A DNA stretch of 64,000 nucleotides from Sarcomyxa edulis (Eukaryota; Basidiomycota; Agaricomycetes; Agaricales; Mycenaceae), in NCBI GenBank assembly GCA_009761415.1, contig QUOL01000022.1:306517-370516 (forward strand), given 5' to 3'. The translations under genes and the position numbers were made by a program. Under the pieces are notes generated by a model that was not told the origin of the DNA, made no database searches, and saw only the letters and a list, made by a program, of their open reading frames with translations. This document shows positions 1-64,000 of the stretch, piece by piece. Every line of letters starts with the position of its first letter. Within the stretch, counting starts at the first letter, position 1.

Positions 1-1382
1 GAGGGTGGTGGAAGGGGTGCAGAGCCGTTGGTAGCCGGTCGAGAAGCGGGGAGTTCATCTCGTGGGTATTTCCCAAGTATTCGGAGGATATCTGAAGCGT
101 CGACGAACAAGACTTTTCCGAGGCTATGATAGAACGCAAGTCCATGCTCGTCGGCTGTAACGATCGCCGTATGTCTCCCGGCGACAAAGTCTACGTTGAC
201 GATTCGAGATCCTTGAATATGACCCTCCTGCCGCCCCGTCGAGACGGATGTTAAAGTGACTGGAGGTACGGAACGAGCGGGGACTTGGGGATTCTTCAGA
301 TCGAAGAGCTGGATGTGTCCTGTAGCGTGTCCGGATGCGACGTATGTATGATCGTGTGATAGAGCTAGAGCCGTCACAGCTCCAAATGATTTAGAGACTG
401 GAGGCAATGTTTAGCTTACTCGACGCGATATGGTTGATTCAAAGACGCACCTGAATCGGCTCCACATATACATTTCAGATTCTGCCTAAAATCGTAGACG
501 TATATGCTCCCAGTGTCTGTTCCTATGCAAATGTATCCGTTTGCAGCCAATACAGTGGGGGAGCCTAGACTGGCCACTCCAAGGATCGACGTCGCCTTCT
601 GAGTCGTTTTGGCGTAAACGCGGTCGCCAATGTTGCGCAGCGGGGTCCACTTGAAGACCTGTCGGGGTGAGTGAGATTTACCGTTGCTATGGCCCTGTCC
701 GTTGAAGTTTGAGACAGAGGAAGTGCGAGACATGGCGGAGAAATGAGAGGGCGATGAAGTCCCATCGAAAATTTGAGAATGAAAGGTACCGCTAGATGGG
801 ACCTGGGAGGATTGTGGTGTATACGAGCGAAGTCTAGAGACCGTAGGGTGCAGAAATGGTCGTGCAAGTTTAGACGGTGTACTTGTACCTCCAGGCGAAT
901 CCACTCGAGGAGGAGTAGACACAAGCGTGTGCTGTGGACAAACAATCAGCCATGTCGACAATAAATGCATATTGGAGGCTCACCAGCTCATGATTGAATG
1001 CAATTTTCTCCATGTCCTGAACTCTGAGAAGTAGAGATGGGGGTTCCTCCATTTCGTCTTCGTCGTCTTCGTCGTGGTCAGGGCCAAGTACATCCCTTAG
1101 AGTGTCCTTGTATCCAGTGGACATATCTGCAGCATCTAGACCAGTATACAAGAAGCCATCACCTTCACCGTCAATCTCGTCAGCGTCGTGAGTATCCGAG
1201 TCTTCACCGTCGTCCATGAGTTCTTCCATACGAGTCGAATAGTCACCCTCGTGGTCGTCCGACTCCAAGTCTTCGACATCCGAGAGATGAAATGAAGGTT
1301 GTCGGATTGTACTCGCATGGTCGTCTTCATCGTAGTGAACTGAATCACTGCTCGAGCTCGCTGTTGCTGCCAATGAGGACAT
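1..1382 (-). CDS. VPS8: VPS8, CORVET tethering complex subunit (5' part, cut by window edge)
   Basis: N-terminal part of vacuolar protein sorting protein 8, the Rab5-binding subunit of the CORVET endosomal tether. Exon 1 runs from the ATG at 1382 through a Ser/Asp/Glu-rich acidic segment to FNHEL near 986; intron 1 ends about 930; exon 2 carries a low-complexity Ser/Pro stretch, then the Vps8 hallmark VASLGSPTVLAANGYICIG and a beta-propeller strand (TDTGSIYVYDF); intron 2 lies at about 398-455; exon 3 continues the WD40-like propeller (VTALALSHDHTYVASGHATG) and leaves the window at base 1. An upstream in-frame extension begins with GTG, so the ATG at 1382 is preferred. The gene lies 205 bp downstream of the CDS1 stop in the same direction. 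The C-terminal RING part lies outside, so completeness cannot be judged. Identification rests on the recognised propeller sequence. Confidence 0.88.
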
Positions 1383-1586
1383 GACCGTAAGAACTTTCAA
1401 TTTTGACGCGTCGATCACTCCTAGATCACTCCTGGGATGGTAGCGTGACCCGCAGGCGGTAGCACTCTGTCAGCTATAGATGAGGTATAAAGTATCCATA
1501 GCTATTATGTTCGAGTATAGGATACTAGCTAAAGGCGGATACTAGCTAGAAGTAGGTGATAGCATGAAGTGTAAGTGGAGGGCGTT

Positions 1587-3618
1587 TCAACTATCGGCAC
1601 CTGCGATGAGAGCGACCACGTTGACGCCTTGTCCAACCAGATACCCCTTCAACCCTTTGAACAGTTCAATCTGTTCATCCACTGTCAATCCGCTGACTAT
1701 GGTCTGCATGACCGATCCAACAGTCACATTGTTTTCCCGGATGAGACTGCTGTGATAAACGTAGACGAAGACACCCATCAAGAACCTTGTCAAAGTGACA
1801 ATGAGTAGGTGAGAGGCAAAACGGAGGTACAAAACTTACTGGCAATCCATGCGATCTGTCATACCTCCATGCCCCGGGATGCTGTGACCAAAGTCCTTGA
1901 TGTTGAAGGCCCGCTTGAAACCCGAGGCAAAGAACCCGCCAAAGGGCGCGAAAAGGGATGCGAAGCAGGACATCAGCAGCACATGGAATTGATAGGTGGC
2001 ATAAGGAATGGTCGTGATAGACCGTCCAATCTAGTCAATATGAATTTTTGAGTACGATCAAACAAGGATGAATAGAGCAAAAACTAACCAGAGTGGACAG
2101 AAAGACAGCGACAGGTTTCCAGATCTGCCACTCTCTCCAAACGAAAATGGGGTTCGGTGTACACTGCATCCCCGTCTCGCTCCAAGCGCCGATGCCCAGT
2201 TCGTTGACGGGGCATATCATGTAATCAAACCTCATGAAATACGTTCCCCACAACACACCAAAAATCATCGTGCTCCAGAACGCGCCTACGAAGCCTTCGA
2301 CGGTCTTCTTCGGTGAGAGTTTGATAAGCGGTGTTCGACCGATAGATTTGCCCCAGATGTAAGCGAAAATGTCGTTGCAGATGACGAGGGATGCGGGCAC
2401 CCAGAACCAGATGAGCCCCTCTAGGATATTGTTGACGATGAAGTGGCTAGAGACAACAATGAGGAGAAGGCTCATGTGGACCCAGCAGAAGAGGCTAAAT
2501 TGTTGTTTGAGGAAGCCTTTCTTGAGAGACATGACGAAGCCCATGAAACCGATGGTGTACAGCATGAAGCTGATAATTCGGTGATTTGTTGCAAATGGGA
2601 GTAGTTGTGCGTCTGCAAAGACGACGTGCTGACAATGAAGTATATTAGGAAGAAAGCCAGTGACTTCGGAGCGTACAAACGCACCTTGAAATAGTAGATG
2701 ATGCTCTCGCCATACAAAAAGTAATTCGTAACGGCAAAGAAATACCAGTTGAGGGTCTTACTCCATGGATCCTTGCCCTCTCTGACTTCTGCATCGTTCG
2801 ATTGCGCGGTCGCATGTCGGAGTGAGAAGAGTGCAGTGACTTCACGGTATACAAGAGTTTGGCAACCCATGACCAGTATGATCATGTATGCATGTCCGGC
2901 GAGTAGAAGAGCTGCAATGCAAACATTAGGTCAGAACACTATTGAACGCTAGAAGCGTACCAATGAAGCCGCCAATCATGACGAGAGCCCATATCGTCCG
3001 TTCCACTACATTGCGCCGCCCCTTGTCGCCGTCGACAGGGGCAGGAGGTGCAGTTTCCTCAAGCTTCGGGTCGTTTAGGTCTAAACGGGAATCATTTACA
3101 GATCCAGTATACGCGTAAGAATCTGGAGAGGATCTTCCCGAGGTCGCTACTGATACTGGTAGAGTCGGGGGTGCGTCTCCGTTTGGTGGTACGACCGTTG
3201 GAATTTCATCAAGTGCCGGTGCTGGCAATGGTATCGTGCTACCTGATTTTGCTTCAGGATTAGGTATCTGTGTCGGTCTTGATATTGGAGGAGATGGAGG
3301 AGGAGATGGCGGGGCGTCTGAGGGAGTGGTTGAGCGTGAAGCAGCTTTTGACGCTTTTTGCTGCTGTCTCTTTTCGATGCGAGCTAGCTTTGCCGCCTTT
3401 TTTAGGGCAGATTTCGAGGGTTTAGCCTCGATAGATGTGCTGGATGCAAAAGTTAGTCGACTCTTTGAGGATAGGAAAAGAGAGAGTTACCTTTCCGCCG
3501 TAGCTTGCTGTTCCTCCTGTTCGCTTTCTTCCCCAGAATCAACAGCCAGGGCTTCAAAAGTAGTCTTGGATGCGAACAAAGGTCTCCCTCCAGCCAGAGT
3601 GGCCTCAAGGTTGCTCAT
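1587..3618 (-). CDS. CDS1: Phosphatidate cytidylyltransferase (CDP-diacylglycerol synthase)
   Basis: Makes CDP-diacylglycerol from CTP and phosphatidic acid in the ER membrane, the branch point for phosphatidylinositol, phosphatidylserine and cardiolipin. The family signature is intact near 1850-1920: [19 protein letters not shown] followed by MTDRMD, with the metal-binding Asp residues. Upstream are several hydrophobic helices and the CTP-domain stretch [19 protein letters not shown] and [14 protein letters not shown]. The N-terminus (about 170 residues) is cytosolic, Lys/Ala- and Pro-rich. The start chosen is the ATG at 3618 ([11 protein letters not shown]), which runs through one intron in the N-terminal part; at least five short introns are needed. 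The stop is TGA at 1587-1589. It sits between TOP1 (287 bp upstream) and VPS8 on the same strand. Nothing looks broken. Confidence 0.95.
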
Positions 3619-3904
3619 CGTGGTGGAAGCCGACGAAAAGTGAAAAGTTGAGTTGCAAGTTTGTGGCGCCAGAGCCCTTATAGCGCGCAGCCGAGAACAC
3701 GTACGTACCTCGACGTACGTTTTTCAGATGCCAAAAAATGAGAATGAAATATATTTTAGGATAATACAAATACGTGTGTCTAGTAGACAAAATGAGGATT
3801 CACAAATGCTGGTTGCTGGAATAAAAAAACAGTGGGTTTTTGCTGAGAGAAAGGGGAAGAGAGCCAGTCCAATGCGTCTAGCGTCCAAGGCGGATAGCAA
3901 TTTA

Positions 3905-6900
3905 TCAAAACTTCCAGTCTTGCTCTACTTCCATCGCCCAAGGGACTGAGTGAGGAAGGGTGAGTAAGGCATACAGTCCAACACAAGAAATACCGACGTA
4001 CATTTAGTGATAAGTGTCTTGGAGAAAATCTTCTCGATGGGGACATCGTGTATTTGACACCAAGCGGCAGTAATCCTGACAAGATAGATGAGATAGATGA
4101 CTACGAAGATGCGACAAAATACTGGGGAACATACCGAGGGTCCAAGTAGTTGATTTTACTGTAGCATCCACATTAGCAGTCAAGAGTCTGCATGAAACGA
4201 CGCAACGCACCTGGTTCCAAGAGCAACCTCCTTCCCCGCATCCCTATCGTCTATCTGTAGCTTGAACGCCTTCATCTTCTCGTCCAACTTCTCAATCGCC
4301 TCCTCAATCTTTTCAGTCGGTCTGTCCTTCTTCAAACTCGATCGCCCCGTCCCTCTCTCCTTCTCCAATCGCGCAAACTCTGCCTCTATGACCTCAAGCC
4401 GCTCTCGCAACACAGAATCGTCGTGCGGTTTCTTCCCCTCTTCCACGAGTTTCTCGTTATCCTTCGCAAACTTCTTCTCCGCTTTCTCGATTTCCTTCTC
4501 TTTCAGCTGATCTTCATGACTCGCGATCCACTCATCATCTATATCAGACTCGTCCTCCTTGTACTTGCGCTGCGTCTTAAATGTCGAATCAATTCTGAAC
4601 AAAGCATGCCGCAATTTCATCCGCTCATACTTGAAGCTCCGAAGCTGACAACCAAAGTCATCAGTATCAGGTTCATCATTAGACCAGACCCAGAGCATTA
4701 CACGCACCTTGTACTTCATCTTCTCCATCGATTGATCATGGGTCTTCGGTGCACTCCTTTGATGGTTGCAGAGAATGGCTACAAGGCGATTCGCGTGGTT
4801 ATAAGCGTTCAACTTCTCTTGCAACGTCTTCTTCTCGTCCGTCCCTTCGTCCAATAGTCGCTGAAATGTGATGGAAGCATTGTAAGTACGGAAGACTTTG
4901 GCAGTAAGGCCTTTCATTTCGGACGCGAGGTGCTTGTTCAGCAAACTCGTCTATGAAGTTCATGCGCAATGAGACCACCGACACTTGAGAGTGGAGGGTA
5001 AAACACGCACATTGACCCTATCAAACAGGTTATCATCATCATCCTTTCCTTCCTTGAAGATTCTGATATTCTTGAACACCTGCGCCTCAACCGGTACCCG
5101 ATTATAATACCTTATACTATCCTTGCCCAAGAAATCGAAAATAATGAAATTCGGGGCTTCCAGCGTAACATGCTCGCACCGCAGGGAACAACAGCCAACT
5201 GTATCCGCTTCGTCTTCACCTTTTTCGTTACCAGCACGAAGAGCGAGTTTGTCGATGAAGTACATGGCCGTGGCTCGTTGGCGGTCCGCCATTACTTTTG
5301 ATTTCAGGTCGGCGTTGTAGTTTTGTCGAATTCGGTCGACATGTTTCTGTGACCCTAATAAGCATTTCTACTTACGAAAGAAAGAGTCCGACGCACCTTG
5401 AGCTCTCTGGCTTTCTCAAACTTCATCATATCACTCTGGCCTTTCAACGAACTCCCTGCAGCGAGGAAGACATACTTGTGGTTGTTATTGACGTTCTCCG
5501 TCCAATTGGCTAACCAAGTGACGGTTTGGTCATGTTGAACAGCTTTCCATTTGCCCGGCATGTTGGGTACAGGGACAGGGGCACCCTTGCCAATATTGAT
5601 CGTAATGTCCTCTGGACGTACACGGTGCTACAACATGACCATATTAGACAATTGTGGATGTGTAGCGAAGAGTAGACTGACCTTCAGTGCACCCTTCTTT
5701 GGATGATCTCCACGACCTCTGAACAGGCCCGGAGGTTCGACTCTGAAGTTGCCCACTTTCTCCTTCCGACCGTCTAACAGACACGTCGTGTAGGGTAATT
5801 CCAAGTCGTCCTTAGCTTTCTTGAGATCTTTCTTCTCGGCGGCCGTGAGGGTTTTGCGCTTCGCCTTTTCGCTCTCAAAGTGCTCGAATATGGGGCGGAA
5901 ATCGCAGAGCGTAAAGTCCGTGATCTTGGTGCCGTCAAGCTGTGGGCGGAAATTGGGGTTGAGTGATGATGGGGTGAAAGAGGAGAAGGAAAACGAACAG
6001 GGGGGTGTTGTTTCATGAGGTGAGTCCAGTCTTCGAAGAAATTCTTGTTGAACGTCGCATCTCGGGCATGGTCCGTCTCGATCATGGCAGCATAGAACCC
6101 AGCAACTTCTTCAGCAGCAGCAGGCAGATTCACGGGTTTTCCTGGCACGATGAAAGTCAATCAGACCACGAAAACGAAAATGAGGAGACCCTAGATACCG
6201 TTGTATTTCATCTGGACATTCGATGGTAGAGGCTCGTAGGGGGGAGGAAAGATGACACCGTTATGCTCGAGAGTCTGCCACTTGATTGACCCATCGCCAT
6301 CAGCATCCTGCTGCTCCCACCACCTGAACACTTGATCCTGTTCCTCGTCGTCGTCTTTCTTCTTCTTCCCTTTGCCTTTCTTCGGCGAGGACGCTTCATC
6401 ATCATCCTTCTTCGCTTTCGCCGACTTCCGTTTGGCTTTGACTGGTAGGGGCGCTTCGGAGCTGGATGACTCCTGATCTTTCTCCTCGGTCTCCTTCTTC
6501 GCTTTCTTCCCGACTGCAGCCCGCTTCTTAATCAAAGGCTTCTCATCGTCGTCCGAAGAGGGGGGGCTTTCTGCCTTGGCTTTTCGCTTGCGCTTTGGAG
6601 CGGTAGGCTTCTTGGAGGCAGAGACTAGTGGCGTATCGTCATCATCGTCAGACACGTCCTCCTCCTCGACTTTCACCTTCTTCCTAGGTGGTCGCTTGCT
6701 GTTTCCATTCTTCTTCGGCGTCTCGTCGTCGTCGTCTTTCTTGCTCTTATTTTTACCGTTGGTTTTCGGTTTCGAGCCTGACGTGGGGAGAGTGGTGGCA
6801 GAAACGGCACCAGGCATAGCGACGGCCACCGATCGTGCATGCTTGGCGGGTGAGGAGGCGAGAGGGGTTCCGTCTTCGCTCGATGAAGACGATTCGGCGT

Positions 6901-7203
6901 GTATCGCCTTTTTGCGCTTCAGCGCACTAGGACCACGAACACCTGGCGAGCGAGTGCTGGTGCGTGTAGTCTGTGACTAGAAAATAACGAGAAATGAGTA
7001 CAAAACGCGTGAATATTTGATGTTCAAGATATACTCACCAAGGGCGTGTCGTCCTCGTCGTCTTCACTCAAGGAAGACTCATCATGGGCGTTATTTACGT
7101 GGCCATTTCCGTTCGAATTCGTGGCCTGGTTGGAACCATTTGTTGCCGATTTGGCGACAAGTGGTTGGTCGTCGTCAGAGAGCATCGCCGAGTCATTAGA
7201 CAT
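3905..7203 (-). CDS. TOP1: DNA topoisomerase I (type IB)
   Basis: Nuclear type IB topoisomerase that relaxes supercoils by a transient 3'-phosphotyrosine bond. ATG at 7203. The first 250 or so residues are a disordered Lys/Asp/Ser-rich region with repeated DDDDTPLVS blocks, then the core begins ([35 protein letters not shown]), followed by the cap/core ([27 protein letters not shown]), the catalytic core ([18 protein letters not shown]) and a coiled-coil linker rich in Lys/Glu (about 4260-4560). The active-site motif SKINYLDPR is created by splicing; the tyrosine codon is at 4146-4148. The final exons give [20 protein letters not shown] and end at TGA 3905-3907. Roughly ten short introns. The promoter is shared with the divergent small gene at 7477. 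Confidence 0.96.
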
Positions 7204-7476
7204 GGGAAAGTTAGTTTGAATATTTGAGATTTTGACAGGAATTTAAGAAGAAAGATGGAGGGAAAAACGAAGGAGAAGTGACAGCAAGTGAGTCTGAGTC
7301 TGGGTTCTGATGTGACTTTTATTTCGCAAGTCCATCAAAGCCGGCCCTAAACCAACCAACCATCTGCGGGCAAGTCCAAACTCAGTGAGTGGCATTCAGC
7401 ATCTTTCCCGACTTGACAATTGTGAGCGTCCTGGGCTGTACTACCATATACTCACTCAATTTGTATACAGAAAGAC
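7204..7476. promoter_or_regulatory. Divergent intergenic region between TOP1 and the NDUFB3-like gene
   Basis: A 273-bp gap between the two start codons, which point away from each other, so it must hold both 5' UTRs and promoters. A splice acceptor-like CAG lies just before the downstream ATG, so the small gene may have a 5' UTR intron. I see no convincing TATA box or named factor site. Confidence 0.4.
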
Positions 7477-7674
7477 ATGCCCGATTTACCTTTATTTCGC
7501 GATCCTTGGGCAAAGAGGGAGGCCTGGCGCAAACACCCTGTCTTTACAAATGCAGCCATGTTTCGCAATTTCTTCCCCGGATTGGGCATCGCTATAGTCG
7601 CGTTCACTGCTTACGTCGTCGCCGATAACGTATATCTAAGTGTTCGCTCTAAAGAGCCGGAGGACAAGCATTGA
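7477..7674 (+). CDS. NADH:ubiquinone oxidoreductase B12/NDUFB3-like subunit
   Basis: A 65-residue protein matching the NDUF_B12 family, an accessory subunit in the membrane arm of mitochondrial complex I. Visible features: the conserved N-terminal DPWAKREAWRKHPVF stretch, then a single membrane helix (NFFPGLGIAIVAFTAYVVAD), then a short charged tail ending KEPEDKH. The length is typical for fungal members. The ATG at 7477 is chosen because it is followed immediately by the conserved block and lies just after a splice acceptor-like CAG. An ORF in another frame from 7385 overlaps but has no family features. Divergent from TOP1. Confidence 0.85.
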   Translation: MPDLPLFRDPWAKREAWRKHPVFTNAAMFRNFFPGLGIAIVAFTAYVVADNVYLSVRSKEPEDKH

Positions 7675-10600
7675 CTAGGAGAGATGGGACACTAGTGAGT
7701 GTCTCGTCGTTGTAGGCGCGTTCATGATGACAACCCCGCACTCAGGCAATTCTGGGGTACATACAGCATCGCCGCTTTCACCAAATTACAATCAAACAAA
7801 TTCCTCCTCGTCAAGGATGCGTATCACCGCATACTTGTCAACTATTAAGGCTGTGACCGGCTGTCGTCCGGGACGTTTCCTACGTAGTCTCCTTGTGTCA
7901 GCAAGGCGCCTCTTTGTCGCTATTCAACGCGGATGGATATCACTTCATGTCCAACTGGTATTGTGGCTGCTCTGAAATATCTTTGCATGGAAACCAGTCT
8001 TCATTCTACTCCCTGATCATTGCGGGATGGGAGATCCTTCGCAAAAGGGGATTGGCTTTCGTTTGTACCTGCTCCTCTCATCCTTCTGAATTGTCGCACT
8101 CGGCTCTTACGGAGCTTGTGGGCTCCCTGTCATCCTGATTGTCAGCTTTCAGCAGGGCATTTCTTCTTCTCTTTTCTTTGTACTATGGCAAGGATAGCGA
8201 GCATTGTCTTCATACCGTTATTGTTACGTTCCGCGTGTCTATCTTGCACTTTGGATGATGGGGTACCAGTCTGTCGTTCTCGCATCTCTCTCGTTATCGT
8301 CTATAATGCTGGATCCCGGTCAACGGACCACCTTCGTTGACTTTGCGCTTCTTTCGGCTGGCTCGTTCTTGGACGTCCTAGTTGTGTGCTCACAACAAAT
8401 CATCTTTGCGCAATCTGATTTCTCTATCCCTTTTAATCGTCACAGTCTCGTCTTCGCTTGCCTATGCTATGCCATGCTCTTCGCAGATGTCTCGAGGACA
8501 CGAGAATACATAGAAGAGAAGAACTCATCAGATTTTTTCCTATCTTGTTTCCATTCGAAGATCGGCTTTCTGTTCTTCTTCCAGTGTTCCATGCTGTGCG
8601 GCGCAAATCACACCCAGAACGATGAAGGTGTGTGTTATCTACGCGTGACCGCAGCTGCTTGACTGTCCACGACGGACTGGATAGGACGTATAGGTGCGTG
8701 ATCAATTTTTTTGAACTGCTCTCAAGACTGACACTAGCTTCGAAGTTCTAGCTCAGTCCGTGCTACTCAAACTGACCTCTGGTTCAGTCTTTCCTTTGTG
8801 GTAGCGTCCATTATGTCCAAGCAATAGCTAATGGAAGAGTATACGTTATGATTGCTGCTACTTTCTCTGAGTCTCAGCATCGGACGCATGAGAATGACTA
8901 TTGCACGTTCATTTGGTTCATCAATCGTCTCCCTTACAATTTCTCTCTTGCTGAAAGCCAGTCTTCTTACAGAGGTCTGGGCTTGTACTCACTCGCCAAA
9001 CATCCAGGAGATCGACACATGATTATCGTATCGTTTTTAGTCGATGACGATAAGGGAGCACGCGACAAATTCTCTAGCCTCCAATTTCCAACGTATGTTT
9101 GAATATCAGAAGGCTGAAACCTGCGGTTCCCAACTCCTTTGAACTTTCACGTACGATCACAAATTTATCCTTGCTTCGTCGCAATCTCATCCTATTTACC
9201 CAGTGGATTGGGATTTTACTCGTGTTCCGTCTTATCACCTCGTTTCCTACCTGAGCTGGCCTAGAATACTTGCATCTCCTCCGGGTCCTTTATACCAAAA
9301 ACATATCAGTCGTCCCACACGCACCCACAGCTCAGAATATGAGTCCAATCTTATCCTCCCCGTGATCCTCGCGCGTACTTCAGCGTCGTGGCGCTCTGTG
9401 CACCACACGGCACATGCTTCATGTTTCAACTTGAAGGATGGCCTTTAACCTTTGTTTAGTCCATTCTCTGTGCTCTGTGCAATTCTTGCTGTCCCGCCCT
9501 ACAAATTTCATACAAGGTACGCATCGATCCTCCCGTCATACCTTCCCAAAATGCGGCTGACCAGAACTGTCACTAGCTTCGTCCTGTACCGTAGAGCCAT
9601 GTAGGTCCCGGAATTTGGTGAGTTATGACCTCACTGGAATGTCTCTGCTTCTCCGCCAGGAGCGGACTTTTTCCAGTTTTCCTCTGGAAATCTGACATGA
9701 TTTTTTTTTCAGCGTTCTCGTCATTCTCACCAGACTTTCCTTTCGGCACTCGGACGCGTTTTTACGTCAATTTTCACATCATAGCAAAAACTTGAGCACC
9801 GATGCCACGTTTTCTGTTAACGTAGTCTAGCTATAGAATGTGCATGCAAGAGGTACGAGCGCTTGTGTGCCTTTGATGATGGATGATGAAATAAAACTAA
9901 ACCATGGAACTATCCGCCCTAGGAGCCTTTTCTCGCTACACCTTCGCTACACATGTGTAACGGCGAACTCGTCTCCCACAGGACTAGTGTAAAAGGGGAC
10001 GATTTGCCTCGAGTAAATCTCTCTTTTCAGGAGCGTGCATGCGTTCAGTTGCCTAGATAAGCACGCAGTCTATCAAGCCCTCCAATTCCACACTTGCTCT
10101 TGCGAGAAGTTGCTGACAATATGTCAATCAACTGCGACTTTCGAAGCTTTGATCTCATGTCAGGATGTTCTGCGTAGAGCTTGCTCTTCGGCCGATTCCG
10201 CATGTTTCTCAAGGTCCGTCGGCCAGAGCCAATCAATCACTCTCCTTCAATGTCCGCAAGTTTTCTTCGTCCACGATCGAGTGGCTCTCTTCAGTATGTC
10301 TCGAGTTCGCGAAGAAGAGAAGAATGATTCGCGAGCGTAAGGGGCCGTAGTGGGTGAGTACATCACTTCGATAAGGACACGGGTGTCTGTAACCGATGGT
10401 CCTTCACTACCAGTGTTCTCGTTGGCTTTCATGTGATGCCGTTTCCGGAGATACTTGCTCATAATTGCTGCTCACCATCCGATCAGCATCTTTGAAGAGA
10501 TGACGAGGCGTGATAATCGAACAGTCCCGGCGGTCTTGCAAATCCATGCATTGAATTCGATTGTCGAACGAGCAAGTTCAAACAGGTCGGCCACACCCTA

Positions 10601-11636
10601 GAAGGACCTCAGTATCTCTGTCTCTTCACTTTCTCGAAGGTGGTGGCGTCGACCCTTTGCTTAGATAGCCGCCTGGCAACCGCCTGGATGAAATCGAAGG
10701 CCACAGTAAGGAAAGCCTGAAAGAACTGTTCCAAAGTGATGGTCATCTTGCAAAGGTTTTCGGAAGCAAACCTCCATATTCTGCCGATGCCATCTGGATC
10801 ACCCAACCTGCATTAGGCGAATTGTTTGTTCTCACCTGAACATCACAAATCCCTTCAAACATAGCCCTCTTCTGGTGTGTTGGACCTGTGGGCTTCTATG
10901 AGAGCAACTGACCTGGTAAGAGGCTATCTCAAGAGTCGATTTCTTGAGATAATTTATGATGCAGGAGATCAATCTCTTCAATTGTTTAATTTTTGCAAGG
11001 ACGTCCTCGAAGCTCCCTCGAAGCGGAGTGCCTGGGGGTTGAGTAACCGGTACACATATATGGATCTCAATTACATCTCAGATGAATCTAGATTTGTTCT
11101 TCCGTCATGCCTCCATGAACTCCGACAATCCACACTGAACGTTTTACCCCGGCTGGAATCTAAACTATTTCGACTTGTATTTCCTCTTCTTCAAATGATG
11201 CCGGTTATTTCATCTTGGGTGGAAAATTTCAGGCCGTGCGTGTCCCTTTACACGTTCAAGCTTCTTCTGACCCTTGACCGTAACACGGCCTTCCACATCT
11301 AGTCTGGTTTGCGAACCATTTCATGCGTACATGGGCCTAACGATTGGTCACTTTTCTAGTTGCACCGACTTTTCGCAATGCCGATACAGAACCATCAATA
11401 CCCAGGGGCCCTTAGATTTGCGCTAGCGCACTACGCCCAAGTCGGTTCCTAGTTCCAACTAGTTTATCTGGCCAACGGGGCAAAAAAATCTCCCCGTCCC
11501 GTCGTTCCACGATCGCCACATTCCTGAATTATTGGCAAGGCACCAGACACGCCCATGATGTTCAAAAGGAGAGTCGACTAGCTTGAGAGATATTCATTCT
11601 CCTCCCCCCCTTTTTTTTATAACGACTTTTGTATAG
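7675..11636. other. 4-kb region without a supportable gene
   Basis: Both strands hold only short ORFs (longest about 150 codons at 8204-8662, which begins with TTG and is generic hydrophobic sequence). I recognise no domain, tRNA or transposon terminus. Minus-strand ORFs at 10045-10236, 10247-10462 and 10609-10806 could be exons of one unknown gene but do not join into a recognisable protein. The composition resembles a decayed gene or non-coding transcription unit. Confidence 0.4.
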
Positions 11637-13448
11637 ATGTATCCTTTCTCCACTTTCACCTCCGTCATCTTCGACCTTGGTGATGTACTCTTTTCGTGGT
11701 CTTCTCAGACCAAGACTGCCATCTCATCTAAAACCCTCCGACAAATTCTTTCTTCTACTACATGGCAGGACTACGAACGCGGCCGGCTCACTGAGACGGA
11801 CTGCTACGAACGTATAGGACGCGAGTTTTCTCTTGATCCCGAAGAGATCAAGCAGGCTTTCATCCAGGCTCGTGCATCACTGCAAGCAAACGATGACTTG
11901 ATCCTCCTTATCCGTGAGCTTAAAGCCCAATCCAACGGAACCCTCCGCGTCTTTGCCATGTCCAATATCTCTCTTCCTGATTACGACGTCCTCCGCACAA
12001 AACCGGCAGATTGGTCAATCTTCGAGGAAGTGTTTACCTCCGGGGAAGCTGGAGAGCGAAAGCCAAATCTCGGTTTCTACAAGTACGTTCTCGGAAAGGC
12101 GGGGATCGAGCCGCACTCCACCATTTTCGTCGATGACAAAGTCGAGAATGTCTTGTCTGCGCGTTCGCTCGGCTTGCATGGAATAGTATTTGACAGCCAT
12201 GACCGAGTCAAACGATCCCTCAGAAATCTCCTTGGGAATCCTATCGCCAGGGGGAAGGAGTTCCTGGCTCGGAACGCTGGTCATCTCGAATCTGTCACCG
12301 ATACCAACGTTACATTACAAGAAAACTTTGCCCAACTCCTCATCCTAGAGGCTACTGCCGACCGGTACGTCGTTGTTTATATGCTACCTTGGGTTCGGAA
12401 CTCAATACTGTCATCTAGACATTTGGTAAACCTCGTAGAGCACCCCCGAACTTGGAATTTCTTCCATGGTAAGCCGTTCTCAATACAATTTGGGTCACAT
12501 GTTACTAATCCTTAACTTGAAGGCAAAGGTCAACTCACTACAGCGGAATTCCCCTGTGACCTTGATACGACATCCATAGCCTTGACTACTCTGGACTCTG
12601 ACAAAGGCACTATCGACTCTGTCATGGACGAAATGCTAGAGTATGTCGATGCGGATGGGATTATACAGGTAAGCAATTGACGTTGTGTATATTTCGCTTC
12701 GATGACTGAATTTGCATTACCTCAGACATATTTCGATCACCAACGACCTCGCTTCGATCCAGTCGTGTGCGTAAATATCCTTACCTTATTCTACAAACAC
12801 GGCCGCACCTCCCAGCTGCAATCAACGTTCCAGTGGGTCCTTGAAGTCCTCACCAATCGTGCATATCTCGAAGGGACGCGATATTACGCTACCCCGGAAT
12901 GTTTCTTGTATTTCTTCAGTCGACTTATCAACAGTACAAGCGATCCTGTCCTCCTCGCGAAGATGGAACCTTTACTGAAGGCACGGGTACAGGAGCGGAT
13001 AGGGGCAGAGGGAGACGCACTGGCGCTAGCGATGCGTATCTTAGCATGCGATTGTGTCGGTATCAGGGACGAGGTGGATTTACGAGCTCTCCTGCCTCTA
13101 CAGTGTGAGGATGGTGGATGGGAGATTGGCTGGATATACAAATACGGCTCCTCAGGAGTCCAAATCGGTAACCGTGGTCTCACAACTGCGCTCGCGATCA
13201 AAGCTGTCGAAGTCATGTCGCGCCCAACGCATCAACCTTCCTATTCCCCAGTACCTTCACCTTCCCCGACCGTCATCGCGCCTTCATTGAAGACGCGCGT
13301 TGGCAAACGCAACTCGACTATCGTCGAAAACAAACCTACGACTGGCTTCAAGCCTTTCGAACGACTATCACGATCACCGTTACGTCTGCCGTTGAAGTGG
13401 CTCTGGCATGGAGGAAGGATGCGCAAGCCTATGGAGGCCGGAATTTGA
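11637..13448 (+). CDS. HAD phosphatase-terpene cyclase fusion (drimanyl diphosphate synthase-like)
   Basis: Bifunctional-type sesquiterpene enzyme. The N-terminal half is a HAD hydrolase: VIFDLGDVLF (nucleophile Asp; Gly rather than Asp at +2), AMSNIS (motif II), RKPNLGFYKYVL (Lys) and IFVDDKVENV (acidic motif IV). The C-terminal half is a class II cyclase beta domain with the variant acid motif DLDTT at 12558-12572 and an aromatic QCEDGGWEIGWIY stretch. This architecture matches the fungal AstC-like family, in which the cyclase protonates farnesyl diphosphate and the HAD part may remove phosphate; the product here is inferred. Introns at 12365-12418, about 12471-12522 and about 12670-12725. 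The 3' end is uncertain: the open frame ends at 13448 in a Pro/Ser-rich tail, but another frame (RAFIEDARWQTQLDYRRKQ, stop at 13511-13513) looks more protein-like, so an atypical intron or frameshift near 13210-13252 is possible. Confidence 0.8.
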
Positions 13449-13669
13449 GGGAGGGCATTCAACCATGTGTATTACGAACTTTTACGAATCATTTCATTTC
13501 GTCTCCTATATAATTTCTCTGCTGTCGCATACTGTGTTATCAGTACAATGTGTCAGTACAATGGATCGCTGCTGCGATACCAACGAAAGGCTTATGTTTG
13601 TTACACTTTCCATCGAAGAGTCGTGTTCGTCCAGGGTTAAATGTATGCGATATTACGGAGGGAATCTAC

Positions 13670-15654
13670 TCATCCCCGAAGATACCGTTTATATACTTGA
13701 TTTTCCGTCTCCTCAACAAAGTTGTAGTTCAATTGCTTTAGGAAAGCATCGAATTCGTCGCGTTCGTTGGGAGGAACCTGAATGCCAGCCAGGACCTTGC
13801 CCAGATCTATAACGGAATCAGTATCAGGGGGTTGCAGGGGAGAAAAAAAAAGAGATGAACATACCAGCACCATGGTTTCGATAGTGGAACAACGTAATGT
13901 TCCAGCCTTGGTGAAGACCCAGAAGGAATTTTCGGAGAGCTCCAGGTCTCTCGGGGAATTCTGAGTGAGATGAAAAGTGGCGTCAATGAATAAGAATTCA
14001 AACACATCGATCGAAGAACGTTGTTGTAAACTGACCAAATCTAAATAGTCTTTCGTTAGGAACGACCGTGCAACCGCCTATCATATACCGTGCGTGGCTC
14101 TTTGCCATCTCGTCGTCACTGATGTCGAAACCTTCCATACTCTGCGTTTTGAGCGCTTCGAGCACGTCAGAGACTTCCTCGGCGCGAGATGTCGAGTCCA
14201 GCTTGAACGAGAGGAACACATGTGCCTTGTCGGGAGAGTTGAACCGGTAAATGAATTCTGTGACAGCACGGGGATGGATAATGGAATGCAGAGCGACGAA
14301 ACTAGTGGAATGGAGGAGTATATTTTAAGATTCTGAGCATCGAGGGGATGTTGTGATGCATACCTTCCTGGCTTTTCAGGGATCTCGACACTGAGAAGGG
14401 CTTCTCGTCCTTCACCTAGCTCGGCACGTTCCGCTACAAAACGGAGACGATCGAAATTGATGTTCGCCCCGCTTACGACGGCGACGAATTTCTTTTGAGC
14501 TCCAATGAGGTTGTTGTCGAGAATGTAGCGCTTTAGTCCGGCCAGTCCAAGTGCTCCAGCAGGTTCAGTGACGGAGCGAGTTTCTTGATTCGAATTTTAG
14601 CAATTGACGGTTGGTCTATGATGCGGGCTGGGCTGCTCACCTTCAAAAATATCCTTGATGGCAGCGCAGAGCTCATCGTTGTCGACTTTGACGACGCCGT
14701 CGAGGAGGTTTTTACATATTCTGAACGGTTCTTCGCCAACGATTTTGACTGCCGTGCCATCACTGAAGGGGCCTACCTCAGGCAGCGTGACTCGTTCACC
14801 TTTTTGCAAACTCTGAGCCATGGCATCGCCGTCGAATGTTTCGCAACCTATGATCTTGGTATTTGGTCCACCGATCCTTTTCACGTACTCGCAGATGCCA
14901 GATACCAAACCACCACCACCGACAGCAGCGAATATTCCACCGAGATTTTCGGCGTCGGATACCTGCTTCAGGATTTCCATTCCTACGGTACCTTGGCCAG
15001 CGATGACGAGTGGGTCATCATACGGGGGCACAAAGATCAAATTATGTGCCGCAGCCAATCGTGAGCACTCTTGTTTTGCTTCGTCGAAGTCGGCGCCGTG
15101 TAGGACAACTTTAGCTCCTAATCGGACGACGTTACGGACCTTGATATCGGGGGTTCCCTTGGGCATGACGATGGTACATGGTATATTGAGTTTTGACCCA
15201 GAGAGTGCTACACCCTGCGCGTGATTGCCTATAACATACGAAGTCAGACAAATAGTAGAAAGCGATGTTTACGTCCCTGTAAAGACGCACACTAACCGGC
15301 ACTGCAGGTGACGACACCTTTCCATCTTTCTTCATCCGATAAACTCGCCATGAAATTGTAAGCCCCCCTGATTTTGAAGCTGAAGACTTCCTGCAAGTCT
15401 TCGCGCTTCAGCCATATCTGATTTCCTAGTTTTGCGCTCAAGGCCGGGGCTAATACGAGGGGAGTCTCTTTCAAGACTTCGTAGACTTTAGAGGTAAGAA
15501 TCATTCGTAGATAGTCCGGGGTTTGTGAGGGTAGGATGTGGTGTTTTGGCAATCGAGAGTATATAGGTTCGGGGGCGTGCGATGAGTATTCCAGGGTAGC
15601 CATTGCTGCAGACGATAATTCTCTTGTCCACTGTGTCAAGAAACGTTTGGACAT
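13670..15654 (-). CDS. ILV1: Threonine deaminase (threonine dehydratase, isoleucine biosynthesis)
   Basis: PLP enzyme converting threonine to 2-oxobutyrate, the first step of isoleucine synthesis, in mitochondria. The catalytic domain shows [20 protein letters not shown] with the PLP lysine codon at 15373-15375, the phosphate loop [15 protein letters not shown], and [14 protein letters not shown]. Two ACT regulatory modules follow: one around HVFLSFKL (14140-14220) and one with [16 protein letters not shown] through [11 protein letters not shown] and [12 protein letters not shown] to the TAG-side end at 13670, consistent with allosteric isoleucine control. The ATG at 15654 ([19 protein letters not shown]) gives an Arg/Ser-rich presequence; the upstream in-frame extension starts with TTG and is not used. 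About six short introns. It is convergent with the HAD-cyclase gene, whose open frame ends 220 bp away. Confidence 0.95.
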
Positions 15655-18420
15655 ATGCTCTTGAAGAGCACTAGCAAGCAATTGCCAGCACGTCGTGTCG
15701 TGAAATGAGCAAGTTCTAATTCTAAAGTGACTCAAAAATTTGGGTGGAGTCTGGATCGCCGAGATCGATCACTGCCGATCACTCTCCTTTGGGTGCGAGT
15801 GGCATTGATTTATCTATACAGTGCCTATCACGACCTCGCGACTACCCGATTTGGTGGTGAGTCGCGGAAATTTTGAAACTCTTTCTCCCTTTTTATTTTT
15901 TCTCAGAATTTCATAAAAACTATGCGAATCGTCTCCTTTTAGATGTAGGATCCTACCTTGTGAAGGGCTAAGGTGTAGCTTCAATTTCGTATTTTTGACC
16001 CCGAAAAAAATGACCGATTCCGTGACATCACGCGTCACACCTGCCAAATTATGTCACGCCCCCAGGCAAATCCGGCGGTTCGCTCGGGCAAAAAATCCAA
16101 ATTTCGTCAAGAACACAGCCCAATGGAGCCTTGCACTGCTCCGGATGCTTCCAAAGGACAAATAATATTTTTATTTTTCGGATTTGCCCCGAAAAAATGA
16201 CCGACCGTGGGAAAATTTCCGTTGAAGATGCCAATCGCATTCTTTTACCTGGTTTCCTTCCTAGAAAAAATTTTGAGCAAAAATTACAGAGTAGGTATGT
16301 CCCAAAATGGGTGGTGGTAAGGTCATGGCAGGCACTGTACGCTCGTCTACAGCGTTCTCGGTGTATAACACACTACAGGAAATCAAGAACAACTCAGTCG
16401 AAAAACAAAGGTGCGCAGCGCGTGATCAGGCCAGTAGGACCAGAGAATCATCAGATCATCAGAGCCATTAATTCGCGTCATTTGAGAAATGGGGGTGGAA
16501 TGCCGTCACGACAAGAGCATGTTCTGATGGTGTAGAAAGCTCACTTCAGAAATAGCGTTTCCAAAAGACTTCGAAATGCGTCTGGAGAGTGGGAAGAGCA
16601 AGAGGGAAATCGTTTGCGACAAATGACATATACCTATCTGCAGGGTAAGTGCAGACGGGAAAATATCGGTACCCTAGGGCTGGATTGTGACGACACAGTC
16701 CGGCGACCCTCGAAAAAGCAAGGGAGAATGTAGTCCTAAACATGGCTAGAATGATATGAGGTGAACAAGGCTTTGTCCCCGGATAAAAAATAACTCAAAA
16801 ACCTTCTGAGCCTGTTCTGATGGCCTCTCAATCGTGTGCGATGTCCAGAAAATTCATGTTGGGAACAGGGGAAATGACTTACATTCAAGTATGTTATAAG
16901 TGTCCGTATCCAGAAAGTGATAGCGCCACGCTCGAAGGTTCTGGCAGAACAAAACTAGTTTGCATGAGTGAGGAAAGTGCATGCGTGAGGAGCTACCTAA
17001 GATATCGTCATTGAGAATTCACTAGACCCTTACCAGGTAGAATCATGAACTTCACCGAAGGCTACGTACGCAGAGGTAGGTGCTAAGGAATGATGAGCTG
17101 CAATAGAGATCGGAATTGGACTGATTCCTGGGAAGGATACTAGCTTTACTTCAAGCTCGAGTCGAACATACTACATGATATTCACCAGATATACCCTTCA
17201 ACGATGCTTTTTGGACGCGATTACTTCGATATATGTCAGTTCGAGGGATTTTCAAGGCTTGTTTTGGATCAAAAGACACATTTCACAGGATGTGCTCGCT
17301 GCTGGTTGATACCATCGTCCTGGATATTCAACTTCGCAGAGTGATGTATGATATGCAGGGCGGGTTGCCGTCGAATGGCGGTCGTGGTCTAAGTTCAGAA
17401 AGACTGCAGACTCGGCGGAAGCGCCGCGTTGCGACTCGGAGGTCCGGTCCCCTTTCGTATGTTGAGACTCGACCATGCGCTGCGCATGAACATGAACATC
17501 ATGAACACTCGTGTCGAAATCCCTTCATAGCATGCATATCTCCATAGGCAATATCCTGGGGAAATTATGCATTATCTTTTGTATTTTCGGTGTCAAAAGG
17601 TAAGTTTGTAACCGCGTTGTACTCTCAACTATTTGTCGATTCTCGAAACAACGCCATACTATAGACGTGAACATACATACTTGTGTTCTCTCGCTTCTCA
17701 GTAATGTCTTTGATCAACCCTCCTAGAAGGTCTTCAAATACGGTCCAAGTTCCCCTTGTTCATAATTTGGTAAGGGCTACTTGCCAATTTGGAGCGCAAT
17801 GTCGTTCATTAGACACCTTCGTGCATCGTCCGACCATCCTCTCGAATCCTCATCGAGTCATAGCTGTTCTACGTTCGTTCTACAATGACTTCCCCGTGGT
17901 ATACAGTAATCTCTTCAAATCCCAATCTGCTTGCACGATGGACGCTGATTTCTCAACGAATCGTTCAGTCGGCTCTGTCTATGTGAGATACTTATATCCA
18001 TTTATTGGTCTTTACGACGCTCTCATGATATGGCTAGTACTCTTAGTCTTTGCTGTATAGGATTTATCCCGTCACAGTGAAAGAATCGTCTTCTGGACTT
18101 GTTGAAGAGCTTGAGGAGCCTGTTTTCCTCCAGGCTCGCCGGCGGGTCATTGCGCGCACCAGAGTATGCATATCTTTCTTTCTTTGGCATATACCTCTCT
18201 TGTGGATAGTGCCGATGAGAATCTTTATCTGAACAGAATGAACGACGTTCAGAATTTGGAGCGAAAGCAACCTAAAGCAGCCTAAAGCAACCCGCACCCG
18301 ATCGCATTTCAACTTTTCGGATTCTTCCGAGTCCGTGATGACCATCGATTAGAATCATCACCTCACCTCTCCCAACACAAAACTCACAAGCGTCGCATTT
18401 CCAGAGGCACCGGACTTTTG
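15655..18420. other. Intergenic region, no supportable gene
   Basis: Short ORFs only (up to 134 codons), none recognised. Around 15,990-16,210 there are two related short stretches, each a CCCCGAAAAAA run followed by ATGACCGA, about 180 bp apart; together with many A/T runs this resembles a small decayed repeat. The last 200 bp upstream of 18421 presumably contain the 5' region of kinase 1. Confidence 0.35.
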
Positions 18421-20864
18421 ATGGTGTTCTTGCAGATTCCGACCCTATCTGCCAGAATGGCACGGTTTATACCACCCGTGCTACTACGAGGTCGACCGCC
18501 ACTCTTACCCGACATTAGAAACCATACATGGCAGTTCCCTGTTTCTAGAATGGCTCGAATTCTATCCCCGAAGACACCTTTGAAAAAGAGCCGACTATTG
18601 CTCGTACCGGAAACGGAAACGGATCATAACTATAGGGACTCTTTGAGCAATTATGCTTGTACTGTTGATAACCTCGAGTCAGCACTCGAGTGGGCCTACG
18701 CGTCGATGCCTCCCGCTAGCAAAAAATGGACCCGAGTCAAAGACAAGTCTTTTCATTACGAACCGCTTTCCTGTCTCCTCAATCAATGCATACAAGCCGC
18801 CCATGCTGGTCTCGATGCAGACTCGGACTTCGCCATCAAGAAGCCTGATAGATGGTACGCGGACTTGCGGTTTGTCGGTGTACGACCCCCCATCAAGGAC
18901 CAGGACGAAGTTGATCATCCTACTCCTGGTCTCGCAGGTGTTTGTGTTGGAGATGTCAAGGAAGGCGACACGCTGCGTTGGAATCCTCCGACACTTGACG
19001 ATGATAACTTGAACAGTGGCCGACCGCTCCAGATTCAGATCCCCGTCGAAGTGGGGAAAGGATGGCTCAGGATCGTCCACCAGTCTTCGTTACATGCCCG
19101 ACGTCTTTTCTATGCCGCTCCTCTGCGCCAATTCGCATTGACGCTTGGGTATAATTATGTCGAGCGGAAATTGCGTTTTCTCGTTTTTCATAGGGGAGGA
19201 CTGGCAGCTTCGAATGCTTTGTCCGTGGAGACTGACACCAAGGATATCTTGCGAATGTTTATGGCCATAGTTGCTTGGTCGTCTCCTGTTGACGCTGGGT
19301 TTCCGGAGTGGTGCAATGAGACTAATATGCTTCTCCCTCGAAATTGCGATGATACCGATGGGGTTTTGGCTACGATTGATGATGTTCTTTGGGACGAGTT
19401 CTGTGTTCGGGGGAATGCTACGAGAGCCATTCGGGTCTCGTATAGTGTCGATTCTTCAGCCGTCGATCAATCATTAGTACCATTAGTACGAGCGCCACTA
19501 CGTTTCGTTCACCATGCACTTCTCCCGTTTTCTGATCTCCCAAAGGATCCGACTGGCACGGATGACTCCCATCATGCGCGTCTCATTCTCAAATCTTCAT
19601 GGCTTTGGGACGATAAAGCAGATCTCGAAACTCGGTTACCTCAAAGCTCCTATGGCCAATTCGGGACTCCACCATACTATTACTCGTTCCTAGCTTGTCA
19701 CGAGACTCAACCCATCACGAATCATTTGTTCCTCCCTGAAGACGACAACGCGTCGAATGCTGGTTACTTTAGACTCTCAGCTAAGTATCCGAGACCCCCT
19801 CCTCCGGAATATCGGAGCCTCATGGTGCATGCTACATTGGATGCGGGGCAATCACTCGTCACTGCAAGAACATCCTGGGATCTCTTTGAAGCACTTGGGC
19901 ACGCCATGTTGGGTACGTCCGCGTTCGTTGAATCATGGCTTATGCAATAAGAATTCAGGATATTGGGTTAGGTTGGTTGTCCCGGTGTCAAATGGGTTTT
20001 CTGCACAGGGAAATTGATATTACCACTGTCAAGATCCTTGATAAAGCAGCAAAAACTCGGAGATTCGAGGTTCGGAGGGACGGGACAGATCCTCTGCCGT
20101 TGAAAGACGTGGCCAGGGATGACTTGGCCGAGTTTATGTTGAAACGAATGTCGGTGGATCGTACGTCGGATATCGCTTCGGAGGTCGAGGGACTACTTGA
20201 TGACCTAGAGATCTCCGACATGTGTAGAGGATTCCTGAACGATGGGCGTATGGCCATTGACTGGAGAACGTACTTTACGTCTCCTCAGTTGGGCGAGTTT
20301 ACGGTGAGTTCCCACTTGTTTTGTGATGCTGTACTACTGATATAACACCTGGTAAAGGGAACACCTTCGTTCATGACACAGTCCGTGTTGTATTCGATGA
20401 CAAGCAGCACACTATATATCCAGTCGCCCATCGACGATCTGTTTTCATTCTTCTACGTCGGACAGTGGGCCGTGGCGTATAACACCGAAACAGACAGCGG
20501 TCAACTACAGATACTTCGTAGTCAGCTCCAGATCCCCCGTGGCCAGCATTACGCCTTGGATATTCCTTTCCGTGATTATCTTCAAGCCAGGGATAAAGCG
20601 ACCCTCGATATCGGCTTGGGACACACAGGAGCACGTACTCCCTTCCTCCAACAGAGCGTGTTTATGTTGCGAGAATGGCGGCATTGTCTTGTCGAGCTGA
20701 AGCGCGTGTGGGCCATCGTCGAATTGCAGGCGAAAGAAGAGGGTATTACAGGGAAAGAGGCAAACGAGCTTTTCGTCCCGCATTTCTACAAGTTTGCGCT
20801 TCGAGGTGTGGTGTTGTATCTACGGCTGCTGGTGAGGCTGAGGGCCGATGTAACAGCGAAGTGA
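18421..20864 (+). CDS. FunK1-type fungal protein kinase 1, probably catalytically inactive
   Basis: Member of the fungal-specific kinase family (FunK1/Pkinase_fungal) expanded in mushrooms. Exons 18421-19912, 19972-20303 and 20358-20864 (about 776 residues) match the exon plan of the two paralogues at 22247 and 29325, including a middle exon of exactly 332 nt. The long N-terminal region holds WQFP(V)SRMARILSPKTPL and FLVFHRGG; the C-terminal part is the kinase lobe. Here the catalytic loop reads HREIDITT (20004-20027) where the paralogues have HRDISIGN, so both the catalytic Asp and the metal-binding Asn are replaced; the activation-segment end is GTPSFMTQSVL instead of GTPRFMSPELL, losing the conserved Glu. 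The frame is otherwise fully open, so this is a pseudokinase candidate rather than a dead gene. The first in-frame Met is at 18421; a TTG precedes it. Confidence 0.85.
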
Positions 20865-21100
20865 CAAGTGACTAATAGTTACGTCGGCTTCGTGATTCAA
20901 TATGACCAAACAACCCACGGTAGTCAGCCTTATGTCATCTTCATTTGCAAATCATAAGTCATCTGGCGCCCAATCAAAAATGGCGGGTTATAAGAGAATT
21001 CGAACTAGCATGTCGTCTACTAACTTGTATGAAATTAGCACCGTCTATCCTACGCTCACTAGGTTTCAATCGGAAACAACCTCGCACCCATACTCGCACC

Positions 21101-22081
21101 ATGTCTCCATCCGATCTAGACTCATCCGCTCTCATTCCAACTAATCCCCTGGACCCAGATCAGGTCGTCAATACCATCCCAGAGACTCCCGACGAAGAAG
21201 ACATAAGCCCCGCAGGAAAAGCCAACTTGGTCAAGAAATGGACAGCCCAGGAAGAACGTTTGTGGGCTCGGGTGAGCCGCTCGTTACCTTTCCCGGCAAT
21301 TTCATACTGACACCGCCGATGCCAATCCTAAAGCTAGGAAATACCATGAGCCAATTCCACGAGTCTTTCAAGTACGAATGTGAGTGCTTCTTCAATTTAG
21401 ACGCGCACGGTGCCATGTCTGACCGCCCGTCGTAGTCAACACTATCTATGATGTACGCCGTCGTCTTGCCATTGTCTCACAGCCTCTCCTCATACCTTCC
21501 ATCAGCTCGCAGACGGCTCTTTCAACAAACGCGGCATGTCTCTTCGGCGATACCTTGACGACGCGCAAGGCCTGAATTCTCGCAAGTCCTCCAGCCCCAT
21601 CTGTACTCATCGTATCGTTCACTAACCTCACAATGCTAGACCTCACGGCCCACCACACCATCGAAGAACGATATGTATTCCCCATCCTCGCCAAAAAGAT
21701 GCCTAGTTTTGCCAAGAATGCAAAATCGGGCCATATGCATGTCAAGTCGCATCAAGGCATTCACGAGGGTGAGTTCCTTGCTTTCCTCGAAATCGGTGGG
21801 GCTACTTACCTTTGTCGACTTCGATACAGGCCTGGATAAACTTACAGACCTTATCGCTAAATACCGCAAAGACCCTACGTCTTACTCGCCGACAGAGATG
21901 CGCGCCTGTCTAGACTCATTCCGCGACGTATTGTTTAGGCATCTTGACGAAGAGGTAAGCCGTCACAGTCAAATCATCCTCCTTCCTTGCTGACGATGCT
22001 TCTTAGGTTGAGGATCTGAGTGCGATCAACATGAAAAAGGCGGGTTTCACTCTGCAGGAGGTAGAACGAATTGGTCATTAG
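21101..22081 (+). CDS. Hemerythrin HHE cation-binding domain protein
   Basis: Soluble helical-bundle protein with a hemerythrin-like di-iron site. After splicing it reads MSPSDLDSSAL, an acidic linker, KKWTAQEERLWARLGNTMSQ, FHESFKYEFNTIYDLADG, HLTAHHTIEERYVFPILAK, HVKSHQGIHEGLDKL and FRHLDEEVEDLSAINMKKAG, ending ERIGH at TAG 22079-22081. Candidate metal ligands are the His/Glu residues in FHE, HHTIEE, HVKSHQ and RHLDEE. Six exons joined by short introns; the one at 21582-21639 has a GC-AG splice pair (GCAAGT donor), and only this choice keeps the conserved NSHLTAHHT in frame. The function in fungi is not settled (iron, oxygen or redox sensing or storage). It lies between FunK1 genes 1 and 2. 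Confidence 0.87.
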
Positions 22082-22246
22082 ATATACGAAGGCGCTCTTG
22101 TATTTCCTCGTCCATAGTCTGATAATGTAGATGAGGGTATCGTCGAATTGTAGCTCCATTACTTACCCGTGGTCTGGACCTCGAAGCAGGCTAGACGCCA
22201 ATCGTATTCATCGATGAAGATTCGGCACGAAAAATGAGTATTAGTA

Positions 22247-24630
22247 TCACATCGGTTTCTGTAGTTCATCACGGAACATCACCAGAAGCCGAAGATACAA
22301 CACGACACCTGCAAGTGCAAAACGGTGGAACTGAGGGACCAACAAGTCGCCCGCCTGTTGAGGTGAAAGCCCGTTTGCCTGTGTCTCCATAATGTCCCAC
22401 GCGCGCTTGAGTTGGTCAAGAGATAACTGCCATACTCGCAACATGCGCGCGCTTCGTTTGAGAAAAGGAGGGAAGGTCGGTGATGACATGTCTGATTTGG
22501 TGAGTTGGGTGATGATGCGAGTTGCCACTTCTCTAGGGCGAAAAGCATCATCTAGTTGATTGCGAAGCCTGGATATATCGAATTCAGGTTTGTTAGATCC
22601 ATGTTTTTTGTTGTGGTCGGCACGGGATTTTTTCGGGTGATTGAGCTTGTCAGACTTTTCGTTATGTACCACTGTCCACTGTCCGACGTAGTAGAAGGAA
22701 AATAGATCGTCGACGGGCGACTGGAAATACCGACGGAGGAGCGGAGAACTCAAGAGAGATGACGACATGGACATAGGCGTTCCCTAAACGAAAACGAGAT
22801 ATTATATTCAACTGCAAAGTATACCACAGCCAAGATGAACTCACCACTATGTGATCGCCAAGAGGAGACACGGCTGACTTCCTCCAGTCGATGGCTACAC
22901 CCACGTCAACGACGAATCCCTTGCACATGTCAGAGATCCCCAGATCTTTGAGTAGTCCCTCAACTTCCGAAGCGAGATCTGTGGAACGATCCATCGACAT
23001 TTGTTTCAACACTGACTCGACCTGTGCATCGATCGCTCTGTCATCCAAGACCAAAGACTCCGAATCATACCTCCGGACATTGAACCTTTGTGTCTTTATG
23101 GGTTCGTCGAGCATACAGATGTTGCCGATACTGATGTCTCTGTGCAGATATCCCTTTTGAGTAATCGACAACCATCCTGGAAAATCAAAATCTGATCGTG
23201 AGTTCTTTGTTGTTATACGAGAAGAATTTGGACGACGCACCAAGCATAGCGTGCCCAAGTGAGACAAAGATGTCCCATGGAGTTTTCGCAGCAAGGAGTG
23301 ATTTTCCAGCGTAAGAGGTAACATGGACGTTGAGGCTACGGTATGTGGGGTGAGGGGTTCTCGGATCGTATGATAACCTGAAATGAAATTCGCGACGTGA
23401 TTCAGATTCTTCAGGAAGGAACAGATGATTCGTGATGGGTTGATTCTCGTGACAAGCTAGAAACGAAAAGTAATGCTTTGGATTCCCGAATTGAGCGCTG
23501 CAGCTATGGAGCACGCGATCTTCCAAAGTGACATTGTCATTGGTCCATGAAGATTTGAGCACAAGGTCCATCCGATCCGAGCCGTGACTGGGGAGAGCCG
23601 AAGAATGAAGAAGCGGCTGGTGGACGAGTTTTAGTGGCAACGAGACAGGGCGCAATGGACGTGGAGGTGTTTCGGTGACGGAGATCCGAGCAATTCTTGC
23701 AGCACTTGTTAGTAAACCGGATTTGTTGTAGAGAATATCACCCAGTGTGGCAAAAACGCCTTCCGTGTCATCAGAATTTCGAGGGAGACGGAAATGTGTG
23801 GAGTTGCACCATTCCGGAAGCCCGGCATCAGAAGGAGAGGACCAAGCGGCTATGGACATGAAGAGTCGTAAGATCTCTTTAGTATCCGTCTCCACGGACA
23901 GAGCATGAGAAGCTGTCATTCCTCCTCTGTGGAAGACGAGGAAGCGTAGATCCTGATCACAGTCGTACCCGAGGACCAATGCGAATTGACGCAGCGGACT
24001 GTCGTCGAAAAGATGCTTTGCGTACATGTAAGCCTGGAGAACGATTTCCGTCCAGCCTCGACCCCCTGCAACGGGTATCTGAAGCAGTTTGTTGCCATCG
24101 TGGGGGGTCCAATCGAGCGTATCTCCGTCCTTGAAGTTTACAATGCCCGCGAGAGCAGGAACAGATTCAGAATCCTGGGGTTCATCGTGGAGAGGTGGTT
24201 CTACGATCACAAACGATAGGTCTGCGTACCAACGATCAGCCTTCTTGATTGCAAAGTTTGGGTCAGCATCGAGACCAGCATGGGAGGCCTGGACGAATTG
24301 ATTGAGGAGAATGGCAAGAGGCTGGTAATGAAGGATCTCGTCGTTGTGCGGCGACCATTTGACGGGAGCCATCGAAGAGTGGACCTTGTCAAGCGCTGAC
24401 TCGAGATTATCCACGATGCAAGCGTAATTTTTGAGAGAGTCTCTGCATCCTGGCATGAGAACAGGTCGGCCATTCAGAGGTGTTTTTGGTGATAGAATTT
24501 TAGCCATTCTGCGAGCTGGGAACTGCCATGTTTGGGCCTGTAATTCGGAAACTATCATCGGTATGCTAGTGGGTGATCTCATCTTGGGCAGAGAGCGCGC
24601 CATCTTGGCAGACTTGAATGACAGCTGCAT
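22247..24630 (-). CDS. FunK1-type fungal protein kinase 2
   Basis: Paralogue of the kinases at 18421 and 29325. Exons 24630-23241, 23176-22845 (332 nt, same length as in both paralogues) and 22783-22247, giving about 752 residues. The catalytic loop is intact: GYLHRDISIGNICML with catalytic Asp and metal-binding Asn. The DFG-equivalent region reads GFVVDVGVAIDW. The activation-loop end GTPMSMSSSLLSS has lost the consensus MSPE seen in kinase 3, so activity is plausible but not certain. The N-terminus (ARRMAKILSPKTPLNGRPVL, MPGCRDSL) is nearly identical to kinase 3, making 2 and 3 the closer pair. The ATG at 24630 is used since the longer frame starts with TTG. Ends FRDELQKPM. Confidence 0.88.
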
Positions 24631-26488
24631 GTCTGCCCTCAAAATCGCGAGGGAACGCGATGGCTTGGATTGGAGTTGATGGGAGTGCTAACGTTTGCGG
24701 ATGCTTATCGATGGAAGCCCGACTCGAGGCTCGGAAAACCTCGAATAGTGAAATACGATCGTGCTGAGTCAGCGACCCTTTGGCTCGTACAATCCCCACC
24801 GGCAAAGCTCATCTATCGGTATCATCCTACTTGCTTTCAACACTGGCCCCCTGCTGTGAGTATACGAAGTTGCAATCCAGCTCAATGATCAAGTGACACA
24901 CATAAAATGTTATTATTCACAGCGGCGGCTTGGGAGAATGTAAGTAGTAAAAGTCAAACCCACATTGCGCTATGCCATTCGAAACCCAACACACAGCTTA
25001 AACCACAGGATCGAATTGCAAGCTTACTTTGATTTCGTGGACGGTCTGGAAACATGATCCGCAGATGCTTTTCCTCCCCAAGATATTATCCAGCCCTTCT
25101 GTATGATGTTCTAGGATCTGATCGTAGTGGTGACTATCGGTGCGTTCCTCTCGTTCAGTCACTTTTTCATATATGCATAAGACTCAACGTGATCTGAAGT
25201 CTCAGCAGATTCTCTGCAATGGCAGCGTTTTGAAAGAAGGCGTGCAAGGCTTTCGAGATCTCACAGCAACATTCTCTCGCTATTCGTCGAGTCAGAGCCC
25301 GAAACCTTTTCTTCGAGAAGCTCGTTGCAAAATAAACAAGTCGGACGAACGTATTCAGTCATGGGAGGTATCGCTGCAAATTTGCCTGAATTCATCCAGC
25401 TCTATTTCCAGACTCTACGAAATCGTGACATTTTTGCCGTCGGAATTCTGTTGATCTATACCTATGCTTCCATCCGAGCTTGCTACTATCTCCCCCTAGA
25501 ATCGAAAGCCCGATAGGACTGCTTCCATCCCTAACTCAAGCTTGCAGCAATGCAAGCATCAATCACGGTTTAGTGTGGATAACGGAATAGTATGCTTGTC
25601 TTCACAAGTCCAGCGGCCATTGTTGACAGTGATGCTGTTTCTGCAGACAGAATTGCCAGTAGTGGGGAAGCTGGTATCGTGTCGTGAACATCGACAATCG
25701 GGTGATACCGAAATGCTCGAGTGGGGTCCTGCATAAGAGACGAGGGACTCGGAAAAGTCTAGGGGTTTGAGAAGAGACGGTGGCAAGAGAAGGTAGCTTT
25801 GACTGGATGAATGTCTTCTGCATCAAAGGTCGACGAAGCAGCGTCTTCGACCACGTAGCTCACGGAAAGTTAGATTTACTAGAAAAGGTATCTACTTTGA
25901 CCTCGTCTTCATCGTTTTTGGTTACTAATCTTGTCTTTAGAACGAGGAAAATTCCAGTTGCCTGTCGATTAAAGTCCAGACAATGCGGCCAGCTAGAAAT
26001 CCGTCAGACGTCTGATTCAAGTTAACAAGACTGAGACTGAATTGTCCCAGGCGACCGCAGCGTCTTCATTGCATTGCAGGTGGAAGACATCGAATCAACT
26101 CCCCTTCGATCTCGACTGTCTGTCTTTCTCGACCTGTTACTCGAAGTGGGACTCATTCTCTTCTCTGATATGTACGTCATGGCGGGCTATCGCGTCGCTC
26201 GATGATCTACTCTACACACATCACAGCTTTGTCCCTCGGTGTGCTTGCAGTTCCTTGGAGAAGCGTCACCCTCGAATTCAATGTCTGCTCTGGTTGTCCT
26301 AATTAGAAGAATACGCGGCGTTTTTGTGTTCCGATGGGACCGATCAATTTGTGCTGCCTACAAGGACCTCCCAAGCCATCAAATACGTGAGGTAATCGTA
26401 CGGGATTCCTCAAAGCCACCCTCAAAAGTCAAATTCAAAAACCAGTCAAGGATTCAGAGGCGACTACTGTTTGCCTGCCGTTTTCGCT
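24631..26488. other. Intergenic region with one weak small ORF
   Basis: No domain recognised apart from the small ORF at 25361-25516, listed separately. The stretch next to 26489 must contain the GMC gene promoter. Short ORFs at 25542-25736, 25780-26025 and 26042-26302 look random. Confidence 0.35.
25361..25516 (+). CDS. Possible small membrane protein (51 aa), unrecognised
   Basis: ATG to TAG, 51 codons: MGGIAANLPEFIQLYFQTL, then a hydrophobic span (FAVGILLIYTYASIRACYYL) and a charged tail ESKAR. The single membrane-helix layout resembles small mitochondrial or ER proteins, but I do not recognise a family, and ORFs of this size arise by chance. Upstream exons are possible, since the frame is open back to 25325. 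It lies between FunK1 gene 2 and the GMC gene, in a region with no other coding signal. Confidence 0.25.
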   Translation: MGGIAANLPEFIQLYFQTLRNRDIFAVGILLIYTYASIRACYYLPLESKAR

Positions 26489-29058
26489 ATGTGCTCTCCA
26501 ATCCTCTTCATTGTCTTCGGTCTCGTCCTTCATGCCTGTGCTCTGGTTTCTTCGGAAAAACGTACTTTCGGAGTCATCACAGATCCGTCGCTTGTCAACG
26601 GGAAAGCCTATGATTACATTGTCGTAGGCGCCGGTGTAACAGGGACCACCGTGGCTGCCAGGTTAGCTGAGAACAGCAATATAACTGTCCTCCTCGTTGA
26701 AGCGGGCGCAGATGATAGAGGCGACTCTCGGGTATATGATCTCTATTCTTACGGGCAGGCATTTGGAACCGAATTAGTTTGGGAATGGCCTACAGATCAA
26801 GGACGAGGCATACTTGGGTATCCATTTTCTCTATTTTTGGTGAAGTTTGTAGACACTCAAGCGTTAATTCAGCGGTAAAACCCTGGGAGGGGGCTCGTCA
26901 ATCAATGGCGGACAATACACCCGCGGTTTAAACGCCCAATATGACGCGATGTCTAGCTTGCTCGAGACCTCGGAGGCTGACGTAGGCTGGAACTGGCAGG
27001 GAATATGGAGCTACATGAAGAAAGTAAGCCATCAATCGTTGCCAAATGTCTCCTTCTACTAAACTTAATCTATAGTCGGAAGCGTTCTCTGCTCCGAATA
27101 CTCAGAAAATGAGCAAGGGTGCGCAATCCATTGCATCATATCATGGAATTTCGGGACCTGTTCAAGTCACGTACCCTAACGAGATGTACGGTGGCCCTCA
27201 ACAACTTGCTTTTGTCGACACTATCGTCAATCTTACTGGAATCAGCCATTTCAAAGACTTGAATGGGGGAACCCCCAATTGTGTTTCTATCACACCTTTT
27301 GTACGCCCTGAATTTTTCTCGACGAGTAGGTCAAATGCTCAATATGTGTATCTTGACATTCCTAGACGATGAATTGGCACGATTCGGATCATCGTTCCTC
27401 GTCTGTCCAAGCTTATTTGACGCCAGTCGAGTCTATCAGGACGAACTGGGTAACATTGACGAAACATTTTGTACGTCAATTCATGTTCTTCGAATGAGGA
27501 GGGGTATTGATTATGATCCACATAGGTCACGAAAATCAACTGGTCAAAGTATAGTGTGCCGTTGGTAGCCTCAGGCATTCAATTCGCTTCCGCGAACGGT
27601 GGCACTGCCCGTTATACGGTTACCGCTATGAGGGAGGTGATCCTTGCAGCGGGAGCCATCCAGACACCTGCTCTTCTCCAATTATCTGGAATCGGGGACT
27701 CAGCTCGTCTCAGAGAGCTTGGTATCCCGGCTCTCGTGGATCTCATCACAGTTGGCCGAAACCTTCAGGAGCAAGTACGTGTTACTATACTTCACCTGGA
27801 GGATGAATCCTCGATCACGCTTGTTTTCCTAGACCATGAACTCTCTCGGCGCTGGTGGAACTGGTTTTGACGTTGGCGGACGTGGTCCTCCCGATGCTAT
27901 CGCATATCCGAATCTCTATCAGGTCTTCGGTGATCAGGCTAATACCGTGGCACAACGAATCTTGAGTTCCCTTTCTACGTGGGCTACTTCACAAGCCGAG
28001 AACGCGTTATCTGCTGCGGCGTTGGAAAAGATTTACCAGATTCAGGCGAACTTGATTGTCAATAGCAATGGTACGGTTAAGGCCCCTCAGAAATCTGCCT
28101 CAACCCAAGCTGAACATCTTCATAGCTCCTATCGCAGAGCTCTCTTATAACACTGGGTATCCTGAGTAAGTACGCTTGTCTCGTTTGACCTAGGATTACC
28201 TGTCTAATCAGCCCATAGTGATATAGGTATCAACCTCTGGCAACTCCTCCCTTTTAGCAGAGGGAATGTTACAATAACTGTCCGTTTACTTGTTCATTCG
28301 AGGCTCATATATCATCTCTCAATCTGGAACATCTTCAACAGAGCACCAATCCGTTTACTAAACCGCTAATTAACGTCAACTATTTCAATGTCAACCACGA
28401 CCTCGATGTTCAAGTTGCAGCTGCCCGTATGTCGAGAAAAATCATATCAAGTCCGCCGCTCAGGTCGGTTGGCTATGCTTTTTGTGTCATATCGTCCATG
28501 AACTCAATCACTTTGTAACTCTAAACAGCTCGCTGTCAACAGGAGAGACGATACCGGGGAATGCTGTCCCAGACAATTCTCTTCGCGGGACTGATGCGGC
28601 TTGGAAAAAATGGATCACTCATGAATTTGTTGCTGTGGCGCATCCGGTTGGGACTGCTGCTGTATGTACTTTTTTGGTCTCGATGGAGGTCTTACTGACG
28701 ATATATCCTGCAGATGATGAAGGTACGTATCGAATGGTCGAATGTCAGTCGCAGTCTCTGAAGCAGTTTTCATTTTTTCAAGCGTAGTCTCGGTGGTCAG
28801 TATCATGGCATATTTGCATTCTAATACTTCAAAATCTAACTTTTCATCCAGGCGTTGTTGACGCTCAACTCAAGGTATACGACACGAGCAACGTGCGCGT
28901 AGTCGATGCATCGGTAGCGCTCATTCTCTTGTGTTTGCTCTAGCTTTATATCTTATGAGACTTTACAGATACTGCCCTTGCAAGTCAGTGCGCATCTCCA
29001 AGCCACGCTGTATGGTGTGGCTGAAAAGGCGGCAGACCTCATCAAGGCTGCGCAATGA
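26489..29058 (+). CDS. Secreted GMC oxidoreductase (aryl-alcohol/glucose oxidase-like)
   Basis: FAD-dependent glucose-methanol-choline oxidoreductase. The ATG at 26489 begins a signal peptide (MCSPILFIVFGLVLHACALV); then YDYIVVGAGVTGTTVAARLAE (Rossmann FAD site), LLVEAGADD, GGKTLGGGSSINGGQYTRG (first GMC signature, split by an intron at 26818-26872), REVILAAGAIQTPALLQLSG (second signature), and a C-terminal catalytic region AVAHPVGTAAMMKRSLGG followed by VVDASILPLQVSAHLQATLY. The substrate may be an aryl alcohol or sugar; in white-rot and litter fungi such enzymes supply hydrogen peroxide for lignocellulose attack, but the exact class cannot be read from the sequence. More than ten introns; two consecutive microexons (28714-28722, 9 nt; 28783-28795, 13 nt) are required to rebuild the catalytic region. 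Stop TGA at 29056-29058. Confidence 0.9.
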
Positions 29059-29324
29059 TTGCCATTCTCAGTTTGACTTTCAAGACACGTCGCTTCGCTG
29101 TGAATCAGGCCCATGGTTGTGGGTCTCATCGACCGCTTTCTAGCACAAATACACCAGCGTGAATTGTAATTACAAGGAGTCGTTCGCGGAAATCTAAGTT
29201 TTTCGACAAGATCGTGACGCAATACAAGTAAAGAAAACATGCCAGTTCAGAAGCCGAGGGCCTCTCTGCGGAGAGAGAGAGAGCTAGAGATTCAAAATTG
29301 AGCCTTCGAACGACAACGCAGCTG

Positions 29325-31666
29325 TTACATCGGTCTTTGTAGCTCATCACGATGTTTCACTAGAAGCCGTAAGTACAGGAGCACCCCTCGAAGTGCGAAC
29401 TGGTGAAACTGTGGGACAAAAAAGTCGTGGGCCTCTTTGCCAGTCAGCCCTTCTATCAGTGCCTGTGATTCAATGACGTTCCACGTGTGACGGAGCTCAA
29501 GCAGAGACGAGTGCCATTCTCGCAGAAAGGGAGCGCTCCGTGTCAGGAAAGGACCGTATAATGATATGTCCGTCTCGACAATTTTCCTGATGAGAGAAGT
29601 AGCGTTCTCTCTGGAGTCACGACCCGCTGGGAGTAAGTCACGAATTTCACGAATGTTTGAGCCAATCTTTCCAGACTCATCGTTATACGCTGCAGCCCAT
29701 TGCCCGACGTAGTAGAAGGAAGATAGATCGTCCATGGGAGACTGGAGATATGGATGGTGGGACTCCGATAAGAGTTCTGGAGACATGAACCGAGGTGTTC
29801 CCTATCCGAACACTGTGATATTAGATAAAGACACACGAACGAGATACATTGACTTACGGCTGTCGAACCGTAATGAGGAGAGGTGAAGTAAGATTTCCAG
29901 TCGACGGCCATATCTCCATCAATCACGAATCCCGTACACAGTTCGTGAATTCCCAGATCACCAAGATGTTGTTCGATTTCCAGAGCGATATTCGAAGTAC
30001 GGTCCATCGACATTTGTTTCAGCAACAATCTGACCAGTTCGTTCTTCGACTCATCCTTCAGAGCCGGAAGGTCTGCCTCGTACCGCTGGACCTTAAAATT
30101 CAGAGTTTTTACGGCTTTGTCGAGCATCAGAACATTACCGATGCTAATGTCCCTGTGTTGAAAGTCCATTTGACACATCGACAACCAACCTAATTATGCA
30201 GCGTAAGTCGGTATTCGATATTTCGAGAAAGTGGACATACCCAGCATAGCATGCCCAATGGCTACAAAGAGATCCCATGGCGTTTTGGCAGTAACGAGTG
30301 AATGCCCTCCGTATGAGGTGACATGTATCTGCAGGCTACGATATTCGGGGGAAGGTACTTTCTTGAGTGACAGTTTAAAATGATATTCTTTGGCTTCGTT
30401 GCCGTTCTCGGGAAGGAACAAGTGATTAGTGATGGGCTGATTCTTCTGATAGGCTGGAAACGAGTAATAATGCGTTGGGAACCCGAATTGACCATTGCAA
30501 CTCTGGAGCAAACGGGATTCAATGTTCTGGCCATCGTCCTTTGTCCATGTGGATTTGAGGACGAGCTTCACGTCAGTTGATGTCTTTGGAAGATTGGATG
30601 ACAGAAGGAGGGGATGGTGAACGAAGGTGAGCGGCACCGGTACCGTCGAAAGCAATGAAGTAGGCTTGGTGCTCGAAGCGTTAGTATCGTATGAGGCCTG
30701 GATGGCTCTAGCGGCTCGTCCTCGCACAGTGGTACTGTCGTGGAGAATAGTATCAATCGTAAACAAGGCACTTTCGGTGTCATCGCAGTTCCAAGGGAGA
30801 AGAAACTGGGTGTTATTGCACCATTCCGGAAATCCAGCGTCAGCGGGAGACGACCAAGAGAGGATGGCCACGAAGAGACGTAGAATGTTCTTTGTGTCAG
30901 TTTTCACGGACAAAGCGAGTGAGCTCGTCAGTCCTCCCCGGTGGAAAACGAGAAAGCGTAGCTCCCGCTCGATATAATCGAATCCAATGACCAACGCGAA
31001 TCGACGCAGCGGATTGGCGTCGAACAGGCGCCGCGCGTACTTCAAAGCTTGATTGACTATGCTGAGCCATCCTTTGCCCACTTGGACAGGAATGTGTAGG
31101 GATTCACTGGGATTGTCGAGACTCTGAGGACTCCAACATACTGCGTCGCCTGCTTTCAAATTTAGAACACCCGCGAGGGAAGGAGTGGGATTCTTCGATT
31201 TATCCAAGATGGGGGGTTTTACGACGATGAACTGCAGATCCGCATACCATCTTTGTGCCTTCTTGACTGCGAAGTTTGGGTCTGCGTCAAGACCAGCATG
31301 GGAGGCCTGAACGCACTGATTGAGAAAAATGGCAAGATATTTGTAATGAGAGGACTTGTCTTCGGATCGGGTCCATTTGATGGGAGTCATTGAGGAGGAG
31401 TGGACCTTATCAAGTGTTGACTCGAGATGATCCACGGTGCAAGTGTAATTTGTGAGAGAGTCTTTGCACCCTGGCATGAGAACAGGACGGCCATTCAGAG
31501 GTGTTTTTGGGGATAGAATTCGAGCCATTCTCATAGCAGGGAATTGCCATGCATGGTTGCGGAGCCCTGATATTGATGGAGGTCGACGATTTGGCAAGGG
31601 AACCTTCAATTTGCCAACAAATAATGGACGGTGCGCCAGGCTGACAGAAAGAATCCGAGGCTTCAT
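29325..31666 (-). CDS. FunK1-type fungal protein kinase 3
   Basis: The best preserved of the three paralogues. Exons 31666-30241, 30189-29858 (332 nt) and 29801-29325, all phases consistent, about 744 residues. Catalytic loop FQHRDISIGNVLML, DFG-equivalent region GFVIDGDMAVDW, activation-segment end GTPRFMSPELLSES with the conserved Pro-Glu. The N-terminus contains AMRMARILSPKTPLNGRPVL and a long accessory region (FLVFHRGGL, WSSPADAGFPEWCNNTQFLL) shared by all three copies. Ends HRDELQRPM; TAA at 29325-29327. It lies 266 bp beyond the convergent GMC gene. FunK1 targets are unknown in general; family expansion is linked to multicellular or fruiting development in agaricomycetes. Confidence 0.9.
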
Positions 31667-32375
31667 GGGTAATTTCGCAGTTCCGCCTGCTGGATAAGTG
31701 ACAACCTAATAGTATGTCGAACGTCCCGGTAAGAGGTTTTAAGAAAGAGGAGAAGTTGAAAACCGAAACACGATCGATCGATCGACATTTCCAAAGTCAA
31801 GCCATTTACGATTAAAAAGCTTTTGAATTGCTCGAAGAGCCGTAGTTCAACCTCGTCGAATCATTCCCTCACGTCCTTCGAGTATCAGAGTGCATGGCGG
31901 CGCCCTTCCAATCGGTCGAAAAGATCTAGTAGCACAGGAAGTTGTCCACGAAGTTAGAGAGATACCTGAAGACGGATGTACGTATATTGCAAAGATCTTA
32001 CACCAGAACGCGCCTGTCCGGGATGCTCGAAAACGAGAATTATAGTTACTTCAATATTTTGCAAGGACATCCGAGTCGTCGTGCCTTGGTCGTGCCAGTG
32101 TTGTGCCAGTGCATGCATGACATTGCATGTTGAAAACGGAAACATGATCGGCATGGTCACGACCGTGCTGGCTCACCAAGTACCCGACGGAGCCGACGTC
32201 AACCCGAAGGACCTACGTAGTACGCCAATACTCTGGCTGGCGAATTCTCGGACACTGGACACACGATGGCAGCCAGCCTTTTCTTCATACTGGACTACCG
32301 TATGATCTAGGGTGAATCACAATGGAGGGAGGAGACGCGACTCTCAATGAAGATATGCGAGCCGGAACGTTCTTG
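31667..32375. other. Intergenic, nothing recognised
   Basis: A 709-bp gap between the start of kinase 3 and the 3' end of the MFS gene. Short ORFs on both strands overlap at 31942-32305 without family features. The kinase 3 promoter must lie in the first few hundred bases; there is a short GATC-rich run near 31770-31783. Confidence 0.4.
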
Positions 32376-34378
32376 TCATAATATGTATCTAAATCCTTTC
32401 TTCTTGACGCCTTTCTCCTCCTCCTCTCTATCCAGCTTCAGATTCAGTGAACGCAGATGCACTCTGAGAATCCAAGCCATAATGATGGTCACGCCTGCGT
32501 TAGCAATCGTGATAGCGTATGAATTGCGATAGCTTGGACCCCATGCCGTCGGCCATATATACCTGGGGATTTACTGTGGATGAGGATGAGGTTACGAAGA
32601 GTAGAGCCAAAGACTCACGATCCAGCAACATTCCCTAATTGAGAGACACCGTTCATTATCGCAAGAGCAACTGCTCTTTTGGACGATGGCGATGGAACCG
32701 AATTACTTATCCATGCTAGATAGATTACACATCCTCCGTACGATTGAGCCATGAGAAATCTGTTCAATGTCCACGAGTTATGAATATCCCCAATTTGAGA
32801 ACCTCGGCAACTCACAGTGCAACATAACGAGCAGCGGTATTCATGGTGGCAATTGATATGATGAAGCCTACGGTCCCTAGAGACAGTGAGCTGACGATAT
32901 GAAAAAATCGCTCTTCGGTTTTGTCAGAATGACTATTTTGGATATCTGTTAGGCCGTGAGCAGTATGGAGAATGAGGAATGCGCACATGGCCCAGAAAAA
33001 CGCCCAGATGGCTGCCACAATGAATGGAGGAGCGCACAAGAGAAGTGTAACCGTCGGATTGTAACCCATTGTCGCACTAAGAGTAGGGAAGAAGGCACTG
33101 AAGGATAAAGCAATGACAAGAGCAACCAGCGCGATTGACATCCACCAGACTTTCCAGTCTGTGATCGCCAACCATAACCCGCGAGCGTTACCTTGTTCGT
33201 CATCTTCTCCAATACCCGTGTCCTCTTCCAGTCTCCGGATCGCAAGTCGGCGTTCCTCGTCTGTCAGCCAGCTTGTTGTCGTAGGGAAGTCTGGGAGGAT
33301 AAAAATGGCTAAAATGGCGAAGAATATAGTGAGGGCGCCTTCAATGAAGAAGAGCCATCTGTTAGAAGGACCGGAATCAGATATATGCAATGGGAACGTA
33401 GGCATAACCGACTTGCCTCCATGCCGCGTGTCCCAGTTTTCCATCCATGTTGCTCAGGATTCCACTAGCGATCAGAGATCCAAAGGCATTGCTGATTATA
33501 CTCCCGCAGTACAGAATGGCACTCCGCAACCCTACTTCATTCCGTTTATACCATTTCGATATCAAGAATAGTGCGCCCGGAAAGAAGGCTGCTTCGGCGA
33601 AGCCCAAGAAAAAACGGGTAAGTAACGCTCCTACAAAGCTGGACACTAAAGTCAGGATTTAACATCAAGGGGGAATGGAGCAAAAATGCAGACTTTGTCG
33701 TGATTCCTAGTAGACTCGTAAATTAGACAGAAACTGACATAACGTAATGCTGAGCAGGATACCTGTTAACACCGATATCATCCCCCAAACAAGCATGCAG
33801 AAGGGAAGATATAGTGATGGCTTTCCGATCCAGTTGAGGAACATGTTACTATTCGTTTGACTCTTTTTAAGTTGCTGGTATCGACGAATGACATTCTAGA
33901 AACTTACGAGGGTATCTGCATGATGATATATCCGACGTAAAGAATAGAGAGTAGTGTCGGGAACTCCTGTCCTTCCAGTTTCAAGTCTGTCTCCAGACCT
34001 CGGAGACGTGCAGCACTATGTTAAGTCGTCAGACAAATACTATATTGATGGCAGTGACATACGCGGCGTTGTTACGGTCGATCTACACAGTCCAATCAGA
34101 TACGAATGTATGTTGCGACAAAGAGCTGAGCACCAACAAAGTTTAAGACGAAGATGACAATCAAGATCGACTAATTTCAGCAAAATCAGTTATCGCACCA
34201 GATCCTTGGGGATGGAGGAACTCACCATGCGAAGATCGAGCTTGAAGAGTAAGTTCCTCTCGAGTGCCTTGCGAGCTTCAGGTCCACCAAATTCAGCATC
34301 AGGATCAGTGTCGACTGTGACGCCAGGCGATTTTTCTTCGAGACTCGGAGAGAGGGAGTTAGTGGACGGGACGAGCAT
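32376..34378 (-). CDS. MFS transporter, anion:cation symporter family (allantoate/nicotinate permease-like)
   Basis: Plasma-membrane permease of the fungal ACS family of the major facilitator superfamily. The ATG at 34378 opens a cytosolic N-terminus (MLVPSTNSLSPSLEEKSPG), then LERNLLFKLDLRM and the first helices across several short exons; about twelve hydrophobic segments follow, including GALLTRFFLGFAEAAFFPGA (the ACS-typical RF.LG..EA..FPG motif of helix 4), WLFFIEGALTIFFAILAIF and the loop FPTTTSWLTDEERRLAIRRL typical of this family. The C-terminus is GVKKKGFRYIL, with TGA at 32376-32378. About eight introns. The substrate (organic acid, vitamin or ureide) cannot be told from the sequence. 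It is the last clear metabolic gene before the subtelomere. Confidence 0.9.
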
Positions 34379-36820
34379 TTCTCACCAACGTGACCTGTTG
34401 TCTCTATTAACTCGTCTATCCTTGAGTGCAATTTATTGAGCTGTAAAAGCAATGTGCCGGATGTACAACGATGCTTGGACGATGCTATCATGCAGCGTCT
34501 TGGCGATACGTGCATAGTATACATCTGCCCTAGGCGCTACGTGACCTTTCGAGCGCTCCGTGTGGCGAAGTGGGACAGAAGCGGAAGCAACTCGTTCTTC
34601 CTTCTCTCACCTGACTCCATATTATTTACTGTACAAGACTTGGTCAAGAAAGGTTGCGAAAAAATTAGCATGGCTCGAGTCATACACGAAGGCAGAGAGA
34701 TACCTAGAAGTACGTATGCTGAGGTCCTAGAGCGAGGATCCAAGAACGCCTCCGTTGGGGATGCTCAAGGAGACATGGATGAAGGCAGAGTCTGAAGACG
34801 CCAAGCCCGATCAACGGAAAAACACGATCGAAGTCACGCGACTCTCCCACCAGCACCTCCTACTCTTTTATTCTCAATTTCTCATTGTTCTCGAGTATCA
34901 ACTACTTCCAGCGGCCATGCGCACTTATCGTAGAAAGTTTATCGTCGACATCCAGTTCGTTTTTGACCCCGAAGAGCTCCGTCCTTCCGTGGAAACTAGC
35001 GCCTGAACTGGAGTGACCGACTCTTCACGGCCATGTTTTACTCCACAAACGGTGTGGTTATTTGAATGAGATGGATAGACGTCCAGGGCGCCAGCTACAA
35101 GCTTTGAAAATGACACATTGCAAGCGAGCGCTCACGACTAAACGAGATGAAGACTGGAATGTTCAGGTATGTCAGTCGTGTTTCACTCTCAGTTCTGCTC
35201 GTCCTCATGATTCCTCCAGAGAGGTTTCGAAGAACGAAATTAGGCAAGCAGAGTGGTCGCTATCAGAACTTCTTTCCTTGCCGACTGACGGAATATAAAT
35301 GCGGACGAGGCAGTCACTGGTCTCAACTTGAGAACCGAGAACTAACGATTGGAGTAGGGTAACAAAGAGGAAATGTGTCTCGTGAGTCCTTTTTCATTAT
35401 GCTCTAATCTATCAATGAGCTTACGTGGCCAAATAGGACATGCAATCCCGACTGATCTGGGTCCATCGAGGAAAACTATAGAACGGCTCGGGTCTCAGGA
35501 CGTCTCGCAAGCTCGCAATACCACCTCTTTCTTGCACAAAGCTCTCGAGCTTCAGTATGTTCATACAGAGCTCTACTAAGGCTCAATTATCAGACGACGC
35601 ACGGCCGCATCTTGTGTTGCATATAAAGACGTCCCAATCCTTCACAGCAGTCGAGTTAGGTAGAATGTTACAATATGCCCAATCGAGGACTCTATCAGTA
35701 CATTGGAACGCTCTCACCACTCACGCGTCCGGAAGCATCACTGGGAGACTCCACAGAATCAAGATACACTCCCGTTTTGAGCATCCGATCCAGTGAGCGA
35801 ATGTTCGCGCTTGAGAAACACGATCCTACTGATACCGTTTCTCGTCAGCTATACCTCCCTATCTGCTGGAGGCCTCGAACTTGATGGGACTGTTTCTGCG
35901 GGGCCTTCCGGTTTTGCCAGGAGTACAACCGAGTTACTCTGTTCAGCATGAAATTTTGGGTTTCATTCGGTATAATTAGTTCGTCGCTGTTGTCTCTATG
36001 ACTGTGCACTGATCTCGACAATCGTGTAGACGTGTTGTCTTGGCTCCGCTGCGCTGAATCCATGTCGGTTTCTTTTAACACCGCGGACTACTTCTGGTCA
36101 CCTCTCAGGAAAGCCACTGATGACTCGGAGCTCGTTCTTGAGTCGCACGAAAACTGTCAGCCGTATCGAATCTTGTACCACGATGCTGTTCATCACCCAT
36201 CCACCCTGCCATCCGCTGTCTGACGTCTCTGTCATATGCAACACGGTGCATTAGGCCTCGAACGGATACTCTATGACAAGTCGTTGTTCGTCAAGAATGT
36301 ATTGACGTCTATGTTCGTTGCTAGCTATTGTGTTCTGGACGCGATTACAGCGTTCTCTGATGAAGTGTTCCCGTACTTTTGGATCACCTGGTTCTCCTTT
36401 TTTCGAAAGAGTTTGGCTTCTCTGCATTACAGGTTATCTCGTGTCACTCACACTATGCCAATCTTCTGTGTCTTCGGCTATTGAACTCTTTCGACGCATC
36501 CTTGGAACTATGACCGCGTACAGGAGACTACACTAAGACCAGCACGGGTGATGTCGAGCTACCGAGCAGATCGTCTACCCCATTCGATACCACTCTATGA
36601 GATCTTACATGTATTGATTCGACGCTGGTTCATTCGACAGTGGAAGCAAGTTATGACTACGCGCAAACTACGCGCATGTCCTAGCTAGTCTAGGCGCTAG
36701 TTTGAGCGCGCGTGGGTCTGGGGTCGCGTCACGACATGAGTGACGTCACTGCACGAAGTTGGATAAAACGGAAGCAACTCCTCGCTCTTCCTTATCCCAC
36801 CACGTTCCACCGTAGCAATC
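34379..36820. other. Gene-poor region, nothing supportable
   Basis: Only short ORFs, several non-ATG. A stretch at about 34,571-34,617 resembles 36,755-36,800, just upstream of the gene at 36821 (both contain CGAAGT, CGGAAGCAACTC and CTTCCTT in order), which could be a copied promoter or 5' UTR piece. No domain or RNA gene seen. Confidence 0.35.
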
Positions 36821-37648
36821 ATGTTCAGAGCGCAGGCAATCAGATCCACAGCACGACTATCAAGGCCAGCAAGACTCGCCAATCCAGTGAGCATAAACTA
36901 ACAACTATTCTTATAATCTCGTTCTGATGAATGCAAACAGGGCATTAGATCGTATACAACTCCACCCCCGCCATCCAACCAACAACATCAACGCGTCCCG
37001 CCTAACCCTGATCCTACCCCAGAACCTTCCAGCGGCGGCTCAAACCTCTTCGTCATCGCTCTAGTCGGCGGAATCGTTGCAGGAGGCACATACTGGTACT
37101 TCTCGCCCTCGGGTACCGCTGACGACCTCAAACGACGCACCAAAGCCGATGAAGCTCTAGCAAAGCAGAAGGCTCACGAACTCGCTGACGCTGGAAAGGC
37201 GCGGGCCAACGATGCTGTCAAGCAGGGTCAGGACAAGTACAGCGAGTTGAAAGTGAGTACACTATTCGTTCTGTTCGTTTGTTCGTTTCTTGACAGTATC
37301 TTGCAGACTGCTGGTAAAGACAAGGTGGACTCCGTGCGATCCAGCGCCTCCGGTCTCGTAGACGACGCAGAGGCTCGTGCACGCAAGGCGAGCTCCGACG
37401 CTCATGCGAAATACGATGCCTACAAATCCTCCGCCGAGAAATCCCTTTCCGAGGCTCGTAGCTCTACCGAACATCTCTACGACGAGGCACGCGCAAAGGC
37501 TGAAGCCAAGACTGAGGAGGTGAAAGACGGTTGGTTCTCTTGGTTGGGATGGGGGAAAGCAAAGGCGGAGCAGGGAAAGAAGGAGGGCGCGCAGAAAGTC
37601 GCCGACGCAGCTGGTAGCGTGAAGAAGGAGGCTGAAAAGCACACCTGA
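36821..37648 (+). CDS. Mitochondrial-type single-TM protein with Ala/Lys-rich coiled coil, unknown function
   Basis: Three exons (36821 to about 36882; about 36941-37252; about 37307-37648). The N-terminus MFRAQAIRSTARLSRPARLA is a strong amphipathic Arg/Ser presequence for mitochondrial import, followed after the first intron by GIRSYTTPPPP, a Pro-rich linker and a membrane helix (NLFVIALVGGIVAGGTYWYF). The rest, about 170 residues, is Ala/Lys/Asp/Glu-rich helix with quasi-repeats (DDAEARARKASSDAHAKYDA, EKSLSEARSS), like apolipoprotein or LEA-type amphipathic helices. The presequence-TM-coiled-coil layout suggests an inner-membrane protein facing the intermembrane space. I do not recognise an orthologue. 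Ends EAEKHT at TGA 37646-37648. Confidence 0.78.
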
Positions 37649-39100
37649 ATGGCACCGCCATAATACCAACCAACCTGTACCTACTTGTACCTTATTGTAT
37701 CTTCATTGTATGTCACGCGAATTCAAGTCGAAGGCGGCCACTTGGGTTAGGAATGGAACGAGTGCGTAAACACGACACGACGCTGTTGAGAGTTTACATG
37801 TTACTTGGGAAATAAAACCTTTTCGAGAGGGGAAACGAGGTAACTAAGTGGTAACTATCTTCGGTGAACAAGTAGAGGCCAGTGAGGGGCAACGATCTTG
37901 ACGATCACGAACAAGGAAGACCGTGCTAGTTCGCAGAAAGACATAGTTCCAAAGGTCAACACTATAACGGGATGGATTCGCTGCAGCTGATAAGCGTATT
38001 TCTGCCAGCCGCAGTGCATACAGGGAAAGTGATGCTGAACCAAGTCAAGTTAATTGAGCAGATGCTGAAACGATAATGAGTAGAACTCACCTAAGTGTGC
38101 TTGAATCCCCAACTAACTCGTTGTAGCACCTACACGCTCAGTGCGGTAGCTTGCTTCGGCCACAGCAAGAACGGTAGGGTATCAACTTTATCTGGGAAAC
38201 GAAGCACTGTCATCGTTCTCCATCGTCGACCTTGCCCCCAATCCGACGACTGAAGAATAAACACCGGGGGAGCCGAGCTTCCGTTTCTTTCTTATTGAGG
38301 ATGACAGATAGTGCAGCAGAGGGCTCGGTTGAGCGAGTCATCCTCGTGGGTCTCTCTGTTAGATTTTTCCTCGAGTCGGGGCTGGTACGACGACGGTTCA
38401 CGAGGAGCTTGTGTTTCGAACGTGGTCCGCAAAAAAGCAAAGAGAACGGTCGGGTAGGTTTCGAACGAGGCATTCCGAGTATCCGAGAGCGGTGATGCAC
38501 TTGGCTGAGTGCAGGCGTGCAACAGGGAATAAAGCAGAAATACGCCGACTACGAGGATAAGTAGCTATTGCTGAGACCCATGCGGCGGTACGTATGCTCC
38601 TGATGACTCGGACAGCTGGGATGCATGAGGAAAGATGGTGTCGAGGAGTCCAACAATGAAGAAGATAGCTGGAATTGTGAGAAAGGTAAGGAGTGCGTCC
38701 ACGGCGGGATCTACAGTCGATTAAGCACGTTTGAAAGGCGGGTAGATGTCTATAAGTTTCTCGAGAGGGAAATCGGATGCATGCCGCGACCAGCAATAGC
38801 AGAAGCAGAGATGGATATCTGTCAGAAAGTAAATCAGCTGCGTAGAAGAGACACTAGATGAACCATACACTTGTCACTAACGCGATAGACCAATAAATGT
38901 TCATGCGGACGTCCGATGCAGCTGGGACTCATGGCCCGAGGCGCGATGGGCAGGTGAGATGCCAACGCTGAGCATCATGGTCGACGAAAATGTAAGTGAT
39001 GAGAGCAAGACCTCACCGATGGATGGGCAAGAACTGTCTGTACAACAACTTGTCCTGTTTCGAAAGCAGATTGTTGAAGCAGAACTCCAGTACGTAGCGC

Positions 39101-39188
39101 GTCTATGTCGTGTGCAGCCTCCGATCGCGAGTGTGGTGACGACGCTGACCTTACTTAGACCAGACCAGTCCCTCCCAAACGACGTTCC
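39101..39188 (+). repeat. Divergent direct repeat, copy A
   Basis: About 90-100 bp related to 39330-39432. Shared landmarks in order: TCGTGT, CAGCxTCCGA, GATGCTGACCTTA-like, AGAC, and CGACGTTCC/CGGCGTTCC at the right end. Clearly diverged, so an old local duplication. Confidence 0.55.
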
Positions 39189-39329
39189 ACTGATGCTGAG
39201 AGGCTCGATTTCCGACGCTTAGTTCGACTCCCATATCCAGGCAACTACCGAACATAATGATGCGCCAATGTCCGTGTTTCTGCACGGCGTGTCGATCGAG
39301 GATTGCGGGGTGGGCTCAAGTTTGATTGA

Positions 39330-39432
39330 GATGTCGTATCTAGATCGTGTTCAGCTTCCGAGTGAGGATAGTGACGAGATGCGAGATGCTGACCTTAGAC
39401 TAGACAAGTCGCTCCGACCAAAGCGGCGTTCC
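39330..39432 (+). repeat. Divergent direct repeat, copy B
   Basis: Second copy of the element at 39101-39188, offset by about 230-240 bp. Both are followed within 70 bp by further similar GTTCGACT/GTTCGAGT words, so the ancestral unit may have been longer. Neither copy contains a meaningful ORF. Confidence 0.55.
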
Positions 39433-41417
39433 TCTTGTGCTGGTACTGAAACGTGCGGTATCCGAGTTCGAGTTCGAGTCGTATAACTGGGTTGTAGTAT
39501 CCACGGAAGTTCGTAGTTCGACCTTGCGTCGATTTCTTGGCCGATCGTAGAGTCGAACAGGAATTACTCGATAGATGGAGCGGCGTCATGGAATGGTTGA
39601 AACGAGTTTTGGGGCGCCGACTTGGACTCGTACTCGTAGGTGTGCATCGAAGATGTTCAAGTTGGTGGTGTTGGCCTGGAACACGTTCAAGTTCTGATTG
39701 ATGTGGGTGGGGGGTGCGGAGAGCAAAGTGGACAAGACTGAGTCAGAACGGTACGAGGTAGAAACGCGGAGTTAGACAACTCGATAGATCTGGTAGAAGG
39801 CACCTGAGTGCGTAGAGATGGGAGAAAAGTATGCGACTCTGACTCACTCATCCCTCAGTCTCGGTTGTTCATCGCATCCTGGTCGTGTCTTGGTCGGAGT
39901 CTCCCAGTCAAAAACAGGGTCTCGGGTTGCTCAACGCGACCGTGAGCATCTTCTCGCCGTCGAATCCACCCTCGCACTCACACTCACCACCCATCTCAGG
40001 CAATGAGCTTTGCCCTCGAGTTCAATGTCGTTTGCTCTCGATTCATAACGCAGCCTTATCTATTCCCACCAGCGCCTCTCCACCGTTCTTAACGTCGGGC
40101 TTCGCTACTTGCTTGCTCACTCACCGGACTCGGACAGCATCATATCGTCGCTCAAGTGGTCTCGATTGACAGGTCTGTCTTCCACCATCTTTTTGCAGCA
40201 GCAGGCTTACTTGGAATTGGAACTTACATCCCATCTGAATACCATCACCCCGCCAAAGACACCTTCAGTATATTCTTCAGGTACGTTGTCCACGTCAAGA
40301 TCTCCTAGCCTTGGTCCAGCCCAGGATCGGCGTAGCTCTATACTGTGTTCTTGGGGTGAAGGCAGAGCAGGTCGACGCTCTGTCATTGTACCAGCATCAT
40401 ATTGTCGATCCTCGCATGACACCATTCTTGTGACGGCGCTCACGGTGCTCCCAATCAACGAGTGGTCTTGTGGTCGAAGAGAGAATGGTCTCCGTGCGTC
40501 ACAATCAAGGTACGCTATCAACGACAAGTTCTGTTAGTGTCGATGCAGCTAGGACTGACTCGGATGAATATCCTAGGTCGGTGTCATACTCTAGCTACAT
40601 GTGCTGTTGGATTGTCGACATGCTCACCTCAACAAACATGGGAGGTCCAATCAGTCTCTCTGCTGCTGTCGGTGTACCAGTGCCAAGTGTTGTCACCGTT
40701 GTTTGGTGCGTCGGGATGAGGCCCTTTTCATCTGTGACCTCGTTGTGCCCTTTATTTCTCATTACCTTTTGCTGTTGCTCTGTGCTCTCTGAGTGTCGTG
40801 ATCTTTGCTACTGTGTTACTTTTGTACCTGCTTTGTATTTTGAACCACATCCCCATGCACTAGTCTCATTCATACATGCCATATTAATGCCTCTGCAACT
40901 TTGCCAGGATGAAGGTTCAGCGAAAGTGTCAGTTTAAGTGTCTGAGACCGCACAAGGCAATAATTAATTGTCACATGTGTGACTGCATCCCGCTTGTCTC
41001 ATCACCAGCATCATCATTTGGTCTACAATGCACCTTCTATCAACTGGAGACCCCATCACCCTCTGCAAAGCCCTTGGAGCTTACCAGAGGATTGAAATGC
41101 AATCAAGGCTTAAAGTAAGACATTTGTTCAGTACACTGAAAACAATGATTCTCACACATTTGCTAGCAATTGTCTGCATCATGCATGAATGAACATGATG
41201 TTACAGAACTCTAACCCTTACTTTGATAAGGCCATTAATGGTCTTGAGGCAAGTTGAATATACTCTTTGACCTCCAGACATCAGCTTACACAACTCTCAA
41301 ACACAGAATGACATTGATAATCTTGCTATCCGGGAAAGATGTGAAGACGACATAACTAGCGCCCACGAGAAACGCCTGAAGATTGCGCTATGGATAGTAT
41401 GCTGCGTCTTATACGAA

Positions 41418-41765
41418 GTGGCTGCTAGGACCCAGACACAGAGTCAACTGGATACCCTCAAGCCTTTCCTGAAGGCCGATCTGGAGATTGCACGCCAGCG
41501 CGTTCTCAAGAGAGACCCATATTGGGTCCGAGCCGACAACACTCTGTTGTGCCTCAGTCCTCCTCATGGATATTTGTCTCTGATGCCATTCGAGAACAAG
41601 GCCAGCCCAGGAATGGGCTCCACTATCAACATCGATGGAGTGTTGGATGGCAGGGCCATGTCTGTCGGCACACAAGAAGCCATACAGCAGGCACATTTCT
41701 TGTTCAACCAACGAGCCTCAGGACTCATCTCCAGGAGCATACAAAAAACGCAAGCTCGTGTTTGA
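41418..41765 (+). other. Coding-like fragment of unknown family
   Basis: An open frame of 115 codons beginning with GTG, with protein-like composition (DLEIARQRVLKRDPYWVRAD, NTLLCLSPPHGYLSLMPFEN). It has no start ATG, no recognised domain and no obvious continuation. It may be an exon or remnant of a mobile-element protein in the subtelomere. I cannot assign it. Confidence 0.3.
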
Positions 41766-41795
41766 TGGAGTCCTAGTTCCTACTCTAATTAGGCC

Positions 41796-41817
41796 CTTAA
41801 CGGGGGGGCCCGTTAAG
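41796..41817. repeat. 22-bp inverted repeat (CTTAACGGG / CCCGTTAAG)
   Basis: Perfect 9-bp arms around a GGGG spacer, able to form a hairpin. It sits at the end of the coding-like fragment and before a GC-rich stretch (GCGCCGGCGCC near 41,930). It could be a transposon terminus or a transcription terminator, but no second copy is visible in the window. Confidence 0.45.
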
Positions 41818-42573
41818 AAGGGTCAGGTGTTTCGGCCCGTAGGCATCTGAAAAGTTGCGTTAGGGTCCCAGGACCTCGTGCCCAAGAGCATTTGCAAAAC
41901 ACCTCTGGTTTGAGCTCACAGCAGGCCCATAAGCGCCGGCGCCTAGCCAGCCATCGGGAGCCCCGGCGCCAACATGCTTGGATCCAAATTTTGACTGCGG
42001 CACGACGTTCAGGCAACGCAAAACACTATGTATACCCAGCGGAAAAGCCCATGTGCACTTCCTCACGTTGCAAAGCCTCCGTAAGTACTCTGATTCTGGT
42101 GCAGCCTTTCATCGAAGGGTTCTGCGCTTGTTTGGGGGGTGTTTTGGGGGGTGAAGGGCTCAAAATGAAGGTATATGATGCTATTGACAGACCCCACAAG
42201 GACTAACCAAACACCTCTCATCTAAGCACAAAACAAGCCAATGAGTGCTGAATCACCTAAGATCCAGCAGGAGGCCATGTCACAAGTAGGTCTAACATAC
42301 AAAATAGCTTTGTCACAGTGACATGCATGATCATACTATGTAGCCTTTGACAGGAAAACATATATTATAGATGCTCACCATCTTTGCATGTATACTGTAC
42401 AAATCTATCTAGTATGAACTAAGGTTAGGCATTAACAGAGCTCAACTGAGGTTAGGTATTTGCAACAGGTTTTATAAACAGACTACTCCTTCAAATAGCT
42501 GAGGTTAGGGCATGCATCAACATTGTATGAAACTGCAGCACTTAAGTGACAATGAAGACAGACCAGTACTCAA

Positions 42574-43198
42574 CCAAACTATACTTACAAAGTATTGTTT
42601 GGTCCATCACACATGTCACTCAAAAATAGATTTAATCACCAGGCACTTCATCAATCACATGAGTCTGATCAAAAATAGATTTGATCACCATCACCAAGTG
42701 CTTAAGAGCAAGCCAAACAATACTTTAAAAGTATAGTTTGGTCCATTACAAATGCTATTTAAAAATAGATTTGGGCACCAGGCACTTCATCAATCACATG
42801 AGTCTGATCAAAAATTACAGATGACCAAGAGCCAAACAATACTTTGGAAGTATAGTTTGGTCCATTACACATGTTATTCAAAAATAGATTTGATCACCAT
42901 CACCATGTGCTCAAGAGAGAGCCAAACAATACTATAGAAGTATAGTTTGGTCTATTACATATATGGTCCATCACATATATCAAGTAAAAATCAACATCAC
43001 CATAAATCAAAAAGGAACCAAACAATACTTGCAAAGTATTGTTTGGGTTGTAATATAAAATATTTAAAGATAAAATTGGCATCCAGGCACTTGACTCATG
43101 ACATAGCCCTGATCAGAGTCTAGATTTTGAGCTAAAATTAGATTTCCATTATTGGAAGTCAGATGAGGACCAAACAATAGTTGCTAAGTATAGTTTGT
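42574..43198. repeat. Six spaced ~29-bp hairpin repeats (CCAAACWATACTT...AAGTATWGTTTGG)
   Basis: Imperfect palindromes at 42574-42602, 42713-42741, 42832-42860, 42922-42950, 43018-43046 and 43170-43198. Each has arms CCAAAC-A/T-ATACTT and AAGTAT-A/T-GTTTGG around a 3-nt loop (ACA, TAA, TGG, TAG, GCA, GCT type). The intervening 70-125 bp carry shared words (CATCACACATG, AAAAATAGATTTGATCACC, CACCAGGCACTTCATCAATC), so this is a degenerate tandem array with period about 95-140 bp, directly upstream of the truncated zinc-finger gene. Confidence 0.85.
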
Positions 43199-43408
43199 TC
43201 CATCACAGATCATAGCTTAACATCAACTTGGGCTTCACTTTCTCACCACCATTATCAGCAAACTACAAACTTTGTGATCATCAAATCAGAAGCTCCTACA
43301 TCATGTAAGTACAACTTTGGTATATAAGAATATGATACTGACTATATAAGTAACACAAGGCCTCTTTGTCCAATTTGTAGGACAATTGTAGGTGCAGGAC
43401 CTACTGCA

Positions 43409-44580
43409 ATGAAAACTCACAATACAACACAACACCTATTGACTTATGGCTTGACTGCAAATGGTAAGATATATTTAGGAGTCATCAGCTGATTATGATT
43501 GATATGTTTTATAGATCAGTCTTTTATTCTGATCAGATCTAGTGTCACAAACACTGTGGAGTGTCCTTTTTCTGGATGCACAGAAACTTACTTGGATACA
43601 AGAATCCTCATCAAACATGTCAAAAAATGCCATGATGTCAAAACTATCCAGTTCAAGTATAATCCTGCCTCTATTGATGCTATGGAGAAAACTGCCTCCA
43701 TAAAGGAGGACATCATGGAGGTTGATGGATCAGTGGAAACCATGGTTCCATTGCCCACAAGTATTGGTCCACATCGTCAGGCTCATGATCACAATATCAG
43801 TGACCGACACCATCCCTATACTCGCATGTCACCAGCTCCTGGATATCATATGGTAGAAACAGTGGAACCTACATCGGAAAACGATCTTCCTGCTTGTAAG
43901 TGAATTGATTGAACATTGAATATTTTTTTACTGATTTGATAATAGCTCAATCACTCAATGGCCGCATATGCTACTTGGTCACTTCAACAATTCTTGCGGT
44001 GTTTTCACTTCGTATCCACAGCATTTTCAACACTATTCACTGCATGATTTGTGGGACAGCGTGGATTCCAAGCAGTTTGGTGGGGCATCTCAAAAGTCAT
44101 GGTTTTATCCCGACGACCGAACAATCCAAAGAGCTCCATACAGAACTAGTCCAACAGAATGTTGCTCACACTTCTGATATTCCAACTCCACTTCCCAATG
44201 GTCCACCTATCGAAGGGTTATCAATCAATCCACATGGACATTGCTGCAGATATTGCACATACTGCTGTCCATCATTTGCAGCATTTGCCGTTCACTGGTC
44301 TAACAAACATCGCAATATCACTATACCCGCACGTGAAGCTTTCACGCTTTGCGACATCCAAACGTTTTTCAGACCAAGTCCTCAGCGCTGGTTTAAAGTC
44401 AATGTGGCGCTGAGTCAGGTGCAAACACCTGATCCCTTTGCAATTTACTTGCAACAACAGGGTCCACTCTTTGCGAAAAGCAATTATGTTGCACCTGCTA
44501 CCCATCCTCGAGAAATTCCGCCTTTGCTTCAGGTCACCGGATGGCACCTTCATCTTCAGGAATATACTGAAGACAAGTCC
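43409..44580 (+). pseudogene. OrsD/C2H2 zinc-finger gene truncated by the telomeric array
   Basis: Exons 43409-43463, 43515-43895 and 43946 onward. It encodes three Cys2His2-type modules: CPFSGC...HVKKCH (43,560-43,635), CMICGTAW...HLKSH (44,040-44,105) and CRYCTYCC...HWSNKH (44,245-44,315), then PPLLQVTGWHLHLQEYTEDK. This resembles the OrsD zinc-finger module that in basidiomycetes often precedes RecQ-like helicase or recombinase domains of telomere-linked genes; that assignment is by pattern memory. The coding sequence is interrupted after codon Ser at 44580 by the constant end of repeat unit 1, and the frame runs on into the repeat to a stop at 44718 without further domain. No helicase domain is present, so the gene is probably a chromosome-end casualty. 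An upstream exon before 43409 is possible. Confidence 0.7.
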
Positions 44581-44901
44581 TATGTTTCTTATCCGGGAAT
44601 AGGGCGCCCTATTCCACTAACCCCGAGGTCATTTCAAGGCAAAACGGACGAAAAAGGTGACGGAATAGGGTGTTCAGTCACGAAATGTCACGGAATAGGG
44701 TGTTTTGTGACGGAATAGGGCGTTCGGTCACGGAATAGGGCGTCCTGTGACGGAATAGGGCGTTCTTTGACACAACAGTAGGAGCCAGAGCATTTTCCAA
44801 ATAAGACACTGGCTTGTTATTTGGAACATCCAAGAATGCAAAAGCGAGTACCAAGACGTGTCTGAGAGAAAAGTAAAAAATCATGGATCAAAGAGGGAAC
44901 C
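44581..44901 (+). repeat. Array unit 1 (321 bp, truncated)
   Basis: Most centromere-proximal unit, fused to the broken zinc-finger ORF. It ends in the spacer at GAGGGAACC. Duplicated as unit 15. Confidence 0.93.
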
Positions 44902-45183
44902 TATGTTTCTTATCCGGGAATAGGGCGCCCTATTCCACTAACCCCGAGGTCATTTCAAGGCAAAACGGACGAAAAAGGTGACGGAATAGGGCGTTCAGTC
45001 ACGAAATGTCACGGAATAGGGTGTTTTGTGACGGAATAGGGCGTTCGGTCACGGAATAGGGCGTCCTGTGACGGAATAGGGCGTTCTCTGACACAACAGT
45101 AGGAGCCAGAGCGTTTTTCAAATAAGACACTGGCTTGTTATTTGGAAGATCCAAGAATGCAAAAGCGAGTACCAAGACGTGTC
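44902..45183 (+). repeat. Array unit 2 (282 bp, truncated)
   Basis: Ends at GACGTGTC. Carries private variants TTCTCTGAC, GAGCGTTTTTC and GGAAGATCC, shared with unit 16. Confidence 0.93.
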
Positions 45184-46604
45184 TATGTTTCTTATCCGGG
45201 AATAGGGCGCCCTATTCCACTAACCCCGAGGTCATTTCAAGGCAAAACGGACGAAAAAGGTGACGGAATAGGGTGTTCAGTCACGAAATGTCACGGAATA
45301 GGGCGTTCGGTCACGGAATAGGGCGTCCTGTGACGGAATAGGGCGTTCTTTGACACAACAGTAGGAGCCAGAGCATTTTCCAAATAAGACACTGGCTTGT
45401 TATTTGGAACATCCAAGAATGCAAAAGCGAGTACCAAGACGTGTCTGAGAGAAAAGTAAAAAATCATGGATCAAAGAGGGAACCATCGAAGTGGAGAAGA
45501 CGTCAACCATACACCAAGACCAAAGTGAACGGTCAAAGCATCAGTTGCGACAAAAACGAAAAACCAACTCTGAGAGGCAAGACAAGAAGGCAATCAACCT
45601 TCAGCCGTGCAACCCCAAGATCGAGATGAAGTGTATGCATCAGAGACGCAAAAATATGAGATCAAAGAGGGAACCATCGAAGTGGACAGACCGATACAAG
45701 ACAAAGAACGGTCAAAACGCAAGTAAAACAGGGATGAAGCCGTTAGACCCGTAATCGGAATCAGCCGCTACCCCCCCAGCTGGGACGTTAGGGTTGGGGT
45801 AGTTAGGCGGTTAGGGTTAGTGTTAGGCGTTCGGGTTAGTGTTAGGTGTTAGGGTTGAGGATCATATAAAAAAAAAGTGCGAGTCAGTATCAGAGTCAGA
45901 GTGTCAGTGTCAGTGTCAGTATCAGTGCAGGTCAGAGTCAGCATCAGTGCAGACATCAAATCAGACAGTCAGTCAAGTCAGCAACCGACCTATCTCAAAC
46001 AAGTCAACGAGCGACCGTTTCAAAAATAAAATGTGCATCACAATCAATTGTGGATCAAGTCAACATAGTCAGTCAGACTCACATTCCACATAAGACGGCA
46101 CCCCACTATTTGGAAACTAAGTCACCAACACCAAGTCTAAGATCAATTGTGGATCAAGTCAACAGAGTCAGTCAGACCCACATTCCAAATAAGATGACGC
46201 CCCACTATTTGAAACTGAGTCACCAACACCAGTCACCAACACCAAGTCTAAGATGAATTGTGGATCAAGTCAACATAGTCAGACTCGCATTCCAAATAAG
46301 ACGACATCCCACTATTTGAAACTGAGTCACCAACACCAAGTCTGATGCAAGAACACTTAGGGTTACAATGTTTCAAATAAGATGACACTCCACTATTTGG
46401 AGCCATCGACACCAAGTGAGTCCAAACTAACCCCGAGTAACCCCGTGTGACCCCGAGTTCAAACGACATGGAAATAACCCCGTGTAACCCCGAGCTCAAA
46501 CAGCACAGAAATAACCCCGAGTAACCCCGAGCTCATTTACGACAAACGACAAGGAAACAACTCCAAGCTACCCCAGCGTCACGCTATGAGAAGCGACCGG
46601 ATCA
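45184..46604 (+). repeat. Array unit 3 (1,421 bp, full length)
   Basis: Runs to the CGACCGGATCA end. One 20-bp repeat fewer than the longest form; telomere-like tract at about 45,787-45,862 of the GCGTTCGGG subtype. Confidence 0.95.
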
Positions 46605-46984
46605 TATGTTTCTTATCCGGGAATAGGGCGCCCTATTCCACTAACCCCGAGGTCATTTCAAGGCAAAACGGACGAAAAAGGTGACGGAATAGGGTGTTCA
46701 GTCACGAAATGTCACGGAATAGGGCGTTCGGTCACGGAATAGGGCGTTCTTTGACACAACAGTAGGAGCCAGAGCATTTTCCAAATAAGACACTGGCTTG
46801 TTATTTGGAACATCCAAGAATGCAAAAGCGAGTACCAAGACGTGTCTGAGAGAAAAGTAAAAAATCATGGATCAAAGAGGGAACCATCGAAGTGGAGAAG
46901 ACGTCAACCATACACCAAGACCAAAGTGAACGGTCAAAGCATCAGTTGCGACAAAAACGAAAAACCAACTCTGAGAGGCAAGAC
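46605..46984 (+). repeat. Array unit 4 (380 bp, truncated)
   Basis: Has only three 20-bp repeats. Ends at GAGGCAAGAC. Confidence 0.93.
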
Positions 46985-48063
46985 TATGTTTCTTATCCGG
47001 GAATAGGGCGCCCTATTCCACTAACCCCGAGGTCATTTCAAGGCAAAACGGACGAAAAAGGTGACGGAATAGGGCGTTCAGTCACGAAATGTCACGGAAT
47101 AGGGTGTTTTGTGACGGAATAGGGCGTTCGGTCACGGAATAGGGCGTCCTGTGACGGAATAGGGCGTTCTTTGACACAACAGTAGGAGCCAGAGCATTTT
47201 CCAAATAAGACACTGGCTTGTTATTTGGAACATCCAAGAATGCAAAAGCGAGTACCAAGACGTGTCTGAGAGAAAAGTAAAAAATCATGGATCAAAGAGG
47301 GAACCATCGAAGTGGAGAAGACGTCAACCATACACCAAGACCAAAGTGAACGGTCAAAGCATCGGTTGCGACAAAAACGAAAAACCAACTCTGAGAGGCA
47401 AGACAAGAAGGCAATCAACCTTCAGCCGTGCAACCCCAAGATCGAGATGAAGTGTATGCATCAGAGACGCAAAAATATGAGATCAAAGAGGGAACCATCG
47501 AAGTGGACAGACCGATACAAGACAAAGAACGGTCAAAACGCAAGTAAAACAGGGATGAAGCCGTTAGACCCGTAATCGGAATCAGCCGCTACCCCCCCAG
47601 CTGGGACGTTAGGGTTGGGGTAGTTAGGCGGTTAGGGTTAGTGTTAGGCGTTAGGGTTAGTGTTAGGTGTTAGGGTTGAGGATCATATAAAAAAAAAGTG
47701 CGAGTTAGTATCAGAGTCAGAGTGTCAGTGTCAGTGTCAGTGCAGACATCAACTCACATACAAAATCAAGATAGTCAGACAGTCAGTCAAGTGAGCAACC
47801 GACCTATCTCAAACAAGTCAACGAGCGACCGTTTCAAAAATAAAATGTGCATCACAATCAATTGTGGATCAAGTCAACATAGTCAGTCAGACTCACATTC
47901 CAAATAAGATGACGCCCCACTATTTGGAAACTAAGTCACCAACACCAAGTCTGAGATCAATTGTGGATCAAGTCAACAGAGTCAGTCAGACCCACATTCC
48001 AAATAAGATGACGCCCCACTATTTGAAACTGAGTCACCAACACCAAGTCTGATGCAAGAACAC
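46985..48063 (+). repeat. Array unit 5 (1,079 bp, truncated)
   Basis: Telomere-like tract at about 47,607-47,680 (GCGTTAGGG subtype). Ends at GCAAGAACAC; the base after the break in an intact unit is also T, a 1-nt overlap with the next unit start. Confidence 0.93.
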
Positions 48064-48292
48064 TATGTTTCTTATCCGGGAATAGGGCGCCCTATTCCAC
48101 TAACCCCGAGGTCATTTCAAGGCAAAACGGACGAAAAAGGTGACGGAATAGGGCGTTCAGTCACGAAATGTCACGGAATAGGGTGTTTTGTGACGGAATA
48201 GGGCGTTCGGTCACGGAATAGGGCGTCCTGTGACGGAATAGGGCGTTCTTTGACACAACAGTAGGAGCCAGAGCATTTTCCAAATAAGACAC
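48064..48292 (+). repeat. Array unit 6 (229 bp, truncated)
   Basis: Ends within the hairpin at AATAAGACAC. This is the only unit of the first block missing from the second copy of the block. Confidence 0.93.
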
Positions 48293-49063
48293 TATGTTTC
48301 TTATCCGGGAATAGGGCGCCCTATTCCACTAACCCCGAGGTCATTTCAAGGCAAAACGGACGAAAAAGGTGACGGAATAGGGCGTTCAGTCACGAAATGT
48401 CACGGAATAGGGTGTTTTGTGACGGAATAGGGCGTTCGGTCACGGAATAGGGCGTCCTGTGACGGAATAGGGCGTTCTTTGACACAACAGTAGGAGCCAG
48501 AGCATTTTCCAAATAAGACACTGGCTTGTTATTTGGAACATCCAAGAATGCAAAAGCGAGTACCAAGACGTGTCTGAGAGAAAAGTAAAAAATCATGGAT
48601 CAAAGAGGGAACCATCGAAGTGGAGAAGACGTCAACCATACACCAAGACCAAAGTGAACGGTCAAAGCATCAGTTGCGACAAAAACGAAAAACCAACTCT
48701 GAGAGGCAAGACAAGAAGGCAATCAACCTTCAGCCGTGCAACCCCAAGATCGAGATGAAGTGTATGCATCAGAGACGCAAAAATATGAGATCAAAGAGGG
48801 AACCATCGAAGTGGACAGACCGATACAAAACAAAGAACGGTCAAAACGCAAGTAAAACAGGGATGAAGCCGTTAGACCCGTAATCGGAATCAGCCGCTAC
48901 CCCCCCAGCTGGGACGTTAGGGTTGGGGTAGTTAGGCGGTTAGGGTTAGTGTTAGGCGTTAGGGTTAGTGTTAGGTGTTAGGGTTGAGGATCATATAAAA
49001 AAAAAGTGCGAGTTAGTATCAGAGTCAGAGTGTCAGTGTCAGTGTCAGTGCAGACATCAACTC
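48293..49063 (+). repeat. Array unit 7 (771 bp, truncated)
   Basis: Contains the telomere-like tract (about 48,914-48,990) and ends in the CAGT-rich part at CATCAACTC. The private variant ACAAAACAAAG near 48,834 recurs in unit 20. Confidence 0.93.
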
Positions 49064-49106
49064 TATGTTTCTTATCCGGGAATAGGGCGCCCTATTCCAC
49101 TAACCC
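49064..49106 (+). repeat. Array unit 8 (43 bp, minimal)
   Basis: Only the left end, palindrome and ACTAACCC remain before the next unit starts. Confidence 0.93.
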
Positions 49107-50547
49107 TATGTTTCTTATCTGGGAATAGGGCGCCCTATTCCACTAACCCCGAGGTCATTTCAAGGCAAAACGGACGAAAAAGGTGACGGAATAGGGTGTT
49201 CAGTCACGAAATGTCACGGAATAGGGTGTTTTGTGACGGAATAGGGCGTTCGGTCACGGAATAGGGCGTCCTGTGACGGAATAGGGCGTTCTTTGACACA
49301 ACAGTAGGAGCCAGAGCATTTTCCAAATAAGACACTGGCTTGTTATTTGGAACATCCAAGAATGCAAAAGCGAGTACCAAGACGTGTCTGAGAGAAAAGT
49401 AAAAAATCATGGATCAAAGAGGGAACCATCGAAGTGGAGAAGACGTCAACCATACACCAAGACCAAAGTGAACGGTCAAAGCATCAGTTGCGACAAAAAC
49501 GAAAAACCAACTCTGAGAGGCAAGACAAGAAGGCAATCAACCTTCAGCCGTGCAACCCCAAGATCGAGATGAAGTGTATGCATCAGAGACGCAAAAATAT
49601 GAGATCAAAGAGGGAACCATCGAAGTGGACAGACCGATACAAGACAAAGAACGGTCAAAACGCAAGTAAAACAGGGATGAAGCCGTTAGACCCGTAATCG
49701 GAATCAGCCGCTACCCCCCCAGCTGGGACGTTAGGGTTGGGGTAGTTAGGCGGTTAGGGTTAGTGTTAGGCGTTCGGGTTAGTGTTAGGTGTTAGGGTTG
49801 AGGATCATATAAAAAAAAAGTGCGAGTCAGTATCAGAGTCAGAGTGTCAGTGTCAGTGTCAGTATCAGTGCAGGTCAGAGTCAGCATCAGTGCAGACATC
49901 AAATCAGACAGTCAGTCAAGTCAGCAACCGACCTATCTCAAACAAGTCAACGAGCGACCGTTTCAAAAATAAAATGTGCATCACAATCAATTGTGGATCA
50001 AGTCAACATAGTCAGTCAGACTCACATTCCACATAAGACGGCACCCCACTATTTGGAAACTAAGTCACCAACACCAAGTCTAAGATCAATTGTGGATCAA
50101 GTCAACAGAGTCAGTCAGACCCACATTCCAAATAAGATGACGCCCCACTATTTGAAACTGAGTCACCAACACCAGTCACCAACACCAAGTCTAAGATGAA
50201 TTGTGGATCAAGTCAACATAGTCAGACTCGCATTCCAAATAAGACGACATCCCACTATTTGAAACTGAGTCACCAACACCAAGTCTGATGCAAGAACACT
50301 TAGGGTTACAATGTTTCAAATAAGATGACACTCCACTATTTGGAGCCATCGACACCAAGTGAGTCCAAACTAACCCCGAGTAACCCCGTGTGACCCCGAG
50401 TTCAAACGACATGGAAATAACCCCGTGTAACCCCGAGCTCAAACAGCACAGAAATAACCCCGAGTAACCCCGAGCTCATTTACGACAAACGACAAGGAAA
50501 CAACTCCAAGCTACCCCAGCGTCACGCTATGAGAAGCGACCGGATCA
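49107..50547 (+). repeat. Array unit 9 (1,441 bp, full length, best reference copy)
   Basis: Five 20-bp repeats, telomere-like tract at about 49,728-49,803, ends CGACCGGATCA. The left end carries TTATCTGGG instead of TTATCCGGG, a variant shared with unit 22. Confidence 0.95.
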
Positions 50548-50829
50548 TATGTTTCTTATCCGGGAATAGGGCGCCCTATTCCACTAACCCCGAGGTCATT
50601 TCAAGGCAAAACGGACGAAAAAGGTGACGGAATAGGGCGTTCAGTCACGAAATGTCACGGAATAGGGTGTTTTGTGACGGAATAGGGCGTTCGGTCACGG
50701 AATAGGGCGTCCTGTGACGGAATAGGGCGTTCTTTGACACAACAGTAGGAGCCAGAGCATTTTCCAAATAAGACACTGGCTTGTTATTTGGAAGATCCAA
50801 GAATGCAAAAGCGAGTACCAAGACGTGTC
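50548..50829 (+). repeat. Array unit 10 (282 bp, truncated)
   Basis: Same breakpoint (GACGTGTC) as unit 2 and shares its GGAAGATCC variant, but has TTCTTTGAC. Confidence 0.93.
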
Positions 50830-51396
50830 TATGTTTCTTATCCGGGAATAGGGCGCCCTATTCCACTAACCCCGAGGTCATTTCAAGGCAAAACGGACGA
50901 AAAAGGTGACGGAATAGGGTGTTCAGTCACGAAATGTCACGGAATAGGGCGTTCGGTCACGGAATAGGGCGTCCTGTGACGGAATAGGGCGTTCTTTGAC
51001 ACAACAGTAGGAGCCAGAGCATTTTCCAAATAAGACACTGGCTTGTTATTTGGAACATCCAAGAATGCAAAAGCGAGTACCAAGACGTGTCTGAGAGAAA
51101 AGTAAAAAATCATGGATCAAAGAGGGAACCATCGAAGTGGAGAAGACGTCAACCATACACCAAGACCAAAGTGAACGGTCAAAGCATCAGTTGCGACAAA
51201 AACGAAAAACCAACTCTGAGAGGCAAGACAAGAAGGCAATCAACCTTCAGCCGTGCAACCCCAAGATCGAGATGAAGTGTATGCATCAGAGACGCAAAAA
51301 TATGAGATCAAAGAGGGAACCATCGAAGTGGACAGACCGATACAAGACAAAGAACGGTCAAAACGCAAGTAAAACAGGGATGAAGCCGTTAGACCC
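50830..51396 (+). repeat. Array unit 11 (567 bp, truncated)
   Basis: Four 20-bp repeats. Ends at GCCGTTAGACCC, just before the telomere-like tract. Confidence 0.93.
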
Positions 51397-52957
51397 TATG
51401 TTTCTTATCCGGGAATAGGGCGCCCTATTCCACTAACCCCGAGGTCATTTCAAGGCAAAACGGAGGAAAAAGGTGACGGAATAGGGCGTTCAGTCACGAA
51501 ATGTCACGGAATAGGGTGTTTTGTGACGGAATAGGGCGTTCGGTCACGGAATAGGGCGTCCTGTGACGGAATAGGGCGTTCTTTGACACAACAGTAGGAG
51601 CCAGAGCATTTTCCAAATAAGACACTGGCTTGTTATTTGGAACATCCAAGAATGCAAAAGCGAGTACCAAGACGTGTCTGAGAGAGACAAGTAAAAATCA
51701 GGGATCAAAGAGGGAACCAGAGCATTTTTCAAATAAGACACTGGCTTGTTATTTGGAAACATCAAAAAATGCAAAAGCGAGTGACAAGGCGTGTCTGAGT
51801 GAGAAGTAAAAATCAGGTATCAAAGAGGGAACCATCGAAGTGGAGAAGACGTCAACCATCCACCAAGCGCGAGACAAAGACCAAAGTGAACGGTCAACGC
51901 ATCAGTTGCGACAAAAACAGAGACTGACTCTGAGAGGCAAGACAAGAAGGCAGACCAACCTTCAGCCGTGCAACCCCAAGATGGAGATGAAGTGTATGCA
52001 TCAGAGACGCAAAAATATCAGATCAAAGAGCGAACCATCGAAGTGGACAGACCGATACAAGACGATCAAGACAACGAACGGTCAAAACGCAAGTGAAACA
52101 GGGATGAAGCCGTTAGACCCGTAATCGGAATCAGCCGCTACCCCCCCAGCTGGGACGTTAGGGTTGGGGTAGTTAGGCGGTTAGGGTTAGTGTTAGGCGT
52201 TAGGGTTAGTGTTAGGTGTTAGGGTTGAGGATCATATAAAAAAAAAGTGCGAGTTAGTATCAGAGTCAGAGTGTCAGTGTCAGTGTCAGTGCAGACATCA
52301 ACTCACATACAAAATCAAGATAGTCAGACAGTCAGTCAAGTGAGCAACCGACCTATCTCAAACAAGTCAACGAGCGACCCTTTCAAAAATAAAATGTGCA
52401 TCACAATCAATTGTGGATCAAGTCAACATAGTCAGTCAGACTCACATTCCAAATAAGATGACGCCCCACTATTTGGAAACTAAGTCACCAACACCAAGTC
52501 TGAGATCAATTGTGGATCAAGTCAACAGAGTCAGTCAGACCCACATTCCAAATAAGATGACGCCCCACTATTTGAAACTGAGTCACCAACACCAGTCACC
52601 AACACCAAGTCTAAGATGAATTGTGGATCAAGTCAACATAGTCAGACTCACATTCCAAATAAGACGACATCCCACTATTTGAAACTGAGTCACCAACACC
52701 AAGTCTGATGCAAGAACACTTAGGGTTACAATGTTTCAAATAAGATGACACTCCACTATTTGGAGCCATCGACACCAAGTGAGTCCAAACTAACCCCGAG
52801 TAACCCCGAGCTGAAACAACACGGAAATAACCCCGTGTAACCCCGAGCTTAAACAGCACAGAAATAACCCCGAGTAACCCCGAGCTCATTTACGACAAAC
52901 GACAAGGAAACAACTCCAAGCTACCCCAGCGTCACGCTATGAGAAGCGACCGGATCA
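51397..52957 (+). repeat. Array unit 12 (1,561 bp, longest variant)
   Basis: Longer because the hairpin segment (GAGCATTTT-CAAATAAGACACTG) is present twice. It carries ACGGAGGAAAA and AGAGAGACAAG variants that recur in unit 24. Confidence 0.93.
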
Positions 52958-52986
52958 TATGTTTCTTATCCGGGAATAGGGCGCCC
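52958..52986 (+). repeat. Array unit 13 (29 bp, minimal)
   Basis: Truncated inside the palindrome at GGGCGCCC. The intact continuation TAT overlaps the next unit's TAT. Confidence 0.92.
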
Positions 52987-54427
52987 TATGTTTCTTATCC
53001 GGGAATAGGGCGCCCTATTCCACTAACCCCGAGGTCATTTCAAGGCAAAACGGACGAAAAAGGTGACGGAATAGGGCGTTCAGTCACGAAATGTCACGGA
53101 ATAGGGTGTTTTGTGACGGAATAGGGCGTTCGGTCACGGAATAGGGCGTCCTGTGACGGAATAGGGCGTTCTTTGACACAACAGTAGGAGCCAGAGCATT
53201 TTCCAAATAAGACACTGGCTTGTTATTTGGAACATCCAAGAATGCAAAAGCGAGTACCAAGACGTGTCTGAGAGAAAAGTAAAAAATCATGGATCAAAGA
53301 GGGAACCATCGAAGTGGAAAAGACGTCAACCATACACCAAGACCAAAGTGAACGGTCAAAGCATCAGTTGCGACAAAAACGAAAAACCAACTCTGAGAGG
53401 CAAGACAAGAAGGCAATCAACCTTCAGCCGTGCAACCCCAAGATCGAGATGAAGTGTATGCATCAGAGACGCAAAAATATGAGATCAAAGAGGGAACCAT
53501 CGAAGTGGACAGACCGATACAAGACAAAGAACGGTCAAAACGCAAGTGAAACAGGGATGAAGCCGTTAGACCCGTAATCGGAATCAGCCGCTACCCCCCC
53601 AGCTGGGACGTTAGGGTTGGGGTAGTTAGGCGGTTAGGGTTAGTGTTAGGCGTTCGGGTTAGTGTTAGGTGTTAGGGTTGAGGATCATATAAAAAAAAAG
53701 TGCGAGTCAGTATCAGAGTCAGAGTGTCAGTGTCAGTGTCAGTATCAGTGCAGGTCAGAGTCAGCATCAGTGCAGACATCAAATCAGACAGTCAGTCAAG
53801 TCAGCAACCGACCTATCTCAAACAAGTCAACGAGCGACCGTTTCAAAAATAAAATGTGCATCACAATCAATTGTGGATCAAGTCAACATAGTCAGTCAGA
53901 CTCACATTCCACATAAGACGGCACCCCACTATTTGGAAACTAAGTCACCAACACCAAGTCTAAGATCAATTGTGGATCAAGTCAACAGAGTCAGTCAGAC
54001 CCACATTCCAAATAAGATGACGCCCCACTATTTGAAACTGAGTCACCAACACCAGTCACCAACACCAAGTCTAAGATGAATTGTGGATCAAGTCAACATA
54101 GTCAGACTCGCATTCCAAATAAGACGACATCCCACTATTTGAAACTGAGTCACCAACACCAAGTCTGATGCAAGAACACTTAGGGTTACAATGTTTCAAA
54201 TAAGATGACACTCCACTATTTGGAGCCATCGACACCAAGTGAGTCCAAACTAACCCCGAGTAACCCCGTGTGACCCCGAGTTCAAACGACATGGAAATAA
54301 CCCCGTGTAACCCCGAGCTCAAACAGCACAGAAATAACCCCGAGTAACCCCGAGCTCATTTACGACAAACGACAAGGAAACAACTCCAAGCTACCCCAGC
54401 GTCACGCTATGAGAAGCGACCGGATCA
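52987..54427 (+). repeat. Array unit 14 (1,441 bp, full length)
   Basis: Full unit of the GCGTTCGGG subtype, ending CGACCGGATCA. Last unit before the repeated block. Confidence 0.95.
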
Positions 54428-54748
54428 TATGTTTCTTATCCGGGAATAGGGCGCCCTATTCCACTAACCCCGAGGTCATTTCAAGGCAAAACGGACGAAA
54501 AAGGTGACGGAATAGGGTGTTCAGTCACGAAATGTCACGGAATAGGGTGTTTTGTGACGGAATAGGGCGTTCGGTCACGGAATAGGGCGTCCTGTGACGG
54601 AATAGGGCGTTCTTTGACACAACAGTAGGAGCCAGAGCATTTTCCAAATAAGACACTGGCTTGTTATTTGGAACATCCAAGAATGCAAAAGCGAGTACCA
54701 AGACGTGTCTGAGAGAAAAGTAAAAAATCATGGATCAAAGAGGGAACC
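54428..54748 (+). repeat. Array unit 15 (321 bp)
   Basis: Counterpart of unit 1, offset 9,847 bp. First unit of the second block. Confidence 0.93.
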
Positions 54749-55030
54749 TATGTTTCTTATCCGGGAATAGGGCGCCCTATTCCACTAACCCCGAGGTCAT
54801 TTCAAGGCAAAACGGACGAAAAAGGTGACGGAATAGGGCGTTCAGTCACGAAATGTCACGGAATAGGGTGTTTTGTGACGGAATAGGGCGTTCGGTCACG
54901 GAATAGGGCGTCCTGTGACGGAATAGGGCGTTCTCTGACACAACAGTAGGAGCCAGAGCGTTTTTCAAATAAGACACTGGCTTGTTATTTGGAAGATCCA
55001 AGAATGCAAAAGCGAGTACCAAGACGTGTC
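54749..55030 (+). repeat. Array unit 16 (282 bp)
   Basis: Counterpart of unit 2, with the same private variants. Confidence 0.93.
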
Positions 55031-56451
55031 TATGTTTCTTATCCGGGAATAGGGCGCCCTATTCCACTAACCCCGAGGTCATTTCAAGGCAAAACGGACG
55101 AAAAAGGTGACGGAATAGGGTGTTCAGTCACGAAATGTCACGGAATAGGGCGTTCGGTCACGGAATAGGGCGTCCTGTGACGGAATAGGGCGTTCTTTGA
55201 CACAACAGTAGGAGCCAGAGCATTTTCCAAATAAGACACTGGCTTGTTATTTGGAACATCCAAGAATGCAAAAGCGAGTACCAAGACGTGTCTGAGAGAA
55301 AAGTAAAAAATCATGGATCAAAGAGGGAACCATCGAAGTGGAGAAGACGTCAACCATACACCAAGACCAAAGTGAACGGTCAAAGCATCAGTTGCGACAA
55401 AAACGAAAAACCAACTCTGAGAGGCAAGACAAGAAGGCAATCAACCTTCAGCCGTGCAACCCCAAGATCGAGATGAAGTGTATGCATCAGAGACGCAAAA
55501 ATATGAGATCAAAGAGGGAACCATCGAAGTGGACAGACCGATACAAGACAAAGAACGGTCAAAACGCAAGTAAAACAGGGATGAAGCCGTTAGACCCGTA
55601 ATCGGAATCAGCCGCTACCCCCCCAGCTGGGACGTTAGGGTTGGGGTAGTTAGGCGGTTAGGGTTAGTGTTAGGCGTTCGGGTTAGTGTTAGGTGTTAGG
55701 GTTGAGGATCATATAAAAAAAAAGTGCGAGTCAGTATCAGAGTCAGAGTGTCAGTGTCAGTGTCAGTATCAGTGCAGGTCAGAGTCAGCATCAGTGCAGA
55801 CATCAAATCAGACAGTCAGTCAAGTCAGCAACCGACCTATCTCAAACAAGTCAACGAGCGACCGTTTCAAAAATAAAATGTGCATCACAATCAATTGTGG
55901 ATCAAGTCAACATAGTCAGTCAGACTCACATTCCACATAAGACGGCACCCCACTATTTGGAAACTAAGTCACCAACACCAAGTCTAAGATCAATTGTGGA
56001 TCAAGTCAACAGAGTCAGTCAGACCCACATTCCAAATAAGATGACGCCCCACTATTTGAAACTGAGTCACCAACACCAGTCACCAACACCAAGTCTAAGA
56101 TGAATTGTGGATCAAGTCAACATAGTCAGACTCGCATTCCAAATAAGACGACATCCCACTATTTGAAACTGAGTCACCAACACCAAGTCTGATGCAAGAA
56201 CACTTAGGGTTACAATGTTTCAAATAAGATGACACTCCACTATTTGGAGCCATCGACACCAAGTGAGTCCAAACTAACCCCGAGTAACCCCGTGTGACCC
56301 CGAGTTCAAACGACATGGAAATAACCCCGTGTAACCCCGAGCTCAAACAGCACAGAAATAACCCCGAGTAACCCCGAGCTCATTTACGACAAACGACAAG
56401 GAAACAACTCCAAGCTACCCCAGCGTCACGCTATGAGAAGCGACCGGATCA
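55031..56451 (+). repeat. Array unit 17 (1,421 bp, full length)
   Basis: Counterpart of unit 3. Confidence 0.93.
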
Positions 56452-56831
56452 TATGTTTCTTATCCGGGAATAGGGCGCCCTATTCCACTAACCCCGAGGT
56501 CATTTCAAGGCAAAACGGACGAAAAAGGTGACGGAATAGGGTGTTCAGTCACGAAATGTCACGGAATAGGGCGTTCGGTCACGGAATAGGGCGTTCTTTG
56601 ACACAACAGTAGGAGCCAGAGCATTTTCCAAATAAGACACTGGCTTGTTATTTGGAACATCCAAGAATGCAAAAGCGAGTACCAAGACGTGTCTGAGAGA
56701 AAAGTAAAAAATCATGGATCAAAGAGGGAACCATCGAAGTGGAGAAGACGTCAACCATACACCAAGACCAAAGTGAACGGTCAAAGCATCAGTTGCGACA
56801 AAAACGAAAAACCAACTCTGAGAGGCAAGAC
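56452..56831 (+). repeat. Array unit 18 (380 bp)
   Basis: Counterpart of unit 4. Confidence 0.93.
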
Positions 56832-57910
56832 TATGTTTCTTATCCGGGAATAGGGCGCCCTATTCCACTAACCCCGAGGTCATTTCAAGGCAAAACGGAC
56901 GAAAAAGGTGACGGAATAGGGCGTTCAGTCACGAAATGTCACGGAATAGGGTGTTTTGTGACGGAATAGGGCGTTCGGTCACGGAATAGGGCGTCCTGTG
57001 ACGGAATAGGGCGTTCTTTGACACAACAGTAGGAGCCAGAGCATTTTCCAAATAAGACACTGGCTTGTTATTTGGAACATCCAAGAATGCAAAAGCGAGT
57101 ACCAAGACGTGTCTGAGAGAAAAGTAAAAAATCATGGATCAAAGAGGGAACCATCGAAGTGGAGAAGACGTCAACCATACACCAAGACCAAAGTGAACGG
57201 TCAAAGCATCGGTTGCGACAAAAACGAAAAACCAACTCTGAGAGGCAAGACAAGAAGGCAATCAACCTTCAGCCGTGCAACCCCAAGATCGAGATGAAGT
57301 GTATGCATCAGAGACGCAAAAATATGAGATCAAAGAGGGAACCATCGAAGTGGACAGACCGATACAAGACAAAGAACGGTCAAAACGCAAGTAAAACAGG
57401 GATGAAGCCGTTAGACCCGTAATCGGAATCAGCCGCTACCCCCCCAGCTGGGACGTTAGGGTTGGGGTAGTTAGGCGGTTAGGGTTAGTGTTAGGCGTTA
57501 GGGTTAGTGTTAGGTGTTAGGGTTGAGGATCATATAAAAAAAAAGTGCGAGTTAGTATCAGAGTCAGAGTGTCAGTGTCAGTGTCAGTGCAGACATCAAC
57601 TCACATACAAAATCAAGATAGTCAGACAGTCAGTCAAGTGAGCAACCGACCTATCTCAAACAAGTCAACGAGCGACCGTTTCAAAAATAAAATGTGCATC
57701 ACAATCAATTGTGGATCAAGTCAACATAGTCAGTCAGACTCACATTCCAAATAAGATGACGCCCCACTATTTGGAAACTAAGTCACCAACACCAAGTCTG
57801 AGATCAATTGTGGATCAAGTCAACAGAGTCAGTCAGACCCACATTCCAAATAAGATGACGCCCCACTATTTGAAACTGAGTCACCAACACCAAGTCTGAT
57901 GCAAGAACAC
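56832..57910 (+). repeat. Array unit 19 (1,079 bp)
   Basis: Counterpart of unit 5, including the private GCATCGGTTGCG variant. Confidence 0.93.
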
Positions 57911-58681
57911 TATGTTTCTTATCCGGGAATAGGGCGCCCTATTCCACTAACCCCGAGGTCATTTCAAGGCAAAACGGACGAAAAAGGTGACGGAATAGGG
58001 CGTTCAGTCACGAAATGTCACGGAATAGGGTGTTTTGTGACGGAATAGGGCGTTCGGTCACGGAATAGGGCGTCCTGTGACGGAATAGGGCGTTCTTTGA
58101 CACAACAGTAGGAGCCAGAGCATTTTCCAAATAAGACACTGGCTTGTTATTTGGAACATCCAAGAATGCAAAAGCGAGTACCAAGACGTGTCTGAGAGAA
58201 AAGTAAAAAATCATGGATCAAAGAGGGAACCATCGAAGTGGAGAAGACGTCAACCATACACCAAGACCAAAGTGAACGGTCAAAGCATCAGTTGCGACAA
58301 AAACGAAAAACCAACTCTGAGAGGCAAGACAAGAAGGCAATCAACCTTCAGCCGTGCAACCCCAAGATCGAGATGAAGTGTATGCATCAGAGACGCAAAA
58401 ATATGAGATCAAAGAGGGAACCATCGAAGTGGACAGACCGATACAAAACAAAGAACGGTCAAAACGCAAGTAAAACAGGGATGAAGCCGTTAGACCCGTA
58501 ATCGGAATCAGCCGCTACCCCCCCAGCTGGGACGTTAGGGTTGGGGTAGTTAGGCGGTTAGGGTTAGTGTTAGGCGTTAGGGTTAGTGTTAGGTGTTAGG
58601 GTTGAGGATCATATAAAAAAAAAGTGCGAGTTAGTATCAGAGTCAGAGTGTCAGTGTCAGTGTCAGTGCAGACATCAACTC
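57911..58681 (+). repeat. Array unit 20 (771 bp)
   Basis: Counterpart of unit 7. The 229-bp unit expected before it is absent, so the offset falls to 9,618 bp. Confidence 0.93.
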
Positions 58682-58724
58682 TATGTTTCTTATCCGGGAA
58701 TAGGGCGCCCTATTCCACTAACCC
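58682..58724 (+). repeat. Array unit 21 (43 bp, minimal)
   Basis: Counterpart of unit 8. Confidence 0.93.
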
Positions 58725-60165
58725 TATGTTTCTTATCTGGGAATAGGGCGCCCTATTCCACTAACCCCGAGGTCATTTCAAGGCAAAACGGACGAAAAAG
58801 GTGACGGAATAGGGTGTTCAGTCACGAAATGTCACGGAATAGGGTGTTTTGTGACGGAATAGGGCGTTCGGTCACGGAATAGGGCGTCCTGTGACGGAAT
58901 AGGGCGTTCTTTGACACAACAGTAGGAGCCAGAGCATTTTCCAAATAAGACACTGGCTTGTTATTTGGAACATCCAAGAATGCAAAAGCGAGTACCAAGA
59001 CGTGTCTGAGAGAAAAGTAAAAAATCATGGATCAAAGAGGGAACCATCGAAGTGGAGAAGACGTCAACCATACACCAAGACCAAAGTGAACGGTCAAAGC
59101 ATCAGTTGCGACAAAAACGAAAAACCAACTCTGAGAGGCAAGACAAGAAGGCAATCAACCTTCAGCCGTGCAACCCCAAGATCGAGATGAAGTGTATGCA
59201 TCAGAGACGCAAAAATATGAGATCAAAGAGGGAACCATCGAAGTGGACAGACCGATACAAGACAAAGAACGGTCAAAACGCAAGTAAAACAGGGATGAAG
59301 CCGTTAGACCCGTAATCGGAATCAGCCGCTACCCCCCCAGCTGGGACGTTAGGGTTGGGGTAGTTAGGCGGTTAGGGTTAGTGTTAGGCGTTCGGGTTAG
59401 TGTTAGGTGTTAGGGTTGAGGATCATATAAAAAAAAAGTGCGAGTCAGTATCAGAGTCAGAGTGTCAGTGTCAGTGTCAGTATCAGTGCAGGTCAGAGTC
59501 AGCATCAGTGCAGACATCAAATCAGACAGTCAGTCAAGTCAGCAACCGACCTATCTCAAACAAGTCAACGAGCGACCGTTTCAAAAATAAAATGTGCATC
59601 ACAATCAATTGTGGATCAAGTCAACATAGTCAGTCAGACTCACATTCCACATAAGACGGCACCCCACTATTTGGAAACTAAGTCACCAACACCAAGTCTA
59701 AGATCAATTGTGGATCAAGTCAACAGAGTCAGTCAGACCCACATTCCAAATAAGATGACGCCCCACTATTTGAAACTGAGTCACCAACACCAGTCACCAA
59801 CACCAAGTCTAAGATGAATTGTGGATCAAGTCAACATAGTCAGACTCGCATTCCAAATAAGACGACATCCCACTATTTGAAACTGAGTCACCAACACCAA
59901 GTCTGATGCAAGAACACTTAGGGTTACAATGTTTCAAATAAGATGACACTCCACTATTTGGAGCCATCGACACCAAGTGAGTCCAAACTAACCCCGAGTA
60001 ACCCCGTGTGACCCCGAGTTCAAACGACATGGAAATAACCCCGTGTAACCCCGAGCTCAAACAGCACAGAAATAACCCCGAGTAACCCCGAGCTCATTTA
60101 CGACAAACGACAAGGAAACAACTCCAAGCTACCCCAGCGTCACGCTATGAGAAGCGACCGGATCA
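58725..60165 (+). repeat. Array unit 22 (1,441 bp, full length)
   Basis: Counterpart of unit 9, with the same TTATCTGGG left-end variant. End of the second block. Confidence 0.93.
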
Positions 60166-61566
60166 TATGTTTCTTATCCGGGAATAGGGCGCCCTATTCC
60201 ACTAACCCCGAGGTCATTTCAAGGCAAAACGGACGAAAAAGGTGACGGAATAGGGTGTTCAGTCACGAAATGTCACGGAATAGGGCGTTCGGTCACGGAA
60301 TAGGGCGTTCTTTGACACAACAGTAGGAGCCAGAGCATTTTCCAAATAAGACACTGGCTTGTTATTTGGAACATCCAAGAATGCAAAAGCGAGTACCAAG
60401 ACGTGTCTGAGAGAAAAGTAAAAAATCATGGATCAAAGAGGGAACCATCGAAGTGGAGAAGACGTCAACCATACACCAAGACCAAAGTGAACGGTCAAAG
60501 CATCAGTTGCGACAAAAACGAAAAACCAACTCTGAGAGGCAAGACAAGAAGGCAATCAACCTTCAGCCGTGCAACCCCAAGATCGAGATGAAGTGTATGC
60601 ATCAGAGACGCAAAAATATGAGATCAAAGAGGGAACCATCGAAGTGGACAGACCGATACAAGACAAAGAACGGTCAAAACGCAAGTAAAACAGGGATGAA
60701 GCCGTTAGACCCGTAATCGGAATCAGCCGCTACCCCCCCAGCTGGGACGTTAGGGTTGGGGTAGTTAGGCGGTTAGGGTTAGTGTTAGGCGTTCGGGTTA
60801 GTGTTAGGTGTTAGGGTTGAGGATCATATAAAAAAAAAGTGCGAGTCAGTATCAGAGTCAGAGTGTCAGTGTCAGTGTCAGTATCAGTGCAGGTCAGAGT
60901 CAGCATCAGTGCAGACATCAAATCAGACAGTCAGTCAAGTCAGCAACCGACCTATCTCAAACAAGTCAACGAGCGACCGTTTCAAAAATAAAATGTGCAT
61001 CACAATCAATTGTGGATCAAGTCAACATAGTCAGTCAGACTCACATTCCACATAAGACGGCACCCCACTATTTGGAAACTAAGTCACCAACACCAAGTCT
61101 AAGATCAATTGTGGATCAAGTCAACAGAGTCAGTCAGACCCACATTCCAAATAAGATGACGCCCCACTATTTGAAACTGAGTCACCAACACCAGTCACCA
61201 ACACCAAGTCTAAGATGAATTGTGGATCAAGTCAACATAGTCAGACTCGCATTCCAAATAAGACGACATCCCACTATTTGAAACTGAGTCACCAACACCA
61301 AGTCTGATGCAAGAACACTTAGGGTTACAATGTTTCAAATAAGATGACACTCCACTATTTGGAGCCATCGACACCAAGTGAGTCCAAACTAACCCCGAGT
61401 AACCCCGTGTGACCCCGAGTTCAAACGACGTGGAAATAACCCCGTGTAACCCCGAGCTCAAACAGCACAGAAATAACCCCGAGTAACCCCGAGCTCATTT
61501 ACGACAAACGACAAGGAAACAACTCCAAGCTACCCCAGCGTCACGCTATGAGAAGCGACCGGATCA
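60166..61566 (+). repeat. Array unit 23 (1,401 bp, full length)
   Basis: Only three 20-bp repeats, like unit 4, but continues to the CGACCGGATCA end. Confidence 0.94.
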
Positions 61567-62523
61567 TATGTTTCTTATCCGGGAATAGGGCGCCCTATTC
61601 CACTAACCCCGAGGTCATTTCAAGGCAAAACGGAGGAAAAAGGTGACGGAATAGGGCGTTCAGTCACGAAATGTCACGGAATAGGGTGTTTTGTGACGGA
61701 ATAGGGCGTTCGGTCACGGAATAGGGCGTCCTGTGACGGAATAGGGCGTTCTTTGACACAACAGTAGGAGCCAGAGCATTTTCCAAATAAGACACTGGCT
61801 TGTTATTTGGAACATCCAAGAATGCAAAAGCGAGTACCAAGACGTGTCTGAGAGAGACAAGTAAAAATCAGGGATCAAAGAGGGAACCAGAGCATTTTTC
61901 AAATAAGACACTGGCTTGTTATTTGGAAACATCAAAAAATGCAAAAGCAAGTGACAAGGCGTGTCTGAGTGAGAAGTAAAAATCAGGTATCAAAGAGGGA
62001 ACCATCGAAGTGGAGAAGACGTCAACCATCCACCAAGCGCGAGACAAAGACCAAAGTGAACGGTCAACGCATCAGTTGCGACAAAAACAGAGACTGACTC
62101 TGAGAGGCAAGACAAGAAGGCAGACCAACCTTCAGCCGTGCAACCCCAAGATGGAGATGAAGTGTATGCATCAGAGACGCAAAAATATCAGATCAAAGAG
62201 CGAACCATCGAAGTGGACAGACCGATACAAGACGATCAAGACAACGAACGGTCAAAACGCAAGTGAAACAGGGATGAAGCCGTTAGACCCGTAATCGGAA
62301 TCAGCCGCTACCCCCCCAGCTGGGACGTTAGGGTTGGGGTAGTTAGGCGGTTAGGGTTAGTGTTAGGCGTTAGGGTTAGTGTTAGGTGTTAGGGTTGAGG
62401 ATCATATAAAAAAAAAGTGCGAGTTAGTATCAGAGTCAGAGTGTCAGTGTCAGTGTCAGTGCAGACATCAACTCACATACAAAATCAAGATAGTCAGACA
62501 GTCAGTCAAGTGAGCAACCGACC
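61567..62523 (+). repeat. Array unit 24 (957 bp, truncated)
   Basis: Same subtype as unit 12 (ACGGAGGAAAA, doubled hairpin segment). Ends at GCAACCGACC; the intact continuation TAT overlaps the next unit start by 3 nt. Confidence 0.93.
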
Positions 62524-63035
62524 TATGTTTCTTATCCGGGAATAGGGCGCCCTATTCCACTAACCCCGAGGTCATTTCAAGGCAAAACGGACGAAAAAGG
62601 TGACAGAATAGGGCGTTCAGTCACGAAATGTCACGGAATAGGGTGTTTTGTGACGGAATAGGGCGTTCGGTCACGGAATAGGGCGTCCTGTGACGGAATA
62701 GGGCGTTCTTTGACACAACAGTAGGAGCCAGAGCATTTTCCAAATAAGACACTGGCTTGTTATTTGGAACATCCAAGAATGCAAAAGCGAGTACCAAGAC
62801 GTGTCTGAGAGAAAAATAAAAAATCATGGATCAAAGAGGGAACCATCGAAGTGGAGAAGACGTCAACCATACACCAAGACCAAAGTGAACGGGCAAAGCA
62901 TCAGTTGCGACAAAAACGAAAAACCAACTCTGAGAGGCAAGACAAGAAGGCAATCAACCTTCAGCCGTGCAACCCCAAGATCGAGATGAAGTGTATGCAT
63001 CAGAGACGCAAAAATATGAGATCAAAGAGGGAACC
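62524..63035 (+). repeat. Array unit 25 (512 bp, truncated)
   Basis: Ends at the second GAGGGAACC of the spacer. Carries single-base variants (TGACAGAATAGGG, GAACGGGCAAAG) not seen in other units. Confidence 0.93.
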
Positions 63036-63064
63036 TATGTTTCTTATCCGGGAATAGGGCGCCC
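63036..63064 (+). repeat. Array unit 26 (29 bp, minimal)
   Basis: Identical to unit 13: cut at GGGCGCCC inside the palindrome, but in a different neighbourhood. Confidence 0.92.
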
Positions 63065-63886
63065 TATGTTTCTTATCCGGGAATAGGGCGCCCTATTCCA
63101 CTAACCCCGAGGTCATTTCAAGGCAAAACGGACGAAAAAGGTGACGGAATAGGGTGTTCAGTCACGAAATGTCACGGAATAGGGTGTTTTGTGACGGAAT
63201 AGGGCGTTCGGTCACGGAATAGGGCGTCCTGTGACGGAATAGGGCGTTCTCTGACACAACAGTAGGAGCCAGAGCATTTTTCAAATAAGACACTGGCTTG
63301 TTATTTGGAACATCCAAGAATGCAAAAGCGACTACCAAGACGTGTCTGAGAGAGACAAGTAAAAATCAGGGATCAAAGAGGGAACCAGAGCATTTTTCAA
63401 ATAAGACACTGGCTTGTTATTTGGAAACATCAAAAAACGCAAAAGCGAGTGACAAGACGTGTCTGAGTGAGAAGTAAAAATCAGGTATCAAAGAGGGAAC
63501 CATCGAAGTGGAGAAGACGTCAACCATCCACCAAGCGCGAGACAAAGACCAAAGTGAACGGTCAACGCATCAGTTGCGACAAAAACAGAGACTGACTCTG
63601 AGAGGCAAGACAAGAAGGCAGACCAACCTTCAGCCGTGCAACCCCAAGATCGAGATGAAGTGTATGCATCAGAGACGCAAAAATATGAGATCAAAGAGCG
63701 AACCATCGAAGTGGACAGACCGATACAAGACGATCAAGACAAAGAACGGTCAAAACGCAAGTGAAACAGGGATGAAGCCGTTAGACCCGTAATCGGAATC
63801 AGCCGCTACCCCCCCAGCTGGGACGTTAGGGTTGGGGTAGTTAGGCGGTTAGGGTTAGTGTTAGGCGTTAGGGTTAGTGTTAGGTG
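63065..63886 (+). repeat. Array unit 27 (terminal unit, passes into the telomere)
   Basis: Has the doubled hairpin segment. Its degenerate tract (about 63,827-63,886) passes at GTGTTAGGG directly into perfect TTAGGG repeats, where internal copies have GTTGAGGATC. Confidence 0.95.
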
Positions 63887-64000
63887 TTAGGGTTAGGGTT
63901 AGGGTTAGGGTTAGGGTTAGGGTTAGGGTTAGGGTTAGGGTTAGGGTTAGGGTTAGGGTTAGGGTTAGGGTTAGGGTTAGGGTTAGGGTTAGGGTTAGGG
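63887..64000 (+). repeat. Telomere, 19 perfect TTAGGG repeats
   Basis: 114 bp of uninterrupted TTAGGG, reading 5' to 3' towards the window end as expected for the G-rich strand of a right chromosome end. The sequence stops in phase at base 64000, so the true tract may be longer. Confidence 0.99.

Follow-up and report, generated by a model that had tools for sequence, protein, structure and literature searches.

Stacked families of hairpin-ended elements suggest a so far undescribed route by which DNA is joined to chromosome ends

How does a head-to-tail array of units that share one fixed end, and are truncated at various points on the other, come to stand at a chromosome end? The window, i.e. 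the whole 64-kb stretch of DNA that was analysed, represents one end of a chromosome in a genome of 35.6 Mb that is apparently fungal, and all data presented here come from one assembly. In the window, 27 fixed ends of a first family, A (TATGTTTCTTATC), were found at 44581-63065, with none elsewhere and none reversed. The first-pass annotation, made from the sequence of this locus, had read the array as rounds in which the terminus is lost and a new copy then joins by its fixed end, and this reading was supported, as in the stretches examined starts are intact, headless copies were not detected and there is one orientation. It had placed the array start at 44581; the true start is 41781, with a different element, E, which bears a telomere-linked helicase (TLH) gene, and the chromosome proper stops at 41780. 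The features of the window are as follows.

41781-44580, + strand: element E, distally truncated (E end pattern at C15:348297; CC before the fixed end; sequence)
41796-41817, + strand: hairpin of the E fixed end, CTTAACGGG-GGGG-CCCGTTAAG (folding of this variant, covariation)
43909-44580, + strand: remnant of the TLH gene, an ORF with an OrsD domain (7e-9)
about 44035-44310, + strand: OrsD domain of the TLH remnant (C15:350551-350826)
44581-63886, + strand: family-A array of 27 units (sequence)
44581, 44902, 45184, 46605, 46985, 48064, 48293, 49064, 49107, + strand: fixed ends of A units 1-9
50548, 50830, 51397, 52958, 52987, 54428, 54749, 55031, 56452, + strand: fixed ends of A units 10-18
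56832, 57911, 58682, 58725, 60166, 61567, 62524, 63036, 63065, + strand: fixed ends of A units 19-27
44596-44615, + strand: palindrome of unit 1, GGAATAGGGCGCCCTATTCC, at the same offset in other A units reaching that far
44581-50547, + strand: block with 100% identity to 54428-60165, with one extra 229-bp unit in the first copy
52987-54427, + strand: a full-length A unit as an example, 1441 bp with GGATCA at its end and TATG opening the next
63822-63886, + strand: telomere-like seed block within the last unit, where the TTAGGG repeats start
63887-64000, + strand: (TTAGGG)n telomere, 19 repeats up to the contig end

The start common to all units that had been reported applies to 25 of the 27, which begin with TATGTTTCTTATCC, while units 9 and 22 begin ...TCT; unit lengths, given earlier as 29-1,441 bp, were corrected to 29-1561 bp (26 measurable units). 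As previously described, the fixed end directly follows either a C (20/27) or an A (7/27, all of them full-length joints in which GGATCA meets TATG), and no poly(A), poly(T) or telomere repeat was found at the 27 window joints. A units 1-5 and 7-9 are identical (100%) to units 15-22, unit 6 being extra in the first copy, so that the 27 units do not represent 27 independent events; the duplicate may stem either from a recent block duplication or from a duplication in the assembly. The distinct truncated junctions in the window number 12, one of which lies inside the TLH gene. No long ORF (at least 200 aa) was present in the window's A units.

The 25-nt family-A end pattern occurs in 256 exact copies genome-wide vs none for a reversed control pattern, and the fixed end is thus not a product of chance. 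Nor is it confined to a single element, as had been assumed, since at least eight families were found: seven more (B-H) begin like A, with CTA, a spacer of 10-14 nt and a hairpin (weak in D). Folding recovered the hairpin at the fixed end in 7/8 families, and the E hairpin shows compensatory changes among five E variants. In the stretches examined, the families stack onto one another's truncated distal ends in a single orientation, with neither reverse-orientation copies of any of the eight nor restarts in mid-unit. A-homologous islands of at least 150 bp in the stretches examined start at an intact fixed end, with two exceptions (one alignment gap just past the fixed end and one telomere-repeat stretch), and no A copies lacking their start were detected by our probes. 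The cut-off distal parts, claimed before to be missing further right, indeed do not reappear in the arrays examined.

The base next to the fixed end follows a rule. Among the 256 family-A ends, the preceding base is C in 177, A in 78 and T in one, and C precedes the fixed end in 83/84 distinct truncated junctions. In a genome sample, 64 junction classes had an uninterrupted counterpart; this C was the target's own in all 64 (the minority allele in three). Counted from this C, the overlap in these classes is 1-5 nt and never 0, which revises the 0-3 nt stated earlier. Target use grows with resemblance to CCTA: within one A unit, the sites used were 8/234 for C alone, 6/43 for CT, 15/90 for CC and 3/4 for CCT; T follows the C in 34/64 junction classes vs 12.6% in the A unit, and E ends are directly preceded by CC at 33/33 places. 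No A- or T-tract was seen at the fixed-end joint in 85 junction classes either.

The search that had been proposed for a longer coding copy led to a sister family, E, in which the TLH gene resides. The gene in the window stops at 44580, where the first A unit truncates it, and its helicase part is gone. TLH consists of an OrsD zinc-finger domain, a middle domain and a helicase that is RecQ-like in PDB sequence comparison; in the TLH pieces encoded by E, Pfam recognised OrsD, DEAD and Helicase_C only. An E end lies 3.5-4.5 kb upstream of every one of the 14 close TLH copies detected, each copy standing behind that end in a subtelomeric array or on a small contig. As all families have the end architecture and the C rule in common, we infer that E/TLH is the autonomous member, whose machinery serves A-D and F-H as well.

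By eye, the TLH middle domain contains tyrosine-recombinase-like motifs. In a paralogue with 23% identity, the candidate catalytic residues R, K, RxxR and Y (the candidate Tyr is Y338 of the domain) are conserved and H329 is not; box II has an Arg where a catalytic His is usual. The motif pattern, which was defined post hoc, arises in 10 of 20000 shuffles. With shallow alignments, no recombinase match was obtained by Pfam or PDB sequences, and the hhalign score (17.3) fell within the 10.8-20.2 of 20 column shuffles. Predicted structures of the domain had a mean pLDDT of 33.7 and 32.1, too low for use, and lent no support to a recombinase. From these motifs, the TLH protein might perform the joining via a recombinase-like middle domain, a weaker suggestion than the sharing of the E/TLH machinery.

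Together, the stacked hairpin-ended families suggest a so far undescribed way to attach DNA to chromosome ends. The explanation we prefer, and to which we give about an even chance, is a directional system of end-joining elements, in which fixed hairpin ends are joined to worn chromosome ends, with E/TLH autonomous and the others hitchhiking. The sequence itself shows that the outer portion of the former end is missing and that the fixed end of each family is joined intact and one-way, 3' of a C, with CC favoured over C alone and CCTA most of all, to the sequence at which erosion of the chromosome had stopped. It also shows that the new copy is truncated in turn and a further one joined, often of a different family. 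The TLH helicase may open the end, and the middle domain may recognise the hairpin and move it onto the C. Telomere-like blocks within the elements would then let telomerase rebuild TTAGGG, and array blocks are probably shuffled and duplicated by homologous recombination. Besides the negative recombinase searches, the Arg in box II, the H329 lost in the paralogue and the origin of all data in one assembly, it counts against this explanation that the overlap is the single base C in 30/64 testable junctions, nearly half, and that 38 full-length A joints of the sample, in which TATG follows GGATCA or GGATTA, lie outside the C rule. We propose more tentatively that TLH, with its zinc finger, recombinase-like domain and RecQ motor, could be the enzyme behind mobile elements of a new class that live at chromosome ends, and that it would join their hairpin-marked single end 3' of CC(TA) at uncapped ends without RT or Rep and be exploited by several non-coding families; this would be a selfish rebuilding of ends, independent of telomerase at the joining step.

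An alternative that we consider less likely is that an RNA or ssDNA with a 3' hairpin-spacer-TAG(G) is copied by a polymerase (an RT acting in trans or telomerase), with the eroded 3' end ...(C)C(TA) serving as primer and its C pairing with the terminal G, in the manner of HeT-A but lacking a coding copy. The essential C and the help from further CCTA matches are expected if the terminal base must pair, the fixed start and variable distal end fit as well, and consecutive full-length units could derive from one long template. Such a template would, however, be antisense to E's TLH gene, the joints lack A- or T-tracts and no known Rfam RNA motif was found there. RVT_1 matches at 111 genome places could supply an RT, but none is specific to the arrays: the two among them (C12:14552 and C38:58201), neither shown to share the fixed end, were judged to be dispersed retrotransposons, and reverse transcription, raised in the first-pass annotation, found no support in the position of these matches.

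Ordinary repair, i.e. microhomology-mediated end joining or break-induced replication with other subtelomeres, the hairpin end being a fragile and often broken site, appears improbable. It would account for the short overlaps at the joints, and unit-unit recombination is clear from the 100% block copy; yet end joining should shorten both partners and exploit overlaps of other kinds, whereas the element end is never nibbled (0/123 A copies, first probe), the C always lies within the overlap and the rule is alike in eight families. We are more doubtful still of a derivation from Helitrons, in which the copies would be 5'-truncated and the fixed end, placed by a Rep/helicase, would be a Helitron 3' terminus made up of a hairpin, about 12 nt and CTRR. 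Helitrons insert between A and T and share with the present elements a hairpin about 12 nt from a (C)TAG end and, in the autonomous form, a helicase gene. Read on the opposite strand, our ends give hairpin-spacer-NTAG, near the Pleurotus helitron end, for which the available sections of the published account give a hairpin and CT[A/T]G (PMC4289320), and Helitron_like_N matches occur at 33 places in the genome, 9 of them at most 30 kb from a contig end. Most families nevertheless end in NTAG rather than CTRR (CTAG in D only), the neighbouring base is C and not the Helitron A-T target, orientation is uniform, the distal target does not resume in the arrays examined, and the position is terminal; the helicase is a RecQ-like TLH instead of a Rep-Pif1-type protein, and no Rep domain was detected in the scanned ORFs of the window or E. 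Nested insertions or an assembly artefact are scarcely credible, as the lost distal parts stay missing in the arrays examined and the rule is alike across eight families and at numerous contig ends, even though the 5.7-kb block duplicated at 100% identity could be a mis-joined repeat.

Among known systems, the closest are the TLH elements of fungi (TLH/tlh; UTASa and UTASb of Ustilago maydis), likewise subtelomeric, multicopy and often truncated RecQ-like helicase genes; the hallmark, a subtelomeric gene of this type, is present in E and absent from family A. According to the available sections of the respective papers, OrsD occurs together with UTASb (PMC10532341), TLH-containing regions in Fusarium are both full and truncated (PMC12857005), as are the subtelomeric RecQ genes of Agaricus bisporus (PMC7473861), and the FoTeR element encodes an RT and has telomere repeats at its joints (PMC12857005). 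The fixed hairpin end, the joining rule and the gene-less sister families are not described in those sections of the TLH accounts. Arrays of HeT-A/TART/TAHRE in Drosophila, non-LTR retrotransposons that have oligo(A) joints and replace telomerase, are similarly head-to-tail in one orientation, with a centromere-side fixed end and distal truncation; here, in contrast, there are TTAGGG telomeres, units without RT, a hairpin end and the C rule. Coprina/Athena Penelope-like elements and MoTeR encode an RT and have telomere repeats at their joints; like FoTeR, they attach to fungal (or rotifer) chromosome ends and their copies are truncated, but neither an RT nor telomere repeats at the joints are seen in the A array. 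Integron attC sites resemble our ends in their folded hairpin, a minimal target with one essential base and one-way head-to-tail arrays, but the cassettes are bacterial, lie inside the chromosome and do not lose the distal target; here the position is a chromosome end, the distal target is lost and the recombinase is a putative one. In Crypton-like tyrosine-recombinase elements, the target is found on both sides, unlike in the arrays examined, where the distal target is absent.

To our knowledge, TLH genes stand at chromosome ends in many fungi with no agreed function; if they travel as cargo on elements that attach to ends, or act as the motor of such elements, this would explain where the genes lie, how many copies there are and why these are truncated. 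The CC(TA) rule with the hairpin offers the basis for a simple assay. The arrays form a legible record of how ends were lost and repaired in an organism in which TTAGGG telomeres are present too. That the elements replace the telomere found no support, as the window still ends in TTAGGG, which begins inside the telomere-like block of the last unit. No telomere repeats were present at the A-H joints examined. As a separate observation, a different sequence does follow TTAGGG tracts.

The window (C15:306517-370516) ends in (TTAGGG)19, and among the matches listed for the 35.6-Mb genome (40 contigs) TTAGGG tracts also stood at or near several more contig ends. The presence of OrsD/RecQ genes points to a probable fungus of the agaric type. 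All 27 fixed ends (the constant, centromere-side unit starts) that the first-pass annotation had counted in the array of family A were recovered. Unit 1 does begin at its proposed array start, 44581, but this position falls within a telomere-linked helicase (TLH) gene of another element: the OrsD part of the gene is cut off at 44580, unit 1 follows, and the truncated gene is part of an element of family E, whose fixed end lies at 41781 with CC before it. A units carry about four iteron-like 20-bp direct repeats apiece, TGTGACGGAATAGGGCGTTC (window 44686-44771 and the equivalent place in other units), which differ in number among units. Three related long ORFs in the window (18418-19950, 23185-24642 and 30194-31666) are candidate fungal kinase-type (FunK1) genes.

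In the 197,869 bases of fetched stretches from seven contigs (C2, C3, C4, C7, C9, C10 and C12), truncated A units were followed by other sequences with a like start (C, TA, a spacer and a palindrome), F and G being mutually related:

Family B start: CTATCCTTCTGATCC
Family C start: CTATCTTCTTGG
Family D start: CTAGTATTATTACC
Family E start: CTACTCTAATTAGG
Family F start: CTAATAACTTAG
Family G start: CTAATACCTTAG
Family H start: CTACTAGTATTCC

Seven of the eight families fold into a hairpin whose stem begins 14-18 nt from the C, leaving a spacer of 10-14 nt; only D folds weakly. Shuffle z-scores were below -3 in B, C, E, G and H, -1.96 in A, -1.62 in F and -0.79 in D. Because 4 of 10 stem pairs were altered on both sides among five E variants, a folded single strand is probably the relevant form of the end.

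The 166 fixed ends in the fetched stretches comprised 85 distinct classes, two of which were joints of full-length A units (GGATCA or GGATTA ahead of TATG, 38 copies). With contig C40 added to the sample, C preceded the end in 83 of 84 distinct truncated junctions and T in one, which reads ...TTAGGC-T-TATG and has a C one base further back. Genome-wide, 79 of 256 A ends were not preceded by C (78 A, one T), and all 37 of the 78 A-preceded ends that were read showed the full-length joint. A counterpart copy with the uninterrupted target was found for 64 classes and for none of the other 21; the target had the C in 64/64, as a minority allele in three, with an overlap from this C of 1 nt in 30 classes, 2 in 21, 3 in 8, 4 in 3 and 5 in 2. 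The next target base was T in 34/64, versus 47/373 in the A unit (p 8e-15; p 4e-9 with a 20% background assumed, that of TLH being 25%), p-values that are upper limits of the evidence because junction classes may be kin through shared recombination history. A after CT was not significant (13/34, p 0.06).

Site use was graded. Mapped on one A unit with at most 3 mismatches, junctions occupied 34 distinct places: 8 of 234 sites where C had neither a preceding C nor a following T, 6 of 43 with the T only, 15 of 90 at CC without T, and 3 of 4 at CCT, including 2/2 at CCTA. Two places lacked C in the reference unit: the end of the full-length unit, and a place that has C in other copies. The second C was invariant in distinct junctions of D (5/5) and E (9/9), a genome-wide test of E gave CC before 33/33 fixed ends, and the same CC|TTCAGC spot was used by two E copies in different A alleles (loci L057 and L060). 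CCTA also occurs within CCCTAA, the C strand of the telomere repeat, which may be a clue or chance.

Of 61 A-homologous islands, those of at least 150 bp began at unit base 1 with two exceptions (an alignment gap directly after an intact fixed end, and a stretch of telomere repeats), while small ones (42-145 bp) mostly corresponded to a shared block resembling telomere repeats, and two others lay at the C4 tip, where the sequence looks poor. Probes within the first 100 nt found no copies lacking an intact start, either for A (0 of 123, 111, 109 and 111 with four probes) or for B, C, D, E and G (0 of 2-9 each). No family had reverse-orientation matches in the fetched stretches, and across the genome 32/33 E places pointed away from whichever contig end was closer, the sole exception (C29:36752) lying on an 87-kb contig where A copies run to the right end. 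A orientation was likewise consistent (+ in right-end arrays, - in left-end arrays) among the 100 ends listed of 256 and the 79 not preceded by C. Overall, joining is exact on the element side and free on the target side, which goes against nested insertion of units into one another and makes plain microhomology repair unlikely; we consider it highly probable that the elements attach directionally to chromosome ends. Of the array junctions seen, a single one departed from the pattern, C7:717112 (L038), where a truncated A unit gives way to AGTTGCATTCC..., a sequence without the CTA-hairpin start that further on enters the 3' part of TLH-like sequence. Units with the same truncation point stand in tandem on C4 (B, period 329), C3 (E, period 287) and C10 (A, 229 bp), an arrangement suggestive of later amplification, not of repeated joining events.

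The A unit contains a degenerate telomere block, inside which the TTAGGG of the window begins (63822-63887). Similar blocks occur behind other families, one of 78 bp at 96% behind a G end on C9 and others at 78-87%. A further start, TGGTTCAGAAGTCTGCTCC, comes after internal (TTAGGG)4-11 tracts at four places (loci L034, L044 and L045), three different sequences preceding the tracts, and is possibly an element attaching to telomere repeats:

C3:1226378, TGGTTCAGAAGTCTGCTCC after TTAGGG tract
C9:652286, TGGTTCAGAAGTCTGCTCC after TTAGGG tract
C9:677330, TGGTTCAGAAGTCTGCTCC after TTAGGG tract
C9:679921, TGGTTCAGAAGTCTGCTCC after TTAGGG tract

Behind the five E copies read far enough (C3, C4 twice, C7 and C12), a TLH gene reads toward the telomere. 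The C3 copy matched OrsD (7.7e-11), DEAD box (1.9e-10) and Helicase_C (2.7e-9), and PDB sequence matches identified TLH as RecQ. Its middle region, between the OrsD and helicase parts, has 14 close copies in the genome and two at 23% identity, and OrsD occurs at 19 places; by coordinate subtraction, an E end lies 3491-4459 bases upstream of the middle region in 14/14 close copies. TLH copies are truncated by the next element at varying points, on C3 at the stop codon with CTA shared; the C13 gene is complete to its stop, and TTAGGG begins 427 bases on. The position of TLH gives good support to its being part of one of these elements. That it also performs the joining is a hypothesis to which we give somewhat less than even odds, and joining as a recombinase is weaker still.

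By eye, the middle domain holds in order R176 (GQDPRSSE), K209, R295xxR298, G-H329 and Y338, the last nine residues after H329, which we take to match a tyrosine-recombinase signature with Arg (R295) at the usual His position. A distant TLH paralogue keeps R176, K209, R295, R298 and Y338, without H329. The pattern, composed after viewing the sequence, matched 10 of 20000 shuffles, and a looser one 1007. Recombinase identity of the domain was unsupported by Pfam and PDB sequences, by hhalign (effective number 1.6) and by predicted structure. The Crypton tetrad is R-H-R-Y (PMC3212892).

A second, distant TLH type, with a middle domain about 23-25% identical, was seen near contig ends:

C30:44090-45364, second TLH type
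C30:2954-4227, second TLH type
C7:771992-773264, second TLH type

A search by title and abstract, in a collection with few subscription papers and no bioRxiv preprints, found no description of hairpin-ended TLH elements or of this joining rule. Helitron_like_N matched 33 places genome-wide, 9 of them, by our own count, no more than 30 kb from the end of a contig.
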